Assembly (NCBI RefSeq): GCF_013282215.1
Contig: NZ_CP048103.1
Coordinates: forward strand, 744,001 to 808,000
Reading direction: 5' to 3'
Source: Kroppenstedtia eburnea
GTDB taxonomy: Bacteria; Bacillota; Bacilli; Thermoactinomycetales; DSM-45169
DNA length: 64,000 nucleotides
The notes beneath the pieces are model-generated. The model ran no database searches, was not told the origin of the DNA, and was given only the letters and a program-made list of their open reading frames with translations. Each line of letters starts with the position of its first letter. The stretch's first letter is position 1. The position numbers were made by a program, and so were the translations under genes. This document shows positions 1 through 64,000 of the stretch, in pieces.

Positions 1-28
1 GTGACTCAGTTCCTGGAGGATTGAAACT
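1..28. CRISPR. possible 3' half of a CRISPR repeat at the window edge
   Basis: The first 28 bases end in GGATTGAAAC, a common 3' end of type I-B/III repeats in Firmicutes. Only one copy lies in the window and no second repeat follows within 500 bases, so this could be the last repeat of an array lying to the left, or chance. Confidence 0.2.
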
Positions 29-59
29 CAATCGGTCCCGAATAAATGGGAAGTTTATA

Positions 60-150
60 AAAGGCGAGCGAGAAAACCCAGCCCTTTAGGGTTGGGATGA
101 AAGCGAGCGTCGTTCGGTGTCCCCCTTGTGGGGATACTTAGAACGACAAA
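60..150 (+). other. structured remnant resembling an IS200/IS605 (TnpB) element end
   Basis: Two stem-loops sit close together. The first (77-96) pairs CCCAGCCCT with AGGGTTGGG. The second (109-147) has outer arms GTCGTTC/GAACGAC and an inner TCCCC/GGGGA stem. CCC..TTTAGGG..GGG hairpins followed by GATGAA are typical of the right ends of IS605/IS1341-type elements, where the omega RNA also lies. No tnpA or tnpB reading frame is present, so this is at most a relic. The family call rests on resemblance only. Confidence 0.35.
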
Positions 151-299
151 TTCTGAAAAGTCATTTTCAAACATGCGTTCTATTGTTACACTAAGCTTAG
201 TTGCTCTTTGAAAAGTGGATAGCATATGGGGTTGTGCAAGCCAATCGTCTTGCATGTAAAATGCTATGCGTTACCTTCATGGCTGGGATGAAATGCGAA

Positions 300-470
300 A
301 ACCAAGCGATCATTCCAGCCTGAGACATGGCAACTAAACTCCGTTTTTAACCGTGGGGCACACGGGGATCGCTTGGTCCATTTCTCCGGGTTGCCGGAGA
401 TTACCCAAGCGACCGAAGGAAGTGCCTGTGGTAAATCCAACGCCTTAAGGCGTGTGGAGTGTCAAGCTTT
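300..470 (+). other. second IS605-like end with nested stem-loops (omega-RNA-like)
   Basis: TCGCTTGG (369-376) pairs with CCAAGCGA (405-412) and encloses CTCCGG (384-389) paired with CCGGAG (394-399). A palindrome CGCCTTAAGGCG (441-452) follows, flanked by CCAA and TGTGG and then AGTGTCAA. The order structured RNA, CGCC-TTA-GGCG hairpin, GTGTCAA is the usual 3' end of IS605-group TnpB elements, with the omega RNA scaffold just before the transposon end. There is no tnpB here, so this is probably a stranded end. Function is unproven. Confidence 0.4.
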
Positions 471-494
471 GCTCTGAAAAGAAATATGCATCTA

Positions 495-523
495 TTGACT
501 TCATATACCCATGGGGGTATAAT
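495..523 (+). promoter_or_regulatory. sigma-A promoter of the sulfur operon
   Basis: TTGACT at 495-500 and TATAAT at 518-523 are separated by exactly 17 bases, close to the sigma-A consensus. The spacer and the first bases of the -10 are covered by a dyad operator (505-520), so a bound repressor would block RNA polymerase. It drives the rhodanese/TusA/persulfide dioxygenase genes. Confidence 0.85.
505..520 (+). promoter_or_regulatory. CsoR/CstR-type operator, copy 1
   Basis: ATACCCATGGGGGTAT is a near-perfect dyad built of TACCC/GGGTA arms, the known recognition pattern of CsoR-family repressors. The downstream genes are sulfur genes, so the persulfide sensor CstR is the likely partner rather than copper-sensing CsoR. 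No csoR/cstR gene lies in the window. The site overlaps the promoter spacer and -10. Confidence 0.75.
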
Positions 524-576
524 CTGAATCGTAAACAACTTCATAGAGGGGTTGGATCTTTTTTTTGCCTCGCAAT

Positions 577-592
577 ATACCCATGGGGGTAT
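577..592 (+). promoter_or_regulatory. CsoR/CstR-type operator, copy 2
   Basis: An identical 16-base copy of the first operator, 72 bases downstream, between the promoter and the ribosome binding site of the first gene. Two identical copies make chance unlikely and suggest cooperative binding or a roadblock to transcription. Confidence 0.75.
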
Positions 593-615
593 TGATGAGA
601 GGAGGAGAACGTAGG

Positions 616-927
616 ATGTCCACCTGGAAAAACATATCCGCTGCTGAGGTAAAGCGTCGATTGGAGGCGGGGGAACACCTCCATCTCATCGATGTGCGGG
701 AGGATGAGGAGTTCGACTCCGGACGGATTCCCGGTTCCCGTTTGGTTCCCCTGAGTCGGTTGCCCTTGGTGTGGCGGGAGATGGATCCGGATCAGGAAAT
801 GGTCCTGATCTGCCGCAGTGGAAATCGCAGCGGGCAGGCCTGTGAATACTTGTCTCTTCAAGGATTTACCCGCCTGTACAACATGGAAGGGGGTCTCCTG
901 GAGTGGACAGGGGACTTGGAACATTGA
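616..927 (+). CDS. single-domain rhodanese sulfurtransferase
   Basis: A 103-residue protein made of one rhodanese domain. The active-site loop CRSGNRS carries the catalytic cysteine that takes up a persulfide; LIDVREDEEFDSGRIPGS is the usual N-terminal part of the fold. The ATG at 616 is chosen because GAGGAGGAG lies about 9 bases upstream; an in-frame TTG at 565 would read through operator 2. It has no signal peptide and should act in the cytosol, passing sulfane sulfur to the TusA proteins encoded next. First gene of the CstR-type operon. Confidence 0.9.
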   Translation: MSTWKNISAAEVKRRLEAGEHLHLIDVREDEEFDSGRIPGSRLVPLSRLPLVWREMDPDQEMVLICRSGNRSGQACEYLSLQGFTRLYNMEGGLLEWTGDLEH

Positions 928-946
928 CAAGAGAGGAGTGAATGGG

Positions 947-1516
947 ATGTCTGCTTACAAAGTGGACCACAAATTGGACTGCAAAGGATTGTCCTGTCCG
1001 ATGCCGATCGTGAAGACACGGAAGGCGATTCAGGAAATCCTTCCGGGAGAGGTGCTGGAGGTGGAAGCCACCGACAGGGGTTCCCTGGCCGATATCAAGA
1101 GTTGGGCGGGGCGAACGGGTCATCAATACCTGGGTTCCACTGAGGAAGATGGTGTTCTGCACCATTTCCTCCGAAAAGCGTCCGAAGGTGAAGAACAAGA
1201 GGAGAAGAAATATCCTCATGTGATCTCTCTGGATGAAGTAAAGTCCCGTTACAAAGAGGCGGACGTGCAGTTGGTGGATGTACGGGAACCCATGGAGTAC
1301 GCTTTTGGCCATATCCCGGGAGCCATCTCGATCCCTATGGGCGAAATGGGGGAACGATTCGGTGAGCTGGACTCCAACCATGAGATTTGGGTGATCTGCC
1401 GCAGTGGAAGCCGGAGCGACCACGTCTGCCAGCTTCTTGCCGAAAAGGGGTTCCCCATTGTTAAGAACGTGGTCCCCGGTATGAAGGATTGGGACGGGGA
1501 AACAGAGACGAACTGA
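947..1516 (+). CDS. yrkF: TusA-rhodanese fusion sulfur carrier (YrkF-like)
   Basis: A 189-residue two-domain protein. Residues about 5-78 are a TusA/SirA domain with the CPMP motif (GLSCPMPIVKTRK) whose cysteine carries persulfide. Residues about 95-186 are a rhodanese domain with active loop CRSGSRS. The architecture matches Bacillus YrkF and Staphylococcus CstA, which move sulfane sulfur between donors. GAGAGGAG lies 9 bases before the ATG at 947, 19 bases after the previous stop. Both catalytic cysteines are intact. The symbol is by architecture and gene order. Confidence 0.88.
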   Translation: MSAYKVDHKLDCKGLSCPMPIVKTRKAIQEILPGEVLEVEATDRGSLADIKSWAGRTGHQYLGSTEEDGVLHHFLRKASEGEEQEEKKYPHVISLDEVKSRYKEADVQLVDVREPMEYAFGHIPGAISIPMGEMGERFGELDSNHEIWVICRSGSRSDHVCQLLAEKGFPIVKNVVPGMKDWDGETETN

Positions 1517-1651
1517 AGTGTTTTTGGGGGAGATGGGCAGCGGCTTGTGGCAATCATTGTTGGAGAAGTGCCCTGGACGGCCTGCGACCGCCACTGATGC
1601 ACAGGTTTAACATCGCACTGATTTTTTAAAATTGGAAGGAGGAAAAATACT

Positions 1652-2791
1652 GTGACTGTGAATCACCTTTCCGCTGAACAGCTTCGCGACAAAATGAACA
1701 AGGGCGAATCTTTGTTTATCCTGGATGTCCGAAACGAAGGGGATTACAGCGACTGGAAAATTGAGGGTAAAACAATTGAATCTCTCAACATCCCGTATTT
1801 TGAATTCCTGGATGATGAGGATGTGGCCGATGGCCGTCTCCCGAAAGACAAGGAAATTGTGACGGTTTGCGCCAAAGGCGGTTCTTCCCGGTTCGTGGCA
1901 GAAATTCTCGATGGCAAAGGATTCCGTGCCACTTCCCTGGATGGCGGGATGAAGGCATGGAGCCTGGTTTACAATACGGTTCCGGTTGACGAAGAGAATC
2001 AGTTGAAGTTGTATCAAATCAATCGGATGGCCAAAGGCTGTCTCTCCTATATGATCTTCTCCAGGGGAGAAGCGGCGGTGGTAGATCCCGGTCGCCATAT
2101 CGACTTTTACATGGAACTGGCTGCCCGGGAAGGGGCCAAAATCACCCACATCCTGGATTCCCATCTCCATGCGGACCATATTTCCGGTGGACCGGCCCTG
2201 GCTGAAAAAACGGGGAGTGCCTACTATATCACCACCAGTGATCTTCAGGGCACGCCTCCCTTTGCGTACAGACCGCTGGAGGAGAACAAACACATCCGTT
2301 TCGGTGATGTGGAAGTGGAAGTGTTGGCACTGCAAACTCCGGGACATACCCCAGGGAGTGTCTCCTTTTTCATTAACAAGCGTTTCCTGCTTTCCGGTGA
2401 CACCCTCTTTGTCGGCGGACTGGGACGTCCCGACCTCGGAGGAAAGGCTCGGGAATGGGCAGAGATGCTGTACGACACCGTGTTTAACCAATTGAATGAT
2501 CTGGCCGACGATGTGCTGGTACTTCCCGCCCATTTCGCTGACCTCAGCGAGGTCAATGAGAAAGGGATTGTCGGAGAGGGACTGGGAACAATCCGCCGCA
2601 ACAACAAAGCCATGCAGACCACGGAAAAAGCGGCTTTCACCGATATGGTCGCCGGAGCCGCTTCCACCCAAACCCCACCGAACTATGAGGCGATTATTGC
2701 CATCAACCGCGGTGAAAAGTCCGTCGGTGAAGAAGAGGCTACAGAGTTGGAAATCGGTCCGAACCGATGTGCGGTTCATCATCACGGTTAA
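1652..2791 (+). CDS. yrkH: rhodanese-persulfide dioxygenase fusion (YrkH/CstB-like)
   Basis: A 379-residue protein. The N-terminal part (about 1-115) is a rhodanese domain with active loop CAKGGSS. From about residue 125 a metallo-beta-lactamase fold of the ETHE1/persulfide dioxygenase type follows, with metal motif DSHLHADHISGG and later ligands in QTPGHTPGS and LSGDTLF. Such enzymes oxidise persulfides to sulfite or thiosulfate using Fe(II) and oxygen. The GTG at 1652 follows AAGGAGGA. In S. aureus CstB the dioxygenase comes first and the rhodanese last; here the order is reversed, as in YrkH. Confidence 0.9.
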   Translation: MTVNHLSAEQLRDKMNKGESLFILDVRNEGDYSDWKIEGKTIESLNIPYFEFLDDEDVADGRLPKDKEIVTVCAKGGSSRFVAEILDGKGFRATSLDGGMKAWSLVYNTVPVDEENQLKLYQINRMAKGCLSYMIFSRGEAAVVDPGRHIDFYMELAAREGAKITHILDSHLHADHISGGPALAEKTGSAYYITTSDLQGTPPFAYRPLEENKHIRFGDVEVEVLALQTPGHTPGSVSFFINKRFLLSGDTLFVGGLGRPDLGGKAREWAEMLYDTVFNQLNDLADDVLVLPAHFADLSEVNEKGIVGEGLGTIRRNNKAMQTTEKAAFTDMVAGAASTQTPPNYEAIIAINRGEKSVGEEEATELEIGPNRCAVHHHG

Positions 2792-2920
2792 CAATCACAA
2801 GAAACTTCGTGGAATCGGGTTTTACAACCCGTGTCAATTCTCATCATCCAAGGGATTTTAAGTGAATTCCAACCCTCTCCGCAACGGTTTTTTCACAACA
2901 ATTCAAGGAGGTATCATCAC

Positions 2921-3151
2921 ATGAAAGCCGATCTGACTGTGGATGCCAAAGGACTTTCCTGCCCGATGCCGATCGTGCGGGCCAAGAAAGGAATCGACCA
3001 ACTGAACGCCGGGGAAGTGATGGAGTTGATCACCACCGATCCGGGTTCCGTGAAAGATTTCCAGGGATGGGTGAAACAAACCAATCACGAACTCCTGGAG
3101 CACAGGGAGGAAGGCGGTGTTTACACCTTCTATGTAAAAAAGGCAGAGTGA
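2921..3151 (+). CDS. yrkI: TusA family sulfur carrier (YrkI-like)
   Basis: A 76-residue stand-alone TusA protein with the conserved GLSCPMPIVRAKKG motif; the cysteine is the persulfide carrier. AAGGAGGT lies 8 bases before the ATG. It lies 129 bases after the dioxygenase, a gap without clear signals, and ends just before a terminator. The closely related domain in the TusA-rhodanese fusion upstream suggests duplication of the carrier within the operon. Confidence 0.88.
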   Translation: MKADLTVDAKGLSCPMPIVRAKKGIDQLNAGEVMELITTDPGSVKDFQGWVKQTNHELLEHREEGGVYTFYVKKAE

Positions 3152-3163
3152 ATCACTCCTACC

Positions 3164-3199
3164 AAAAAAACAGATTGGGATAACTCCCGATCTGTTTTT
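3164..3199 (+). terminator. intrinsic terminator after the TusA gene
   Basis: ACAGAT (3170-3175) pairs with ATCTGT (3190-3195) around an inner GGG/CCC stem. It is preceded by seven A and followed by TTTTT, so it could work on both strands. It separates the TusA gene from the following permease, which therefore probably has its own promoter. Confidence 0.75.
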
Positions 3200-3336
3200 C
3201 ACGCCGGGAAGCATCTGTAAGGTCCCCTGGGATACAGGAATGTGCTTTGTATCGGCAGTGTTTTACGGATAGGGGTATATGTGTAAGGGGTTGCTGTGAA
3301 GGAGATGTCACAACACACCTTTAGGGGGGGATCAAC

Positions 3337-4131
3337 ATGTCGACCGATTTGGTCACCGTTCTGTTTCTGATTGGATTTACAGGTTCACTGCTTTCGGGAA
3401 TGTTGGGAATCGGGGGATCCATCATTAAATATCCGATGCTCCTGTACATCCCCGCCTTGATCGGTGCGGCCTCTTATACAGCTCAGGAAGTGTCGGCGTT
3501 GGCCATGGTTCAGGTGTTGTTTGCCACCTTGGCAGGGGTGTTTGCCTATAAAAAGAGCAATCTCATCCATCGCCGTCTGGTGTTGGATATGGGGATCAGC
3601 ATTGTGATCGGGAGTTTGCTGGGGGGGTATGGATCCAAATTTCTTCCCGATGATCTCATCAACGTGATTTACGGCTTGTTGGCCGCGATTGCTGCTGTCA
3701 TGATGTTTCTTCCGGATCGCGGGAAAAACAGGGGGATCGCTGACACCATGGGTACCACCGATATTCAATACAACCGGCTGATTGCCATCATATCTTCTTT
3801 CATTGTCGGACTACTCTCCGGAATTGTCGGGGCGGGGGGCGCTTTTATCCTGATTCCGATCATGATTTCGATCCTTCATATTCCAACCCGGGTCACGATC
3901 GCTTCATCCTTGGCGATTGTGTTCCTGTCTTCCATCGGGGGAACCCTTGGCAAGGTGATGACCGGTCAGGTCCTGTGGGGACCTTCAGTCCTCCTGGTCA
4001 TCGGAAGTCTGATCGGAGCACCGGTGGGGGCCATCATCGGTAAAAAAACCAATACCCGTATCCTGCAATATGCTTTGGCCGTTTTGATTTTGGCCACAGC
4101 GGTACAAGTCTGGTGGGGGATTCTGGAGTGA
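3337..4131 (+). CDS. yrkJ: TauE/SafE sulfite/sulfonate exporter family permease (YrkJ-like)
   Basis: A 264-residue polytopic membrane protein with about eight hydrophobic segments and the duplicated glycine-rich motif of the TauE/SafE family (GMLGIGGSIIKYP near the N-terminus, GIVGAGGAFILIP in the second half). Members move sulfite, sulfonates or related anions. Its position after the persulfide dioxygenase, which makes sulfite or thiosulfate, fits an export role, as in the Bacillus yrk cluster. Start ATG 3337 follows a G-rich binding site (AGGGGGGG). Upstream, GGGGTAT at about 3275-3281 could be half of a CstR site, which is weak. Confidence 0.87.
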   Translation: MSTDLVTVLFLIGFTGSLLSGMLGIGGSIIKYPMLLYIPALIGAASYTAQEVSALAMVQVLFATLAGVFAYKKSNLIHRRLVLDMGISIVIGSLLGGYGSKFLPDDLINVIYGLLAAIAAVMMFLPDRGKNRGIADTMGTTDIQYNRLIAIISSFIVGLLSGIVGAGGAFILIPIMISILHIPTRVTIASSLAIVFLSSIGGTLGKVMTGQVLWGPSVLLVIGSLIGAPVGAIIGKKTNTRILQYALAVLILATAVQVWWGILE

Positions 4132-4152
4132 CAGGGATATAAATTTTCTCAG

Positions 4153-4246
4153 GCGTGTTGATTAACCACATATTGACTGGTAAGATCGTGTTCTACCACG
4201 AGACCGTTGCGGACACAAGTCGCGCTATGCCCATCCAGCAAGGAAA
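4153..4246. repeat. dispersed repeat, copy A
   Basis: Begins GCGTGTTGATTA-CCA-ATATT, contains GATCGTGTTCTACCA and ends CCATCCAGCAAG. The same blocks in the same order occur at 42731-42805, and the first block alone at 26929-26950. Probably debris of one insertion element or of a small non-autonomous one. No coding capacity is seen. Confidence 0.55.
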
Positions 4247-4260
4247 ATAAACGGACTGAA

Positions 4261-4482
4261 ATGATTACCCGAGGTGAAGGTGCGCCCTATGCCCGTGCAG
4301 CCGTCCCCAGTCCGGAACACTTCTTCCCCCTGTTCATTGCCATGGGGAGCGGGGATCCGGAGACCGAACCCCAAGTGGTGAACCGCCACTATGATCTGGG
4401 GACGCTGAGTTATCTCTTTTTAAGTGGAGTAAAAGTTGCCAGGGCTCTCCCGGATCGGAAACCAAATGACCGGTTTGACTGA
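4261..4482 (+). pseudogene. C-terminal fragment of a class III extradiol ring-cleavage dioxygenase
   Basis: The frame reads PYARAAVPSPEHFFPLFIAMG and then NRHYDLGTLSYLF, the conserved C-terminal part of the DODA/YgiD-type aromatic dioxygenases (VPTPEHFLPL..GxLSY). About 190 upstream residues carrying the metal ligands are missing, and copy A of the dispersed repeat lies directly 5'. It is therefore a relic, probably cut by an insertion. A stem-loop GACCCGC/GCGGGTC follows at 4518-4546. Confidence 0.65.
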
Positions 4483-4612
4483 AGCGGAGCTACAAGCACT
4501 GACCATAAACAAAAATTGACCCGCTCCCCGACAAAGGGTGCGGGTCGCCAACCGAAAGATCGATTGTGGTATACTGTTTCTATGGTCGAAGTTTTTTCAA
4601 AGGAGCTGTTTG

Positions 4613-5440
4613 ATGGTGAATATGGTTACACTGAACAACGGCTTGAAAATGCCCCAACTCGGCTTCGGTGTCTGGCAGGTGGAAGACGAAAAAGTGACCG
4701 CGGCCGTGGCCAAAGCCCTTGAGGTGGGCTACACCTCCATCGATACGGCCATGATTTACAAAAATGAGACCGGTGTCGGCAAGGCGATCAAAGAATCCGG
4801 CATTCCCCGGGAGGATCTCTTTGTCACGACGAAGGTTTGGAACAGTGACCAGGGTTATGAGAAGACGCTGAAGGCATATGACGAGAGCTTAAAGCGCTTG
4901 GGAATCGACTATGCCGACCTGTATTTGATCCACTGGCCGACCCCCAAATATGATGAATATGTGGATACATACAAAGCCATGGAAAAGCTTTATAAAGACG
5001 GCCGGGTGAAAGCGATCGGTGTTTGCAACTTTGAAGTGGAGCACTTGCAGCGTCTGCTGGATGAGTGTGAGATCAAGCCGGTGCTCAACCAGGTGGAATG
5101 TCATCCCTACCTGGCGCAAAATGAGCTGAAGGAGTTTTGTGCCGAGCACGACATCTTTGTGGAGGCATGGAGCCCGCTGGATCAGGGAGGCGAGGTGCTT
5201 CAAGATCAGGAGATTCAAAAGATCGCCGACAGCCATGGCAAAACCAATGCCCAAGTGATTCTGCGTTGGCACCTGCAAAACAACACGATTGTCATTCCGA
5301 AGTCCGTGACACCGTCCCGGATCGAAGAAAACTTTGATGTCTTCGATTTTGAGCTGACCGCAGCGGAAATGAAGGTGATCGACGCCCTCGACCGCAACGC
5401 CCGCAGAGGTCCGCATCCCAATGAAATGAACGTACGTTAA
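4613..5440 (+). CDS. aldo-keto reductase (YvgN/YtbE-like, AKR5 type)
   Basis: A 275-residue NADPH-dependent aldo-keto reductase. Visible are the start motif LNNGLKMPQLGFGVWQV, the catalytic aspartate and tyrosine region DTAMIYKNE, the lysine in VTTKVW, the histidine in LIHWPTP and the cofactor stretch IPKSVTPSRI. These enzymes reduce methylglyoxal, glyoxal and other aldehydes. ATG 4613 is preceded by AAAGGAGC; an upstream in-frame start at 4538 would begin inside the stem-loop at 4518-4546 and is unlikely. TATACT at 4570-4575 may be the -10. Single gene with its own terminator. Confidence 0.9.
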   Translation: MVNMVTLNNGLKMPQLGFGVWQVEDEKVTAAVAKALEVGYTSIDTAMIYKNETGVGKAIKESGIPREDLFVTTKVWNSDQGYEKTLKAYDESLKRLGIDYADLYLIHWPTPKYDEYVDTYKAMEKLYKDGRVKAIGVCNFEVEHLQRLLDECEIKPVLNQVECHPYLAQNELKEFCAEHDIFVEAWSPLDQGGEVLQDQEIQKIADSHGKTNAQVILRWHLQNNTIVIPKSVTPSRIEENFDVFDFELTAAEMKVIDALDRNARRGPHPNEMNVR

Positions 5441-5473
5441 GTTTTGCGATGGCAAGACACGCTCGATTTTTCC

Positions 5474-5516
5474 GCCTCTTCACTGTGCCCGATTTGCACA
5501 GTGAAGAGGCTTTTTT
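5474..5516 (+). terminator. strong intrinsic terminator
   Basis: A perfect 15-base-pair stem (5474-5488 with 5496-5510), 7-base loop and a run of six T. It ends the aldo-keto reductase transcript. Confidence 0.92.
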
Positions 5517-5554
5517 AAAAAGATAGATCCCGGTTGATATTGGAGTGAGCATAA

Positions 5555-5579
5555 TAAAAAAAGCCGGGAAGACCGGCTC
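5555..5579 (-). terminator. intrinsic terminator of the pncB operon
   Basis: Read on the minus strand, AGCCGG and CCGGCT pair around a short loop and are followed by a run of T (A at 5555-5561). It lies just after the pncB stop codon. Confidence 0.85.
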
Positions 5580-5584
5580 TTGAT

Positions 5585-7066
5585 TTACGACTTTCCATTT
5601 CCGTTTCCGTTTTCAGTTCGGATCTGCTGATAGATCTTCCGAATCAGGTTTTGTTTGGTTTCCCAGAGTTCGTCGGTCAGATCCACCGGAAACTCTTCCG
5701 GATTCAACAGACGAAGGTACTCCTCCCAAAACAGGGTGCGCTGTTTTTGATAGTGAGCCTTGATCTCCTCCAGGGTGGGCAACTCATACACCCGTTTCCC
5801 CTTCTCAAAGATCGGCTCCAGAAGAGGGACCGCCCGAAAGTGACGCACCTTTTTCTTCCGGTAGGTGTGTACCGGATGAAACAGAGTGAGGGTTTTTCCT
5901 TCATCCACCTGTTGGCCTGCCGGAGTGATCAGATCGGCACGGGCCTTGTGGGTGCGACGGTCGATAATGCGATAGACCGATTTCAGTCCGGGGGTGGTCA
6001 CCTTTTCCGGATTGGAAGAAATCTTGATGGATGGAATCCACTCGCCATTCTGATCCCGGGCCACCAATTTATATACCGCTCCGAGGGCGGGTTGATCATA
6101 AGCAGTGATCAAACGGGTACCCACCCCCCAGGCATCCACCTGAGCACCCTGGGATTTCAGATTGAGCAGGGTATGTTCATCCAGATCACTGGAAGCGACG
6201 ATCCGGGTGTCTGTCAATCCCGCTTCATCCAACATCCGGCGGGCTTCCTTGGAGAGATAGGACAAATCCCCGCTGTCCAGCCGGATCCCCGCCAGGCGAT
6301 GCCCCTGTTCCTTCAATTCCAACCCCACTTGGATGGCGTGGGGGACCCCGCTGCGCAAGGTGTCATAGGTGTCCACCAACAGCACGGAATCGTCGGGATA
6401 AGCTTTGACAAAAGCGCGAAAAGCTTCCAATTCACTGTCGAAATCCTGAACCCAGGCATGGGAATGGGTTCCGCTGACGGGAATGCCGAAAAGTTCACCG
6501 GCCCGGAGATTGGAGGTTCCGTCAAATCCCGCCAGATAAGCGGCCCGGGCTCCCCAGATTGCCGCATCCTTCTCCTGAGCCCGGCGGGTGCCGAACTCCA
6601 GCAATGTATCATTGCCCGCCACCGACTTGATCCGCGCCGCTTTGGTGGCGATCAGGGTTTGGTAACCGATGAAGTTGAGCAGGGCCGTCTCCACCAGTTG
6701 CAATTCCAAAACGTTTCCTTCCAGGCGGAGCAGGGGTTCATTGGGAAAGACCACAGTGCCTTCCCTCATCCCCTGGACGTTCCCGGTAAACCGGAAGTTC
6801 CGCAACAGATCCAAAAAGGCGGGATCAAACCTTTCCGGTTGGTCTGCGAGATATTGAATGTCCTCCGCGCTGAATTTGAGGTTGTCCAAATATTGGATGG
6901 CCCGTTCCAAACCGGCAAAAACAGCGAAGCCGTTGCCGAAAGGGAGTTTGCGAAAATAAAGGTCAAAGGCTCTTCGTTGGAGGTGGGTGCCATTTTTCCA
7001 GTGGGCGTACATCATGGTGATTTGGTACTTGTCAGTGTGTAAAGCCCACCCCTCTTGGGTTTGCAT
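5585..7066 (-). CDS. pncB: nicotinate phosphoribosyltransferase
   Basis: A 493-residue enzyme converting nicotinate and PRPP to nicotinate mononucleotide in NAD salvage. Typical features are the N-terminal LHTDKYQITMMYAHW, the central LEFGTRRAQ and the phosphate-binding IRLDSGDLSYLSKEARRMLDEAG. The ATG at 7066 has GGAG 8 bases upstream; a GTG three codons earlier would overlap that site. The JAMM peptidase gene lies 14 bases upstream on the same strand, so the two form an operon. Length fits the long Gram-positive PncB type. Confidence 0.95.
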   Translation of the reverse strand: MQTQEGWALHTDKYQITMMYAHWKNGTHLQRRAFDLYFRKLPFGNGFAVFAGLERAIQYLDNLKFSAEDIQYLADQPERFDPAFLDLLRNFRFTGNVQGMREGTVVFPNEPLLRLEGNVLELQLVETALLNFIGYQTLIATKAARIKSVAGNDTLLEFGTRRAQEKDAAIWGARAAYLAGFDGTSNLRAGELFGIPVSGTHSHAWVQDFDSELEAFRAFVKAYPDDSVLLVDTYDTLRSGVPHAIQVGLELKEQGHRLAGIRLDSGDLSYLSKEARRMLDEAGLTDTRIVASSDLDEHTLLNLKSQGAQVDAWGVGTRLITAYDQPALGAVYKLVARDQNGEWIPSIKISSNPEKVTTPGLKSVYRIIDRRTHKARADLITPAGQQVDEGKTLTLFHPVHTYRKKKVRHFRAVPLLEPIFEKGKRVYELPTLEEIKAHYQKQRTLFWEEYLRLLNPEEFPVDLTDELWETKQNLIRKIYQQIRTENGNGNGKS

Positions 7067-7080
7067 TGAGTTCACTCCAT

Positions 7081-7518
7081 TCAGCTCGGGTCGGAGGCCG
7101 GACCGGACACGAGATACATGACCGGAAAGACCTGCCCGTTTTGGATACAGTAGGCTGATAATCGGGGCTCATCATGTTTGAGAGACAGGATCCAACTGGT
7201 CAACCCGGGATAATGCCATTCTTGGATATCCTTGGCGGAAGGCCGGGGGTCCGAACTGGGATGGGAATGTACAATCCCCAGCAGTTCCAGACCGAGCCTT
7301 TGCATTTCTTTCAGGGTTTCCAGATAAGCCCGTGGCTCAAAAGAAAAAGAGTGGGGGCGGGGGTCTTGGTTGGGTATGGGAAAAAAACGGGTGATATCCC
7401 GGCCGTGACCGGCCAGGAGTCCGCAACCTTCCCGCGGTAATTCCCGCAGGCAATGATTTTCAATTTGCAGGATCACATCACGTTGGATCGAGATCGTCGG
7501 AAGAGCCACCGCTTCCAC
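7081..7518 (-). CDS. JAMM/MPN-domain metalloprotease (Mov34/M67 family)
   Basis: A 145-residue protein with the full JAMM zinc site: the glutamate in PREGCGLLAG, then HSHPSSDPRPSAKD supplying HxH, serine and aspartate. Bacterial stand-alone members cleave C-terminal extensions from sulfur-carrier or ubiquitin-like proteins, or act as isopeptidases; the substrate cannot be told here. It is transcribed with pncB. The start is GTG 7518, or GTG 7509, which has a better-placed AGGTGG. Confidence 0.8.
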   Translation of the reverse strand: MEAVALPTISIQRDVILQIENHCLRELPREGCGLLAGHGRDITRFFPIPNQDPRPHSFSFEPRAYLETLKEMQRLGLELLGIVHSHPSSDPRPSAKDIQEWHYPGLTSWILSLKHDEPRLSAYCIQNGQVFPVMYLVSGPASDPS

Positions 7519-7672
7519 CTCATGGTCAGAAGATCTTTAAGCCCCCGCTTTTTTCCGGAATCTCTTCATTTGACTTCTCTATTTTACTCCGAAATGTCCG
7601 GTTGGGCAAAAAGGATGGATTTTCTTGTTGCGACCTGTGGTACAATGTCGGCATGAAAAGGGGGTGATCCCG

Positions 7673-8533
7673 TTGTTCAATCCCATCCAGATCGGTGTTT
7701 GCGGCTGGGGGGATCACGACCTGTATCCCGCAGGCACCGCCGACCGAGGGAAGCTGTCCGTCTATGCCGGCCACTTTCCCGTCGTGGAGGTGGACAGTAC
7801 CTATCATGTGATCCCTCCTCCGGAGCGGATGGCACAGTGGGAGGAGGAGACGCCGGAGGCATTCCGGTTCGTGGTCAAAGCTTACCGGGAGATGACGGGT
7901 CACGGCCGGCGGGAAGGAGCGCCGGTCCGTTCGATGAGGGAGATATTTCAGGAATTTGCCGCAGCGATCCGTCCGATGGAGAAGGCGGGGAAATTGAGCG
8001 CGGTCTTGTTTCAGTTTCCCCCCTGGTATGATTGCACCCGGGAGCATGTCCGGTATATCCGGCGCTGTCGTCAGGCCTTCCCCGAGCTCCCCTTGGCGGT
8101 GGAATTTCGGAATCGGACCTGGTTTGAACCCCGGTTCCGGGAACGGACGCTCCGCTTTCTGGAAGAGGAAGGATTGATCCATGTGATTTGTGATGAGCCT
8201 CAGGCCGGCAGCGGCTCGGTTCCGATGGTTCCCGCTGTCACCCAACCCTGCCAGGCTCTGATTCGCTTTCATGGTCGCAACCGGTCGGGCTGGAACCAAA
8301 ACGGCCGCTCAAATGCCGACTGGCGGAATGTTCGTTATGCTTATCGCTATACTGAGGAAGAGTTGATGGAGTGGGTGGGTCGCATTCAGCAGCTGAAGGA
8401 GCAGGTGGAACAGGTGACCTTGCTGTTCAACAACAACTCCCGGGGAGATGCAGCGGGCAATGCCAAACAGTTGATGGAAATGCTGAATCTTGAGGTGAAA
8501 GGATTGGCACCCCGGCAGTTGGAAATCTTTTAA
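7673..8533 (+). CDS. yunF: DUF72 family protein (YunF/YecE-like)
   Basis: A 286-residue DUF72 (TIM-barrel) protein with the usual N-terminal IQIGVCGW, PSxYPxG-like DLYPAGT, VEVDSTYH, the central FQFPPWY and AVEFRNRTWF, and ICDEP. The biochemical role of the family is unknown. A TTG start at 7673 is favoured by the GGGGGTG just upstream and agrees with the family N-terminus. yunE and yunD follow on the same strand, a gene set also clustered in Bacillus subtilis. Confidence 0.87.
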   Translation: MFNPIQIGVCGWGDHDLYPAGTADRGKLSVYAGHFPVVEVDSTYHVIPPPERMAQWEEETPEAFRFVVKAYREMTGHGRREGAPVRSMREIFQEFAAAIRPMEKAGKLSAVLFQFPPWYDCTREHVRYIRRCRQAFPELPLAVEFRNRTWFEPRFRERTLRFLEEEGLIHVICDEPQAGSGSVPMVPAVTQPCQALIRFHGRNRSGWNQNGRSNADWRNVRYAYRYTEEELMEWVGRIQQLKEQVEQVTLLFNNNSRGDAAGNAKQLMEMLNLEVKGLAPRQLEIF

Positions 8534-8582
8534 GGTTATTCTCCATTTGGCAGGATATCATCAGAGGGTCTGGGGAGGATGT

Positions 8583-9404
8583 ATGCTTTTAAAACTGATT
8601 CTGTTTCTCGTCATCGGTCTCGTATCTGGTACCGTAGGCACAATCGTCGGGCTGGGTGGAGGAATCATCACGGTTCCGGCCTTGTTGTTCCTCGCTTCCC
8701 ACTTGTCTGAGGCGGAGCATATCACGCCTCAGATGGCAGTGGGAACGTCTTTGGTGCTGGTGATCATCACTGCGCTCTCCTCCACCCTTTCCTACGCCCG
8801 CCAGCAGCGTGTCGACTTTTCCAGCGGTTGGAGTCTTTTTTGGGGAAGTGGCCCCGGGGCGATTTTGGGAGCATGGTTGACCCGCTACTTTGCAGGGAAC
8901 CTGTTCTTTATCGTCTTCGGAGTCCTGATGATAGGGATCGCGCTCCTGTTGACATTGGGTGACCGGCTGAAAGTGAGAAGGGTAAAATGGAGTGTTCAGC
9001 GGGAATTTAAGGATGCGGAAGGGAATATATACCGTTACGGATACCATCGCACCATCGCTCTGACCTGTGGTTTTGTGGTGGGGTTGCTCTCCGGCCTGTT
9101 CGGTATCGGCGGCGGAGCGCTGTTGGTGCCGCTGATGGTGCTTTTGTTCCGGTTTCCGCCCCACGTGGCCACCGCCACGTCCATGTTCGTCATTTTCCTG
9201 TCATCCATCTCCGGCTCCATCACCCACCTTTTTCAGGGAAATATCGAATGGATGGCGGTGCTTCTGATCGCTCCCGGGGCCTGGGTCGGTGGAAGGTTGG
9301 GAGCCTGGATTTCCCGCAAAATGAGCAGTACCGCCCTGATGTGGGCCCTAAAGTTGGCGATCGCCGTGGTGGCGATCCGGATGATCGTCGAAGGTCTCTC
9401 CTGA
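8583..9404 (+). CDS. yunE: TauE/SafE family permease (YunE-like)
   Basis: A 273-residue polytopic membrane protein of the sulfite exporter TauE/SafE family. Both half-motifs are present (GTVGTIVGLGGGIITVPAL and GLLSGLFGIGGGALLVPLM). ATG 8583 has GGGGAGGA 4-11 bases upstream. It is 49 bases after yunF and 22 before yunD. The transported anion is unknown; membership is by motif and gene order. It is a distant paralogue of the permease at 3337. Confidence 0.87.
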   Translation: MLLKLILFLVIGLVSGTVGTIVGLGGGIITVPALLFLASHLSEAEHITPQMAVGTSLVLVIITALSSTLSYARQQRVDFSSGWSLFWGSGPGAILGAWLTRYFAGNLFFIVFGVLMIGIALLLTLGDRLKVRRVKWSVQREFKDAEGNIYRYGYHRTIALTCGFVVGLLSGLFGIGGGALLVPLMVLLFRFPPHVATATSMFVIFLSSISGSITHLFQGNIEWMAVLLIAPGAWVGGRLGAWISRKMSSTALMWALKLAIAVVAIRMIVEGLS

Positions 9405-9426
9405 CCGAGGAGGTGGAGTCAACAGC

Positions 9427-10857
9427 ATGAGTCGGGTGCACATCTTGCATACAAATGATCTTCACAGCCATTTTGAATCGATGCCGTCCATCCATACCCT
9501 GCTTCACAGGTTGTCGGAACAGTTGGAAGGAGAAGGGGAAAAAGTGTTCCGGGTGGATCTGGGAGATCACATGGATCGGTTCAGTTTGGAGACGGAAGGA
9601 ACCCTGGGCCGGGCCAACCGCGCGGTGATGGACTTCACAGGGTATGAATTGGTCACTCTGGGCAACAATGAATTGCTCACCTTTTCCAAAAAGGAACTTC
9701 ACGATCTGTATGAGAAAGCCCCCTTTGACGTGTTGGCACTCAATGTGGAAGAGGAGGACGGACAGCGACCCCCTTGGATCAAGCCCTGGGAGATCCGGGA
9801 TGTGGATGGTTTTCGCATCGGGTTTCTGGGAGTGACGATCCCTTTTCCACAGTTTTACGAATTACTGGGATGGCAAGTATCCGACCCTTTTGAGGTGTTG
9901 CCCCGGGCAGTCTCCCATCTTCGGAAAGAAGTTCACGCTGTTGTGATTCTTTCCCATCTGGGTCTCGGCAATGACCGCCGACTGGCTGAGGTGGTTCCGG
10001 GGATCGATGTGATCCTGGGCTCCCACACCCATCATCTGTTGGAGGTGCCGGAACGGGTGGGGAACACCCTGATCACCGGGGCGGGAAAATTCGGCGGCCA
10101 TGTGGGACATGTCATGCTGGATTTTGATCCGGTTCAGCACCGGGTGACCGCTCGCGAAGCACGGTGCCTGCCGGTGGCCGATGTCGATCCCGATCCCCGG
10201 CTGAAGGCCCGAATCAGCCTGTTTCGCCGGGAAGCAGAGGAGTATCTCTCCGAAGCGATCCGGGAGTTGAACCATCCACTGCCTGTCGATTGGTATGCGG
10301 AATCCCCCTTGGGCAATTTTCTGGCGGACGGATTGCTCCAATGGGTGCCGGATTCTGACTGTGCTCTGGTGAATGCCGGCCAGTTGCTGGGAGGATTGCA
10401 GGCGGGACCGGTCACCCGGGAGCATCTCCACCGGATCTGCCCCCATCCGATCAACCCGGTGCAGCTGGTGTTGACCGGAAGGCAGATTCGGGGGATATTG
10501 GAGGATTCCCTGATCCGGGATCGTCAGGAACGGGAGATCCGGGGCTTTGGTTTCCGCGGCAAAAAGCTGGGGATGATGAACCTGGCGGGAATGGAAGCGG
10601 AGGTGAACCCGTTGAAGCCGCCGGGCCAACGGTTGGGGCGGGTCCAGATCAACGGGGCACTGTTGGAAAAAGACCGGGACTATCGGGTGGCCACCATCGA
10701 TATGTTCACCTTTGGGGCCGGGTACGGGGAGTTTAAAAAGGGGCGAGAGAAAAAATATTTTCTGCCGGAGTTTTTACGGGATGTATTGGCCCATCATCTC
10801 CGGCAATCCGGGGCGCCGGAGAGGAGCTTTCGTCCCCGGTGGCGCGATCCCGGTTGA
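9427..10857 (+). CDS. yunD: 5'-nucleotidase/2',3'-cyclic phosphodiesterase family metallophosphatase (YunD-like)
   Basis: A 476-residue two-domain protein. The N-terminal calcineurin-type domain has metal motifs HTNDLHSHF, DLGDHMD, GNNE, ILSHLG and GSHTHH. The C-terminal 5'-nucleotidase domain (about 280-450) has SPLGNFLADGL and substrate-stacking FTFGAGYGEF. No signal peptide is seen, so it is cytosolic like B. subtilis YunD. A GAGGAGGTGG site precedes the ATG. Its stop is one base from the end of the convergent QueT-type gene, leaving no room for a separate terminator. Confidence 0.9.
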   Translation: MSRVHILHTNDLHSHFESMPSIHTLLHRLSEQLEGEGEKVFRVDLGDHMDRFSLETEGTLGRANRAVMDFTGYELVTLGNNELLTFSKKELHDLYEKAPFDVLALNVEEEDGQRPPWIKPWEIRDVDGFRIGFLGVTIPFPQFYELLGWQVSDPFEVLPRAVSHLRKEVHAVVILSHLGLGNDRRLAEVVPGIDVILGSHTHHLLEVPERVGNTLITGAGKFGGHVGHVMLDFDPVQHRVTAREARCLPVADVDPDPRLKARISLFRREAEEYLSEAIRELNHPLPVDWYAESPLGNFLADGLLQWVPDSDCALVNAGQLLGGLQAGPVTREHLHRICPHPINPVQLVLTGRQIRGILEDSLIRDRQEREIRGFGFRGKKLGMMNLAGMEAEVNPLKPPGQRLGRVQINGALLEKDRDYRVATIDMFTFGAGYGEFKKGREKKYFLPEFLRDVLAHHLRQSGAPERSFRPRWRDPG

Positions 10858-10858
10858 T

Positions 10859-11341
10859 TCAGGAGCGGGGACGGGCGCCGGGAATCCGGTCCCGGAACCG
10901 CTCCATTACATACAGGAAGGGCAGACCGAGGCCGTAACAGATCACCAATTGGCCGATACCTACATAAAGCATGGCCGCAGGCAGGGTGACATCGAGACCG
11001 CTGACGATTTTCAACAAGGTCCCGATGATGACGGCATTGACCAGAACCGGGGGTAACGGGGCCAACCACCGGGACGGCATCCGTGCCGTCAACCAGGCGG
11101 CGATCAGGGAAGCCAGACTGCCGAAGAGAACATCATAAAAACCGACCGGGCTGAACAGATTGGCGATCAGCGCTCCGACGAACAGTCCGGGGACGGCCAG
11201 AGGGGTCAGAAAGGGAAGGATGGTCATCACTTCCGAGATGCGAAATTGAATCACTCCGTAAGAGAGCGGATAGATCGTCAAGGTCAGCACCGCATAGATG
11301 GCGGCGATCATGGCGATGGGGGCTATTTTTTTTGCTGACAT
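10859..11341 (-). CDS. queT: QueT family transporter (ECF substrate-binding subunit)
   Basis: A 160-residue membrane protein with five to six hydrophobic segments and the QueT signature IQFRISEVMTILPFLTPLAVPGLFVGALIANLFSP. QueT proteins are S components of energy-coupling-factor transporters predicted to take up a queuosine precursor. ATG 11341 follows GAGGAGG; a start 12 codons earlier would put that site inside the gene. The upstream region shows no convincing PreQ1 riboswitch. Confidence 0.87.
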   Translation of the reverse strand: MSAKKIAPIAMIAAIYAVLTLTIYPLSYGVIQFRISEVMTILPFLTPLAVPGLFVGALIANLFSPVGFYDVLFGSLASLIAAWLTARMPSRWLAPLPPVLVNAVIIGTLLKIVSGLDVTLPAAMLYVGIGQLVICYGLGLPFLYVMERFRDRIPGARPRS

Positions 11342-11513
11342 GGGTGGTTCCTCCTCTCCGCCCCTTATTATAACCAATGTCCGGGATGGTTTCTTCCTCC
11401 GACGGGAAGATTAAACAGGGATTTTCCCGCCTTCCGGCTTTCTTTTTATATTTGTGCTTCGCACAAGCCTCCCAATCGGTTAGAATAACCTCAGGAACGA
11501 AGGAGGTACAAGC

Positions 11514-11771
11514 ATGCGTTTTGTGGACGACCTGTTCTCCCTTTACCGGGAGCATTTGGCGGATGACGAAGAAAACGCCGTTTCGGTGGTTCTCAATATC
11601 CTCGAAGATCAAACCCGGGAAGATATCATGAAGCTGATCCGGGAGATGGACGACGAAGAAGTGATTCAGATGGTGGGAGTCTATCTCGTGGAGATGCTCA
11701 AGATGAAAATCGCCCAGGAAGGCGATGGCACCGACTGGGACTCATCCATCAACGGCCCGCGCTACCACTGA
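11514..11771 (+). CDS. small acidic protein, DUF6154-like
   Basis: An 85-residue, acidic, helix-rich protein (LFSLYREHLADDEENAV.., EEVIQMVGVYLVEML). The size and the Y-x-EMLK-x-K pattern resemble small conserved Bacillales proteins filed as DUF6154. The function is unknown. AAGGAGG sits 8 bases before the ATG. It lies between the QueT-type gene, which is divergent, and yunC. The family name is tentative. Confidence 0.75.
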   Translation: MRFVDDLFSLYREHLADDEENAVSVVLNILEDQTREDIMKLIREMDDEEVIQMVGVYLVEMLKMKIAQEGDGTDWDSSINGPRYH

Positions 11772-11824
11772 TCCGGACACCCCTTCCCTTCCTCCGCATA
11801 GGGTATAGGAGCGGTAAAAAAAGT

Positions 11825-11910
11825 CCCTCGCAGGGAGGGTTGGGTTTTCCGCGGAGTGCCTTTGGCTCGTAAGAACAACGAAACGTAGCGGAAAACCCAA
11901 TCCCGACCCA
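11825..11910. repeat. dispersed palindromic repeat, copy 1
   Basis: GGTTGGGTTTTCCGC (11838-11852) pairs with GCGGAAAACCCAATCC (11888-11903). The loop contains TTTGGCTCGTAAG. Read on the minus strand it aligns with 42548-42628 (shared GGTCGGGATTGGGTTT, AGCCAAAG, CTCCG, AACCCA.CCCTCCCT) and more loosely with 22383-22460. It resembles a REP/MITE-like family. Confidence 0.65.
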
Positions 11911-11970
11911 CCATGAAACGGTTAAATCCCAAAGCATACAGGGACATGTGAACGAAAGGGAGGGGTCGGT

Positions 11971-12273
11971 GTGGTCCGGTTACAACCGATGCAAGTGAAG
12001 GGGCATCCGGTGATCGGTGTGGAAGTGGCCCTGCCCAAGACCAATCTCTTGGTGATCACGACGGAGAAGGGGTATATCATGTGCGGTGCGCTGGATGTGG
12101 CCCTGCTGAATGAAAAGCTGGCGCAACGGGGCATCCTGGCGGGCCGGGCGGTCGGGGTGAGAACCCTGGATGACCTGTTGGAGGCCCCCTTGGAGATGGT
12201 GACCACCCATGCGGAACAACAGGGGATCCACGTGGGCATGTCCGGGCGGGAGGCACTGCTGAGGATGGTCTAA
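11971..12273 (+). CDS. yunC: DUF1805 domain protein (YunC-like)
   Basis: A 100-residue DUF1805 protein: VKGHPVIGVEVALPKTNLLVITTEKGYIMCGALDV then the AGRAVGVRTLDDLLEAPLEMVT stretch that defines the family. Function unknown. GTG 11971 follows AAAGGGAGGGG. Together with yunD, yunE and yunF nearby this keeps the yunC-F neighbourhood of Bacillus, but here the QueT-type gene and a palindromic repeat lie between. Confidence 0.87.
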   Translation: MVRLQPMQVKGHPVIGVEVALPKTNLLVITTEKGYIMCGALDVALLNEKLAQRGILAGRAVGVRTLDDLLEAPLEMVTTHAEQQGIHVGMSGREALLRMV

Positions 12274-12284
12274 GGCTTGGGATG

Positions 12285-12312
12285 GGGTGCTTGGGAAGCA
12301 CCTCTTTTTTTT
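12285..12312 (+). terminator. terminator of yunC
   Basis: GGTGCTT (12286-12292) pairs with AAGCACC (12296-12302), followed by eight T. Confidence 0.88.
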
Positions 12313-12319
12313 GCGGAAA

Positions 12320-12348
12320 TTGTCGGGAAGCCCCGACTTCGGTATACT
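12320..12348 (+). promoter_or_regulatory. sigma-A promoter of the gene at 12397
   Basis: TTGTCG (12320-12325), a 17-base spacer and TATACT (12343-12348). The spacer contains a GTCGGG/CCCCGAC dyad that could bind a regulator. Confidence 0.6.
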
Positions 12349-12396
12349 GAGGCTGAATGGGTGAGATTTTCAGGAACTGAAGGACTGGAGGAACCG

Positions 12397-12741
12397 ATGG
12401 CAATCTGGTATGGAAACAAAGGCAGCCGTCCGGTGACCGGTTCGCCGGAGGCCATGAAACTGATGGAATCATACTTTGTCGAAGTCGTCGCCGCCAAACA
12501 AGTGACCAAAGCGGAGATCAAGCTGATGGGTTACCTGGTGCGCAAATACCTTCGCCTCGGGGAAGTTGGGGATACCCCTTCCCTTCGCATCGGCACCAAG
12601 GACTGGGTCCGGGAAGCGGGCCTGGCCGCCCACGAGGTGGACAAGACTCTCACCAAATGTCAGGAACGGGGCTGGATCTCCATCGATCCCCACTCCAAAC
12701 CCGTCGCCCTCCGTCTCCGGCTGCCACACACTGCGAAATGA
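12397..12741 (+). CDS. conserved-looking protein of unknown function (114 aa)
   Basis: Not recognised. A 114-residue basic protein with an MAIWYGNKG start and a helical body; the part EIKLMGYLVRKYLRLG..GTKDWVREAGLAAHEVDKTLTKCQERGWI reads like a small winged-helix or DNA-binding fold. GGAGGA precedes the ATG, and its own promoter and terminator frame it as a single gene. A broken copy of its 3' end together with its terminator recurs at 44100-44222 inside the Rhs debris. Confidence 0.7.
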   Translation: MAIWYGNKGSRPVTGSPEAMKLMESYFVEVVAAKQVTKAEIKLMGYLVRKYLRLGEVGDTPSLRIGTKDWVREAGLAAHEVDKTLTKCQERGWISIDPHSKPVALRLRLPHTAK

Positions 12742-12746
12742 ACCAG

Positions 12747-12774
12747 AAACCCCCCGGGATTTCCCGGGGGGTTT
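12747..12774 (+). terminator. terminator of the gene at 12397
   Basis: AACCCCCCGGG and CCCGGGGGGTT form a 12-pair GC-rich stem with loop ATTT, then TTTCT. Duplicated at 44197-44222. Confidence 0.85.
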
Positions 12775-12836
12775 CTGGGTTACACAGAGTGTGAAAAAGG
12801 ACGTGTGTTTGGCCAAGGTTAAGAGATCCATTAAAG

Positions 12837-12866
12837 AAGGCATCGCCTTCATCGAGGCGATGCCTT
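12837..12866 (-). terminator. terminator of the amidase gene
   Basis: A 12-pair stem AAGGCATCGCCT/AGGCGATGCCTT just past the stop codon of the minus-strand amidase gene. The T tract on that strand is short (TCTTTAA). Confidence 0.7.
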
Positions 12867-12879
12867 GGGGGTTGTTTGA

Positions 12880-15800
12880 TCAGTTTTTCACCAGTCGCAC
12901 TGCATCGGCGACCACAATGCCGTCCGCATGGTCGGAGAGGACGACCTTGCTGACGGTACCCTGGGCGAAGTTCCAAGTCCCGAGGTAGACCCATTGTCCG
13001 CCGCCGGAGCGTTGATCGACCCGTTTCACCGTTTTGCCCCCTTGATGGTGGACGGTATAGGGGGCGTCGGTGGCCCGGTCTTTGTAGTCCAAGTATTTGA
13101 CATAAACCTTGTAGGAACCACTCTCGGGGATGTTCAGATTCCAGGTGAAGGTATTATCTCCGGTTCCTTTGTAGTCATACTGATAGTCGGTGCCTTCATA
13201 TCCGGGACGGTTAGTGGAGGGCTTCCATGCTCCGACTCCCACATTGCCCGGGTCCCTGTTGTCACTGGTGACGGTGACCGGGGCCTGTTCCAGCTTGATT
13301 GCATCAGCGACCACAATGCCGTCGGCGTTGTTTGAGAGAACGACTTTCCCTGCTCCTTGGTTAAAGGTGTAGGTTCCCAGCTCCACCCAAATTCCGCCGC
13401 CGGTGCGTTGGTTGACCCGTTTCACGGATTCACCGTTTTGATGATGGATGGTGTAAGGAGCATTGGTGGCCCGGTCGGTGTAGGAAAGATATTTGGCATA
13501 CACTTTGTAGGATCCGGTTTTGGGCACCTGGAAATTCCAGGTGAAGGTATGGTTTCCGGTTCCTTTCTGGCTGTATTGGTAGTTGGTCCCCTCGTAGCCT
13601 TTCACGTTGGAGGAGGTTTTCCAAGTGCCGATTCCCTCGTTGCCGGCATCGGTGTTGTCACTGATCACCATGTCAGGGACCCGTTCGATCAGGATGGCGT
13701 CAGCGACGACGATTCCGTTGGCTTGATCGGAGAGGACGACTTTCCCCGTGCCTTGGGCAAGATTAAAGGTACCCAGTGCCACCCATTTATCGCGGTGAGT
13801 GGTGGTCCGCTGATCCATTTTTTTGACCGTCTGACCGTTTTGGTGATGAACGGTGAAAGGGGCGTCGGTGGCCCGGTCCGTATGGGGTTGCCAACGGGCG
13901 TAGAGCTTGTAGGTCCCGGTTTCCGGAGCGTTCAGATTCCAGGTGAAGGTGTTGGCCCCGGTTCCTTTATGGCTGTAAATGTAGTCGCTTCCATAGTAGG
14001 TTTTCTGGCTGGTGGAGCTCTTCCAGGTGCCGGTTTTGCTCATGCCGCTGTCCCCGTTGTCAACGATTTTCATCCCGTCCACCTTTTCAAACTGGACAGC
14101 ATCAGCAATGACATAGCCATCCGCCTGATCTGTCAGCTTCACCTTGGCCGCTTTCCCTTGCTGGAAGGGGAAGACCCCCAGTTCCACCCAGTTGCCGCCA
14201 CCGGAGCGTTGGTTCACCTTTTTGGTGTAGGAGCCATTGGCATAGGTGACAGTATAGGGAGCATTGGTTGCCCGGTCCGAATATGAACTGTAACGGACGG
14301 TGACCCGGTAAACCCCGGTTTCCGGCGGCATGAAGTTCCAGGTGAAGCTGTTGGCGCCGGTCCCTTTGGCATGGGTTTGGTAGTTGGAACCGTAGTAACC
14401 GGGGGCACTGGTGGATTTTTTCCATGTGCCGACCGTCGAGACGTAGCCGGTGTCCGTGTTATCAATAATCAGTTTGGAAGGCTGCGGGTTGGAATTCAGT
14501 TTTTTCAGCTGGATTCCGTCAGCGATCACGTAGCCGTCAGCATCATCGGTTTGCACAATTTTGTTGGCCCCGGAGTTAAACTCATACGCACCGATATCCA
14601 CCCATTGGCCGCCGTTTACCTGTTGGTTCACGGTTTTTGTCACTTCGCCGTTCTTGGTGTGGAGGATGTATGGTGCATTCGTGGCCCGATCGGAAGCGGA
14701 GGTGTAGTGAACAAACACCTGGTAGGTACCCGCTTCGGGCAGATTGAAGTTCCAGGTGAAAGTATCCGGTGCGATCCCGAGGAGCGCTTTGTCATTGGCT
14801 TGGTAGTTGGAGCCGTAATATCCGGGTACATTGGTGGAGGTTACCCAGTCGCCTTCAGCCACATGGTCGGGATCGGCATTGTCCAGGGTGATCGTTTTAC
14901 TGTCCTCATTCATCTTGCTGTTTACACTCGTTCGAATGTTGGGCAAGTCCGCCTTGACATAACTGCCGGGGCAGGAGGTGCTGGCCCGGGGCAACTGCCC
15001 GTGCCCTTGGATCGTGGCCACGTCGCGGTCTGTTTTCGGAACACTGGGGTTGTCGTAGGGATAGTTACGGACAAAATCCGCCTTGCTCCGGGGATCGATC
15101 CCGTGCAGATCTGCCTGGTAGGCCAACATGTCGACCATCGCACTGCGCATTTTTGCCGGCAGTTTCATCTCACTGTAGTTTCCCAACAGGGAAATGCCAA
15201 AAGTGCCATTATTGAAGGAGAAGGCGTGTGCCCCGACAACGCCGGGAGTGAGGACATCCCCGTCTTTCCCTTTCCGTCCTTCATAGATGCGACCGTCACT
15301 TCCAACAATGGCGTTATATCCGATATCACCATAGCCTCTCGTCTTGGCGTGGTAATAATAGATGGACCGGATGCGGGCGGCGGGGTCCGGCTCGTTGTTG
15401 GGTGTGTCGGTATGGTGGACGACCAGGTGAGTCACCTTGGAGGCATACTCCCGGGGCCAGTCTTCTTTCCCATTGATATAGCGCAGAGATTCGTCGGCTC
15501 CCCACTCCGCACGGCTCACCACCGGCGGACGGTTGATCACGGCTTCCGCCTTGTCCGCAATCAGGGAGCCGAGAGAGACGGAACCTTTTGCCGGGATTTT
15601 TTCTCCATCTTCGGAATTGAGAAAGGTCACCTTGACATCCTGCAAGAGGGCGTCAGCATCTTCACCGGGCTTAAAAACCGCCTTGTATTGGAGATAGCGT
15701 GCATGATCCGCCACGATCAGATTGCTGAACAGCTCCGGAGTCTGCAGATCATCCCGTCCCTCGTTGGGGTCGGCACTGACCGCTTCCCACCCGGTCCAAT

Positions 15801-16182
15801 TTTCCTTGTCTTTGGAAGTGCGGACATAGAATTGAACCCAGTCATTGGGGGAAGTGTCCTGAACCGGACGGGTGCCCTCTTTCCAATGGACAGCTGCATC
15901 AGTAAAAGGGAAATCAGACTGGATGATGGGAGAGACGTATTCTGAAGACTTCTTCTCATCCTCCATGGAAAGGACGGCCTTCTGTCCCTTCTGTGTCAGA
16001 TCCAGGTTTTTTGTTTTCCCCTTGGCGAAATCGGCGGGTGTTTGATGATGGACCTCATCCGCCATCACTTTGACCGCAGTGGGCTTGGCCCAAGAAGCCG
16101 GGACGATCGGAATGGATAGGAGCAAGAGAAGAGCGATAACTCCGAAAAGCGTGACCAAAAGCTTGGGAGTAAAGGTTTTCAT
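12880..16182 (-). CDS. secreted PGRP-type amidase with five golvesin-like C-terminal domains
   Basis: An 1100-residue exported protein. Residues 1-32 are a signal peptide ending PASWA. A region of about 180 residues without a clear match follows. About 218-420 is an N-acetylmuramoyl-L-alanine amidase/PGRP domain: SRAEWGADE, the zinc histidine in LVVHHTDT, GYNAIVGSDGRIYEGR, and the second histidine and cysteine in GHGQLPRASTSCPG, all intact. From about 430 five repeats of about 130 residues follow, each with xxDNxDxG...TW..S....YYGS(D/N)Y...FTWN...G.Y.VY..Y...DRAT(N/D)APYT..., the golvesin C-terminal-like domain. Likely a cell-wall or spore-cortex hydrolase with a carbohydrate- or surface-binding tail. 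RBS AAAGGAGT. Confidence 0.92.
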   Translation of the reverse strand: MKTFTPKLLVTLFGVIALLLLLSIPIVPASWAKPTAVKVMADEVHHQTPADFAKGKTKNLDLTQKGQKAVLSMEDEKKSSEYVSPIIQSDFPFTDAAVHWKEGTRPVQDTSPNDWVQFYVRTSKDKENWTGWEAVSADPNEGRDDLQTPELFSNLIVADHARYLQYKAVFKPGEDADALLQDVKVTFLNSEDGEKIPAKGSVSLGSLIADKAEAVINRPPVVSRAEWGADESLRYINGKEDWPREYASKVTHLVVHHTDTPNNEPDPAARIRSIYYYHAKTRGYGDIGYNAIVGSDGRIYEGRKGKDGDVLTPGVVGAHAFSFNNGTFGISLLGNYSEMKLPAKMRSAMVDMLAYQADLHGIDPRSKADFVRNYPYDNPSVPKTDRDVATIQGHGQLPRASTSCPGSYVKADLPNIRTSVNSKMNEDSKTITLDNADPDHVAEGDWVTSTNVPGYYGSNYQANDKALLGIAPDTFTWNFNLPEAGTYQVFVHYTSASDRATNAPYILHTKNGEVTKTVNQQVNGGQWVDIGAYEFNSGANKIVQTDDADGYVIADGIQLKKLNSNPQPSKLIIDNTDTGYVSTVGTWKKSTSAPGYYGSNYQTHAKGTGANSFTWNFMPPETGVYRVTVRYSSYSDRATNAPYTVTYANGSYTKKVNQRSGGGNWVELGVFPFQQGKAAKVKLTDQADGYVIADAVQFEKVDGMKIVDNGDSGMSKTGTWKSSTSQKTYYGSDYIYSHKGTGANTFTWNLNAPETGTYKLYARWQPHTDRATDAPFTVHHQNGQTVKKMDQRTTTHRDKWVALGTFNLAQGTGKVVLSDQANGIVVADAILIERVPDMVISDNTDAGNEGIGTWKTSSNVKGYEGTNYQYSQKGTGNHTFTWNFQVPKTGSYKVYAKYLSYTDRATNAPYTIHHQNGESVKRVNQRTGGGIWVELGTYTFNQGAGKVVLSNNADGIVVADAIKLEQAPVTVTSDNRDPGNVGVGAWKPSTNRPGYEGTDYQYDYKGTGDNTFTWNLNIPESGSYKVYVKYLDYKDRATDAPYTVHHQGGKTVKRVDQRSGGGQWVYLGTWNFAQGTVSKVVLSDHADGIVVADAVRLVKN

Positions 16183-16199
16183 GGCAGACTCCTTTGACT

Positions 16200-16662
16200 A
16201 ATTTGATAGTGGAAATGCTCGTATTCTTTTATTCGAGAGCGGAGTCCCCTTTGATGCCCTTTTCGACCAAAAATATTCTATTCATCTATTTTTCAAAAAA
16301 AGATAGCCTATGTGAACTAGTACTATCTTGGATGTGGACGATAACCGGGCATTTGGAGCCTGTTCCCACAGGTGTTCGACCGCTGTCAGTCCTTTCAAAG
16401 TAAGAATCAAGGCAGTAAAAGGTCGGTGACTTCCTTTTTTTAATCCATTTTCTGTCTGTGGAGGTCTAGCTGCAATTTTTTTATAGATGAAAAGGAGGAG
16501 AAATAAATCCTTTGTCGTATTAAATGTTCTGCAGGTATAATTTTCATTTTTATGAAGAGAAAATTATACTTGATTATTTCAGGTATGGAGGCGATCTGAG
16601 ACAACCAAATCTACAACGGTAACGGTCCTGAAAAGAAAAAGACGAGAGGAGAAACAAAACGC
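16200..16662. promoter_or_regulatory. AT-rich divergent intergenic region with a perfect inverted repeat
   Basis: This gap of about 460 bases lies between the amidase gene (leftward) and the rhs gene (rightward). GTATAATTTTC (16535-16545) is matched exactly by GAAAATTATAC (16559-16569) with 13 bases between. The arm includes TATAAT, so the dyad may be an operator over a promoter of the rhs gene. Nothing else clear is seen; the ORF 16194-16403 lacks support. Confidence 0.5.
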
Positions 16663-19600
16663 ATGACACCCCATCTACTGAAAAAATGGTCCTGGATTTC
16701 CGTGCTGGTCATCATCGCTTTAATCGGAGCTACGCTGTTGCCGGATTATGCCGAGGTTTATGCAGCGGAAAAAGCAAGACAGGAACAGTTGAATCAGAAA
16801 CGCGAAATTGTAGAACTGCGCACGGAAAATTCCAAAACATACATCAAGGGCGACAACACATATATGTTGGAACAGTACCTGGAGCCGATTCATTTCAAGG
16901 AGAAGGGCACCTGGGAGGAAATTGATAACGGAATTGCAACCGTTTCTTCCACCCAAGCTTTGGATTCGGAGCTTTCCTATCAAAATAAAGCCAACCGCTA
17001 CCGGGCCGGCTTTGCACCTCACACCGGGGCGAAGAAACTCCTCCGCTTTCAACTGGGCTCCGCTTCCGTTGATTTAGGGCTCGTGGATGGGAAAAAGGTG
17101 AAGGCCGAGAAAAAAGGAAACCGGATTGCCTATAATCATGTCTATCCCGACACCCACTTGGTCTACTACACAGATCACAACGGTGTCAAAGAAGAATGGG
17201 TCCTCGACCGCTACCATGGGCAGAACAAATTGACCATGACCCTGGACACCCAAGGCGTGGAAGCGAAAAAACAGAAAGACGGCTCCATCGACTTCGTGGA
17301 TTCCAAGGGGAAAGTTGCTTTTTCCGTTCCCCGACCTTTCATGGTGGATCAAAATCTCCGCTATTCCGGAGATGTTCAATTCCAGATCCGGAGCAAGGAA
17401 AATAAAACCTACCTCGATCTGGAACTGGATGAAAAATGGTTGCAAGAAAAAGAGCGGGCCTTCCCTGTGACAGTGGATCCGTCACTGGTGGTTCAGGGAA
17501 GTGACAAAGCCCAAGACACCTTTGTGGGGGAGAAACAACCGACGACCAACTTCGGTACGGTCACTTACTTCACCGTGGGGAACAACCCTGATCATGGAAA
17601 AAGCCGGGCCCTGCTGAAGTTTGATCTGCAACCGCTGTTGAGCAGTGCTACCATCACGTCGGCCAAGTTGAGTGTTTATCAAACCAACACTTCAACCAAG
17701 GCGGAACGGGAGAATCTTCACCCGATCACGGAGAATTGGTCCGAAACCACGGCCACCTGGAATAAACAGCCTGCCGTCGGTACCGCTATCTCCAATCAGA
17801 CAGTGACAGATGCCGGCTGGTACGATTTTGACCTGACTTCCCTGGCCCGGGACTGGTACACCGGAAAGACCGCCAACCACGGGGTTTCTCTCCGTCATGC
17901 CACGGAAACCAACGACCGCAAGTCCTACTATTCCAGTGAGTTTGCCAATTACGAAGGCACCCGGAAGCCGAAGCTGACGATCACCTATACGATCGATCCC
18001 TTGGGCCAAGAGGAGTTCTGGACCACAGCCGCTTCCAATGTGAACACGTATAACGGAAACTTCTTTTTGCAGGAAACGGATATGAATATTCCGGGTCGAG
18101 GTATTCCCGCCGAAGTCAGCCGGGCCTATAACAGCCGTTCCATGGAAAGTGGAATCTTCGGCCATGGCTGGACCAGCAATCTGGAGCAACGGATCACGGA
18201 CCACGGCCAAGGTCCCCTGCTCTACACGGATGAGGATGGTACCACCCACACTTTCATTCCTAACGGGGACGGGACCTATACCGCTCCGCCGGGGAAACAC
18301 TTTGAGCTGACAAAAAAGAGCGGCTACATCTTGGAAGATACCGATCAGACAAAGTACCAGTTCAACACCTCCGGTCGCCTGATCTCGATCACGGATTCCA
18401 ACAACAATAAGACGACCATCGGTTATACCGGGTCCAACCCGACCAGCATCACCGATGCTTCCGGACGAAAAGCCAATCTGAGCTATAACGCGGACAACCG
18501 GGTCACTCAAATAACCGATCCTGCCAATCGCAGCACAGAGTATACTTATGATGCCGCCGGCAACCTGAAAACGGTGACGAAGAAAGAGGCTGGCGGGAAA
18601 GTTTTGTCCACGGTCACCTACGGATATGGTGACGGGCATCGTATAACATCAGTCAAAGATCCCAATGGAAACGTAAGAACCGTCGAATATGACAGCGAAG
18701 ATCGGGTGAAAAAGCTGTCCCAACCCTTAACGGTGGACGGGCAAGTGAAGACTGCCACCACTACATTTGCGTACGATGGGACTCACCGGATCACCACGGT
18801 CACCGATCCCAAGGGAACGTCGACGGTCTACACCCACAATGAATACGCCAATGTGATTCAGATCACCCAGGATCCCAACGGTCTCAACTACAAACAGACC
18901 TTTGTCTATAATGATCAAAACGAACTGGTCAGTCAAAAGGATGCCAACGCCAATGCCAAGGGCAGCAATGCCACGTATAATTACACTTACGATGGCAACG
19001 GCAACCTGACCAGCGTCACCAATCCGCTGAATGAGAAATCGACCACGGAATACGATGAAAACAACAATCCGATCAAGGAGACAGATCCGGAGGGAAACAC
19101 CACCGTCAATGAATACGATGACGAAGGGAACCCGACCTCCAGCACCGATCCGGCGGAAAAATCCTCTGCCACCAAAGTGGATGCTTATGGAAATGTCATC
19201 GAAGAGACCTCTTCCATGAGTCCAGGGGACAACCTGGCCCGCAACGGCAGCTTCGAGATCGACCGGAACAATGACAATTGGCCCGATGACTGGTACCAAT
19301 GGACTGAAAGCGGGGCCAACAAGGTGACCTGGACCAACGGCGGACTGACCGTGGACGGAATCACCCTGGGCGATAAACGGATCCAAATCGTCAGCCCCGG
19401 AGAGGATACGCTGATCGGGAGCAGCAAGTTTATCCCCTATGATTCCAAAAAGGCCTATTTTGTCAGTGGTTTTGTCCAAACCGCCAATGCCAAGGGAATC
19501 GCCGGAATTCAGGCCACCGGCTATGATGAAAATGGCAATATCACCAAACGGATCAAGTCCAAGGAGCTCAGCGGTACCCACAGCCCCACCCGGCTGCATG

Positions 19601-22299
19601 TGGCGGTGGAACCCGAAGCCTTCCCCCAAGAGACCACCCGTTTTCGGGTCCGGGCCTACGCATTTGGGAAGAACGGCCAATTTGACGGCACCTATCGCTT
19701 TGATGGATTGCAAGTGGAAGAAGGCTTTTATGGTGCCTACAATATCCTTGAAAACGGAGACTTTGAACGGAACGACGATCCCGTCGATGACATTCCGGAT
19801 CGCTGGTACCTGGCGGGAAGTATCGAAGGTCCCGATGGTCTGGACAGCACAGAGAAGCATGCCGGCAAACAGTCTGTGAAGCTGGTGGGGAATGTAGATA
19901 AGTGGAAGATGGTTCGCCAGGATGTCAAGCTGAAGGGAGAAGCAGGCTCCATCCTGACGGTGTCCGGGTTTTCCAAAGTGGATAAGCCCCGACCTGCCGG
20001 TGTCTATGGATACATCATTGAGACGTACCAAGGATCCACCCGTCAGGAAACCTTCACGCACAACTTCGACCGGACGAAGTCCCATGATTGGCAACATCGT
20101 ACCGCCCAACTGAAGACCACCAAGCCCTTTGACAATATCAAGGTCTTCTACGAGTACAGTGAACAAACCGGAAAAGCCTGGTTTGACACCGCCAAGGTGA
20201 TGGTGGGCTCAGTCCAAACGAAGAATACCTATGACACCAACGGGAACTACCAGACCAAGACCACCGACCCCCAGGGACGGGTCACGGAATCCGGTTATGA
20301 TACCGTGGGCAATGTCACCAGCGAGAAAAGAGGAGCAGATACCACCACCTTCACTTATGACGGTCTGGACCGCCTCACCCAGGTGACCGATGCCAAGCAG
20401 GGGGAAACCAGCTACCGGTATGATCCCAACGGCAACAAAACCCAGGTGACCAACGCCCGGGAAAAAACGACCACCTATGAGTACAATGAAATGGACGAAG
20501 TGCGGAAAATCACCGATGCACTGGGACAATCCGTTCTCTTCGCCTACGACCTGAACGGAAACCAGGCGAAAGTGACCCAGCCCAACGGTGACACCGTGGA
20601 GTATGGCTATGATGTCGTGAATCGGCCGACTTCTGTGTCCCACAATGGAACAAAAAAATACTCCTTTGCCTACGATGCCAACGGCAACGTGACCAAGGAG
20701 ACAGATGAAGCCCAAAACGAATCCACCACCTTCACTTACGACGATGACAACAAGCTGAAGACGGTGACTGAGCCGGGAAGCAACAAAACCGAATACACTC
20801 ACGACAAGAACGGCAACGTTACCCAACAAAAACTGACTGCAGGAAGCATGACCGTAACTCAGGGTATGGGTTATAATGAAGTGGATCAGCTCACCAAAGT
20901 CACCGAAAACGGCAAAAACCGCGCGATCTACACATACGATGAGAATGATCGCGTTGCCAGCCGCAAAAATGAAGACGGCACCGTCAGCCTTTTCAGCTAC
21001 AACGGCGCCGGCGATCTCACACAGCAGGTGGTTTTGGACAAGGGCGGGGAACAGCGGGAATCTTACACATACACCTACGACAACAAAGGCAACATCACCC
21101 AGGTGAAAGATTCCAAGGGAACCACCACCTACGTCTATGACGAGCTGGAACAGCTGGTCAAGGAAACCCAGCCTGACGGCACCGTCACGGAATACACCTA
21201 CGATGCCACGGGCAACCGGCTGACGAAGAAAGTGACCCAAAACGGCATCGCGACCACCACGAACTACAGCTACGACGATGCCGACCAACTGACCCAGGTG
21301 GACGGTCAGGCCCACACCTTTGACAAAAACGGCAACCTGACCCACGACGGCAAACGGACCTATGTCTACGATGCCGAAAACCGCCTGACCGCCGTCAAAG
21401 AAGGGGAGAAGACCCTCGCCTCCTTCACCTACCGGGCCGACGGCATGCGCAAGACCATGACCACCGGCTCCCAGACGCTCACGTTTCATTATGATGAGAA
21501 CAAGAACGTCACCTATGAGACGGATCAGAACCACCAGATTGTCGCCCACTACACCTACGGGGCCAACAACGAACTGGTCAGCATGACCCAAGGTGGGAAG
21601 ACGTACTACTACCAGACCAACTACCGGGGGGACGTAACGGCTCTCACCGACTCCACCGGAGCCGTCGTAGCAACCTATGAGTACGATGCCTTCGGGAATC
21701 TGCTGAAGGAAACGGGGACGGTGGAGAATCCGTATCGGTATGCAGGGTATCGGTATGATGAGGTCACGGGGCTGTATTATCTGCAGAGCCGGTATTACAA
21801 TTCGGAGACGGGAAGGTTTTTGACGAGGGATGTCTTCGAAGGCGTTGACACAGAACCACTAAGCCAAAACAGATATACTTATGGACATAACAACCCGGTA
21901 ATGAATACCGATCATTCCGGCTATGCAGTGCCTGTGGCTGTTATTGCTGCTTTGAAGTACTTAGCTACTGTAGCGGGATGGGCACTTGTTACAACAATAG
22001 CTGGATTGATAAAGGATACTCGCAGTATAAATCCCAGGAAGTGGGGAGCAAGGCGTTTCGCCAAAGATTTTGCCTGGAATTTTGTTTGGGGACTAGTGCC
22101 ATTCGGTGGTTTGAAAAAAATTAGACCTCTATGGCAATGGACCTATGCTGTTGCGTATTCTTATGGCCTGCGATTCCACCGGTGGTTGATTGGAAAACTT
22201 GCAACAGGCATTGTGATTGCTCGATTGAAAAGATATAGTGCTGTACAAGCATTTAAACGAGTTGTTAGAAATAAATTACTACGGTGGCGACGTCGGTAA
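16663..22299 (+). CDS. WapA-like Rhs/YD-repeat surface protein with C-terminal toxin domain
   Basis: An 1878-residue exported protein. An N-terminal membrane/signal segment (about 9-32) leads to a DNRLRE domain (about 280-430, AQDTFVGEKQPTTNFGT), a DUF6531 region (FFLQETDMNIPGRGIPAEVSRAYNS), many YD repeats (about 540-840 and 1190-1640), two NGSFE-type carbohydrate-binding-like modules between them, and the RHS core end ASFTYR..YYLQSRYYNSETGRFLTRD. After PVMNTDHSG (about 1752) comes a unique tail of about 126 residues, hydrophobic and strongly basic (ends NKLLRWRRR), the presumed toxin. Such proteins deliver the tail to neighbouring cells. Two small genes follow; one or both may give immunity. 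The start follows GAGAGGAG. Confidence 0.93.
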   Translation: MTPHLLKKWSWISVLVIIALIGATLLPDYAEVYAAEKARQEQLNQKREIVELRTENSKTYIKGDNTYMLEQYLEPIHFKEKGTWEEIDNGIATVSSTQALDSELSYQNKANRYRAGFAPHTGAKKLLRFQLGSASVDLGLVDGKKVKAEKKGNRIAYNHVYPDTHLVYYTDHNGVKEEWVLDRYHGQNKLTMTLDTQGVEAKKQKDGSIDFVDSKGKVAFSVPRPFMVDQNLRYSGDVQFQIRSKENKTYLDLELDEKWLQEKERAFPVTVDPSLVVQGSDKAQDTFVGEKQPTTNFGTVTYFTVGNNPDHGKSRALLKFDLQPLLSSATITSAKLSVYQTNTSTKAERENLHPITENWSETTATWNKQPAVGTAISNQTVTDAGWYDFDLTSLARDWYTGKTANHGVSLRHATETNDRKSYYSSEFANYEGTRKPKLTITYTIDPLGQEEFWTTAASNVNTYNGNFFLQETDMNIPGRGIPAEVSRAYNSRSMESGIFGHGWTSNLEQRITDHGQGPLLYTDEDGTTHTFIPNGDGTYTAPPGKHFELTKKSGYILEDTDQTKYQFNTSGRLISITDSNNNKTTIGYTGSNPTSITDASGRKANLSYNADNRVTQITDPANRSTEYTYDAAGNLKTVTKKEAGGKVLSTVTYGYGDGHRITSVKDPNGNVRTVEYDSEDRVKKLSQPLTVDGQVKTATTTFAYDGTHRITTVTDPKGTSTVYTHNEYANVIQITQDPNGLNYKQTFVYNDQNELVSQKDANANAKGSNATYNYTYDGNGNLTSVTNPLNEKSTTEYDENNNPIKETDPEGNTTVNEYDDEGNPTSSTDPAEKSSATKVDAYGNVIEETSSMSPGDNLARNGSFEIDRNNDNWPDDWYQWTESGANKVTWTNGGLTVDGITLGDKRIQIVSPGEDTLIGSSKFIPYDSKKAYFVSGFVQTANAKGIAGIQATGYDENGNITKRIKSKELSGTHSPTRLHVAVEPEAFPQETTRFRVRAYAFGKNGQFDGTYRFDGLQVEEGFYGAYNILENGDFERNDDPVDDIPDRWYLAGSIEGPDGLDSTEKHAGKQSVKLVGNVDKWKMVRQDVKLKGEAGSILTVSGFSKVDKPRPAGVYGYIIETYQGSTRQETFTHNFDRTKSHDWQHRTAQLKTTKPFDNIKVFYEYSEQTGKAWFDTAKVMVGSVQTKNTYDTNGNYQTKTTDPQGRVTESGYDTVGNVTSEKRGADTTTFTYDGLDRLTQVTDAKQGETSYRYDPNGNKTQVTNAREKTTTYEYNEMDEVRKITDALGQSVLFAYDLNGNQAKVTQPNGDTVEYGYDVVNRPTSVSHNGTKKYSFAYDANGNVTKETDEAQNESTTFTYDDDNKLKTVTEPGSNKTEYTHDKNGNVTQQKLTAGSMTVTQGMGYNEVDQLTKVTENGKNRAIYTYDENDRVASRKNEDGTVSLFSYNGAGDLTQQVVLDKGGEQRESYTYTYDNKGNITQVKDSKGTTTYVYDELEQLVKETQPDGTVTEYTYDATGNRLTKKVTQNGIATTTNYSYDDADQLTQVDGQAHTFDKNGNLTHDGKRTYVYDAENRLTAVKEGEKTLASFTYRADGMRKTMTTGSQTLTFHYDENKNVTYETDQNHQIVAHYTYGANNELVSMTQGGKTYYYQTNYRGDVTALTDSTGAVVATYEYDAFGNLLKETGTVENPYRYAGYRYDEVTGLYYLQSRYYNSETGRFLTRDVFEGVDTEPLSQNRYTYGHNNPVMNTDHSGYAVPVAVIAALKYLATVAGWALVTTIAGLIKDTRSINPRKWGARRFAKDFAWNFVWGLVPFGGLKKIRPLWQWTYAVAYSYGLRFHRWLIGKLATGIVIARLKRYSAVQAFKRVVRNKLLRWRRR

Positions 22300-22382
22300 A
22301 AAATTGACTGTAATTTAAATACAGGTACTCACTTTAATTAGGCGTATCAGATAATTGATTAGCCATTTTTGAGTGAGGAGAA

Positions 22383-22460
22383 GGGTCGGGATTGGTGGGA
22401 CGGAGATCCTTTACGTTTTTTTGCGAGAGAATCTCTTTCGTCCCACCATTCTCGTTCCCA
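22383..22460. repeat. dispersed palindromic repeat, copy 2
   Basis: Starts GGTCGGGATTGG like the other copies. GGTGGGACG (22394-22402) pairs with CGTCCCACC (22439-22447). The stem has diverged from copies 1 and 3 but pairing is kept by compensating changes. Confidence 0.5.
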
Positions 22461-22566
22461 CCAACAATGTTTACTACAAATAGGGAAGTGAAAGGTTTGT
22501 TTCATTTCCAACGCCCATTTTTGATTAATCACAGTACTGGGTTCCAAGAAGGAAGAAGGGTGTATA

Positions 22567-22800
22567 ATGGGAGAATCAAAAAAAATGATCAAAGAAATAA
22601 TATCTATTCTTGGTTGGTATTTATTCTTGGTAATATTATGCAATTTTGTCTATCGAGATAGGGGGCTTTTAAATTATTTTAGCCCTTTGGTATTAGTCCT
22701 TGCTGTTAGATATTATAAGAATAAGTTGGTAGTTTTTTTAACAAAAATGGCTGTTTTGTTTGTCGTAATCTATTTTCTGTTTACACTATATTACTATTAG
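22567..22800 (+). CDS. small membrane protein, candidate immunity to the Rhs toxin
   Basis: A 77-residue protein with about three hydrophobic segments (IISILGWYLFLVILCNFV, YFSPLVLVLAVRYY, MAVLFVVIYFLFTLYYY). Much more AT-rich than the rhs gene. GAAGGAAGAAGGG precedes the ATG. As the first gene after the toxin domain it is the best candidate for its immunity protein; no family recognised. Confidence 0.6.
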   Translation: MGESKKMIKEIISILGWYLFLVILCNFVYRDRGLLNYFSPLVLVLAVRYYKNKLVVFLTKMAVLFVVIYFLFTLYYY

Positions 22801-22821
22801 TAAAAAGGGGATTGGCGAATA

Positions 22822-23154
22822 GTGGATTCAAAAGATGCCATTGTTGTAAATCCGGAAAGTCAGTATATCTATATTGATTTAACAGACAAGCAGATTGAAG
22901 AACTGATGATACAATTAACAGAAATGAAATTAAATGGGGAACATTTTTCTTGGAGCAATCAATTTAATGGGGAAAGTAGAATTGTTATTTATTTCCGAAA
23001 AGTAAGTCTCGGGAAAAATGGAGAGTTTCAACTGGATCAAGAGGGTTCTGAAAAAATTCATAGCTTTTCATTCCTTTTTGTTTTTGTTGTAATTTTGTCA
23101 ATGATAGGAGTGATAGCGGTGATCTACATGCTCTTTCATATATTACTACTTTAG
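22822..23154 (+). CDS. small protein with C-terminal membrane segment, clipped by an IS
   Basis: A 110-residue protein: a soluble part (IYIDLTDKQIEELMIQLTEMKLNG) and a C-terminal membrane segment (FSFLFVFVVILSMIGVIAVIYMLF). It starts at GTG 22822, 21 bases after the previous gene. The stop TAG lies in the first bases of the left inverted repeat of the IS4-like element (23152), so the native C-terminus may have been a little longer. Possible second immunity component. Confidence 0.55.
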   Translation: MDSKDAIVVNPESQYIYIDLTDKQIEELMIQLTEMKLNGEHFSWSNQFNGESRIVIYFRKVSLGKNGEFQLDQEGSEKIHSFSFLFVFVVILSMIGVIAVIYMLFHILLL

Positions 23155-24507
23155 ATGAGCAAAAGCGCACCAAGAAATTTCCATTGACAAAAAAACAGAG
23201 ACATGAACGGCTCTTTATGGTATGGATAGAGTCACCATAACACATCCACCAAAGGAGCCAAGATCATGTCTCATACTTCCAACTTACCACATCAGGATCC
23301 CATCCGCCATTATCTGAAGAAACAAAGGTACAACCTGTACCTTACCAAGCCTGCGTTTGAACATCTCGTCCATTTCATCGATGGGGCCACACAAAAAGGC
23401 TTCTCTGGGACGCTGACAGATGTGCACACGTTAAGTTGTGAACGTCGACACCGGACCACGTGGAGCCATTTCCTCACCCGGGGAGTCTGGGACGAACAGT
23501 GGATGCAACATCACCTGAGTCAACGATCTCTGCGTAAGATTCAAAAACACGCCCAACGAACCGGCCTTCCCATTTACGTCATTCTAGATGATTCCGTTTG
23601 CGAGAAAACCAAGCCTTCGTCACAGGCGGTGTCAGCGATTCAACCAGCCGACTTTCATTTTTCGCACGGCAAAGGGGGGCCGGTTTGGGGGCACCAGGTC
23701 GTGGTCCTGTTGCTTTGGTGCGGGGATCGCTGTCTTCCCTTCGCCTTTCAGCGTTATGACAAGGACGGAGTCAGCAAAATCGCCTTGACATGCGAACTTC
23801 TCGAATTGCTTCCGGCCTTTGAACATCCGGCGTATTTGTTGATGGACTCCTGGTACACCTCGGTAAAAATCGTCGATTGCGCTCCCACCAAAGGGTTGCA
23901 GGTCATCGGTGGACTTGAGACCCACCGTGTCTTGTTTCCTCTGGGCGTCCGGACCCCGGCCCCTACTTTCGCTGGTTACATCCGAAAAGCGGATACCCGT
24001 CTCGTGACGGTGGGACACGCTTCCTACCGGGTGTACCGCTATGAAGGGGCCCTCCATGGAATGGCAAACGCGGTGGCGCTTTTAGCATGGCCGGAAGAAA
24101 TGTTCGGAAAGCATCAAGCCCTTCGGTGTACCTTGTGCACAGACGCCTCCCTTCAGGATGAAGAGATTCTGGAGCGCTATGCGAACCGCTGGGCCATTGA
24201 AACGTTTTTTCAACAGATGAAGGGGAAGTATGCATGGGATCGTTACCGTGTCCGCTCCGTTCGTGCCATCGAACGCTTCTGGACTCTGGTATTTTTGACG
24301 TACTTCTATTGCGCCGAGACGGGAAGTGGTGACGAGTCGCTGGGTCTTCAGAGAATCCGTTCCAGACGGGAACACAGATTGGTTGATTGGATCTACCGTC
24401 AGTTCCAACAGGCGGTGCCACTGAAACAAGTGAAAGAGCAGCTCAACATCGCTTAGCCATGGTCTACCTTTCCTATGGTTATTTCTGTTAGCTGTTTTGC
24501 TCATCTA
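23152..24507 (+). mobile_element. IS4-superfamily insertion sequence, complete
   Basis: A 1356-base element. The 13-base terminal repeats TAGATGAGCAAAA (23152-23164) and its exact reverse complement (24495-24507) flank one transposase gene. No convincing target duplication could be read. It sits between the first rhs immunity genes and the next orphan module. Confidence 0.85.
23266..24456 (+). CDS. DDE transposase, IS4/IS701 type
   Basis: A 396-residue transposase. The DDE residues are visible as the D in VILDDSVCEK, the D in LLMDSWYTS and the E in YANRWAIETFFQQMK(G)KY, the Y-x-x-R-W-x-I-E motif of this superfamily. RBS AAAGGAG before ATG 23266. It appears intact. Confidence 0.88.
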   Translation: MSHTSNLPHQDPIRHYLKKQRYNLYLTKPAFEHLVHFIDGATQKGFSGTLTDVHTLSCERRHRTTWSHFLTRGVWDEQWMQHHLSQRSLRKIQKHAQRTGLPIYVILDDSVCEKTKPSSQAVSAIQPADFHFSHGKGGPVWGHQVVVLLLWCGDRCLPFAFQRYDKDGVSKIALTCELLELLPAFEHPAYLLMDSWYTSVKIVDCAPTKGLQVIGGLETHRVLFPLGVRTPAPTFAGYIRKADTRLVTVGHASYRVYRYEGALHGMANAVALLAWPEEMFGKHQALRCTLCTDASLQDEEILERYANRWAIETFFQQMKGKYAWDRYRVRSVRAIERFWTLVFLTYFYCAETGSGDESLGLQRIRSRREHRLVDWIYRQFQQAVPLKQVKEQLNIA

Positions 24508-24582
24508 GAGTATTAAAGTTAACTGGAAGGCCATTTGTTTTTAACAAGTGGCCTATCTTTTTGAAATCCAAAGGTGATCAAA

Positions 24583-24801
24583 ATGATATTGTATTTCGGT
24601 ATGTTTTTGTCTATTCTTATCGGAATATTAATTCATGTATTGTTGTTTGTGTATTACTACCCTTTGTTCGATGATAGAACTAATAAAGAAAAAATACTTG
24701 CTTATTTGTTTGCGCTATTTGATCCGTCGAGAGGAATTTTGGAAAAGGTTGCAGTAGGTTTAATTTTAGTTGGAGTATTTTTAGTCTTATATTCCAGTTA
24801 G
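24583..24801 (+). CDS. small membrane protein of unknown function
   Basis: A 72-residue protein with a hydrophobic N-terminal segment (MILYFGMFLSILIGILIHVLLFVYYY) and a C-terminal one (VAVGLILVGVFLVLYSS). ATG 24583 follows AAAGGTG; a GTG at 24574 would overlap that site. It lies after the IS and before an orphan RHS core, so it may be the immunity gene of a lost toxin module. Confidence 0.5.
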   Translation: MILYFGMFLSILIGILIHVLLFVYYYPLFDDRTNKEKILAYLFALFDPSRGILEKVAVGLILVGVFLVLYSS

Positions 24802-24842
24802 AACTATATAAGGGATGTTACTTCCTTTCTGTTCCTTGCTTT

Positions 24843-25973
24843 ATGACACATATTCAGGTGAAAGATTCCAAAGGAACCACCTCCTATGTCTACGACAAAC
24901 TGGAACAGTTGGTCGAGGAATCCCAGCCCGACGGCACCGTCACAGAATACACCTACGATGCCACGGGAAACCGGCTGACGAAGAAAGTGACCCAAGGAGA
25001 CAAATCTACCACCACGAACTATACTTACGATGATGCTGATCAACTGGCTAAAGTAAACGGACAGGCCTATTCCTATGACAAAAACGGCAACCTGACCCAC
25101 GACGGCAAACGGACCTATGTCTACGATGCCGAAAACCGCCTGACCGCCGTCAAAGAAGGGGAGAAGACCCTCGCCTCCTTCACCTACCGGGCCGACGGCA
25201 TGCGCAAGACCATGACCACCGGCTCCCAGACGCTCACGTTCCATTATGATGAGAACAAGAACGTCACCTATGAGACGGATCAGAACCACCAGATTGTCGC
25301 CCACTACACCTACGGGGCCAACAACGAACTGGTCAGCATGACCCGGGGCGGGAAGACGTACTATTACCAGACCAACTACCGGGGGGATGTAACGGCCCTC
25401 ACCGACTCCACCGGAGCCGTCGTAGCAACCTATGAGTACGATGCTTTCGGGAATCTGTTGAAGGAAACGGGAACGGTGGAGAATCCGTATCGCTATGCGG
25501 GGTACCGGTATGATGAAGTCACGGGGCTGTACTATCTACAGAGCCGGTACTACAACCCGGAAACTGGACGGTTTTTGACGAGGGATTCCTTTGAGGGGTT
25601 TGAGGATAAGTCGCTTGGTTTGAACAAATACTCCTATGTCCTAAACAACCCCGTTATAAATGTAGATCCTGACGGGCATTGGTTTAGAACCATCCGTGGT
25701 AATCGAGCCTACATGTATTTCACCAAATTCGAAGTAAAGAGATTCATCAAATATTTAAAGTGGGGAAGAAAGGGTATAAAGGCTTTGGGTTGGCTCTTAA
25801 ACTTTTGGTTGCCGGGAGCATTTGTAGTTGCTAGGATTGTTAACCTAATTCTGGGTGTGGGAGGAACCTATTTAAAGTGGGCCTCCAAACGGAAAGGGAT
25901 TATTGTCAAATTCAAAAGGGTGAAAAAGGGAAAATCTTACTTTTACCCATACGCAATATCAAGGTGGAGATAA
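24843..25973 (+). CDS. orphan RHS core with alternative toxin tail (CT2)
   Basis: 376 residues that start inside the YD-repeat region and are almost identical to the C-terminal core of the main rhs gene (homology from about 24855, equal to 21102). After VINVDPDGHW the sequence is unrelated: about 100 residues, hydrophobic with basic ends (WGRKGIKALGWLLNFWLPGA, then KFKRVKKGKSYF). No signal peptide and no clear RBS, so it is probably a silent cassette that could be swapped into the full gene. Two membrane-protein genes follow. Confidence 0.8.
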   Translation: MTHIQVKDSKGTTSYVYDKLEQLVEESQPDGTVTEYTYDATGNRLTKKVTQGDKSTTTNYTYDDADQLAKVNGQAYSYDKNGNLTHDGKRTYVYDAENRLTAVKEGEKTLASFTYRADGMRKTMTTGSQTLTFHYDENKNVTYETDQNHQIVAHYTYGANNELVSMTRGGKTYYYQTNYRGDVTALTDSTGAVVATYEYDAFGNLLKETGTVENPYRYAGYRYDEVTGLYYLQSRYYNPETGRFLTRDSFEGFEDKSLGLNKYSYVLNNPVINVDPDGHWFRTIRGNRAYMYFTKFEVKRFIKYLKWGRKGIKALGWLLNFWLPGAFVVARIVNLILGVGGTYLKWASKRKGIIVKFKRVKKGKSYFYPYAISRWR

Positions 25974-26048
25974 GTTATAAATAAATTATTGAACCGAAGC
26001 AGGTAGATGTACCTGTTTCGGTTCAATAAAATTAAAGGGTGATATAAG

Positions 26049-26390
26049 GTGAAGAAAATTTTTTTGTCTTTAGCAAACATTTTCATGTATACATTAGGAT
26101 TTTGGTTTGTCTCCAATATTATCCTTTTTAAAGGATTGGGATTGATCGATAAGGAGATAAATATAGTTTACTTGATTTTGATTGCCACTATGTTAGTTAT
26201 TATCGGGGGTATTTACAGCATAAGGAAGGAGTGGTTTGAAAAAAAGATGGAATGTTTTTTTGAGAGAATAGAGGATACAAAGTGGAATACTCTTTTTTTG
26301 TGGGGATTTATTTTTTTTCTTGGACTCTCGGTCATTTTAATTTTTGTTTTTATTTTATCATCTATGTATTCCCTATATAAAATATTCTGA
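26049..26390 (+). CDS. membrane protein, candidate immunity to CT2
   Basis: A 113-residue protein with about three transmembrane segments (N-terminal ANIFMYTLGFWFVSNIILF, VYLILIATMLVIIGGIY, TLFLWGFIFFLGLSVILIFVFIL). AT-rich and with no recognised family. It follows CT2 directly, the usual immunity position. GTG start after AAGGGTGATATAAGG. Confidence 0.55.
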   Translation: MKKIFLSLANIFMYTLGFWFVSNIILFKGLGLIDKEINIVYLILIATMLVIIGGIYSIRKEWFEKKMECFFERIEDTKWNTLFLWGFIFFLGLSVILIFVFILSSMYSLYKIF

Positions 26391-26406
26391 TGGAGGGATA
26401 AAATGT

Positions 26407-26898
26407 ATGGAAATATTTCATTGGATCATGGCAATTGTAATCTTGATTATTATCAGTTTAATAATTGGGCTTTTCTTGATTGTAAAAATGGGGAAGAGGA
26501 TGTTGAGTGAATCAAACCCTATTGATTTGTACTCAGAGGATGAAATAGAACGTCTTCTAAGTAATGTTATGGATGAATACAGAGTTACTAATTTAAATCC
26601 GGAACTTGAGTCGGGTGAATTTATCAATGTTCATGTTGAGGTTCATAATACGGATCCGATGGTACTTAAGAAGGTATTTGCGGATGTTGCGCAAAAACAT
26701 AGCGAAAAATTTAAGGGTATTAACGTTTGTATCTCTAACAATGGTCAGTCTTTGTGCAGAGGTGTATACATTGGAGAAAAAGATGTGGTTTACAACATAC
26801 CCGATCTTGATGAAGAGAATAAGGAGTTACTCCTTGATCTATTGAATCGGGAAGGGATACCACAGTATCTGTTTCAATTGCTTAATCCAAATAAGTAG
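26407..26898 (+). CDS. membrane-anchored protein of unknown function
   Basis: A 163-residue protein: an N-terminal membrane anchor (HWIMAIVILIIISLIIGLFLIV) and an acidic cytosolic-type domain (SEDEIERLLSNVMDEYRV..DLDEENKELLLDLLN). ATG 26407 follows GGAGGG, 16 bases after the previous gene. Part of the CT2 module by position. Confidence 0.5.
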   Translation: MEIFHWIMAIVILIIISLIIGLFLIVKMGKRMLSESNPIDLYSEDEIERLLSNVMDEYRVTNLNPELESGEFINVHVEVHNTDPMVLKKVFADVAQKHSEKFKGINVCISNNGQSLCRGVYIGEKDVVYNIPDLDEENKELLLDLLNREGIPQYLFQLLNPNK

Positions 26899-26928
26899 AT
26901 ACTGATATCGAAAAATATGACTCGGAGG

Positions 26929-26950
26929 GCGTGTTGATTTAGCCATATTT
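26929..26950. repeat. dispersed repeat, short copy C
   Basis: GCGTGTTGATTTAGCCATATTT matches the first block of the repeats at 4153 and 42731. The later blocks are absent. The next 130 bases hold no gene. Confidence 0.45.
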
Positions 26951-27078
26951 CAGATGCACTCAGGGGAGCACAAGTCTCACAAAGGTCACCCCAGAAGGGG
27001 AGTTCTTTAGATTTGAAATACACTATTGAATTCAAATTAAAGTAAAAAAAGTAAATAAATTGAAATGAATGGGTTGTC

Positions 27079-27201
27079 ATGGATTGGTATCTTGTGGTGA
27101 TAATAGGTTTCAGTTCAATAACAGTGATTTTTATACTATTATTGGGGTTGCAATATTATTATCGAATGAAAGAAATGGAGAAAGAACTAGAGGAAAAATG
27201 A
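27079..27201 (+). CDS. very small single-pass membrane peptide (40 aa)
   Basis: Reads MDWYLVVIIGFSSITVIFIL then LLGLQYYYRMKEMEKELEEK: one membrane span and a charged tail. Its stop codon coincides with the first base of the scrambled RHS fragment at 27201. The RBS is weak. It could be an immunity peptide or a chance frame. Confidence 0.35.
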   Translation: MDWYLVVIIGFSSITVIFILLLGLQYYYRMKEMEKELEEK

Positions 27202-27771
27202 AGTGGATCAGCTTACCAAAGTGACCGAAAACGGCAAAAACCGCGCGATCTACATACGATGAGAATGATCGCGTCGCCAGCCGCAAAAATGAAGACGGCA
27301 CCGTCACGGAATACACCTACGATGCCGTGGGGAACCGGCTGACGAAGAAAGTGACCCCCAATACTGTATGTTGACCCAAATGGAAATCATCCTGTTATTG
27401 CTGTAGCCTTGATGATTATCCGCTTCTCGGCACCTCTGCTAAGAAAATACGGGATGAAAGCCGCCCGAAAGGTTATCAACTATTCCGCTCGTTTGCTAAA
27501 ACATTATAAGAAAAACTACACTATCCGCTACGGGTATGGAAATTCATTGGTTCAAATAATAAAGAAGAAACCTAAAAAGGGAGAGGATGCACGTATTTTC
27601 TCATTGGATTATCATAACCTCCCCTTAGTAACGAAAAAGGGGAAGAAGCTAAATAAAGGAAGAAAAGTATTTCACTATCACCTTAAAAATCCCGCAGTAC
27701 ACTATGTGTTCAGATGGTCAATTCCCAAGGGATATTATTTGCCTAAAAATAGGAATTACCGATTTGCGTAG
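27201..27771 (+). pseudogene. rearranged RHS fragment joined to toxin tail CT3
   Basis: 27201-27300 matches the main rhs gene at about 20876-20980, then jumps to sequence matching 21183-21240; a missing base breaks the frame (CTACATACGAT for CTACACATACGAT). After a second junction near 27360 a new frame reads YVDPNGNHPVIAVAL and continues to 27771. This tail of about 135 residues is basic and hydrophilic (KKNYTIRYGYGNSL, KVFHYHLKNPAVHYVFRWSIPKGYY) with several His and Tyr that could be catalytic, as in RNase-type CT toxins. No start or RBS is seen, so it is a silent cassette. Confidence 0.7.
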
Positions 27772-27852
27772 GGTTATTAAATCTATTGCCATGGGTATTC
27801 CCATGGCAATAGAAATTCATTATATGATAGATATTTGAATGGAGGTAATTAA

Positions 27853-28560
27853 ATGGATTCAATTGAAATTAGGCATTCCATTTGTAAGAGTCATTTATCT
27901 AAGGGGAAGTCTTTAAAGGAAATAATTGAATCAAATGCTATTCCTGCCTGTTCTATGCAAAGTGATGATCGATATATTATTGAATGTGGAGTGACTCAAT
28001 CCCTACATCTACGTAGTACAAGTCCAACTCAGCCCATTCGCTTTTTTCCCAAGTTTTTAACAGATTGGAACTTATTTCCGATATATTGCTTGCTTCGTTG
28101 GCCTTCGGGGTTGTTTTCTACATTGGATTTTATAAATGAATTGAAACAAAAGGGGATAAAATTTGAAATTTTGGATATAAATCATCAATTTATTGCCCGT
28201 ACAGATAAATTGAAAGGGGATTTAAACTTTTTGTTGAGAGTAGAGAACGGAAAAAGTTTGGATTCCATTTTCCAAGATTATTTTTTCACGATTGCATCAA
28301 TCAATGATTTTATTGGATTTTGGCTAGGGGAAATTCCTTGCTTTTCATGGTATAAGGGAAATCAATATGATTCATACAATCGAGATCCTAGAATTTTGGT
28401 CGATTTTCGGCATTTTTTTGCTACAATTGAGTTTGATGCAGATGGTATTGCACTTTTCCACAAAAGTGAGTTATTAACGTTTGATAAGATAAAAAGTCGA
28501 TTGAAGAGTTTTACTATCGAAGAGTTCATTGAAGAAGGTTATTCATGTTGTTACAAATGA
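27853..28560 (+). CDS. putative soluble immunity protein for CT3
   Basis: A 235-residue protein without membrane segments or signal peptide, AT-rich, preceded by TGGAGGT. No family recognised. It follows the hydrophilic toxin tail CT3 directly, where Rhs immunity genes sit; its size is typical of SMI1/SUKU-like immunity proteins, but I cannot show membership. Confidence 0.6.
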   Translation: MDSIEIRHSICKSHLSKGKSLKEIIESNAIPACSMQSDDRYIIECGVTQSLHLRSTSPTQPIRFFPKFLTDWNLFPIYCLLRWPSGLFSTLDFINELKQKGIKFEILDINHQFIARTDKLKGDLNFLLRVENGKSLDSIFQDYFFTIASINDFIGFWLGEIPCFSWYKGNQYDSYNRDPRILVDFRHFFATIEFDADGIALFHKSELLTFDKIKSRLKSFTIEEFIEEGYSCCYK

Positions 28561-28999
28561 CAGCTATACCTACGGGGCCAACAACGATCCGGTCAGCATG
28601 ACCCGAGGCGGGAAGACGTACTATTACCAGACCAACTACCGGGGGGGATGTAACCGCCCTCACCGACTCCACTGGAGCGGTTGTGGCATCGTATGAGTAC
28701 GATGCCTTTGGGAATCTTCTGAAAGAAACAGGGACGGTGGAGAATCCGTATCGATATGCGGGGTACCGGTATGATGAGGGAACCGGCTGACGAAGAAAGT
28801 GACCCAAAACCGGCATCGCGACCACCACGAACTACAGCTACGACGATGCCGACCAACTGACCCAGGTGGACGGTCATCTACGTAACCAGAAATGCAAGAG
28901 TACAATGGGTACCATTTTGGGTTAGAGGGAGAAGGATTTTTAATCCAAGTGCTACGGGTAGTTTTTTTTCACAAACTATCCGTAGCACTTGGATTAAAT
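28561..28999 (+). pseudogene. scrambled RHS core pieces and end of a lost toxin tail (CT4)
   Basis: 28567-28778 matches the RHS core (YTYGANNDPVSMTRGGKTYYYQTNY to YAGYRYDE) with an extra G at 28645-28651 that shifts frame. 28779-28875 then matches an earlier part of the core (NRLTKKVTQ.. to QLTQVDG), so the order is reversed relative to the gene. From 28876 a frame reads VIYVTRNARVQWVPFWVRGR, continues and stops at 28999, presumably the end of a fourth toxin tail. An inverted repeat ATCCAAGTGCTACGG/CCGTAGCACTTGGAT lies inside at 28941-28996. Confidence 0.65.
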
Positions 29000-29030
29000 A
29001 GGTAAAAAAATTAAGCAAGAAGGTGGGAAA

Positions 29031-29173
29031 ATGAAAACGGTACATAAATTCTCCAATGTTAATATAAATGGAAATGTGATTGATATTGAGATTAGATATA
29101 TATACGTTATATATGCACTTTATATTAATAATCGGATTAAAAAGGTGTATTTGTGCGAAAAATGTTATGAACC
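29031..29173 (+). pseudogene. 5' part of a small gene cut by IS256
   Basis: Starts ATG 29031 after AAGAAGGTGGG and reads MKTVHKFSNVNINGNVIDIE and on for about 48 codons until the IS256 end at 29174. It lies after the CT4 remnant, so probably an immunity gene truncated by the insertion. The remainder is not adjacent to the other side of this IS copy. Confidence 0.5.
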
Positions 29174-30585
29174 GGCTATGTCCCAAAAATCGTGGAAATT
29201 GAAAGTGGCGGTCTCCTAAACCGTTTGGTATAACGGTGGTGGACAAACCAAGAAGGAGAAACCGCCACTATGAAAAGCTTACACGAAAGAGAAGGAAAGT
29301 TCCAGAACGATACGATTCAGCTTTCGCTGACGCAGATCATGGAATCGGCGAAAGAGGGATTGCTGGCATTGGCTGTACAAACTGGGCTCCAGGTGTTCCA
29401 AGCCATGATGCAAGAGGAGGTCACCCAGCTGGCGGGGCCCAAGGGAAAACACAACCCGAATCGAAAAGCGGTTCGGCACGGGGTGGAACAAGGGTCTGTT
29501 GTTTTGGGAGGACGAAAAGTTCGGGTGGAAAAGCCCCGGGTTCGTTCTGTGGAGGGAGAGGAACTTCACTTGGAAGTGTATCAAGTGTTTCAAGATCCTT
29601 CTCTGCTGACCGATGCTGCGCTGGAACGTATGATCCACGGATTGTCCACACGAAACTATGAACAGGGCCTGGAGCCGACAGGTGTGGATGGGAAAGCAAG
29701 TTCCACCAGCAAAAGTACGATCAGCCGTCGCTTTGTGGAAGGAACCGGGAAAAAGCTGGCCGAGCTCCTGGGACGTCGTCTGGATGACCGACGGTATCCC
29801 GCTTTGATGATCGATGGCGTTGTCATGGCGGATCACACCGTGGTCGTGGCTCTGGGGGTCGATGAGGAAGGAAAGAAGCACATCCACGGGCCTTTGGGAA
29901 GGAGCGACCGAGAACGCCCCAGTTTGCAAGTCTCTTCTTATGGATTTGGTGGATCGCGGACTTTCAACAGACCGTGGGATCCTGGTCATCATTGACGGGA
30001 GCAAGGCTCTCCGTTCCGCCATCCGTGATGTACTCGGAAAGCAGGCGGTCGTTCAACGATGTCAAGTCCATAAGCTACGAAACGTTCTGGATCACCTTCC
30101 AGAGCGGGAACGGGGCTGGGTGGAACGAAAGATCAAGGAAGCGTGGAGACAGCCGGATGCAGACAAAGCCCATCGCGCTTTAAAGCGGCTGGCCAACCAG
30201 TTGGATGAGGTGCATCCGGGGGCCGCGGCCAGCCTTCGGGAAGGCATGGAAGAGACGTTGACTGTCATCCGTCTGGGTTTGTCCGAGCTTCTGCAAACAA
30301 CCCTGAGATCAACCAACGCGATTGAATCCGCTTTTAAGACCGTGCGGGACGTATCCCGGAATGTGAAGCGCTGGCGTAACGGTCAACAGGTGCTACGCTG
30401 GTCTGCCGCCGGTTTATTGGAAGCGGAGACCCGTTTTCGGAGGATCAAGGGGTACCGTCAACTTCCTCTGTTAAAACAGGCACTGGAACAACACATCGAC
30501 AGCGAACCAAAGGAAAATAAGCCCATCACCGCGTAAAACAGCGAAAAAGGCCGTCACGAAAATCTACGACGAGTGGGACAATCCC
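29174..30585 (+). mobile_element. IS256-family element, copy A
   Basis: Left end GGCTATGTCCCA and right end (reverse complement) GGGATTGTCCCA agree at 9 of 12 positions, imperfect inverted repeats typical of IS256. It appears identical to copy B (38964-40374) except for one altered site at about 29885 that adds a base. The right end abuts IS630 sequence. Confidence 0.85.
29270..30536 (+). pseudogene. IS256-family transposase, frameshifted
   Basis: Same MULE-type transposase as the intact one at 39013-40278. At 29881-29890 the sequence reads CATCCACGGG where copy B has CATCCTGGG, a net gain of one base that breaks the frame after about 205 codons. The N-terminal part could still be made. Copy B could supply transposase in trans. 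Confidence 0.85.
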
Positions 30586-31047
30586 TCTCCGCCGCTTCTT
30601 TTAGCTTAGTCAAGGACCAATGGGTGAAAGGCATTCCTAAAACTTTGGGAGGAATCTGTGCCAACTCGATGATGTCTGCCCGCTGTTCAGGGGTAAACGT
30701 ACGTGGACGACCGCCGTTGTACCGAGGCTGAATCGCGTCCATTCCTTCTTTGTTGAAACGGTGGATGAATTTTCGAATATGCTCTCGGGATAGTTGGTAA
30801 AGTTCGGCGATCTCCGGTACTTTCATTTTTTGAGCAGATGCCAAAATAACCAATGCACGCCGTACTTTGACCCCATCCGTGTTTTTTCGCGCGATTTTTT
30901 TGAGGCGGTTGCCTTCTTCATTGGTTAATTCCCGTACATAAAGGGTCATTTCTTTCACCTGCTGTTTCCGTGGTAGATTCTCTACCTTCCAGAAAACCAA
31001 GTGTAAATCCTTCCTCCATTACCAAACTAAATTTCCGGATGGGGCAC
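30586..31047 (-). mobile_element. truncated IS630-family element, copy A
   Basis: Carries the outer end (GGGGCAC at 31041-31047, next to a TA) and the first about 120 codons of orfA (start at 30949 on the minus strand). Internally it is cut at 30586 by the right end of IS256 copy A. Almost identical to 41003-41465. The TA next to its end lies within the spoVAE gene, matching the known TA target preference of IS630/Tc1 elements. Confidence 0.8.
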
Positions 31048-31330
31048 TAGTTACTTCAAACATTCCTGTCAGTACACCAACTAACCCATGTTTTTCAGCT
31101 TCCTGCATCGCACCATGAACAAGCGAATTCCCAAAACTTGTAATCGGAACGGTAGCCCCTGCCCCAGCAAAATCAATCAAAGGCTCGTATAGTCCAAATC
31201 CATCTAAAAGCACCCCAATCACTACAAGAGCACTTAAGGTATGACCTGGTGTCAATTTAAATACATCAAACATAATTTTCCCAATGATACAAATTAAACC
31301 GCCTACGACAAAAGCCCAAAAATAGATCAT
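31019..31330 (-). pseudogene. spoVAE: SpoVAE (SpoVAEb type), 3' end replaced by IS630
   Basis: A membrane protein of the SpoVA dipicolinate channel: FWAFVVGGLICIIGKIMFD, GHTLSALVVIGVLLDGFGLY, FAGAGATVPITSFGNSLVHGA. Native sequence ends at about residue 94 (MFEVTSA); the frame then runs into the IS630 end (PSGNLVW) and stops at 103 residues, against about 116 in the family, so the last hydrophobic helix is missing. The start overlaps the SpoVAD stop (ATGA). Function is probably reduced or lost. Confidence 0.85.
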
Positions 31331-32346
31331 GTTAATTGTTCACCTCCGTATTCAATTGACACTGCATGGGCGATACAAGGAATTGTTTCATTTTGCTGAA
31401 AGGACAACGGTGAAAGCAAAGCACCTGTAGCCACAACTAACATGCGTTTAAATTCACCATTTTTCATGCGGTTTAATAAATGCCCATAAACTACCGTTGC
31501 TGAACAGCCTGCACCGCTTGCCCCTGCAAGAACGGGTTGTCCTTCCCGATAAATCATAAGGCCACAATCTTGGTATTGTTCTTCACTAATAGGAGTTCCA
31601 TGCTTTTTAAATAGATCCATGGACACTTCCTGTCCGATTTGGCCAAGGTCACCGGTTACAATTAAATCGTAATAAGATGGCTCAACATTTCGTTCCTTTA
31701 AATGGGCTTCAATGGTATCAACCGCAGCTGGCGCCATAGCTCCTCCCATGTTAAATGGATCTGTCAATCCCATATCGATTACACGACCAATTGTGGCAGA
31801 TGTGACATGAGGTCCTTCCCCAGAATCACTTAATAGGGCTGCACCTGCACCAGTAACCGTCCATTGTGCCGTAGGTGGCTTTTGTCCACCATACTCAGTT
31901 GGATACCGAAATTGTTTTTCAACAGCTGTATCATGACTGGAAGCTCCTGTTAACAAATATTTCGCTCCTTTTGTATTTACAATATAAGCACCTAGAGCCA
32001 GTCCTTCCATCGAGGTAGAGCAAGCACCGAATAAGCCAAAATAAGGCGCTCCAATCGTTCTGCTAGCGAAACTTGTTGGGGTGATTTGATTGATTAAGTC
32101 CCCAGCTAGGATAAATTGAACTTGATCCTTTTGTATGCCCCCTTTTTCCATGGCTTTTTGGCAAGCCTCTTCAAAAAGGATTTTATGTGCTTTCTCATAG
32201 GAATCCTGCCCAAGCCATAAATCAGCATGAAGAGTATCGAAATCATCTGGGATAGCACCATTGGCTTCAAATGGTCCACCAACGGTTCCAGTGGAGATAA
32301 TGACAGGCTTTTGTTCGAAGATCCATGTACGATGACCTGCTAGCAT
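31327..32346 (-). CDS. spoVAD: stage V sporulation protein AD
   Basis: A 339-residue thiolase-fold protein, full length for the family. SpoVAD binds dipicolinic acid and is needed for its uptake into the forespore. Characteristic parts: GHRTWIFEQKPVIISTGTVGGPFEANG, FGLFGACSTSMEGLALGAYIVN, GDLGQIGQEV. The ATG at 32346 overlaps the SpoVAC stop by one base (TAATG) and has GGGGTGG upstream; the longer reading from 32361 is less likely. Middle gene of a spoVAC-D-E operon. Confidence 0.94.
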   Translation of the reverse strand: MLAGHRTWIFEQKPVIISTGTVGGPFEANGAIPDDFDTLHADLWLGQDSYEKAHKILFEEACQKAMEKGGIQKDQVQFILAGDLINQITPTSFASRTIGAPYFGLFGACSTSMEGLALGAYIVNTKGAKYLLTGASSHDTAVEKQFRYPTEYGGQKPPTAQWTVTGAGAALLSDSGEGPHVTSATIGRVIDMGLTDPFNMGGAMAPAAVDTIEAHLKERNVEPSYYDLIVTGDLGQIGQEVSMDLFKKHGTPISEEQYQDCGLMIYREGQPVLAGASGAGCSATVVYGHLLNRMKNGEFKRMLVVATGALLSPLSFQQNETIPCIAHAVSIEYGGEQLT

Positions 32347-32825
32347 TATAAACCACCCCACTGGATTAAAGTGGTTTTAATTAAGGCAATGACAAAAGCA
32401 GAAAAAACACCAAATAAAATAACCGCCCCCGCTAATTTAAACATGTTGCCACCTACGCCCAGTACAAATCCTTCGGTTCGATGCTCAATGGCAGGCGATA
32501 TAACCGCATTGCCAAAACCTGTTACAGGTACAGCTGTTCCAGCCCCACCAAATTGGGCCATTCGATCATATACGCCAAAACCAGTAAGAAGCATTGTAAT
32601 AAAAATTAACGTACCCACCGTCGGATTTCCGGCCGTTTGCTCAGTAAAATCGAAATAATAAATGTAAAAGTCTGAAATAAGCTGACCAATCAAACAAATA
32701 AGTCCACCGGTTAAAAAGGCCTTAATACAATTTTTAACAACCGGTCTTTTGATCTCTCGTTGTTTTTGCAATTTTTGATATTCCTGTTGCACAGGAGTAA
32801 GTTGTTTCTTTTGATTGTTAGACAT
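32346..32825 (-). CDS. spoVAC: stage V sporulation protein AC
   Basis: A 159-residue membrane protein of the SpoVAC/SpoVAEB family with four to five hydrophobic segments and the signature GGAGTAVPVTGFGNAVISPAIEHRTEG. SpoVAC is a mechanosensitive channel component of the forespore inner membrane involved in dipicolinate movement. GAGGAAGGA precedes the ATG. It is followed without gap by spoVAD. Confidence 0.93.
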   Translation of the reverse strand: MSNNQKKQLTPVQQEYQKLQKQREIKRPVVKNCIKAFLTGGLICLIGQLISDFYIYYFDFTEQTAGNPTVGTLIFITMLLTGFGVYDRMAQFGGAGTAVPVTGFGNAVISPAIEHRTEGFVLGVGGNMFKLAGAVILFGVFSAFVIALIKTTLIQWGGL

Positions 32826-32877
32826 AACTCGATCCTTCCTCTTTAGGTTTGTTCCTTCATAAGACTTTTCAGTTTGT

Positions 32878-33288
32878 TCAAATCATTTTTTTCAGTCTTT
32901 GCTCGACCTTTTCAAGTTCCCAGAATATTTTTTTATCAGTCGAAACAAAAACTTTATAGTCGGGATATTTTTTTTCTAAGTCGGATTTTACTGACTTCTC
33001 GATACTCTTTAATCGAAATCGATCAAAATTCTCAACTTTAATCGCTGCCATAAGCTCTTTATCAGTATTCACAGCTTTTACGTCTGTAATATCTTCCTTG
33101 GCAATTATCTTTTCTTTCGCATGATTGGCAACGGATTGATCAATTGGCTTACTTGTATGTACTTGTGAAATACCAAAAGTACTATTACCTTGAATAAATT
33201 CATTTTGATTACCATTACATCCTGATGCGAAACCAATGACCATTATAATAAAAAGTAGGTTTTTCAATGTGGTTATTTTATCTTTCAA
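32878..33288 (-). CDS. YhcN/YlaJ family sporulation lipoprotein
   Basis: A 136-residue protein with a lipobox (VIGFASGC) after a short hydrophobic segment, then the helical YhcN/YlaJ domain (VANHAKEKIIAKEDITDVKAVNTDKELMAAIKVEN). A TTG start at 33288 is preferred because GGAGGTGA lies just before it; the ATG at 33303 would be part of that site. This gene type precedes spoVAC in mobile spoVA2 operons. Likely made in the forespore; exact role unknown. Confidence 0.85.
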   Translation of the reverse strand: MKDKITTLKNLLFIIMVIGFASGCNGNQNEFIQGNSTFGISQVHTSKPIDQSVANHAKEKIIAKEDITDVKAVNTDKELMAAIKVENFDRFRLKSIEKSVKSDLEKKYPDYKVFVSTDKKIFWELEKVEQRLKKMI

Positions 33289-33327
33289 AAAAATCACCTC
33301 CATGTTTTTCCATTATTTGAACAGCTG

Positions 33328-33359
33328 AAAAAAGGTTGGTTAAGAGGCCAACCTTTTTT
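33328..33359 (-). terminator. terminator between DUF1657 and the yhcN-spoVA genes
   Basis: AAAAAAGGTTGG and CCAACCTTTTTT form a stem with A and T tracts on both sides. It should partly uncouple the first gene from the rest of the operon. Confidence 0.75.
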
Positions 33360-33370
33360 CGCCTTACTAA

Positions 33371-33577
33371 TTACTGTTGTTTGTATTGAGGTTCTTCTTG
33401 TTCGATTTGTTGAACACGTGGTTCAATGCTGTCTACAACGGATTGGGTTTGCTTAGCTGCATCTTGGTAAAGTTGCTTAGCTTGTTGATTATCTGTACCA
33501 AGAGCAAATGTTTCAAAACTTGCTTGAGCACTTTTCAATCCTGCTAGAGCTGTTTTAACGTCATTTATTACTGTCAT
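33371..33577 (-). CDS. DUF1657 small protein
   Basis: A 68-residue, mostly helical protein: MTVINDVKTALAGLKSAQAS, ETFALGTDNQQAKQLY, TQSVVDSIEPRVQQIEQEEPQY, the DUF1657 pattern. In mobile spoVA2 operons the first gene encodes such a protein. Strong RBS AAGGAGG. Function unknown. Confidence 0.88.
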   Translation of the reverse strand: MTVINDVKTALAGLKSAQASFETFALGTDNQQAKQLYQDAAKQTQSVVDSIEPRVQQIEQEEPQYKQQ

Positions 33578-33736
33578 GATAATTTCCTCCTTGAATTTTT
33601 TTTTACTCTTTTATTTTGCTTTATGGAGAATTTTTTATTCAATGATTTTTGGGAAATTTAAATCTAAATTATTTTTGACGTATAGCTCCATTTTTTCGAT
33701 AATAACCCCTTTTCCATATCCCCATCATTTCTTCTA

Positions 33737-34072
33737 TTTCTCGTTGACAGCAATAGCTCTTATAACTTTTCATTAAAGGAGACTTTAAATAATGGTAAGC
33801 ATTTGATTAAAGGGATTCCTTGGGCAGGTAAAGGCTTTATTACAAAGTTGGAGATAAGTATCGACGGTGGGATTACTTGGCTAAATGCAATGTTAGAGTC
33901 AGCTAAAAATGCTGGTTATGGGTGGCAATCTTGGTCTTATGAGTGGACTGTACTGGACAAAGGTGAATATAAGATTATGACAAAAGCTACTGATTCTTAT
34001 GATAGAACTCAACCAACCCTACCTTTCTGGAATAGAAAAGGTTACGGTTATAATGCAATTGATGAAATTTAA
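33737..34072 (+). pseudogene. C-terminal fragment of a sulfite-oxidase-type molybdoenzyme
   Basis: The frame reads GKHLIKGIPWAGKGFITKLE, then ISIDGGITWLNAML and SWSYEWTVLDKGEYKIMTKATD, the conserved Mo-co oxidoreductase dimerisation domain (IxGxAWaG...VevStDgG.tW). The catalytic part is missing and no proper start exists. It lies beside, and opposite in direction to, the DUF1657 gene; it is debris captured with the island. Confidence 0.65.
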
Positions 34073-34216
34073 GATTGAATAGAAAGCTAAATAAAGAAGA
34101 GAATGTTGTATAGAATACCTAGTCCAGACCTAAATATCGGATAATGCGACTGTCTTAAGGTGTACAGCATGCACCCTTGATTAACTTACCTTTATTTAAG
34201 GCAGAAAGAAAAACAA

Positions 34217-34246
34217 GCCATTGTAATTATGATTAATTACAGTGGC
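34217..34246 (-). terminator. terminator of the manganese catalase gene
   Basis: GCCATTGTAATT (34217-34228) pairs with AATTACAGTGGC (34235-34246); on the minus strand a CTTGTTTTT tract follows. The 34073-34216 stretch shows nothing else. Confidence 0.75.
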
Positions 34247-34259
34247 TCTTTATTAAAGT

Positions 34260-35150
34260 TTACATATTGCTTTTTAAACGTTTTAAAATACGATAGTAAT
34301 CATCCACATCAATCCCTGGAGCGAATTGCTCTGGAAGTTCTGGAAAATCGGGTACAGGCGCACCTTCAGGCATTCCGTCAATTACATGCAGCCTTTCACC
34401 TGTTTCTGGGTTTGCACCTTTCCAAATTTGGTTGATATCACGATAATCCGCTTCTCCCCATGTATACAACACATTGTACAATCCTTGATCCATAAACTTT
34501 TTGGCATAATCAAACTTATTATTATCCAAACTTGGAACTGGAAGCATTTTACCCACATCCACACCTGTAGCTACTTCTAGTGCTTTTGCATAGGCAATAA
34601 TATGAGTCCCACCTCTGACAAGCAAGTATCCGGTCATCTCTAAGGCAGTCGGATGGGTCGTCATTTCATACACACGCATTTTGTGGTTTCTAGCACCGAT
34701 TTCCAATAAATAATTGGCGAGTAGATCTTCAACGAGCGTTCCACTGTTATTTACATACGACCCATTCCACGGTCTTCCCATCCCGTCACCTGGAAAAGCT
34801 GTTTGAGCAGTGGTTGTAAAATGTGTAGAATAACGGGCATCCTTTCCATTTTGCAGTGGGGCGGTATCAGGATTGCCAGGAATGGTATTGCCAATCGAGA
34901 GCAGATTAATTGCATTCGCTACTAATTCAACATGGCCAAATTCCTCCGCTGTAATACTTGCAATTAAATCATAAAAGGGCTTTAGCTTTTTTTTACCGCG
35001 GAAATTAAAGGATTGAAACATGTAATTGTTTAAGGTGGACATCTCACCGAATTTTCCACCCATTAATTCTTGTACAGCTGCAGCAGCATTCATATCGCCA
35101 TGTTCTGGATATGGTAACTCAATGGCAATTTTATTCACGCGTTTCATCAT
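34260..35150 (-). CDS. manganese-containing (non-haem) catalase
   Basis: A 296-residue di-manganese catalase, which splits hydrogen peroxide. Metal-site signatures are visible: VQELMGGKFGEMSTLNNYMFQSFNFRG, ITAEEFGHVELVANAINLL, and LEIGARNHKMRVYEMT. ATG 35150 has GGAGGTG upstream; the ORF is open a little further 5'. In Bacilli such catalases are spore-coat or forespore proteins (CotJC/YjqC type) and one accompanies mobile spoVA2 clusters. Single gene with its own terminator. Confidence 0.9.
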   Translation of the reverse strand: MMKRVNKIAIELPYPEHGDMNAAAAVQELMGGKFGEMSTLNNYMFQSFNFRGKKKLKPFYDLIASITAEEFGHVELVANAINLLSIGNTIPGNPDTAPLQNGKDARYSTHFTTTAQTAFPGDGMGRPWNGSYVNNSGTLVEDLLANYLLEIGARNHKMRVYEMTTHPTALEMTGYLLVRGGTHIIAYAKALEVATGVDVGKMLPVPSLDNNKFDYAKKFMDQGLYNVLYTWGEADYRDINQIWKGANPETGERLHVIDGMPEGAPVPDFPELPEQFAPGIDVDDYYRILKRLKSNM

Positions 35151-35218
35151 AAGCTTTACACCTCCATCCGTAAACAATAATCATTTTCATCATATGTTGG
35201 ATGGAGCTTGGCTTATTC

Positions 35219-35425
35219 TCACATCGTCGGATGAAACCAAATTATTTGTGCTGTACGTACATAGAATGGTGTCCCGCCCATCATGATGACGATATGATCA
35301 GGCATGACCTCTCGTAATACACCTCGTACAGAGCCGTGGGTCGTTTGAACAGCAAGGGATTGATTGTGAAGTCCCATTAAAGCTTGATAAACATACGGAT
35401 CACTAAGTTTCCATTTTTCACTCAT
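35219..35425 (-). CDS. DUF2642 family small protein
   Basis: A 68-residue protein, VYQALMGLHNQSLAVQTTHG then SVRGVLREVMPDHIVIMMGGTPFYVRTAQIIWF, the DUF2642 pattern of small Bacillales proteins often linked with spores. ATG 35425 follows AAAGGAG. It lies 68 bases upstream of the catalase on the same strand and may be cotranscribed. Exact role unknown. Confidence 0.75.
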   Translation of the reverse strand: MSEKWKLSDPYVYQALMGLHNQSLAVQTTHGSVRGVLREVMPDHIVIMMGGTPFYVRTAQIIWFHPTM

Positions 35426-35913
35426 TTTCAACACACTCCTTTCATGAATCCCATAGCAGTATATGCAAGGAAGTAAAAATGTGCATTTTGTCCAATTGGA
35501 ATGTTGGTTTTCGGATTTATTCAGACATCCATTCTTTCATTAGAAAAATAAACCCAGATTCTGAATCCAAAATAAAAACACCTATGAAATAGTGTCAGGG
35601 CGTCTCAATCTTAATCCTTGTTTAACTTTTAAACACGGGGTCCTACCAACAAAAAGCGCAAAACATACGCTAGGCAAAATTTAACATGACGAAACTGTTG
35701 AGTGACAATAAAGTTCTTTCCTTACCAATAAAGTTGTTTACTAATCGGTTTGTTTTATTACAATAAAGTCGTTTGCTTTTACCATAAGGTTGATAAATCA
35801 ACTGTTTGAACGCATAAAAGTAAACGAGCCTTTTGCAGATTTCAAACCCCTTGAGCAGCAAGGCTCCTCAGGCATAGAAAAAGGACTTCACCCCATCATG
35901 GAGAAGTTTTCAA
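35426..35913. other. AT-rich intergenic region, promoter side of DUF2642 and of an IS
   Basis: About 490 bases without a supported gene; no clear promoter is identifiable. The last part (from about 35850, beginning CCCCTTGAGCAGCAAGG) probably already belongs to the left end of the following insertion sequence, but its terminal repeat could not be matched on the right side. Confidence 0.35.
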
Positions 35914-37149
35914 GTGACCAAACCGAAAACCCATGAGGAGGGAAGTCACTTGTATCTTCTCCAAGGAACGCTATTTTCCTTTGAAGAATGGCTAAAAATT
36001 GAGTCCAAAGATCGGTTGCCCTTGTTTTTTGAAACGCTCGATCTTCGACCCTATGTGAAGGAAATGAAAAAATCTTCCCCCCAAGGAGCTCGCGGATATT
36101 CCCGGGAGGCGATTCTCCGTGCTTTTTTAGCCGCTCCTATGGAAGAAATTTCGACTTTGACCCGCCTTCATCAACGGTTGCAGACGGATCTTCGATTTCG
36201 CTACCAATGCGGTTTTCGCCTCGATCAAGGGATTCCTTCTATCTCCACCCTGAGCCGGGTCTTTCAACAAATCACGGCTCGGGGATTAGCCGAAAAGCTG
36301 TTTGCCGACTTGGTTGAGGAGTGCCGGGAGGAAGGGATCCTCGACGGAAAACACGTCGCCATCGACAGTACGGCAGTGGACGCCTACGAAAAGAAAAAGC
36401 CCAAATCCAACCTGTCCAAGAAAAACGCCACATGGGGCTCGAAATTCGACTCCCATGGGAACAAGATCACGTGGTTTGGCTACAAAGTCCATCTTGCGGT
36501 GGATACGAAAAGTGAACTCCCGATCGCCTTGGAAGTGACACCAGCCCATGTGAACGATGGGGATCTCGGGCCGGCTTTAATGGAAAAAGCGGCCCGTTCC
36601 GTTCCCGATACGTTTCGTTATGTCATGATGGACGGAGGCTACGACCAAGTGAAAAATTACGAAACGGCTTATGATCTGGGAGCCCAAGCCATCATTCCCC
36701 TCAATCTCCGCAATGAAAAAGAACCACCTGCAGGGTTTTCATCCGATGGGACGCCTCGTTGCTCCATGGGCTTTGAGATGGTCTACTGGGGGAGAGATCA
36801 ACACCGCTTAAAGTTCCGTTGCCCCCATGCGGCAGGCAAGGTGGACTGTCCCCATGGTACGGCATGGTGCTCGAGCTCCAACTACGGGATGGTACAGAAA
36901 GTGGACATTCGTGACAATTTACGGCGTTTTTCCCTTCCGCATCGGGGATCGCGCAACTGGAAAAAGCTTTACGATGAACGGACGAGCGTGGAACGATGTA
37001 ACGGTCGATTAAAAGAAAACCTCACGACGAACGATCTTCATGTTTGCGGGATTTCGAAGGGAACCACCCACGTGTACCTGAATGCCATCGTTTTATTAGC
37101 GACCGCGCTGGCTGTTAAGAAAACCCAGGCTTCCAAAGAAGTAGCTTAA
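35914..37149 (+). CDS. DDE transposase, IS1182/IS5-like
   Basis: A 411-residue transposase with the N-terminal DUF772-type domain (REAILRAFLAAPMEEISTLTRLHQRLQTDLRFRYQCGF), the catalytic D in HVAIDSTAVDAYEK, the second D in YVMMDGGYD and the E in YDERTSVERCNGRLKENL. GTG start at 35914. It appears intact; the ends of the element were not found. It lies inside the island between DUF2642 and the dehydrogenase. Confidence 0.85.
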   Translation: MTKPKTHEEGSHLYLLQGTLFSFEEWLKIESKDRLPLFFETLDLRPYVKEMKKSSPQGARGYSREAILRAFLAAPMEEISTLTRLHQRLQTDLRFRYQCGFRLDQGIPSISTLSRVFQQITARGLAEKLFADLVEECREEGILDGKHVAIDSTAVDAYEKKKPKSNLSKKNATWGSKFDSHGNKITWFGYKVHLAVDTKSELPIALEVTPAHVNDGDLGPALMEKAARSVPDTFRYVMMDGGYDQVKNYETAYDLGAQAIIPLNLRNEKEPPAGFSSDGTPRCSMGFEMVYWGRDQHRLKFRCPHAAGKVDCPHGTAWCSSSNYGMVQKVDIRDNLRRFSLPHRGSRNWKKLYDERTSVERCNGRLKENLTTNDLHVCGISKGTTHVYLNAIVLLATALAVKKTQASKEVA

Positions 37150-37318
37150 AAAGAGAATCTCCAAAATTCTGCCCGTATGCCCATATCACTTTAGTTTGCG
37201 AAAGTGAAAGACTGGTTTCCCTGAGTGTTATTCTGGTTTATTGAACCAGAAAGCCATTTTGCAAAAGGCTCATTTAAGTGGTTCAGGCGGGTGGCGGGCG
37301 GTTGGGACGGGAATGGGA

Positions 37319-38257
37319 TCAGGAGGACGTCCATTCCCCTCCGTTCACATGAAGTGTTTGACCGGTTACAAAACGGGAATCATCCGAGGCGAGATAAACA
37401 TAAGTAGGGGCAAGTTCAAATGGTTGACCTTGACGCTCCATTGGATTATTGACCAGGGTCACTTCGTCTGCAGAAAAACTGGACGGGATCAGGGGGGTCC
37501 ATACGCGTCCAGGTGCGACGGCGTTTACTCGAATCCCTTGATCGACGAGATTGTTTGCCAATGCACGGGTGAAACCGATGTTCGCCCCTTTTGTCGCGGT
37601 GTAGTCAATCAATTGTTTATTACCGGCATACGTCACAATGGAAGACGTATTGATAATGGAACTGCCGGCTTTTAAGTGCGGAAGGGCTGCCCGGGTGGTG
37701 TAGAAATGAGAGTAAATGTTGACTTTAAAGGTATCATCGAACTGTTCATCAGTAATATCAAGCAAGTTTAATTGCTGAAACTGGATTCCGACATGGTTAC
37801 AGAGAACATGAAGTTGCCCGAAAGTTTGAATGGTTTCTTCCACGATGCGGATACATTGTTGTTTTTCCCTTAAGTCACCGGGCAACAATAAACAGCTTTG
37901 ACCCAGTTCTTCGATTCTCGTTTTGGTCCGATTTGCGTCCTCATGCTCATCTAAATAGGAAATGGCGACATCAGCCCCTTCTTTGGCGAAGGCAATGGCC
38001 ACTGCTGCTCCGATCCCGCTGTCACCACCGGTGATGAGAGCGACCTTCCCCCTCAATTTTCCGCTTCCTTTATAATGGGGATTTTCGATGATAGGCGGGG
38101 GGACCATACATTTTTCTACACCGGGTTGGCGAAGCTGGCGTTGCTCTGGAACCGTGATGGGAACATCTTGGTAACGTGTGATTTTTCCGTAATGGGGATA
38201 CATCGGATACCCTTGCTGCTCAGAGGGTTTCTTCTGATGACGATAATTCTGTGACAT
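37319..38257 (-). CDS. short-chain dehydrogenase/reductase (YhdF/YhxC-like)
   Basis: A 312-residue classical SDR with an N-terminal extension of about 65 residues common to the YhxC/YhdF group. Cofactor motif [12 protein letters not shown] in place of the usual NNAG/NAG, catalytic YTATK (YxxxK). Substrate unknown; relatives are general-stress or spore-associated in Bacilli. ATG 38257 follows AGAGGAGG with 6 bases spacing. It is in the AT-richer island and belongs to its cargo. Confidence 0.87.
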
Positions 38258-38415
38258 GGACAACCTCCTCTCAGAGGCATCAATTTTGAGTTACTTTATG
38301 TCACAGGGCCTTTGCCGTGCATGGTCTAAATGAATTTTCCAACCCGAGTACGGGCTCATTTCTCCTGATATGGAATAGGATGATGTAAATAAATACACCA
38401 AGGAGGTTGCCCGTT

Positions 38416-38589
38416 TTGCAATACTGTCCATTCGATCCTCGAGTAACTTTGTTGTTGATCCATCACTCCGATGAAAAGGTACCGTTGTTATATGATGAAA
38501 ATCCTTATACATGGTCCATGCCCAAAATCGGTCAGAGACCGCCCTATTACTTTAACCCACGATATGAACCGTATTATCCGGTTATATAG
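38416..38589 (+). CDS. small Tyr/Pro-rich protein, possibly spore-associated
   Basis: A 57-residue protein, QYCPFDPRVTLLLIHHSDEK..PPYYFNPRYEPYYPVI. TTG 38416 lies 9 bases after AAGGAGG (a TTG at 38407 is adjacent to that site). The composition recalls small coat proteins, but no family is recognised. It is divergent from the dehydrogenase and followed by a terminator, which supports a real gene. Confidence 0.5.
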   Translation: MQYCPFDPRVTLLLIHHSDEKVPLLYDENPYTWSMPKIGQRPPYYFNPRYEPYYPVI

Positions 38590-38621
38590 AGGCTGTGAAA
38601 ACCGAGACGAAACACCGAAGA

Positions 38622-38658
38622 GAAAAAGGCCGATCCTTTAAGCGGGATCAGCCTTTTT
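38622..38658 (+). terminator. terminator of the small gene at 38416
   Basis: AAAAAGGC-GATCC pairs with GGATC-GCCTTTTT; A tract on one side, T tract on the other, so it may be bidirectional. Confidence 0.8.
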
Positions 38659-38826
38659 GTATTTTCGATGGGAGGAACCTATCCCCGCCCACACACAAGG
38701 ATAGAATAGGCTTGTCCTCAGGGTTCTCATCATCACTTCTTGATACAAAATGGTCATTAAAATATGAAATTGTCTTAGTTAAGAAAAACTGGGCAAATTC
38801 AAGTTGATAAATAAAGGACCAGCAGT

Positions 38827-38963
38827 GATCCCCGGCTGGCTGTCTAGGCAGCATCGGGGATCTTAAAATTAACGGTTGCCTTTTTGTTTGGGCTTTGAGT
38901 ATTCCTTTCTAAATTCCGCCATCTTTTTTTTATGTTTTCTTCTAATTTGATCCAATTCCCGTT
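38827..38963 (-). pseudogene. 3' end of a small gene cut by IS256 copy B
   Basis: Read on the minus strand the frame after the IS end is NGNWIKLEENIKKRWRNLER and ends IPDAA at 38844. GATCCCCG (38827-38834) and CGGGGATC (38855-38862) form a stem at the stop codon. The highly basic helical remnant is not recognised. It marks the inner junction of IS256 copy B. Confidence 0.35.
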
Positions 38964-40374
38964 GGGATTGTCCCACTCGTCGTAGATTTTCGTGACGGCC
39001 TTTTTCGCTGTTTTACGCGGTGATGGGCTTATTTTCCTTTGGTTCGCTGTCAATGTGTTGTTCCAGTGCCTGTTTTAACAGAGGAAGTTGACGGTACCCC
39101 TTGATCCTCCGAAAACGGGTCTCCGCTTCCAATAAACCGGCGGCAGACCAGCGTAGCACCTGTTGACCGTTACGCCAGCGCTTCACATTCCGGGATACGT
39201 CCCGCACGGTCTTAAAAGCGGATTCAATCGCGTTGGTTGATCTCAGGGTTGTTTGCAGAAGCTCGGACAAACCCAGACGGATGACAGTCAACGTCTCTTC
39301 CATGCCTTCCCGAAGGCTGGCCGCGGCCCCCGGATGCACCTCATCCAACTGGTTGGCCAGCCGCTTTAAAGCGCGATGGGCTTTGTCTGCATCCGGCTGT
39401 CTCCACGCTTCCTTGATCTTTCGTTCCACCCAGCCCCGTTCCCGCTCTGGAAGGTGATCCAGAACGTTTCGTAGCTTATGGACTTGACATCGTTGAACGA
39501 CCGCCTGCTTTCCGAGTACATCACGGATGGCGGAACGGAGAGCCTTGCTCCCGTCAATGATGACCAGGATCCCACGGTCTGTTGAAAGTCCGCGATCCAC
39601 CAAATCCATAAGAAGAGACTTGCAAACTGGGGCGTTCTCGGTCGCTCCTTCCCAAAGGCCCAGGATGTGCTTCTTTCCTTCCTCATCGACCCCCAGAGCC
39701 ACGACCACGGTGTGATCCGCCATGACAACGCCATCGATCATCAAAGCGGGATACCGTCGGTCATCCAGACGACGTCCCAGGAGCTCGGCCAGCTTTTTCC
39801 CGGTTCCTTCCACAAAGCGACGGCTGATCGTACTTTTGCTGGTGGAACTTGCTTTCCCATCCACACCTGTCGGCTCCAGGCCCTGTTCATAGTTTCGTGT
39901 GGACAATCCGTGGATCATACGTTCCAGCGCAGCATCGGTCAGCAGAGAAGGATCTTGAAACACTTGATACACTTCCAAGTGAAGTTCCTCTCCCTCCACA
40001 GAACGAACCCGGGGCTTTTCCACCCGAACTTTTCGTCCTCCCAAAACAACAGACCCTTGTTCCACCCCGTGCCGAACCGCTTTTCGATTCGGGTTGTGTT
40101 TTCCCTTGGGCCCCGCCAGCTGGGTGACCTCCTCTTGCATCATGGCTTGGAACACCTGGAGCCCAGTTTGTACAGCCAATGCCAGCAATCCCTCTTTCGC
40201 CGATTCCATGATCTGCGTCAGCGAAAGCTGAATCGTATCGTTCTGGAACTTTCCTTCTCTTTCGTGTAAGCTTTTCATAGTGGCGGTTTCTCCTTCTTGG
40301 TTTGTCCACCACCGTTATACCAAACGGTTTAGGAGACCGCCACTTTCAATTTCCACGATTTTTGGGACATAGCC
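38964..40374 (-). mobile_element. IS256-family element, copy B (inverted)
   Basis: Same ends as copy A, in opposite orientation. One base shorter than copy A because its transposase is intact. The left end abuts IS630 sequence at 40375. Confidence 0.87.
39013..40278 (-). CDS. IS256-family transposase (mutator type)
   Basis: A 421-residue transposase. Hallmarks: FQAMMQEEVTQLAGPKGKHNPNRKAVRHG near the N-terminus, DRRYPALMIDGVVMADHTVV with the first catalytic D, VIIDGSKALRSAIRDV with the second, QRCQVHKLRNVLDHLP and the final E in STNAIESAFKTVRDVSRNVKRWRNG. AAGGAGA upstream. It could mobilise both copies. Confidence 0.93.
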   Translation of the reverse strand: MKSLHEREGKFQNDTIQLSLTQIMESAKEGLLALAVQTGLQVFQAMMQEEVTQLAGPKGKHNPNRKAVRHGVEQGSVVLGGRKVRVEKPRVRSVEGEELHLEVYQVFQDPSLLTDAALERMIHGLSTRNYEQGLEPTGVDGKASSTSKSTISRRFVEGTGKKLAELLGRRLDDRRYPALMIDGVVMADHTVVVALGVDEEGKKHILGLWEGATENAPVCKSLLMDLVDRGLSTDRGILVIIDGSKALRSAIRDVLGKQAVVQRCQVHKLRNVLDHLPERERGWVERKIKEAWRQPDADKAHRALKRLANQLDEVHPGAAASLREGMEETLTVIRLGLSELLQTTLRSTNAIESAFKTVRDVSRNVKRWRNGQQVLRWSAAGLLEAETRFRRIKGYRQLPLLKQALEQHIDSEPKENKPITA

Positions 40375-40876
40375 GTATGTACTCCTGAATCGCCTTCATC
40401 AACTCATCATGAGAGGAATAGTTACTTCCTTCAAGGACAAATTTCCGAAGCGGACCGAAATGGCATTCAATGCGGTTGAGCCAAGAAGCGTATGTTGGTG
40501 TGTAGACCAACTTCACATGGTTCTTTTCGGCCCATGCTTTCACTTTTTTATGGTGGTGGGGAGAAAAGTTATCCAAGATAATATACAGGCGTTCGCTCCG
40601 GTGAAAACGGCGACGCAACACCTGAAGAAAGCCCAAAAAATCTTGGTGACGCTTGGTTTTCTTGTTGTGGGCGTACAGTTTGTCCGTCTTGAGATCCAAA
40701 GCTGCAAACAAGTGACGTACTCCATGCTTTCGTGTATAAGTGGCTGGCAAGCGATCCGCTTTTTTCTGCGGAAACCAGCCCTTTCCCGCATAGGGCCGGA
40801 TCGACAGCGGTCCAAACTCGTCCACGCAAATTACCCGTCCATCTTTCGGCGGGGTTTTGTAGAGCTGTTTGATTCG
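40346..40876 (-). CDS. IS630 transposase, catalytic part (orfB)
   Basis: Frame entered after an A8 slip: RIKQLYKTPPKDGRVICVDE is the first DDE motif, then RLYIILDNFSPHHHKKV (second D), VYTPTYASWLNRIECHFG (E), the IS630 DDE_3 pattern. It ends CPKNRGN because the last about 20-30 codons are replaced by IS256 sequence beyond 40374. Probably inactive or weakened. Confidence 0.8.
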   Translation of the reverse strand, partial: RIKQLYKTPPKDGRVICVDEFGPLSIRPYAGKGWFPQKKADRLPATYTRKHGVRHLFAALDLKTDKLYAHNKKTKRHQDFLGFLQVLRRRFHRSERLYIILDNFSPHHHKKVKAWAEKNHVKLVYTPTYASWLNRIECHFGPLRKFVLEGSNYSSHDELMKAIQEYIRLCPKNRGN

Positions 40877-41465
40877 TTTTTTTTCGTGTGAAACCCAGGA
40901 TCATTGGACTCCTTCCACGTTTTTGTGTGCTGGTAAGTGATGTTCGCTTCCTCTAATATGCATCGGATCGTTTCGATGCTAATCGATCGGACGATACCCT
41001 TCTTCTCCGCCGCTTCTTTTAGCTTAGTCAAGGACCAATGGGTGAAAGGCATTCCCAAAACTTTGGGAGGAATCTGTGCCAACTCGATGATGTCTGCCCG
41101 CTGTTCAGGGGTAAACGTACGTGGACGACCGCCGTTGTACCGAGGCTGAATCGCGTCCATTCCTTCTTTGTTGAAACGGTGGATGAATTTTCGAATATGC
41201 TCTCGGGATAGTTGGTAAAGTTCGGCGATCTCCGGTACTTTCATTTTTTGAGCAGATGCCAAAATAACCAATGCACGCCGTACTTTGACCCCATCCGTGT
41301 TTTTTCGCGCGATTTTTTTGAGGCGGTTGCCTTCTTCATTGGTTAATTCCCGTACATAAAGGGTCATTTCTTTCACCTGCTGTTTCCGTGGTAGATTCTC
41401 TACCTTCCAGAAAACCAAGTGTAAATCCTTCCTCCATTACCAAACTAAATTTCCGGATGGGGCAC
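40375..41465 (-). mobile_element. IS630-family element, copy B, 3' end cut by IS256
   Basis: The outer end is GGGGCAC (41459-41465) followed by TA as in copy A. The other end is missing: coding sequence runs straight into the IS256 left end. The element holds two overlapping frames. Confidence 0.82.
40831..41367 (-). CDS. IS630 transposase, DNA-binding part (orfA)
   Basis: A 178-residue N-terminal part with two helix-turn-helix regions (VPEIAELYQLSREHIRKFIHRFNKEG, and FTHWSLTKLKEAAEKKGIVRSIS). ATG 41367 follows AGGTGAAAG; the open frame extends to 41418. The frame ends 16 codons after a run of eight A (T at 40877-40884); a -1 shift there joins it to the catalytic part. Confidence 0.8.
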   Translation of the reverse strand: MTLYVRELTNEEGNRLKKIARKNTDGVKVRRALVILASAQKMKVPEIAELYQLSREHIRKFIHRFNKEGMDAIQPRYNGGRPRTFTPEQRADIIELAQIPPKVLGMPFTHWSLTKLKEAAEKKGIVRSISIETIRCILEEANITYQHTKTWKESNDPGFHTKKNESNSSTKPRRKMDG

Positions 41466-41469
41466 TAGC

Positions 41470-41577
41470 TATATATTCAACATTGAGTTCCCCGGTTATA
41501 TAGAAAGTATTCGTGAGTTATTAACAGTTTCGATGGGCTTTTTTGTTATTTTTATTGTTATGAAAAACAAAGAATAA
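41470..41577 (+). pseudogene. 3' fragment of a membrane protein gene cut by IS630
   Basis: The open frame after the IS end reads YIFNIEFPGYIESIRELL then TVSMGFFVIFIVMKNKE and stops at 41577. It looks like the end of a small AT-rich immunity-type gene and could be the other half of the gene truncated at 29173, but the frames cannot be joined with certainty. Confidence 0.4.
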
Positions 41578-41633
41578 AATCTATTTCAAAAGTACCTCAA
41601 TGCATATTTTAAAAAATTTCTTTTTCAATTCTA

Positions 41634-42455
41634 ATGAAACGGATACTGGGTCGACGGCATGCACAAGACAATGACCACGTGCAGTGGCGAAGCCAGCTCC
41701 AAATCCATTATGATGAGAACAATGACGTCACCTACGAGACCGAACCGAACAACCAGATCGTCGCCACCTACACCTACCGGGCCAACAACGATCCGGTCAG
41801 CATGACCCGGGGCGGGAAGACGTACTATTACCAGACCACTACCGCCGGGGATGTAACCGCCCTCACCGACTCCACCGGAGCAGTTGTGGCATCGTAGTAC
41901 GATGCCTTTGGGAATCTGCTGAAAGAAACAGGGACGGTGGAGAATCCGTATCGGTATGCGGGGTACCGGTATGATGAGGTCACGGGGCTGTACTATCTGC
42001 AGAGCCGTTACTACAACCCGGAGACGGGGCGGTTTTTGACGAGGGATTCCTTTGAGGGGTTTGAGAATGAGCCACTGAGTTTGAATAAGTATATCTACAC
42101 AAAAAATGATCCAGTTAGCAATGTAGATCCAAATGGAAAAGCCGGAATAAGGAACAGGTACGCAGCAGTCATTATTGACTTAGCAATTGCTGCTTGGGGT
42201 GGTTGGCAGGCTTATTTGGCAAGAAAAGCGTACAAACGGCTTATAAAAAAGAGTTTTTATCGCCTTACAAGAACAATTGCCCGTAGATTTCAAAGGAAAA
42301 ACTTTTCACGTGTCAGAATAGTTATGGGAGCTTTCCTCAACACTGCGTTAGCATTAGCAGGCAACAGTGTAGGTCAAATAATGGTGAAAGTAATTGACAG
42401 ATATGTAGACCCTCGTTTGGGATACAAGAAGAACAATGGAAGAATTTTTGGCTGA
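41634..42455 (+). pseudogene. orphan RHS core with toxin tail CT5, interrupted by a stop
   Basis: The same frame runs from 41634 to 42455 except for TAG at 41895-41897, where a three-base loss turned TCG-TAT-GAG into TCG-TAG. A second small change lies near 41840 (TTTAGD for NYRGD). After RFLTRDSFEGFENEPLSLNKY comes a unique tail of about 110 residues, basic with hydrophobic helices (YAAVIIDLAIAAWGGWQAYL, RTIARRFQRKNFSRV). The module begins abruptly in the RHS core and has no expression signals. Confidence 0.75.
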
Positions 42456-42547
42456 TTTGTAGTAGTATAGTAATGCTTGCTGTAATTTTACCCCCTAACT
42501 AAATTTGAAAACTATTAGAAGCGTTGTGATTTAGTGCGCTCCAAGAC

Positions 42548-42628
42548 GGTCGGGATTGGGTTTCACATTCCGGTGCCAAAGTTCTAAAAGAGCCAAAGAC
42601 GCTCCGTGTGAAACCCACCCCTCCCTCT
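42548..42628. repeat. dispersed palindromic repeat, copy 3
   Basis: GGGTTTCACA (42558-42567) pairs with TGTGAAACCC (42607-42616). The loop carries AGAGCCAAAG. It aligns with the reverse complement of 11825-11910. Nothing else is seen in the gap 42456-42730. Confidence 0.65.
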
Positions 42629-42730
42629 GATGGACTTTTTCACAACGCTTTTTGAATGATATTCAATTAAGTTAGGGGGGGAGGTTTGAAGAATATTATT
42701 CATGAGAAAAAAGTAAATGAAAAAATCCCA

Positions 42731-42805
42731 GCCTGTTGATTAGCCATATTTTGGTTGGGGAGATCGTGTTCTACCATGTTCCGGTTGCCATCCAGCAAGA
42801 AAGTA
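42731..42805. repeat. dispersed repeat, copy B
   Basis: GCCTGTTGATTAGCCATATT, GATCGTGTTCTACCA and CCATCCAGCAAG match copy A at 4153-4246 in the same order. Downstream, GGGAGGGGC (near 42835) and GCCCCTCCC (near 42888) form another long stem, perhaps part of the same element. Confidence 0.55.
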
Positions 42806-43003
42806 ATGACTGTCCGCTCCGAATCTTTTGGATGGGAGGGGCAAAGCCTTAGAAGATATCACAAGGTAGAATGTTTCCCCTAAACGCCCCTCCCTCCAGA
42901 TTTCCGCTCGGTAGGATGGTAAAGGTCGCTTTGGCAGTGCACGACTCCCTTTTCAACACTCATTTTATTGTTAATAGACAGCCTTGAAAAAAACCAACTA
43001 GAA

Positions 43004-43267
43004 ATGAGTGAACATAGAATGAATTGGAATTTGGTTGTTAAAATAGGGTTTGGTTTAGTAATTATAGCTGCTGTACTGTTATACAGATTGAAAACGTACC
43101 GATTAAAAGAATTAAAGAAAGAAATAAAGGATAAAGGCGGCGAACTAACAGAGGAATTTTGTGAAAAAATGGAAAGAAACAGCGCTCAAGAATTTAAGTA
43201 CTATATGATTCTATTTATAATAACTGCTATATTATTCATTCTATATCACTTCACTATACCGGAGTAA
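43004..43267 (+). CDS. small membrane protein, candidate immunity
   Basis: An 87-residue protein with two hydrophobic segments (WNLVVKIGFGLVIIAAVLLYRL and YYMILFIITAILFILYHF) around a charged helix. The start is uncertain (ATG 43004 or 43019, no good RBS). It is the first gene after the CT5 module, with a terminator after it. Confidence 0.5.
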   Translation: MSEHRMNWNLVVKIGFGLVIIAAVLLYRLKTYRLKELKKEIKDKGGELTEEFCEKMERNSAQEFKYYMILFIITAILFILYHFTIPE

Positions 43268-43290
43268 TATGAGATAATGCTCAAACCTTT

Positions 43291-43312
43291 GGAGCCTAAG
43301 AAGGCTCCTTTT
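43291..43312 (+). terminator. terminator after the small membrane protein gene
   Basis: GGAGCC/GGCTCC with a six-base loop, followed by TTTT. Confidence 0.75.
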
Positions 43313-43401
43313 AATATATGAAGAGCATCAAAGATGTTATCAGAATGTACATTTGTTGTGCTTTATGATACGCGGCAGAGCACTTCACTCATAATGAAGT
43401 G

Positions 43402-43768
43402 CCGGTATGATGAAGTGACGGGGCTGTATTATCTGCAGAGCCGGTACTACAATCCGGAGATAGGGAGGTTTTTGACGAGAGATTCGTTTGAGGGATTTGA
43501 AGATGAGTAGCTTAGTTTGAACAAGTATGTGTACACGGCAAACAACCCTGTAATGTTTGTTGATCCGGATGGTATGGCGTATAAGTATGTAACAATATCG
43601 ATTGTAAATGGTCACGAAGTGAACAAATGGAGGAATACGGAAGCGGAAATTAAGGAGGCGTTTTATTTTGGGGAAAATCAATTGGAGTGCAGAGAAAGTG
43701 AAATCATCCATGCGGGTAATAGGAGTAATTTTAACTATTATTTTATGCCTTGTTTCATTAGGAACTGA
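43402..43768 (+). pseudogene. short RHS end with toxin tail CT6, nonsense mutation
   Basis: Matches the RHS core end from YRYDEVTGLYYLQSRYYNPE through RFLTRDSFEGFEDE, then TAG at 43508 where other copies have a sense codon, then LNKYVYTANNPVMFVDPDG in the same frame and a new tail (YKYVTISIVNGHEVNKWRNT). The tail frame overlaps the next gene by about 100 bases, so its true end is unclear. A silent, decaying cassette. Confidence 0.65.
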
Positions 43769-43925
43769 TAGTGAGATATGGATTGATATGGCGATAATAA
43801 TGGTTGGGCTGTATTTGTTTATATGTGGAATATTGGATTTGAAAGTTAATAAAAAGGTTTCAATATTCCTCATAATTTCGGGATCGATTTGTGTATTAGC
43901 AAATTTGATTCGTTTAATAGTATGA
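43668..43925 (+). CDS. small membrane protein, candidate immunity to CT6
   Basis: An 85-residue protein with about three membrane segments (MRVIGVILTIILCLVSLG, IWIDMAIIMVGLYLFICGIL, VSIFLIISGSICVLANLI). TTG 43668 lies 8 bases after TAAGGAGG; an ATG at 43710 is the alternative. AT-rich, not recognised. Overlap with the tail of CT6 suggests translational coupling. Confidence 0.55.
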   Translation: MGKINWSAEKVKSSMRVIGVILTIILCLVSLGTDSEIWIDMAIIMVGLYLFICGILDLKVNKKVSIFLIISGSICVLANLIRLIV

Positions 43926-43950
43926 TATCCAAATAATCAGTTACACTCAG

Positions 43951-44090
43951 CCGAACAAGAACGTCATCTATGAGACGGATCAGAACAACCAGATCGTGGC
44001 CCACTACACCGGATCGGTCGTGGCGACCTATGAGTACGATGCCTTCGGGAACCTGCCGAAAGAAACGGGGACGGTGGATAATCCCGGCCA
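43951..44090 (+). pseudogene. last RHS core fragment, internally deleted
   Basis: Reads NKNVIYETDQNNQIVAHYT, then jumps to GSVVATYEYDAFGNLPKETG and TVDNP. The segment between (GANNELVSMT... to DSTG) is lost. It joins directly to the copy of the 12397 gene end. Confidence 0.7.
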
Positions 44091-44099
44091 GCAATACCT

Positions 44100-44190
44100 C
44101 TTTTCACCGCATCGGCGCCAAGGATTGGGTTCGGACCCCCACTCCAAACCCGTCGCCCTCCGTCTCCGGTTGCCACACACGGCGAAGTGA
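44100..44190 (+). pseudogene. broken copy of the 3' end of the gene at 12397
   Basis: CGCATCGGC-CCAAGGA-TGGGT-CGG and then CCCCACTCCAAACCCGTCGC through the stop codon match 12583-12741 with about 65 bases deleted in between. The gene's terminator is copied too (44197-44222). Confidence 0.75.
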
Positions 44191-44196
44191 ACCGAA

Positions 44197-44222
44197 AACC
44201 CCCCGGGATTTCCCGGGGGGTT
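44197..44222. terminator. duplicated GC-rich terminator
   Basis: Same CCCCCCGGG/CCCGGGGGG stem as at 12747. On the minus strand it is followed by TTTT, so it may now serve the oxidoreductase gene ending at 44300. Confidence 0.7.
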
Positions 44223-44299
44223 CTGGTTTACGATGCTTGGCGATATGTTCAGTGAAGATTGGCCCCGATCAGGCTGACAGTGGAAACCCGGGTCAACTA

Positions 44300-45223
44300 T
44301 CACCCCTTACGAATCTCTTGGATGATCTCTTCAATTAATTCCTGAGCCCGAATTCCCTCCCGGCCATCGACGAAGGGAGGGGTGTCTCCTCTCAAAGAAT
44401 CCACGAAATGTTGAACGGCATCCACAAATCCCCGCCGTTTGAGAACCTGTTCCCAGGCTCCCGGTGTGTGGATGATCTTTTCGCCGTCCTGCTCCACTTC
44501 CAAGGTTTCCAAATGGAGAACCCGTCGCGTTTTGCCGTCGGTGATCGCCTCCAGCCGTTCCATATTTGTGCCGGCTTCCCGGTGCATGGCGGTGTGGATG
44601 GAGGAATCATTGGACAGGGAAAAGATATGGTTGGCGAACAGCAGCGATCCATCCTCTTTCATTTTCACCTCGCCATGGAGGGTGAAAGAGGCGGGTCCTG
44701 CCAACCAGATCGCAGTGTCAATCAAGTGAATATAGTCGTCCAGCAGGGTGAAATCAAAGAGATGGGCGGAAGAACGAATCCGGTGTTTGTCCAGACGGAT
44801 GAGAGCGGGGGGATGCAACCCTGCCTTGATCTTCTGATACAAGGGGGCGAATCGACGATTGAACCCGACCATCAGTTTCCGTCCCGTTTTTTCACTCAGT
44901 TCCACCAGCCGCCGGCTTTTTTCCACAGTGGAGGCCAAGGGTTTGTCGACATAGACATCGACCCCCTTCTTTAAAGAGTCCGAAACCACTTGATCATGGG
45001 AGTCTGTGGAAGTATGGACAAATACGGCATGGCAATCCCGGAGCAGGTCCGGGAGGCTGGTATAATCCCGGATCCGGTATTCCCGGCAGATCCTTTGGGC
45101 TTTGGATCGGTTCGGAGAGAAGGCTCCAACCAACTCCCAATCTGTTTCCTTTGTGAGAACCGGTAAATAAGCTTTCTGGGCGATGTTTCCCAACCCGATG
45201 ATTCCGACCTTGGGTCTTTCCAT
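44300..45223 (-). CDS. Gfo/Idh/MocA family oxidoreductase
   Basis: A 307-residue NAD(P)-dependent oxidoreductase. Rossmann motif GIIGLGNIAQKAYLP at the N-terminus, VYVDKPLA with the conserved lysine (EKP-type motif), then MVGFNRRFAP and a C-terminal substrate domain ending with a dimerisation part. Substrates are usually sugars or their derivatives; no neighbours point to one. RBS AAAGGAGGG before ATG 45223. Single gene bordering the Rhs island. Confidence 0.9.
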   Translation of the reverse strand: MERPKVGIIGLGNIAQKAYLPVLTKETDWELVGAFSPNRSKAQRICREYRIRDYTSLPDLLRDCHAVFVHTSTDSHDQVVSDSLKKGVDVYVDKPLASTVEKSRRLVELSEKTGRKLMVGFNRRFAPLYQKIKAGLHPPALIRLDKHRIRSSAHLFDFTLLDDYIHLIDTAIWLAGPASFTLHGEVKMKEDGSLLFANHIFSLSNDSSIHTAMHREAGTNMERLEAITDGKTRRVLHLETLEVEQDGEKIIHTPGAWEQVLKRRGFVDAVQHFVDSLRGDTPPFVDGREGIRAQELIEEIIQEIRKG

Positions 45224-45336
45224 CGTTTCCCTCCTTTTGGGCGGTTCACCCTGTGCCCGCCTTTTGCGGGAGTTATCCTCTCTTCGTAAGTTACCTACAT
45301 TCGGGAGAAGTTTTTAACATTACTTATTATAAATTG

Positions 45337-45376
45337 AAACCCAGCAACCTTCTTACAACAAGATTGCTGGGTTTCT
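45337..45376 (-). terminator. terminator of the pseudouridine synthase gene
   Basis: GAAACCCAGCAACCTT and AAGATTGCTGGGTTTC form a 16-pair stem with one mismatch. Confidence 0.8.
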
Positions 45377-45441
45377 TCAAATCATAGGCAAAATTAGAAT
45401 AACCGTTGAGATTCATCCATCGCCCTCTCAAGAAGAACTTT

Positions 45442-46377
45442 TCATTTCTCCCCCGGCAGCGGCAGTTTCAGCTCTTTGGCCAGGCGGGTCAGGTCTTTGG
45501 GCAGGGGGGAGTGGACAGTGACCGGTTCCCCCCGGAGGGGATGGTGGAAACCGACTTCGCAGGCGTGTAGAGCCTGGCGGCTGATCAGGGGGCTGGTGCT
45601 CCCGTAGAGTCCGTCCCCGAACAAGGGAAAGCCCAGGTGGGAGAAGTGGACGCGGATCTGATGAGTGCGTCCTGTCTCCAGTTCCACTTGTACCAGGGTG
45701 GCCTTCTGGTTTCGGGCCAGGACGCGGTAATGGGTTACTGCGGGATCTCCTGCTGGGGAGACCTGGCGCCGGAGGGGATGGTCTGGATCCCGGTCGATCG
45801 CAGCGTCGATCGTTCCTTCTGCCGCCGGGGCCTGGGTCAGGGATCCCTCCAAAAAGGCATAATAGACCCGTTTGAGTCGCTTTTCCCGCAATTGTCGATC
45901 CATCAGTTGGTGGGCGTAAGCCGATTTGGCCACCACCAGCAGTCCCGAAGTGTGGCGATCCAGACGGTGGACGGGTCGGACTTTCCCTTCCCATCCCTGC
46001 TCTTTCCAGCGGTGGACAATGCCGTGGGCCAATGTTCCCCCCTCGCCGGAATGTACCGGGTGCACGTTGATGCCGGCAGGTTTGTCCACTACCATCCAGT
46101 CCTCATCCTCATAGGGGACCTCCAGGGGCATCGGTTCCGGTTCCAGATCGGCCCGCTCCCGGGGCCGGACGGCCACCTGAAGCCGATCTCCCTCTTTGAC
46201 CACCCGTTTCAGAAAAGGCATCTGGCGATTGAGACGAATGCCCCGGGAGCGGGTCAGCCGGTTGATCATCCGGTTGGAGAGGAGGAGGGGGCCCTTCAGC
46301 ACTTCCTCCACCGTCCGGTTGTGCCACTCCCCGGTGATGGTGCAAGTGATCCATTTGTTGTGTTGCATCCGACACAT
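45442..46377 (-). CDS. RluA family RNA pseudouridine synthase
   Basis: A 311-residue enzyme. An S4-like N-terminal domain (about 15-85), then the catalytic domain with VVDKPAGINVHP and RPVHRLDRHTSGLLVVAKS, in which the aspartate of HRLD is catalytic, and GRTHQIRVHFSHLGFPLFGD. It modifies uridines in rRNA or tRNA; the target cannot be told. The start ATG 46377 has a weak GCGGGGA; ATG 46368 is an alternative. Confidence 0.92.
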   Translation of the reverse strand: MCRMQHNKWITCTITGEWHNRTVEEVLKGPLLLSNRMINRLTRSRGIRLNRQMPFLKRVVKEGDRLQVAVRPRERADLEPEPMPLEVPYEDEDWMVVDKPAGINVHPVHSGEGGTLAHGIVHRWKEQGWEGKVRPVHRLDRHTSGLLVVAKSAYAHQLMDRQLREKRLKRVYYAFLEGSLTQAPAAEGTIDAAIDRDPDHPLRRQVSPAGDPAVTHYRVLARNQKATLVQVELETGRTHQIRVHFSHLGFPLFGDGLYGSTSPLISRQALHACEVGFHHPLRGEPVTVHSPLPKDLTRLAKELKLPLPGEK

Positions 46378-46519
46378 TCCCCGCTTTCAAGGAATTTCTG
46401 ACGTATTCCATCCCGGATCCCGGGATGGATCGGGAGAAAGCTTACCAGTCCGTGCCATTTTGTTCCTCTATTCCATCCTACCTTTTTTTTCGCTTTTGGC
46501 AAGATGGAACGTGGGATGT

Positions 46520-46548
46520 TTGTCACCAGGTGTCATCTGTGGTATATT
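46520..46548 (+). promoter_or_regulatory. sigma-A promoter of the thiamine operon
   Basis: TTGTCA (46520-46525), 17 bases, TATATT (46543-46548). It starts transcription just before the TPP riboswitch. Confidence 0.8.
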
Positions 46549-46565
46549 GTTTGGCGACAAGGACA

Positions 46566-46649
46566 AAGGGGAGCCGGGGGGACCGGCTGAGAGGGTGCTG
46601 CACCGCACCGACCCGCTGAACCTGATCTGGATGATGCCAGCGTAGGGAA
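46566..46649 (+). promoter_or_regulatory. TPP riboswitch (THI element)
   Basis: The conserved parts are in order: GGGGAGCC, GGCTGAGAGGG, GACCC, then CTGAACCTGATCTGGATGATGCC (in two pieces here: CTGAACCTGATCTGG and ATGATGCCAGCG) and TAGGGAA. It senses thiamine pyrophosphate and controls the four genes downstream through the terminator at 46706. Confidence 0.95.
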
Positions 46650-46705
46650 CATACGGAAGATGCGGCCGAAAGGGCCGCTGTATGCATGCGTATGGAAAAC
46701 TCGCA

Positions 46706-46733
46706 ACCAATCCGGACAGGGTTGGTTTTTTTT
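46706..46733 (+). terminator. riboswitch expression-platform terminator
   Basis: ACCAATCC (46706-46713) pairs with GGGTTGGT (46719-46726), followed by eight T. It lies between riboswitch and first gene. A GCGGCC/GGCCGC hairpin (about 46663-46679) between them may take part in the switch. Confidence 0.8.
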
Positions 46734-46757
46734 GTGAATCCAAAGGAGGGAAATCCC

Positions 46758-47063
46758 ATGGCCAATGCCAATGTCAGTTTGCAAATCCTCCCCCGGGGGG
46801 CGAGTGATGAAGAGGTGTACGCCCTTGTGGATGAAGCGATCCGGGTGATTCAGGCATCCGGTGTCAACCACCGGGTCGGTCCGATGGAGACCACGATGGA
46901 AGGGGATTACGACCAGTTGATGGCCATTGTGAAGGAGGCCCAGGAAGCGGTGGTGAAGGCGGGTGGTTCCCGGGTGCTCTCCATCATCAAGGTGGACTAT
47001 AAACCTTCAGGAGTCACCATGGAAGAGAAGACGGGTAAATATGATACCGGCGATTTTCGATGA
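46758..47063 (+). CDS. MTH1187 family thiamine-binding protein
   Basis: A 101-residue protein of the MTH1187/YkoF-like superfamily: NVSLQILPRGASDEEVYALVDEAIRVIQASGVNHRVGPMETTMEG and a matching C-terminal half. These bind thiamine or its precursors. ATG 46758 follows AAAGGAGGG; the open frame further 5' runs through the terminator and is not used. Its stop overlaps the start of the permease gene. Confidence 0.87.
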   Translation: MANANVSLQILPRGASDEEVYALVDEAIRVIQASGVNHRVGPMETTMEGDYDQLMAIVKEAQEAVVKAGGSRVLSIIKVDYKPSGVTMEEKTGKYDTGDFR

Positions 47064-47860
47064 AGGAGTGGTTGAGGAATCGGCTCCGGGGGATCTTCCC
47101 CCCTTTGTTGACCCTTTTTTTACTGCTGGCAGTCTGGGAAGCGGGTGCCCGCCTGGTGAAGGTGGAGGCGTGGCTGTTGCCCGCTCCCAGCCGGATCGCG
47201 GCTTCACTGGTGGAGAGTTGGGAACTGCTCCTGCGCCATACCGGCCCCACTTTGACGGAAGCCGCCCTCGGCTTTGGGCTGGGGATCGGGGTGGCTCTCC
47301 TGCTGGCGGTGGGGATTGAGCTCTTTCCCTGGCTCCGGCGGGGGGTGTATCCCCTTCTGATCACCTCGCAGACGGTTCCGGTGATCGCCGTCGCCCCCCT
47401 CTTGATTCTCTGGTTCGGGTATGGACTGTTGCCCAAGGTACTGATCGTCGCTCTGGTCACCTTTTTTCCTGTGGTCGTAAGTACGGTGGACGGGTTGCGC
47501 TCCGCCGATCCGGACATGGTTCGACTGTTGAAGTCCATGGGGGCGGGTGAGTGGCGGGTGTTTCGGATGGTCCGCTTTCCCCATGCCCTGCCCTCCTTTT
47601 TTTCGGGAATGAAGATCGCCGCCACCTACGGCATCCTGGGGGCGGTGATCGCCGAGTGGCTGGGGGCGAGTGAAGGGTTGGGCGTCTTTTTGATCCGTTC
47701 GCAAAACTCCTTTGCCGCCGACCGGGTGTTTGTGGCCATCGCCGCCATCACCTTTTGGAGTTTGATCCTGTTCGGACTGGTGCAGGTCCTGGCCCGTTGG
47801 GCGGCTCCCTGGGCCTATATACACAATGAGGAAGATCGGAGAGGAGAGAAAGAAGGATGA
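47060..47860 (+). CDS. thiX: thiamine-precursor ABC transporter permease
   Basis: A 266-residue membrane permease of the BPD_transp_1 type with about six segments and the EAA-like loop KSMGAGEWRVFRMVRFPHALPSFFSGMKIAATYGILGAVIAEWLG. Start overlaps the previous stop (ATGA). With ThiY and ThiZ it should import a pyrimidine precursor such as HMP or formyl-aminopyrimidine. Symbol by gene order and riboswitch context. Confidence 0.87.
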   Translation: MKEWLRNRLRGIFPPLLTLFLLLAVWEAGARLVKVEAWLLPAPSRIAASLVESWELLLRHTGPTLTEAALGFGLGIGVALLLAVGIELFPWLRRGVYPLLITSQTVPVIAVAPLLILWFGYGLLPKVLIVALVTFFPVVVSTVDGLRSADPDMVRLLKSMGAGEWRVFRMVRFPHALPSFFSGMKIAATYGILGAVIAEWLGASEGLGVFLIRSQNSFAADRVFVAIAAITFWSLILFGLVQVLARWAAPWAYIHNEEDRRGEKEG

Positions 47861-48873
47861 ACAGATACAGACGGGGATTCCGGTGGGGGGCCTTGCTGTT
47901 GGTGCTGTCCCTTATTTTGACCGCCTGCGGGGCTCCCGATGAAAAGGATGGGCAAGCCGGCGGGAAAAAAGTGACCCTGATGCTGGACTGGGTGCCCAAT
48001 ACCAATCATACCGGGCTGTATGTGGCTCAGGAGAAAGGATACTTCGCCAATGAAGGGCTGAATGTGGAGATCGCCACCCCGGCGGAAACGTCAGCCAACC
48101 AGCTGGTGGGAGCGGGAAAGGCGGATTTTGGCATCAGCTCCCAGGAGTACGTGATCCAAGGCCGGGCCCAGGGGGTGCCGGTTGTCTCCATCGCCGCCAT
48201 TCTGCAACATAACACCTCCGGCTTTGCCGCCCCCAAGGAGAAAGGGATCAAGCGGGCCCGGGATTTTGTCGGCAAGACCTACGGCGGTTGGGGAACCCCC
48301 ATTGAAAACGCCTTTATCCAGACGGTGTTGCAAATGGACGGGGTGAAGACGAAACAGGTGGAAGACAAGGTGAAGATCGTCAATATGGGGGAAACCGATT
48401 TCTTTGCCGCCACCAAACGGAATGTGGATTTTGCCTGGATCTACTATGGCTGGACAGGCATCCAGGCGGAGACCCAAGGAGTGGATCTCGACTTCCTGGA
48501 GCTGAGAAAGCTGGATCCGGTGCTGGATTTCTACACCCCCACCCTGATCACCAATGAACAGATGATCCAAAAGGATCCGGAGACCGTCAAAAAGCTGGTC
48601 CAAGCGGTCAGCCGGGGCTATCGATACGCCATTTCGCATCCGGAGGAAGCGGCGGACATTCTGGTGAAGGCCGCCCCCGAGACGGACAAGAAACTGGCCC
48701 GGGCCTCCCAGAAATGGATGAGCCCCCGGTACCAGGCGGAAGCGGCACGCTGGGGCGAACAAAAGGAAAAAGTGTGGGTCGATTTCAGCGACTGGATGTG
48801 GAAACACCGGTTGATGGAGAAAAAGGTTGACGCAACGAAGGCCTACACCAATGAGTTTCTGCCGGAGAAATGA
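47857..48873 (+). CDS. thiY: NMT1/THI5-like substrate-binding lipoprotein
   Basis: A 338-residue exported lipoprotein. Signal and lipobox LILTACG, then the NMT1/THI5-like fold: VTLMLDWVPNTNHTGLYVAQEKGYF, GKADFGISSQEYVIQGRAQGVPVVSIAAILQHNTSGF and KTYGGWGTP. The family binds thiamine pyrimidine precursors. Start overlaps the permease stop (ATGA). Confidence 0.92.
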   Translation: MNRYRRGFRWGALLLVLSLILTACGAPDEKDGQAGGKKVTLMLDWVPNTNHTGLYVAQEKGYFANEGLNVEIATPAETSANQLVGAGKADFGISSQEYVIQGRAQGVPVVSIAAILQHNTSGFAAPKEKGIKRARDFVGKTYGGWGTPIENAFIQTVLQMDGVKTKQVEDKVKIVNMGETDFFAATKRNVDFAWIYYGWTGIQAETQGVDLDFLELRKLDPVLDFYTPTLITNEQMIQKDPETVKKLVQAVSRGYRYAISHPEEAADILVKAAPETDKKLARASQKWMSPRYQAEAARWGEQKEKVWVDFSDWMWKHRLMEKKVDATKAYTNEFLPEK

Positions 48874-49631
48874 CCATGAAATTGCAACTGGAGAATTTAT
48901 CTCATGCATATCCCTCCCCGGAAGGGATGCGGCAAGTGGTGGAGGGCATCGATCTGACGGTGGAACAGGGGGAATTCCTCAGTATCATCGGTCCCAGCGG
49001 GTGCGGGAAAAGCACTCTGTTCAACCTGATCAGCGGACTGGAACGTCCGGCGGCGGGGCGGGTGCTGGCCGGGGGAGTGGACATCACCGGCCGCACCGGT
49101 CACGTCAGCTACATGCCCCAGAAGGATTCCCTGTTTCCCTGGCGGACCGTGCTGGAAAACGCCACCCTGGCCGTGGAAGTGGCGGGCGGGAATAAAAAAG
49201 ATGCCCGGCGCCGGGCGGAAGAACTCCTCCCCGTCTTCGGCCTGGAGAGCTTCGCCCACGAATCTCCCGCCCGTCTCTCCGGCGGAATGCGACAACGGGC
49301 GGCACTGCTCAGGACGGTGATGGCCGATCAGGATCTGTGGCTGCTGGATGAGCCGATGGGAGCCCTGGATGCCCTCACCCGGGAACGGATGCAAGATTGG
49401 CTTCTCGGCATCCTGAAACGGTTTCCCCGTACGGTTCTGTTCATCACCCACAGCATCGACGAAGCCATCTATCTCTCCGACCGGGTGCTGGTCCTCACCC
49501 CCCGCCCGGCCCGGATCCAGGAGATCCTGCAGGTGGAACTTCCCCGCCCCCGTCAACGGGAGCAACTGGCAACCGATGCCTTCCTCCGGCATAAACAATG
49601 GCTGTGGGAGAAATTGAATCAAGAGAAGTGA
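48870..49631 (+). CDS. thiZ: thiamine-precursor ABC transporter ATPase
   Basis: A 253-residue nitrate/sulfonate/taurine-type ATPase. Walker A GPSGCGKST, Q-loop MPQKDSLFPWRTVLEN, signature LSGGMRQRAALLRT, Walker B LWLLDEPMGALD, H-loop ITHSIDEAIYLSDRV. Start ATG 48870 overlaps the thiY stop; ATG 48876 is possible. Last gene of the riboswitch operon. Confidence 0.92.
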   Translation: MTMKLQLENLSHAYPSPEGMRQVVEGIDLTVEQGEFLSIIGPSGCGKSTLFNLISGLERPAAGRVLAGGVDITGRTGHVSYMPQKDSLFPWRTVLENATLAVEVAGGNKKDARRRAEELLPVFGLESFAHESPARLSGGMRQRAALLRTVMADQDLWLLDEPMGALDALTRERMQDWLLGILKRFPRTVLFITHSIDEAIYLSDRVLVLTPRPARIQEILQVELPRPRQREQLATDAFLRHKQWLWEKLNQEK

Positions 49632-49635
49632 ATCC

Positions 49636-49667
49636 GGCCACTCCGTGATTTTGCGGGGTGGCTTTTT
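49636..49667 (+). terminator. terminator of the thiamine operon
   Basis: GCCAC-CCG pairs with CGG-GTGGC, followed by TTTTT. Confidence 0.82.
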
Positions 49668-49835
49668 GCTGCTTCGCCTGGAACTTGTGGTTTTTATTAG
49701 AGTCGGTTTTGAGCTATAATAGGTCTGTTATCAAGAGTTGGCGAACTTCGCGCACTCCTGGGTTTGGGGGGGCTTTTTTTATGGTCGGCATGTGGTTCCC
49801 CCGACTTGGATATACAGAAGATGAGGTGGTTGTCG

Positions 49836-51425
49836 ATGAGTGATCATAAGTACCGCAAGTCCACATCGGAGGAAATCGGAAGTGAGCCGGACAGACCGGA
49901 AGAACACAAAGTTTCTCCCGAGACGGACAAAATCTATACAGCTGCCATGCAGCCTTCCGTTCCCGGCGGACGAACCGCCACCAACAAATTGGGTGCAGTC
50001 CTGCGGAGGGAGCCGGAACCGGGGATTGGGGAGCCGGAAGAGAAGGGATCCATCGACTTTGCCAAGCCCTTGTGGCAATCCTTGATCATCTTCTTTATTC
50101 CGTTGATGCTCAGCAATATCTTGCAATCCCTCGGGGGAACGGTCAGTTCGGTCTTGCTGGGCAGGGGGCTGGGGGAACATGCATTGGCCGCCGCCAGTGC
50201 CATCTTTCCCTTGACATTCCTGCTGATCTCCTTGGTGATCGGACTGGGAAGTGCCAGTTCCGTATTGATCGGGCAAGCCCATGCCAGCCGCAACCGGGAA
50301 CGGATGAAAGCCACCGTGGGAACCTCCCTCACCTTTGCGCTGTTGGCGGGAATTGTCTCCGCTGTGATCGGCAATGTGTTTCTGTACGATCTGTTGAAAC
50401 TGATCGGAATCCCGGCGGAAATCATGGAGGAGGCGGCCCGGTTTGGGCGGGTTCTCTTCAGTGGGTTGCCCATTCTCTTCCTCTATATCATCTACACCAC
50501 GTTCTTGCGGGGAACCGGTGATTCCAAGACTCCCTTTTACTTCTTGTTGATCAGCACCGCCCTGACGATCCTGTTGACCCCGGCCTTCCTGTTCGGCTGG
50601 ATGGGACTTCCCAGGCTGGGAATCGAGGGAGCCGCCATGGCCAATGTGGTCGGGTCCCTGATCACTTTGATCCTGCTGATCATTTACCTGCGCTGGGTGA
50701 AGCACACCTTGGCACTGGATCGGACCACTATCAAAAAGTTGCGCCTGGATCCGTCGATCCTGAAACTGATGATCGGGATCGGTCTGCCCACCGGTGCACA
50801 GATGATTTTTATCTCCGCATCGGAGATCGCCATCGTCTCTTTTGTCAACCGGTTCGGGGCCCATGCCACCGCCGCCTACGGGGCGATCAACCAGGTGATC
50901 AACTATGTTCAGATCCCGGCGATGAGCTTAGGCATCGCCATCGGCATCTTCGGTGCCCAGCTGATCGGTTCCAACCGGCAGCACCGGTTGCAGGAATTGC
51001 TTAAAAACACCGTGGTTCTCAACTATGTGATCGGTCTGGTCCTGACAGGTCTGGTCTATCTGTTCAGCCGGCCGATCCTGTCCTGGTTTTTGACGGATCC
51101 CAATACCCTGGATGTGGCGGAGATCTCTTTGTACATCACCCTGTGGTCCTTTATCCTCTTGGGGAATGTCATCATTCTGACGGGATTGATGCGGTCCAGC
51201 GGCACCGTGTTCTGGCCCACCCTGATCGGAATTTTATCGATCATCCTGGTGGAGATTCCCGCCGCCTACATCCTCTCTCACACCGCCGGTTTGCAAGGAG
51301 TGTGGATGGCCTATCCCATCTCCTTCAGTACCAATCTGCTGGCCCAGTATCTCTACTACCGCCTGTACTGGAAGAACCGCACCCACCAGCGTTTCTTCGA
51401 GGAACCGGAGGGCTCTCTCACATAA
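49836..51425 (+). CDS. MATE family multidrug/sodium exporter
   Basis: A 529-residue protein with twelve hydrophobic segments in two MATE halves (PLWQSLIIFFIPLMLSNILQSLGGTVSSVLLGRGLG; second half LKLMIGIGLPTGAQMIFISASEIAIVSFVNRFG). The first about 85 residues are a charged hydrophilic extension (SDHKYRKSTSEEIGSEPDRPEEHK..) unusual for the family. ATG 49836 follows GAGGTGG; frames further 5' lack an RBS. Substrate unknown. Confidence 0.9.
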   Translation: MSDHKYRKSTSEEIGSEPDRPEEHKVSPETDKIYTAAMQPSVPGGRTATNKLGAVLRREPEPGIGEPEEKGSIDFAKPLWQSLIIFFIPLMLSNILQSLGGTVSSVLLGRGLGEHALAAASAIFPLTFLLISLVIGLGSASSVLIGQAHASRNRERMKATVGTSLTFALLAGIVSAVIGNVFLYDLLKLIGIPAEIMEEAARFGRVLFSGLPILFLYIIYTTFLRGTGDSKTPFYFLLISTALTILLTPAFLFGWMGLPRLGIEGAAMANVVGSLITLILLIIYLRWVKHTLALDRTTIKKLRLDPSILKLMIGIGLPTGAQMIFISASEIAIVSFVNRFGAHATAAYGAINQVINYVQIPAMSLGIAIGIFGAQLIGSNRQHRLQELLKNTVVLNYVIGLVLTGLVYLFSRPILSWFLTDPNTLDVAEISLYITLWSFILLGNVIILTGLMRSSGTVFWPTLIGILSIILVEIPAAYILSHTAGLQGVWMAYPISFSTNLLAQYLYYRLYWKNRTHQRFFEEPEGSLT

Positions 51426-51796
51426 GAAAACAGGGCGGATCTGATCCCCTTACGGTAGACAGTGGAAAAGTCCCATCTGGCGACAACCACTGAGCTGCCG
51501 AAGGGGATTTCTTATGGTGGCAGGGGAATTTCATTTCACGCAGTCAGGAAAATTCTGTATCGATTCCGGGATATGTATTGTATAATAAAATTATACAGGC
51601 ATGTCGATCAACTGTATTTTGTAAGCTTTTTGCTGTTCCTTTACCGTAGACAAACTCTCCACCTTCCAACCATACCTCCATGTCACATGTTGATGTATCA
51701 ATGATAGCTACTGCCCCTCACATGATGATGTTCGGGTTGGCTGTTTATCTGTTGGGTCGGCATTCGGAGGCGTCACATTGAAGGGAAGAGAGGAAG
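51426..51796. other. intergenic region with possible IS remnant and a perfect palindrome
   Basis: Near 51441-51510, GATCCCCTTACGGTAGACAG and later GCCGAAGGGGATTT look like the two ends of an insertion sequence collapsed onto each other (GATCCCCTT/AAGGGGATT). At 51579-51597 TGTATAAT-AAA-ATTATACA is an exact dyad that includes a TATAAT -10, likely an operator for the exporter operon. No gene is supported. Confidence 0.45.
51579..51597 (+). promoter_or_regulatory. palindromic operator-like site over a -10 box
   Basis: TGTATAAT and ATTATACA are exact inverted repeats with three A between. The left arm contains TATAAT. The size and form fit a TetR- or MarR-type operator controlling the ABC exporter about 200 bases downstream, but no regulator gene is adjacent. 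Confidence 0.5.
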
Positions 51797-52546
51797 ATGG
51801 GGATGAACGGAACTCAGGCTGTGATCCAAGTTCGCAATCTTTCCAAATCCTACGGCAAAACTCGGGCGGTCGACGGCATTTCAATGGAAGTGTTCCAGGG
51901 AGAAATCTTCGGGGTCATCGGTGCCAACGGGGCCGGGAAGACTACCACCCTGGAGATGATCATGGGTTTAAGAGACCCTGATGGCGGAACCATCGAGGTG
52001 TTGGGGTTGGATGTCATGAAGAACCCTTCGGAGTTAAAACATCGAATTGGTATTCAACTGCAGGAAACCGCCCTCTATGATCGCATTAAAGTTCGGGAAG
52101 CCTTGGAGTTGTTCGGCTCCTACTATCGCAAGAACCGGGATCGCGAAGAGGTCATCGAAATGATGGGATTGAAGCCCTATCTCAATCAATATGTGAAGAA
52201 GCTGTCCGGAGGGTGGCAACAGCGCACGGCGTTGGCGCTGGCCATGATCAATGATCCGGAAGTCATCTTCCTGGATGAGCCCACCACCGGTCTCGATCCG
52301 CAAGCGAGAAATGAATTGTGGGAGATCATTCTTAAACTGAAAGAGGAAGGGAAAACCATCATCTTATCCACCCATTATATGGAGGAAGCACGCCGCTACT
52401 GTCATCGTGTCGCAGTCATCAGGCAGGGGAGAATCGTCGCTTGCGACACGCCGGAGGCGTTGATTGCCCGGCTGCCGGAAGGAAAGGAAACCATGGACGA
52501 TGTCTATGTGGAGTTGGCCGTGGAGTCGAAAGGAGAGACGGCCTGA
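51797..52546 (+). CDS. ABC transporter ATP-binding protein (drug/lipid exporter type)
   Basis: A 249-residue ATPase. Walker A GANGAGKTT, Q-loop IGIQLQETALYDRIKVREAL, signature LSGGWQQRTALALAM, Walker B VIFLDEPTTGLDP, H-loop STHYMEEARRYCHRV. The C-terminal part is short. ATG 51797, possible second ATG two codons on. Its stop overlaps the permease start, so the pair forms one exporter. Confidence 0.9.
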   Translation: MGMNGTQAVIQVRNLSKSYGKTRAVDGISMEVFQGEIFGVIGANGAGKTTTLEMIMGLRDPDGGTIEVLGLDVMKNPSELKHRIGIQLQETALYDRIKVREALELFGSYYRKNRDREEVIEMMGLKPYLNQYVKKLSGGWQQRTALALAMINDPEVIFLDEPTTGLDPQARNELWEIILKLKEEGKTIILSTHYMEEARRYCHRVAVIRQGRIVACDTPEALIARLPEGKETMDDVYVELAVESKGETA

Positions 52547-53289
52547 TGCAAGCGCTGTGGATGCATACCCGGATGGAAGTCAAGCTGTTGTTCAGGGAAG
52601 TCATCGCAGTCTTTTTCACCTTTTTGTTGCCGGCGGTGGCCTTTGTGATCATGGGCAATATCTTTGGTGAGGAGGTCTACAGCACTGGAGATTACTTTGA
52701 GACCTATATTCCGGCCATGATCGGAATCGTCATCTTTGCCACCTGCTTTTTTGCCATCGGTATGCAAGTGGTGATTGACCGGGAAAAAGGGGTATACAAA
52801 CGTCTCAAAGGAACTCCGATCAATCCCGCCTTTGTGATGTCGGCCTTGGTGATCAAAGGATTTATCGTTTTTGTGGGAACATTTGAAATTGTGGTGTTGG
52901 TGAAATTTGTTTTCGACGTGGATGTCAGCTCCACTCTGGTTCAATTTTTGGTGGCCGTATCCTGGTCCACCCTTTCCTTTCTCGGAATGGGCTTCTTGCT
53001 GGCCAGTGTGGCCCGGCGAATGCAGTCGGCCTTGGCCATCTCCCTCCTTCTCTTCTACCCGATGATGTTTCTGTCCGGCGCCTTTTTTCCACTGGATATG
53101 ATGTCCGGATTCTGGCGGGATCTGACCCTCCTCAATCCCTTGTTCTACGCCATTGAAATGATGCAGTTGGGATGGAAGGGGGGGCACCTGTTCACCCGGG
53201 ACGGGTGGATCGATACCCTGGTACTGGGAGGAATATTCGTGGTCAGTACAGGTTTTGGTTTCAAGTATTTCCGGTGGGAGTCGCACTGA
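52546..53289 (+). CDS. ABC-2 type transporter permease
   Basis: A 247-residue membrane protein of the ABC-2 family with six segments: FREVIAVFFTFLLPAVAFVIMGNIFG, PAMIGIVIFATCFFAIGMQVVIDREKGVYKRLKGTPINP and the late FYPMMFLSGAFFPLDMMSGFWRDLTLLNPLFYAIE, which is typical. ATG 52546 shares its A with the TGA of the ATPase gene. Substrate unknown; drug or peptide export is usual. Confidence 0.9.
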   Translation: MQALWMHTRMEVKLLFREVIAVFFTFLLPAVAFVIMGNIFGEEVYSTGDYFETYIPAMIGIVIFATCFFAIGMQVVIDREKGVYKRLKGTPINPAFVMSALVIKGFIVFVGTFEIVVLVKFVFDVDVSSTLVQFLVAVSWSTLSFLGMGFLLASVARRMQSALAISLLLFYPMMFLSGAFFPLDMMSGFWRDLTLLNPLFYAIEMMQLGWKGGHLFTRDGWIDTLVLGGIFVVSTGFGFKYFRWESH

Positions 53290-53461
53290 CGGAGAATGGA
53301 TGAATGGCCGAAACCACCTCAGGAAGATGCAGGGGTGGTTGTTCTGGTTTGAGGGCTGTATGACGGTGTGATCTCATTTATTGAAATGGCTTGACATCAA
53401 CGGTATGATGGGAAAGGAAGGAATCTGGGTTTTTCGACAGCAGACGAAGGAGGAAAACCGG

Positions 53462-54175
53462 ATGGGAAAGAAAAAACAGGCCAATTCCGACCGGATGCAA
53501 ACTTTGACCTTGGCTACCGTGATTATTCTCTTTCTCGGATTGGGTGTGTTTGCCTTGGTGAACAACATCATCGGCGGGGATGAAGAGAAGGGGGATGCCG
53601 GGCAGGAAGCTACGGTGGATGAGACGGTGTTTGCCTACGATCAACAGCCTGTTTTGGGGAACGGGGAGGCACCGGTCCGGATCGTGGAGTTTGGTGATTA
53701 TAAATGTCCTACCTGTAAAAGGTTTGCCGATGAGATCTACCCCAAGCTGAAAAAGGACTACCTGGACAATGACAAAGCGGGTTTCTACTTCATCAACAAC
53801 CCACTTCTCGGTGAAGACTCGATCACGGCGGGAATCGCGGGAGAAGCCGTCCATGAGCAAGATCCGGCGGCCTTCTGGAAGTTTCATGAAGCGATCTACG
53901 AGAACCAAGGGAACGAGAGAGAAACCTGGGCCACCAAGGATTTTCTGGTGAAAATGGCCAAGCAGGCGGCACCGGGAATCGACCACGACAAGCTGGAGAA
54001 GGCGATCGACAAGGAATCTTTCAAGCAACAAGTGGAACAAGACAGGGCGATTGCGATCCGGTCCGGAGTCAGTTCGGTGCCCTCTCTGTTTATCAATGGG
54101 AGGCCGGTGCCCCACAGCTTGGATTACGAAGGGATCAAACAGATGATCGAAGAAGAATTGAAAAAAGCGAAATAA
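53462..54175 (+). CDS. bdbD: thiol-disulfide oxidoreductase BdbD (DsbA-like)
   Basis: A 237-residue protein with an N-terminal membrane anchor (LTLATVIILFLGLGVFALVNNII) and a thioredoxin/DsbA fold outside the cell. Redox motif CPTC in FGDYKCPTCKRFADEI; cis-proline loop GVSSVPSLFING. It puts disulfides into exported proteins and is reoxidised by BdbC, encoded next. ATG 53462 follows GAAGGAGG. Confidence 0.92.
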   Translation: MGKKKQANSDRMQTLTLATVIILFLGLGVFALVNNIIGGDEEKGDAGQEATVDETVFAYDQQPVLGNGEAPVRIVEFGDYKCPTCKRFADEIYPKLKKDYLDNDKAGFYFINNPLLGEDSITAGIAGEAVHEQDPAAFWKFHEAIYENQGNERETWATKDFLVKMAKQAAPGIDHDKLEKAIDKESFKQQVEQDRAIAIRSGVSSVPSLFINGRPVPHSLDYEGIKQMIEEELKKAK

Positions 54176-54197
54176 CCTTTCAAGGGAGAAGAGAGCT

Positions 54198-54620
54198 GTG
54201 TCCTGGGTCAAAACCTATAACCTCTACCTGGCATGGTTGGTGGCATTGATTGCTGTGGGTGGCAGTCTTTGGTTCAGTGAGGTGGCGGGATATGTTCCCT
54301 GTGAGTTGTGTTGGTATCAGCGGATCCTGATGTATCCCCTCGCGTTGATTCTGGGAATTGCCAGCTATCGCGGGGACCGGTCAGTCACATCTTACGCTTT
54401 GCCTTTCAGCATCATCGGTGCCGGTGTTTCACTCTATCATTATGCCCAACAGAAGGTGCCGGGGTTGGCCGAAGTGGCGGGATGTACCCAAGGGGTTCCC
54501 TGCAGCGGACAGTATATCAACTGGCTCGGTTTCATCACCATCCCGTTTTTGGCATTGACGGCGTTTATCCTGATTTTGTCTTTGTTGTGGATTGGACTTC
54601 CGAGAAGCGGACTACGGTGA
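54198..54620 (+). CDS. bdbC: disulfide bond formation protein BdbC (DsbB-like)
   Basis: A 140-residue membrane protein with four segments. The two redox pairs are visible: CELC in VPCELCWYQRILMYPLA and the pair in GCTQGVPCSGQYI. It passes electrons from BdbD to menaquinone. GTG 54198 is 22 bases after bdbD, behind AAGGGAGAAGAG. Same operon. Confidence 0.92.
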   Translation: MSWVKTYNLYLAWLVALIAVGGSLWFSEVAGYVPCELCWYQRILMYPLALILGIASYRGDRSVTSYALPFSIIGAGVSLYHYAQQKVPGLAEVAGCTQGVPCSGQYINWLGFITIPFLALTAFILILSLLWIGLPRSGLR

Positions 54621-54622
54621 CC

Positions 54623-54657
54623 GGGTGCCTCCTTTTTGGGGCACCCTTTATTTTTTG
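54623..54657 (+). terminator. terminator of bdbDC
   Basis: GGGTGCC/GGCACCC with a T-rich tail (TTTATTTTTT). Confidence 0.8.
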
Positions 54658-54792
54658 CAGGCGGGATTGTTTACCAAGTTCTTGGAAATCGTTGAATATT
54701 GGAGAGCACTTTTGTTACATTGATTTTACAAAACCGGGAAATCAATTGAGGAAAAGTGTGCAAAGGAAAACTAGTATAAAGGAGAGGTCGCG

Positions 54793-55785
54793 GTGAGCGA
54801 TGCATTACTCTTGTATGTATTACGTGTGATCGATCTGGACAGAAGTTTGACCTTTTACCGGGATATGCTGAGATTCAATCCCGTCTCATACGATCCTGAA
54901 CAACGGACAGCCCGGCTGTTCACCCCGGATGGAGGAATCCTGTTTTTAACCACGGACCCGGATCTGGATGTGGCCGCTCTGCTGAGACAGGAGGAAGCCG
55001 GCGGGCCCGGGGAGACACCTGCGCCCATGGCTTCGGCGGAAGATGAGGAGGTCCCTCCACCGGAGAGGGAAGAGGAACCCGTCGATCCGATGGTGAGCCA
55101 GGAGTCTGAGCCGGAGTCATCCTCACCCTTTCACGAGATCCTGGAAGTGGACAAAGAGGAGGGACTCCATTTCCCCGGCGAGGATTTGATGGTTGCCCAA
55201 GAGCGGTTGGCTGCCTTTGGCATCCCGGACCTGCTGCTGGAGGAGACCCCCGGGGTGGAGCAAGTGCTCAAAATGGAGGACCCCGACGGGTACCGGGTGT
55301 GTCTTCATGAGAGTCTGCGCCTGACCGATGAAGAGGTGATCGCCCTCTATCACAAGGGGCCCGATTTACTGGAAGGGGCGATCCTGGGTTTGGAGGAGGA
55401 GGATCTGGATCTGAAAACACCGGAGGGAGAGTCCCTTCGGCAACTGATCCTGCAAATCGTCGACTTTGATTTGGAGATGATGCAACGGGTCAAATGGGCC
55501 ATGGCCGAAAACGGTCGCTCCTACACCATTCCCCTCTATCCACCGGAGGAATGGGCGCAAGCACTTCAGTACGACAGCCGATCTGTTCAAGTGGAGGTTC
55601 AACTGTTCCGCCTGTTACGGGAGCACATCCTGCATCAGGTGGAAGCGGTTCCCGAAGCGATGGATCATCACTTGGTTTCTGAACAGGGGAGTGTGGAGGT
55701 GCGCACCATGCTCCAGGTGGTGGCGGAAACCGCCCGGGAGCAGATCCAGACGATCCTGAACGTCCGTCATCAATATGGGAAATAA
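54793..55785 (+). CDS. VOC (glyoxalase-like) domain fused to a DinB-like four-helix domain
   Basis: A 330-residue protein. About 1-60 is the first half of a VOC fold (LYVLRVIDLDRSLTFYRDML..GGILFLTT). About 65-120 is an acidic, Pro/Glu-rich insert. About 120-180 is the second VOC half (MEDPDGYRVCLHES). From about 185 a helical region with LRQLILQIVDFDLEMMQRVKWAM and histidines (REHILHQVE, MDHHL) resembles DinB/DfsB thiol-dependent enzymes. The reaction is unknown. GTG start after GAGAGG. Confidence 0.7.
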   Translation: MSDALLLYVLRVIDLDRSLTFYRDMLRFNPVSYDPEQRTARLFTPDGGILFLTTDPDLDVAALLRQEEAGGPGETPAPMASAEDEEVPPPEREEEPVDPMVSQESEPESSSPFHEILEVDKEEGLHFPGEDLMVAQERLAAFGIPDLLLEETPGVEQVLKMEDPDGYRVCLHESLRLTDEEVIALYHKGPDLLEGAILGLEEEDLDLKTPEGESLRQLILQIVDFDLEMMQRVKWAMAENGRSYTIPLYPPEEWAQALQYDSRSVQVEVQLFRLLREHILHQVEAVPEAMDHHLVSEQGSVEVRTMLQVVAETAREQIQTILNVRHQYGK

Positions 55786-55796
55786 GCATGCTACAA

Positions 55797-55826
55797 AACC
55801 CGGTCCGGGAGAGGCCGGGTTTTCAT
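55797..55826. terminator. bidirectional terminator
   Basis: AACCCGG/CCGGGTT stem with T tract on the plus strand (TTTTCATTTTTT) and AAAA before it. It lies between two convergent genes. Confidence 0.75.
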
Positions 55827-56323
55827 TTTTTATTCTCTTTCCGCAGTTGTCGGTTGACCGTTTCCCGGCTCATCCCCACCAGCTGACCGATCTCTTCCTG
55901 GGTCAGGAGTTGTTCCACCGGCTGTTCCCGGAAGTGGCGGGATAACCATTCGCGGAACAGGGGGATCCGGTCCCGGGTGGGGGCGGTGACAAAGGCCATC
56001 CGTTGTTGAACAAGCCGGAGCGTGTTCTGAAGGGAGAGAGCCACGTCCCGGTATTGGACCGGATCCCGCTCCAGACTTTCATACCAGGATTCGGCGGGGA
56101 TGGGCTTCACTCGGCTGTCGGTGACGGCGATGCAAGTGGCGAAGTAGGGTTGCGGGCTGATCAGGGAGTGATGGGGGAACATCTCTCCCGGAACGAGCAG
56201 ATTGAACAGGAGGGAGGAACCGTCGGGCCGGATCCGGACCACTTTGAGCAGTCCGCTTTCCAGCCGGTAAAGGTTGCCCATCTCCCCCTGGTGGAATAAG
56301 ATTTCTCCCCGGTGCAGATGCAA
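55823..56323 (-). CDS. Crp/Fnr family transcriptional regulator, short form
   Basis: A 166-residue regulator: a shortened cyclic-nucleotide-type sensor domain (RGEILFHQGEMGNLYRLESGLLKVVRIRPDGSSLLFNLLVPGEMF) and a C-terminal helix-turn-helix (LLTQEEIGQLVGMSRETVNRQLRK). It lacks the N-terminal cysteine cluster of oxygen-sensing Fnr proteins. The TTG start at 56323 has GAGGTG 8 bases upstream; the native start could be earlier, but no other is supported. Divergent from the flavohemoglobin gene, which it may control. Confidence 0.85.
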   Translation of the reverse strand: MHLHRGEILFHQGEMGNLYRLESGLLKVVRIRPDGSSLLFNLLVPGEMFPHHSLISPQPYFATCIAVTDSRVKPIPAESWYESLERDPVQYRDVALSLQNTLRLVQQRMAFVTAPTRDRIPLFREWLSRHFREQPVEQLLTQEEIGQLVGMSRETVNRQLRKENKK

Positions 56324-56350
56324 ATGGTTTCACCTCATTGTCAAAGTTGG

Positions 56351-56366
56351 TGTGCTTCAAATCACA
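56351..56366. promoter_or_regulatory. FNR/CRP-like operator
   Basis: TGTGCTTCAAATCACA matches the TGTGA-N6-TCACA consensus with one mismatch. It lies between the divergent Crp/Fnr-type regulator gene and hmp, 28 bases from the first and 75 from the second, a good place for autoregulation plus control of hmp. Confidence 0.65.
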
Positions 56367-56440
56367 GCGGGGAACATCCCCCTCGGTTATTGTTTGAGAT
56401 GGAAGGGATGATTTCAATCAAACATAAGGGGGCGCAGATC

Positions 56441-57691
56441 ATGCTGGATCCAAAAACAATGGAGATCATCAGGAACACCGCTCCGGTATTGAAAGAACAG
56501 GGTGCCATAATCACCCGTCAATTCTACCAACGGCTGTTTTCCCGCCACCCCGAATTGTACAACATTTTCAACCGTTCCAACCAGCGGGAAGGGAAACAAC
56601 CCCAGGCACTTGCGGATACGGTGTACGCGGCGGCGGCCCATATCGACCGCTTGGAGGAGATTCTGCCGGTGGTGGAGCGGATTGCCCATAAACACCGGGC
56701 GCTGGGAGTCCGCCCGGAACATTACCCCATCGTTGGGGAGAATCTTCTGTGGGCGATCCGGGATGTGCTGGGAGAGGCGGCCACGTATGAGGTGATCGAT
56801 GCCTGGGAAAAGGCCTACCACGCCATCGCCGACGTCTTCATCCAAGTGGAAGAGGGGATGTATGAAACCGCCCGCAAACAGCCCGGCGGCTGGGACGGGT
56901 TCCGGGAATTCACAGTGGTTCGCAAGGTGAAGGAGAGTGAAGTGATCACCTCCTTCTATCTCCAACCCAAAGATGGCGGGCCGCTGCCGCTTTTCCAACC
57001 CGGACAGTATATCACGGTCAGGGTCCGGATTCCGGGAGATAAGTATACCTCCCTCCGTCACTACACTCTTTCCGACTCTCCGGGCAAGGATACCTTCCGG
57101 ATCAGCGTGAAGCGGGAGGATGGCGGGGAAGGAAAACCGGCGGGGGCCGTCTCCACCTATCTGCACCGGAACGTCCGGGAAGGGGATGTGGTGGAATTGA
57201 CGGCACCGGCGGGAGACTTCACCCTCAAAACGGAGGGTACGGACCCGATCATTCTCCTGAGCGGGGGAGTGGGGTTGACTCCGATGATCAGCATGCTGAC
57301 CACGTTGGCGGAGGGACGGGCGGATCGCGACGTCACTTATGTCCATGCCGCTCTCGACGGAGATGTCCATGCCATGGGGGATTACGTGGACGCGTTGGTG
57401 AAAGATCATCCCCGGTTCCGCTCCTTTGTCTGCTATGAACAGCCGACGGATCGGGATCGGTTGGAAGGTCGCTTTGACAAGGAAGGCTTTATCGACGGCC
57501 CCTGGTTGCAAAGCATTTTGCCTGACCAGCGGGGGGATTTTTACCTCTGCGGACCCCTTCCCTTCATGAAAGCGATGTACCGGCTGTTGAAGGAATGGGA
57601 TGTGGAGGAAGACCGGATTCACTATGAAGTCTTCGGCCCCACCCGTCACTTGGATGAATCCCGGCAGGTGACCTCGGTGGCGGCGATCTGA
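56441..57691 (+). CDS. hmp: flavohemoglobin (nitric oxide dioxygenase)
   Basis: A 416-residue protein. A globin domain (about 1-140; proximal histidine region VVERIAHKHRALGVRPEHYPIVG), an FAD-binding part (SLRHYTLSDSPGKDTFRISVKRE) and an NAD-binding part (ILLSGGVGLTPMISML, FYLCGPLPFMKAM). It oxidises nitric oxide to nitrate. ATG 56441 is the family start, after AGGGGGCG; the open frame further 5' covers the operator region. Confidence 0.95.
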   Translation: MLDPKTMEIIRNTAPVLKEQGAIITRQFYQRLFSRHPELYNIFNRSNQREGKQPQALADTVYAAAAHIDRLEEILPVVERIAHKHRALGVRPEHYPIVGENLLWAIRDVLGEAATYEVIDAWEKAYHAIADVFIQVEEGMYETARKQPGGWDGFREFTVVRKVKESEVITSFYLQPKDGGPLPLFQPGQYITVRVRIPGDKYTSLRHYTLSDSPGKDTFRISVKREDGGEGKPAGAVSTYLHRNVREGDVVELTAPAGDFTLKTEGTDPIILLSGGVGLTPMISMLTTLAEGRADRDVTYVHAALDGDVHAMGDYVDALVKDHPRFRSFVCYEQPTDRDRLEGRFDKEGFIDGPWLQSILPDQRGDFYLCGPLPFMKAMYRLLKEWDVEEDRIHYEVFGPTRHLDESRQVTSVAAI

Positions 57692-57717
57692 ATGATATTT
57701 GTGAACGAAAATATTCC

Positions 57718-57741
57718 ACCCCGGCAGAGGCCGGGGTTTTT
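57718..57741 (+). terminator. terminator of hmp
   Basis: ACCCCGG/CCGGGGT hairpin followed by TTTTT. The rest of the gap to 58040 holds no supported gene; an ORF with one membrane span (57887-58114) overlaps the next gene and lacks an RBS. Confidence 0.82.
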
Positions 57742-58040
57742 CAGTGCCCTGTTTCCTGAGGGGAAAAAGGAAAAGCATTGCGGTGCCGCGAACATACATA
57801 AGGTTGGATGACAGGGGAGGTACTGTGGGCATCCATACCACAATGGCCTTGTTTACACTTCGGGTCCCGGCGGGGTTCCTGGTAATATGGGAGGGCGTCG
57901 AAACGGTTGGATCCGTCTCATCACGATGCTCTCGGGTCTGCTGATCGTGATAATTTTTCATTTCGTCAGCCTGGTCAGGAAGCCACCCTGGTATGATTCA
58001 TCGAAAAATTGCTTGAACAATCTTCAGAGGAGGGATTCAC

Positions 58041-58676
58041 ATGCCTGTTTCTCCCTTTCGGGAACGGATCACGACAGAAAAGGAACTTCGCGACCTGATG
58101 GGAGTTCCGGGTGAGCTGGTGGCGAAAAAGGCGATCGATCATCTGGACTCCCATTGCCGGGAGTTTATCGGTCGATCCCCCTTTCTGCTGGTGGCCACTG
58201 CCGACGCCACCGGTGCCTGTGATGTTTCACCCCGGGGGGATGCCGCCGGTTTTGTGCACATTGTGGATGATCGCCATCTGGTGGTGCCGGAGCGTCCCGG
58301 CAATCGTCGGATGGATTCTCTCCGAAATATTTTGTCCAACCCCCGGGTGGGACTGATCTTTTTGATCCCGGCGATGGAGGAGACGCTGCGGGTCAACGGG
58401 CGCGCCTGGATCCTCCGGGACCCGGAGTTGCTTCGCGAGATGGAAGTCAAGGGGAAAATCCCGAAGGTGGGGATCGGGGTGGAAGTGGAGGAGTGCTATC
58501 TCCATTGCGCCAAATCATTGAAACGCTCCCGCCTCTGGCAGCCCGACACCTGGCCGGACCCTGCCGATTTGCCTTCGGCGTCCCGGATCCTGGCCGACCA
58601 TGTGAACCTGCCCGATGTCTCCCCGGAGAAGGTGGAAGAAAGTCTGCGGGAAAGTTACACCCAACGTCTGTACTAA
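58041..58676 (+). CDS. pyridoxamine 5'-phosphate oxidase family protein (MSMEG_1061 type)
   Basis: A 211-residue FMN-binding split-barrel protein: FIGRSPFLLVATADATGACDVSPRGD, then VVPERPGNRRMDSLRNILSNPRVGLIFLIPAMEETLRVNGRA and CYLHCAKSLKRSRLW, the PPOX subgroup often named after MSMEG_1061. Probably an FMN- or F420-dependent reductase of unknown substrate. GAGGAGGG before the ATG. Confidence 0.87.
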   Translation: MPVSPFRERITTEKELRDLMGVPGELVAKKAIDHLDSHCREFIGRSPFLLVATADATGACDVSPRGDAAGFVHIVDDRHLVVPERPGNRRMDSLRNILSNPRVGLIFLIPAMEETLRVNGRAWILRDPELLREMEVKGKIPKVGIGVEVEECYLHCAKSLKRSRLWQPDTWPDPADLPSASRILADHVNLPDVSPEKVEESLRESYTQRLY

Positions 58677-58706
58677 AAAAAATCCTCCGAAATCGCTTCC
58701 GGAGGA
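58675..58706 (-). terminator. terminator of the His/Tyr-rich gene
   Basis: TCCTCCG (58683-58689) pairs with CGGAGGA (58700-58706); on the minus strand a run of T follows. It may also slow transcripts from the plus-strand gene. Confidence 0.75.
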
Positions 58707-58726
58707 ACCCCCATTTTCTGCAATTG

Positions 58727-59194
58727 TCAACCATCCGTGGACCGGCGGTATCCCGGGTAGGGTGAGGGACGATAGTGTGGATGGTGAGGGTGGTAATGAT
58801 GGTAATGATGGTACGGGTGGTAATGATGGTACGGATAATGATGGTACGGATAATGATGGTAGGGAGAATAGTAATGGGGGTAGTAGGGGTGCGACGGGTA
58901 ATAGATCGGGTAGTGGTGAGAAATATCGGCACCGTACGCAAATCCGGGGGATGAGGCTGTCTGGGCTTCAGAGCAGGGAGACGGGTAGGCGGAAGTTTGC
59001 CAGCCTCCGTAGGGTGCAGGCTGGGGGACGGCTCCCGGTTGCTGCCAGTATCCCGGGTCATACCCATACTGATTGACTGAGGCATCAGGCCACCCGTTCC
59101 CATAGGGATCCCACCCGTTTTCCGATGACACTTTTTCCTGCCCGGTGGGGTTCTGGGCCTGATGCTCTCTTTCTTTTCTCTCCTGGTCCGCCAC
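58727..59194 (-). CDS. His/Tyr/Pro-rich repeat protein, probable spore-surface or metal-binding protein
   Basis: A 155-residue protein starting VADQERKEREHQ (GTG 59194, after GGAGGAG). The N-terminal part is hydrophilic, the middle rich in Gly, Pro, Tyr and Gln (NQYGYDPGYWQQPG), and residues about 105-150 are a tandem HYHPY/HHYPY array (for example YHHYPYHHYPYHHY). Such tracts occur in spore-coat and exosporium proteins and in metal-binding proteins. No signal peptide. The DNA of this tract is a short tandem repeat and may vary in length. Confidence 0.7.
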   Translation of the reverse strand: MADQERKEREHQAQNPTGQEKVSSENGWDPYGNGWPDASVNQYGYDPGYWQQPGAVPQPAPYGGWQTSAYPSPCSEAQTASSPGFAYGADISHHYPIYYPSHPYYPHYYSPYHHYPYHHYPYHHYHPYHHYHHYHPHHPHYRPSPYPGYRRSTDG

Positions 59195-59354
59195 GTGATT
59201 CTCCTCCTTTGCACAAATAAAGGGTGTACAGTAGAAATGTATGTGAGAACAACCGGTTCTTGTTTGTCCCACTGGAAGTCGGCGGAGTTTTTCGATGTGC
59301 TGCTTTCATATCATAATTTTTGAGGAATGCAAGCCTGCCTATGGGAGGGAGATC

Positions 59355-60800
59355 ATGCTGCTCACGATCACCACAGGATACGATCCGGCGACGGATCTTG
59401 GCTACCTGCTGCACAAACACCCGGCCCGGCTCCAAACTTTTCCTCTCTCCTTCGGGAAAGCCCATGTGTTTTATCCGGAAGCGTCACAGGAACGATGCAC
59501 GGCGGCGTTGTTGCTGGAGGTGGATCCCGTGGAGTTGGCCCGGGGGAATCGTCATGCCTTTTCCAAAGGGAGTTCTTTGGCCCAATATGTGAACGATCGC
59601 CCCTATACTGCCAACTCCTTTCTCAGTGTCGCCATCTCCCGGGTGTTCGGGACGGCCCTGGCCGGTCGCAGCAAGGAACGACCGGAGCTGGCCGGGCAAC
59701 CGCTTCCCCTGGAGGCGGAGTTGTCCGTGGTGGCCTGTCGGGGCGGGGAGGATTTTTTGCGGGAATTGTTTGAACCTCTGGGCTATGAGGTGGAAGCGGA
59801 GGGCTTCCCCCTGGATGCCTCTATCCCGGAGTGGGGGGCAAGCCCCTATTACAAAGTTCGGTTGCGGGGAAGGGTGCGATTGTCTGATCTGCTGACCCAC
59901 CTGTATGTTCTGGTACCGGTGTTGGATAACGAAAAGCACTATTGGATCGGGGAGGAAGAAGTGGAGAAATTGATCCACAAGGGAGAGTCCTGGTTAGATA
60001 TGCATCCTCAGAAGCAAAAGATTGTCCATCGCTATTTGCAATATCGGAAAAGCCTCACTCGCTCGGCGATGGCACGATTGACGGAGGAGGAAACCGAGGG
60101 GGAACCGGAGTCGGAAAACATCGATCCTCCGGAAAAGGTTCCTCTCAACCGACAGCGGTTGGATGCCGTCTTTGACGAGCTGAAGAAAGACGGAGCCGTT
60201 CGGGTAATGGATCTGGGTTGCGGGGAAGGCCGTCTGTTGAAGCGATTGGTTCGGGACAAGCAATTCCAAGAGGTGTTGGGAGTGGATGTCTCCCCCCGGG
60301 CGTTGGAGATCGCGGAACGTCGGGTGGGGGTGGATCGGTTACCACTGGCACGGCAGGGGGTCCTCCGCTTGCTTCAGGGTTCCCTGGTATACCGGGATGA
60401 GCGTTTGACCGGTTTTGACGCGGCGGCGGTGGTGGAAGTGATCGAACACCTGGAGCCTTTTCAGCTTCACGCCTTCGAGAAGGTGCTGTTCGGAGTCGCC
60501 CGTCCGCAAAAAGTGGTGCTGACCACGCCCAATGCCGATTACAATGTGCGGTTCGATGGGTTGCCGGCAGGGAAGTTTCGCCACAGTGACCACCGGTTTG
60601 AATGGACACGGTCCCAATTCAGGAAGTGGGGGGATCGGACGGCGGCCGCCCACGGGTATTCCGTGCGGTATCTGCCGGTGGGAGAGTTGGATCCGGAGGT
60701 GGGATCCCCCACCCAGATGGCGGTTTTTATCAAGGAGGGGCCGGAAAAAAAAGGAGCCCTTTCTGAAAAACACAACGAAGGGAAACGGGGAGGTGGGTGA
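59355..60800 (+). CDS. hen1: Hen1 RNA 3'-terminal 2'-O-methyltransferase
   Basis: A 481-residue protein. The N-terminal half is the bacterial Hen1 N-domain (MLLTITTGYDPATDLGYLLHKHPAR, NDRPYTANSFLSVAISRVFGTALAG). The C-terminal half is a methyltransferase: VMDLGCGEGRLLKRL binds SAM, and the metal site of Hen1 is VVEVIEHLEPFQLHAFEKV with HSDHRFEW. It methylates the ribose at the repaired RNA junction so that it cannot be cut again. ATG 59355 follows GGGAGGGAG. pnkp follows at once. Confidence 0.93.
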   Translation: MLLTITTGYDPATDLGYLLHKHPARLQTFPLSFGKAHVFYPEASQERCTAALLLEVDPVELARGNRHAFSKGSSLAQYVNDRPYTANSFLSVAISRVFGTALAGRSKERPELAGQPLPLEAELSVVACRGGEDFLRELFEPLGYEVEAEGFPLDASIPEWGASPYYKVRLRGRVRLSDLLTHLYVLVPVLDNEKHYWIGEEEVEKLIHKGESWLDMHPQKQKIVHRYLQYRKSLTRSAMARLTEEETEGEPESENIDPPEKVPLNRQRLDAVFDELKKDGAVRVMDLGCGEGRLLKRLVRDKQFQEVLGVDVSPRALEIAERRVGVDRLPLARQGVLRLLQGSLVYRDERLTGFDAAAVVEVIEHLEPFQLHAFEKVLFGVARPQKVVLTTPNADYNVRFDGLPAGKFRHSDHRFEWTRSQFRKWGDRTAAAHGYSVRYLPVGELDPEVGSPTQMAVFIKEGPEKKGALSEKHNEGKRGGG

Positions 60801-60801
60801 T

Positions 60802-63354
60802 GTGGAACTGCGTATACCGGAATTGTCCCTGGTTTTATTGATCGGTGCCTCCGGCTCCGGGAAGTCCACCTTTGCAAGTCAGCACTTTCAGCAGACGGAA
60901 GTGGTTTCCTCTGACTTTTGCCGGGGATTGGTCTCCGATGATGAAAACGACCAAAGCGCCACCTCCGCCGCCTTTGAGGTACTGCACATGATCGTCGCCA
61001 AGCGGTTGCAGCTGGGCAAACTGACAGTAGTGGATGCGACCAATGTGCGTAAGGAAGACCGGCAATCCCTCATCCGACTGGCGCGGGAACATCATTGCCT
61101 GCCGGTGGCGATTCTCCTCGACGTGGGGGAAAAGATATGTCGGGAACGCAACCGGACCCGGGAAGACCGGAATTTCGGTCCCCATGTGATATCCCGGCAA
61201 TATCAGGCATTACGGAGATCACTAAGAGGATTGAAGCGGGAGGGGTTTCGCCGGGTGTACCGCTTGCGGGACCCCGATGAGGTGAACCGGGCGGTGATCC
61301 TTCGGGAACCCCTGTGGTGCAACAAGAAAGAGGAACAGGGTCCCTTTGACATTATCGGCGATGTACATGGTTGTTTCAGGGAGCTTCAGGACTTGCTTCT
61401 GAAACTGGGTTACCGGATCCAATCACAGACAGGGGAAGAGGGACCCCGGTTTGAGGTGAGCCATCCGGAAGGGCGGAAAGCGGTGTTTCTCGGCGATCTG
61501 GTGGATCGGGGACCGGATACACCGGGGGTGCTCCGCCTGGTGATGGATATGACCCGGTCCGGCAGGGCCCTCTGTGTCCCGGGAAATCACGATATCAAGC
61601 TGCTGAAAAAGCTGAAGGGGAAAAATGTCCAGGTACGTTATGGGCTGGAGAAGTCCCTGGAACAATTGGAGAAGGAGACACCGGAGTGGGTGGAGAAGGC
61701 TGCGGCCTTTCTGGAAGGGCTGGTCAGCCACTACGTCCTGGACGGGGGCCGGTTGGTGGTGGCCCATGCAGGGATGAAGGAATCGATGCAGGGGCGGGGC
61801 TCCGGAGGAGTGCGGGAGTTTGCGCTGTTTGGAGAAACCACGGGGGAGACCGATGAACGGGGATTTCCGATCCGGGTCGATTGGGCTGCCGATTACAGAG
61901 GGAGGGCGGCGGTGGTGTACGGCCACACACCTGTTCCGGAGCCCCGCTGGGTGAACAACACCTTGAACATCGATACCGGGTGTGTGTTCGGGGGGCGCTT
62001 GACCGCCCTCAGGTGGCCGGAAAAAGAACTGGTCTCCGTTTCCGCGGAGGAAGTCTATGCCGATCCGATCCGGCCCTTGGCGGATCGAGGGGAAGATGAC
62101 GGGGATGGGGCCGGGATCTTGGACATCCGGGATGTGACCGGCAAGATTCAAGTGATGACACGGCTGCTGGGCGGGCTGACTGTCCGGGAAGAACAGACTG
62201 CCGCGGCGCTGGAGGTGATCAGCCGATATTCAGTGGATCCCGGCTGGCTGATCTATATTCCACCGACGATGGCCCCCTCAGCCACCTCCGACCGGCCGGG
62301 GATGCTGGAACATCCGGAGGAAGCCTTCGCCTATTACCGGAGAGAGGGCGTCCGGCAGGTGGTGTGCCAGGAAAAACACATGGGTTCCCGCGCGGTAGTT
62401 GTCGTCTGCCGGGATAAGGAGACCGCCGCAAAACGCTTCGGGATCCGTACCGGGGAAGCGGGTGTGATCTACACCCGGACCGGCCGCCGGTTTTTCGGGG
62501 ACCCCGTGGTGGAAGAAGCGATCTTGCAACGCCTGCGGCAGGCGTGGGACGCGACCGGGTTGTGGGAAATCCTGAAGACGGACTGGTTTTGTCTCGACGG
62601 GGAGCTGATGCCCTGGTCGGCAAAAGCACAGGAACTCCTGCAAAACCAGTATGCCGCAGTCGGTGCCTCCGCCGCTGCCTCCTTGCCCGAAGCGGTACGG
62701 GCTCTGGAAACTGCCGCGGCCCGGGGAGTGGAGACAGAAACTCTCCTGAAGCGATACCGGGACCATGCACAGTCTTCCGAATACTTTATCCAGGCCTACC
62801 GACAGTACTGTTGGCGGGTGGAAGGGGTGGAGGATTTCCGTTTTGCCCCCTTCCATCTGCTGGCGACGGAGGGAGAGGTGCATACCCGACGGGATCATGT
62901 CTGGCATATGGAGATCCTGGATCAACTCGCCGAAGCCGATGGAGAAATTCTGACCCCCACCTCCCGCCGGATCATCGATCTGGAGAACCCGGGGCAGGTG
63001 TCCGAAGGAATCAGTTGGTGGGAAGAGTTGACGGGCAACGGCGGGGAAGGCATGGTGGTCAAGCCCCGGGATTTCCTGGTGCAAGGGAAAAAGGGATGGG
63101 TGCAGCCTGCCCTGAAGTGCCGCGGCCGGGAATACCTGCGGATCATTTATGGTCCGGACTACACCGCCGATGAACATCTGAAACGACTTCGCAAGCGGGG
63201 TCTCGGGGCCAAGCGTTCTCTCGCCCTGCGGGAATTTTCTTTGGGGGTGGAAGGGCTGGAGCGGTTTGTGGAGGGTCAGCCCCTGCGCCGGGTGCATGAG
63301 TGCAGTTTCGCTGTCCTGGCCCTGGAGAGCGAGCCGGTGGATCCCCGGTTGTAG
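60802..63354 (+). CDS. pnkp: Pnkp RNA repair enzyme (kinase-phosphatase-ligase)
   Basis: An 850-residue three-domain enzyme. Kinase (about 1-170): P-loop GASGSGKST, VVDATNVRKEDRQ. Phosphatase (about 180-430): metal motifs GDVHGCFREL, GDLVDRGPDTPG, GNHD, VAHAG, VYGHTP. Ligase/adenylyltransferase (about 480-850): the AMP lysine in EKHMGSRAVV, FCLDGELMPW, EGMVVKP. It heals and seals RNA cut by ribotoxins, together with Hen1. GTG 60802 lies one base after the hen1 stop, behind GGGGAGGTGGG; the frame is open farther 5' but overlaps hen1. Confidence 0.94.
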   Translation: MELRIPELSLVLLIGASGSGKSTFASQHFQQTEVVSSDFCRGLVSDDENDQSATSAAFEVLHMIVAKRLQLGKLTVVDATNVRKEDRQSLIRLAREHHCLPVAILLDVGEKICRERNRTREDRNFGPHVISRQYQALRRSLRGLKREGFRRVYRLRDPDEVNRAVILREPLWCNKKEEQGPFDIIGDVHGCFRELQDLLLKLGYRIQSQTGEEGPRFEVSHPEGRKAVFLGDLVDRGPDTPGVLRLVMDMTRSGRALCVPGNHDIKLLKKLKGKNVQVRYGLEKSLEQLEKETPEWVEKAAAFLEGLVSHYVLDGGRLVVAHAGMKESMQGRGSGGVREFALFGETTGETDERGFPIRVDWAADYRGRAAVVYGHTPVPEPRWVNNTLNIDTGCVFGGRLTALRWPEKELVSVSAEEVYADPIRPLADRGEDDGDGAGILDIRDVTGKIQVMTRLLGGLTVREEQTAAALEVISRYSVDPGWLIYIPPTMAPSATSDRPGMLEHPEEAFAYYRREGVRQVVCQEKHMGSRAVVVVCRDKETAAKRFGIRTGEAGVIYTRTGRRFFGDPVVEEAILQRLRQAWDATGLWEILKTDWFCLDGELMPWSAKAQELLQNQYAAVGASAAASLPEAVRALETAAARGVETETLLKRYRDHAQSSEYFIQAYRQYCWRVEGVEDFRFAPFHLLATEGEVHTRRDHVWHMEILDQLAEADGEILTPTSRRIIDLENPGQVSEGISWWEELTGNGGEGMVVKPRDFLVQGKKGWVQPALKCRGREYLRIIYGPDYTADEHLKRLRKRGLGAKRSLALREFSLGVEGLERFVEGQPLRRVHECSFAVLALESEPVDPRL

Positions 63355-63440
63355 AGGCTGTCGACAGGAAAAACGTCTCCCGCCGAAAAAATATAAGATA
63401 AAAGAAGCCGCACTTTGGCGGAGGGAAGGGGTGTTGGAGG

Positions 63441-64000
63441 ATGATCCTCCGGGAACGGGAAGACCGGTTCATTCTGATCCGCCAGCATGACCATGGGAGG
63501 GTCGCGGGGGATTTTGCCGATCATTGGAGGGAGCCGGTCGACAGGTCCACAGGGATCGGGATTCGGTTCCACGATGTGGGCTGGGAAGCGTTGGACCGGG
63601 AAGTGCGATGGAATCCGGCGACAGGGAAGCCCTATTCTTTTGAAGATTACCCCCTGGAGGAAAAACTCCCCTCCTACACAGCGGGGGTGGACCGGGTGGA
63701 GGCGAAGGATTCCTTTGCCGGCTGTATCTGCAGCATGCACTTTGTTTCCTTTTTCACCGATCCAAAGGAGCCGGAGGCGATTCGCTTTGTGGAGTGGGAG
63801 AAACAACGGCAACAGCGGCTGATCACCGCCATGGGGAGAGGAGAGCGGGAAAAGCTGAATGAGAGTCTGCGGCTGTTGAAGCTGTGCGATGACCTCTCCC
63901 TGTTCCTCTGTCTGAACGAGCCGGGTCAAAAGGAGCATCCCTGGTACCGGGACGGATTTCGCTGGGGAAATGAGCTTCTGCAACCGGTCTGGGAAGCGAG
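63441..64000 (+). CDS. DUF3891 family protein, cut by the window end
   Basis: At least 186 codons: MILREREDRFILIRQHDHGRVAGDFADHW, then VGWEALDREVRWNPATGKPYSFEDYPLEEKL, IRFVEWEKQRQQRL and LKLCDDLSLFLCLNEPG, the DUF3891 pattern with conserved His/Asp that recall HD-type metal sites. Function unknown. It lies 86 bases after pnkp on the same strand; a possible accessory gene of the RNA repair operon. The 3' end is outside the window. Confidence 0.8.
   Translation, partial: MILREREDRFILIRQHDHGRVAGDFADHWREPVDRSTGIGIRFHDVGWEALDREVRWNPATGKPYSFEDYPLEEKLPSYTAGVDRVEAKDSFAGCICSMHFVSFFTDPKEPEAIRFVEWEKQRQQRLITAMGRGEREKLNESLRLLKLCDDLSLFLCLNEPGQKEHPWYRDGFRWGNELLQPVWEA

Follow-up and report, generated by a model that had tools for sequence, protein, structure and literature searches.

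The window analyzed here is a stretch of 64,000 nucleotides of Kroppenstedtia eburnea DNA, to which all coordinates refer. It carries a large Rhs gene followed by a hairpin, two small open reading frames (ORFs) and an insertion sequence (IS):

16663..22299, + strand: Rhs/YD-repeat protein, 1878 aa (ORF list, domain scans)
21919..22299, + strand: C-terminal variable region of the Rhs protein (tail A, 126 aa), putatively a membrane-active toxin (composition, comparison, low-confidence AF2)
22370..22480, + strand: strong hairpin between the tail A stop and the first small ORF (MFE -45.8, z -5.05)
22567..22800, + strand: 77 aa two-TM protein co-moving with tail A, accessory or co-immunity candidate (hydropathy, sibling comparison)
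22822..23154, + strand: 110 aa protein with a soluble part and a C-terminal TM helix, main immunity candidate (hydropathy, AF2, homologues)
23150..24507, + strand: IS with approximate boundaries, encoding a DDE transposase (ORF 23266-24456) and lying at the extreme 3' end of the 22822 ORF

Domain scans of the Rhs protein gave the order CBM96/DNRLRE, DUF6531, RHS repeats, Rhs_assc_core and variable tail; the N-terminus is basic, then hydrophobic, and looks Sec-signal-like by eye. RHS/YD repeats, DUF6531 and the Rhs-associated core, together with a tail swapped at the core/tail junction and orphan cassettes downstream, characterize a WapA-like secreted Rhs toxin. The core motif GRFLTRD ends at 21831. 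A PAAR N-terminal domain was absent among the nine Pfam matches at E <= 1, and direct reading revealed no DPXGL-(18)-DPXGL autocleavage motif of the Tse5 type, as given in PMC9637101; instead, the protein contains TRDVFEG and TDHSG, whose two Asp lie 27 residues apart.

Tail A consists of a glycine plus 125 residues (21919-22296), the latter including 25 K/R, 2 D/E and 20 aromatic residues, with 56% hydrophobic positions. The original prediction had described a tail of about 126 residues that is very basic and hydrophobic, lacks a nuclease motif and differs from the classic WapA tRNase tails, and this description holds: tail A gave no significant family in Pfam, NCBIfam, PADLOC, PHROGs or PDB sequences, and no match to nuclease families in domain scans and PDB sequences. 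The sensitivity of the Pfam scan was evident from sibling tails, where it detected DUF6973 (E 2.6e-33) and phospholipase A2 (E 4.7e-7, just below the cut-off). The label 'bacteriocin-like' attached to the tail earlier found no sequence support in the domain scans. Several hits were discarded as chance or hydrophobic-composition matches, namely 2kzv for tail A (E 0.25), DUF7862 (E 0.049) and Sds3 (E 0.1) for tail family members, and cytochrome b for the tail profile (E 0.11). Rhs toxins were absent among the PDB-sequence matches of tail A, from a set that may not include Tse5. A glycine zipper was looked for in tail A and was absent. Zipper patterns do occur in other tails, for example L066, L128, L165, L179 and L188, and also in the enzymatic L069 tail.

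The best 19-residue hydropathy mean of tail A is 1.91, a peak reached by 11% of shuffles and thus unremarkable for its composition. Structure prediction, envisaged earlier as a check, yielded an AF2 model of helices only, four in number; at low confidence (mean pLDDT 50.8, pTM 0.27) the model is too poor to give a fold. The amphipathicity of the modelled helices is likewise unremarkable for the composition, shuffles reaching that of helix 1 in 52% and those of helices 2-4 in 14-20% of cases. A tail with 25 K/R among 125 residues might instead target nucleic acid or ribosomes, with its TM neighbors being exporters, anchors or chance companions, and the enzymatic tails of the order are indeed equally basic. 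We regard this as improbable, considering the 56% hydrophobic residues, TM neighbors above background (see below) and the lack of an enzyme family match in the very scan that picks up DUF6973 and phospholipase A2 in siblings.

That the next two genes encode small membrane proteins, as claimed before, is in accord with hydropathy, which gives two TM segments for 22567-22800 and one for 22822-23154. For the 22822 product, AF2 modelled the last 20 residues as a helix with a pLDDT of 90-93, the remainder being of low confidence. Both ORFs look coding in comparison with a sibling genome, with dN/dS values of 0.25 for 22567 (6 changes) and 0.22 for 22822 (13 changes), whereas another candidate ORF, at 22392, is interrupted by indels. 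Neither gene belongs to a significant family in Pfam, NCBIfam, PADLOC or PHROGs, and a 22822 profile had no significant match among PDB sequences; for 22822, weak hits to Lipocalin_7 (E 0.019) and to a family of phage structural proteins (E 0.035) were set aside as due to chance or hydrophobic composition. The hairpin occurs once in the genome, is nearly identical in the sibling genome and has no match in Rfam.

The sibling genome holds window positions 21432-23145 at 95% identity as an orphan cassette, spanning the tail, 22567 and 22822 save for the last three codons of the latter, where the IS sits; the 22822 protein ends in HILLL in the window and in HILLAS in the sibling. The main Rhs gene of the sibling matches window positions 12825-21831 at 98.6% and then switches, at the core end, to another tail, termed tail G. 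Since the sibling carries tail A in an orphan cassette while its main gene bears a different tail, tail A and both ORFs move as one unit. An orphan slot further downstream in the window (41937..43925) harbors tail G here and a tail E in the sibling, whose tail G is the one on the main Rhs gene. The route of exchange was probably recombination in the repeated core.

Four distinct tails, A, E, F and H, form one family, with pairwise E values of 3.7e-7 (A-E), 1.5e-6 (E-F) and 6e-13 (E-H), none of which was reached in 40 shuffled sets (best E 2.8e-5); the underlying all-against-all comparison is noisy, with 12.7 matches per shuffled run at E <= 0.05. Upon class-wide search with tail A as single sequence, 32 of 398 genomes scored at E <= 0.1, among them the sibling genome (E 2.6e-78; its tail E, 4.3e-4); beyond the window's genome and the sibling, the best E value was 0.0013 and many matches contained stops. 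Profile searches, one of which scored at most 11 candidates per genome, added no new family members, the only strong matches being the profile's own five rows from 4 genomes. No tail A relatives were found in viral contigs or plasmids. Two G142 tails resembling tail A by eye were not accepted, the better one scoring 12.5 bits against 14.7 for the best of 200 shuffled sets.

A second gene of the sibling links the partner gene of tail E to 22822, with E values of 1.3e-28 and 1.5e-9 against 1.1e-4 for the best shuffled score, and on these scores the genes following tails A and E are clear homologues. The neighbor of tail F is a probable relative, with best E values of 1.8e-4 to 2.9e-4 beside a control best of 1.1e-4, and for tail H no partner of the 22822 type was detected. 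The 22822-type profile was built with rows from G000, G204 and G164, whose matches are partly by construction; independent of these, it retrieved G131 twice (E 1.8e-10 and 5e-8) and G293 (1.6e-7), neither of which had contributed rows; at one location in each genome, a 59-60 aa TM ORF precedes the gene. Two of the seven genomes from this search (G087, G126) were left unused, their matches being weak and containing stops. As homologues of 22822 follow tails A and E, and probably F, we consider 22822 a better immunity candidate than 22567 alone. The proposal that 22567-22800 by itself confers immunity is difficult to sustain, because the 22822-type gene behind tail E is not separated from that tail by any two-TM ORF. 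Homology among the two-TM ORFs of different cassettes could not be demonstrated by comparison. Charge complementarity was not used as an argument: the heads are acidic for 22822 (-6), G164 (-4) and G131 (-7), but the tail E partner is at +2.

The window contains further cassettes downstream of the IS:

24843..25973, + strand: orphan piece of the core carrying tail B, which is basic and hydrophobic and 98 aa long (ORF list, locus comparison)
26049..26898, + strand: two ORFs past tail B, putative immunity (ORF list, hydropathy)
27409..28560, + strand: contrast case, an orphan basic tail without hydrophobic core (27409-27771), then 27853-28560, encoding 235 aa with no TM segment
41937..43925, + strand: orphan slot with tail G (42138-42455) and an 85 aa three-TM ORF (43668-43925)

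Of the two ORFs past tail B, 26049-26390 has three TM segments and 26344-26898 one TM segment plus a soluble part. The comparison within the order covered 61 core places, from which a first pattern extracted 35 distinct tails, 31 of them of at least 50 aa; a wider pattern parsed 43 places and gave the same 31 tails, and relaxing it further brought in L137 and L138 for a total of 33. Loci L074, L140, L141 and L142 stayed unparsed, and the 27409 tail is not among the 33, being severed from its core. A TM ORF was present among the first two neighbors of 17 of the 20 hydrophobic tails with a scored neighbor versus 2 of 6 other tails (p 0.028, with rows that are not independent), compared with a background of 0.37 at random positions and 0.33 in antisense. 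The first two neighbors were considered, given that the ORF immediately behind tail A is spurious. Without the two rows added last, which moved the count from 17/18 to 17/20, the p value depended on the cut: 0.002 (0.8), 0.006 (1.0) and 0.12-0.36 (1.2-1.6). Eleven of the 35 tails were left out as short or lacking a scored ORF; five of 23 hydrophobic tails, including G and H, have no scored ORF within 450 nt, and L136 was not counted, as its tail nearly duplicates tail G and its neighbor is transposase-like. Two of the three exceptions (L137, L138) have soluble enzyme-like ends and soluble neighbors, and soluble neighbors also accompany the 27409 and L069 tails; the DUF6973 tail, which is not a membrane tail, has a TM-bearing neighbor and thus counts against the pairing.

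Hydrophobic lead-ins precede enzyme-like tails as well (L137, L138, L184, L187), L137 and L138 being cases from within the order, and the 34 distinct tails from elsewhere have roughly double the length (median 200.5 aa). Both observations would fit tail A being just a pre-toxin or translocation segment whose downstream enzymatic domain is gone. This seems unlikely to us, as the segment is the last module in 5/5 family sequences, the frames past the tail A stop offer no long open reading, the same stop is present in the sibling genome, the tail shows a dN/dS of 0.32 relative to the sibling (from 8 changes), the cassette retains its downstream genes, and enzyme-ended tails have soluble neighbors where tail A has TM neighbors.

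Short hydrophobic tails make up 24 of 33 in the order and 7 of 43 outside, a class that also includes enzyme-ended tails. The difference in charge was unexpected: 31 of the 33 tails in the order, enzymatic ones included, are strongly cationic (+10 or more per 100 residues), versus 1 of 43 outside. The outside set is a sample rather than a census, as its first 29 loci were the best-scoring ones and represent few families; with 20 further regions they gave 36 parsed tails (34 distinct), and a looser pattern added nine, not de-duplicated among themselves, for a hand-counted total of 43, shifting the cationic count from 0/36 to 1/43 through L187 (+20). Two open-ended outside tails (+10, +8) were not counted. 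Because enzymatic tails of the order are equally cationic, we rejected basicity as a sign of membrane action. This element of the earlier membrane-active reading is therefore undiagnostic, and the reading now draws on the co-moving cassette, the 22822-type partners, the independent homologues and the association with TM neighbors. The lineage-wide signature may reflect delivery. As a tentative extension, which we hold to be possible though on balance doubtful, the Rhs system of the order could have specialized as a whole: many of its payloads would be membrane-active tails, short and cationic, that belong to several unrelated families and are paired with membrane immunity, with even the enzymatic tails having turned strongly cationic and charge serving as an import requirement, e.g. 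for self-insertion driven by the membrane potential or for binding to wall polymers of the target. If so, the positive charge shared by nearly all tails would offer a concrete way into the question of how Rhs tails get into Gram-positive target cells, and make this entry testable.

For tail A, we consider membrane attack in the manner of Tse5, the CDI ionophores or EsxX the best explanation and a reasonably probable one. Tail A would be the toxic part that a secreted WapA-like Rhs protein carries and, once delivered, its cationic and hydrophobic helices would insert into a competitor's cytoplasmic membrane, thereby dissipating the membrane potential by a pore or ion leak; pore formation as such we infer only. 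The producer would be shielded at its own membrane mainly by the 22822-23154 product, with its soluble head and single TM anchor, and the two-TM hairpin encoded by 22567-22800 perhaps adds protection. Tail and both genes form an exchangeable cassette, attached to the main gene here and residing in an orphan array in the sibling. The same data would fit a tail that, like some bacteriocins, acts on a particular membrane protein or on a step involving cell-wall lipids without forming a pore, the immunity protein then shielding the target; the anatomy of the locus cannot tell a pore from such inhibition, and the CDI ionophores themselves use membrane-protein receptors according to PMC11630599. With no significant similarity of tail A to any described family in the domain scans, we rate this as rather unlikely, if somewhat less so than the other alternatives.

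If membrane attack applies, the locus would contribute a new toxin family and a candidate immunity module of two genes, along with two genomes that naturally represent the states before and after tail exchange. In literature titles and abstract openings, with subscription journals thinly covered, we found no membrane-active tail on a Gram-positive Rhs/WapA protein. The following comparisons are by description. Tse5-CT of Pseudomonas aeruginosa is an Rhs pore-forming tail of 149 residues without predicted enzyme function that depolarizes cells, and two TM regions are predicted in Tsi5, its immunity protein (PMC9637101, PMC10684867); tail size and two-TM immunity are thus similar, but Tse5 is T6SS delivered, with a PAAR-like N-terminus and another cleavage motif, whereas the protein studied here is Gram-positive with a Sec-like N-terminus. 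Tox-WTIP, a predicted pore-forming tail with two membrane-spanning helices, is also found on Rhs proteins, but is listed for proteobacteria and defined by two motifs, RxxR (helix 1) and Wx[ST]IP (helix 2; PMC3482391), the latter absent from tail A as read. The CDI ionophores with their two-helix CdiI proteins are likewise polymorphic helical membrane toxins with small hydrophobic immunity proteins and diversified cognate pairs (PMC11630599); they differ in CdiA delivery and in the extra head-plus-anchor gene found here. CDI ionophores form a five-helix bundle; the tail A model, at a pLDDT of 50.8, shows four helices. EsxX with ExiAB/ExiCD (T7SS) is Gram-positive, membrane-depolarizing and has two kinds of immunity protein per toxin, whose genes occur in non-producers too, but relies on an LXG/T7SS carrier and has a glycine zipper that tail A lacks (PMC12744356). 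The WapA/Rhs proteins of Streptococcus suis share secretion, truncated orphan duplications and toxin/immunity pairs downstream, although the two tails of stated nature are nuclease-like (PMC12704120).

The Rhs gene of the window (G000:C1:744001-808000, part of a 3.56 Mb genome) lies at 16663-22299 and encodes an 1878 aa protein with RHS repeats, DUF6531, CBM96/DNRLRE and an Rhs-associated core. Its C-terminal tail, here tail A, is embedded in the following locus.

Features of the Rhs locus, window positions
12880-16182 (-), divergently oriented neighbour of the Rhs gene that encodes an Amidase_2 protein with Golvesin_C repeats; the two genes are adjacent and collinear in the sibling genome G204 as well
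21831, core end, followed by a linker ending DHSG and then by tail A (126 residues)
22370-22480, very stable hairpin (z -5.05) in the gap between toxin stop and small ORFs, present once in the genome
22567-22800, two-TM ORF (77 aa), immunity candidate
22822-23154, ORF (110 aa) with a soluble part and one TM helix, immunity candidate, followed by an IS with DDE transposase
29270-30536, 35914-37149 and 39013-40278, further transposases in and 3' of the Rhs array, of Mutator type and one of DDE type

The original prediction of a basic, hydrophobic tail followed by membrane-protein ORFs was descriptively accurate, as tail A contains 25 K/R versus 2 D/E residues and is 56% hydrophobic. The hairpin, almost identical in G204, may decouple toxin from immunity expression or may be a mobile-element remnant, and the Amidase_2/Golvesin_C protein is a possible wall-opening helper. 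The transposase at 29270-30536 is split into two overlapping frames. Further downstream, a TPP riboswitch at 46557-46665 (+) scored 65.4 bits, above the gathering score.

Alignment of two contigs (5 and 31) of G204, the sole further genome of the genus within the sets searched, gave the clearest evidence. Window 12825-21831 matches contig 5 collinearly (98.6%), up to where the core motif GRFLTRD ends. Past this point, the main gene on contig 5 switches to tail G; in the window, tail G is an orphan, that is, a cassette on a core fragment apart from the main gene (41644-43962, 97% to contig 5). Contig 31 carries an orphan that corresponds to window 21432-23145 (95%) and comprises tail A, the two-TM ORF and 22822-23154 short of its final three codons, and the window orphan slot 41370-42055 (99.7%) holds tail E in G204. 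The two close genomes thus differ in where three tails (A, E, G) sit, and both immunity candidates travel with tail A as one unit. The 3' end of 22822-23154 coincides with the IS edge, its product ending in HILLL in the window versus HILLAS in the sibling. In effect, A, E and G have been naturally reshuffled among the main gene and the orphan slots, and the core end is where the sequences part (window 21831 and 41370-43962; loci L032 and L072).

Tail A belongs to four distinct related tails (A, E, F, H), with 23-35% identity to A for the other three and pairwise E-values of 3.7e-7 (A-E), 1.5e-6 (E-F) and 6e-13 (E-H), against 2.8e-5 as the best of 40 shuffled sets. Directly 3' of tail E, with no two-TM ORF between, lies an ORF of 101 aa that has AGGAGG at its start site and is tied to 22822-23154 via a further gene of the sibling (E 1.3e-28 and 1.5e-9). 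Three ORFs come after tail F: a two-TM one of 76 aa, one of 92 aa built like 22822-type proteins, and a shorter one. Their best E-values to that type (1.8e-4 to 2.9e-4) fell short of the best shuffled value, 1.1e-4, so that the tail F neighbour is no more than a probable member of the 22822-type family. For tail H, no 22822-type partner was detectable. A 22822-type profile run against 398 genomes matched seven at E <= 0.01: three contain its own rows, two were new and convincing (G131 with two places, and G293) and two were weak with stops. In two of these places (G131 contig 15 and G293), a TM ORF of 59-60 aa precedes the gene at a contig end, so that any toxin would lie out of reach. The occurrence of its type after tail E, probably after F, and in G131 and G293 makes 22822-23154 the more constant partner, and 22567-22800 may be an accessory or second immunity protein. 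By eye, the G293 gene and its small TM ORF (L102 reversed, ~568-1078) stand beside DUF72-like, permease-like and 5'-nucleotidase-like genes that resemble those 5' of the Rhs locus, at window 7625-10857.

To examine the membrane as target, we collected 33 distinct tails of at least 50 aa from 61 core places, located in 20 of the 42 Thermoactinomycetales genomes, termed them hydrophobic by their best 19-residue hydropathy mean (cut 1.0) and asked whether either of the first two downstream ORFs encodes a TM protein. Among tails with a scored downstream ORF, a TM neighbour was present for 17 of 20 hydrophobic tails versus 2 of 6 others (Fisher p 0.028); five further hydrophobic tails had no such ORF within range. 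The initial 24 rows gave 17/18 versus 2/6 (p 0.006); for these, p was 0.002 when the cut was lowered to 0.8, and between 0.12 and 0.36 when it was raised to 1.2-1.6. The background at the same loci was 0.37 for random positions and 0.33 for the antisense strand. Two exceptions, L137 and L138, combine a hydrophobic lead-in with a soluble enzyme-like end and have neighbours lacking TM segments; the third, L071, is a 56-residue hydrophobic tail without TM neighbour. Soluble neighbours also accompany the L069 tail (139 aa) and the PLA2-like tail of G038 (220 aa, ~600 nt off), and next to the orphan 27409 tail, basic without a hydrophobic core, stands a 235 aa protein that lacks TM segments; a DUF6973 tail with a TM-bearing neighbour is a contrary case. 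AF2 models gave four helices for tail A (pLDDT 50.8) and a confident C-terminal helix for 22822-23154. On this basis we regard membrane attack as the most likely action of tail A. An Rhs tail (L073 reversed, 9289-9694) resembles phospholipase A2 (Pfam E 4.7e-7, just under cut-off), a possible case of enzymatic membrane attack. Other recurrent membrane-type tails appear by eye to cross family borders (L165, L188 and L179 from other Bacilli families; window 42138-42455, L067, L128), one kind ending in PRxGY/PxNGW-like motifs and another common to L128 and L179.

The interpretation of the original prediction is supported in part. Basicity, which it took as a sign of membrane action, is shared equally by DUF6973- and PLA2-type tails of the order. 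Among tails from 16 genomes, G000 and G204 included, 31/33 (29/31 plus L137 and L138) have a net charge of at least +10 per 100 residues, enzymatic tails included (median 18.2 for the 31 tails other than L137 and L138). The rows are not phylogenetically independent, and tails from outside the order were unevenly sampled. Of these outside tails 1/43 reaches this value (L187, +20), and short hydrophobic tails, a class taking in some enzyme-ended ones, number 7/43 versus 24/33 within the order. Values of -2.8 for the window gene's Rhs core and a median of +1.8 for the long window ORFs argue against a proteome effect. This lineage-wide charge signature was unexpected; it is most simply read as a constraint on this Rhs lineage, perhaps one of delivery.

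Tail A and its immunity candidates would be new families within a known class of weapon. As to their Gram-positive Rhs setting, we found no earlier report of membrane-active tails in literature judged by titles and abstract openings, subscription papers mostly outside. The proposed action would resemble that of EsxX, of Tse5-CT, whose immunity protein Tsi5 has two predicted TM regions (passages of PMC9637101), and of CDI ionophores with their two-helix CdiI (passages of PMC11630599). The candidate two-part immunity of tail A would parallel that to EsxX, in which the soluble ExiAB and the membrane protein ExiCD work in separate compartments (abstract of PMC12744356). Assignment of the window Rhs protein as a Tse5-type T6SS effector was rejected, as it lacks a PAAR domain and the DPXGL pair. 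Carrier and orphan arrays place the system among the secreted Rhs/WapA proteins of Gram-positive bacteria. In S. suis, WapA (passages of PMC12704120) has the same orphan arrangement, with nuclease-like tails.
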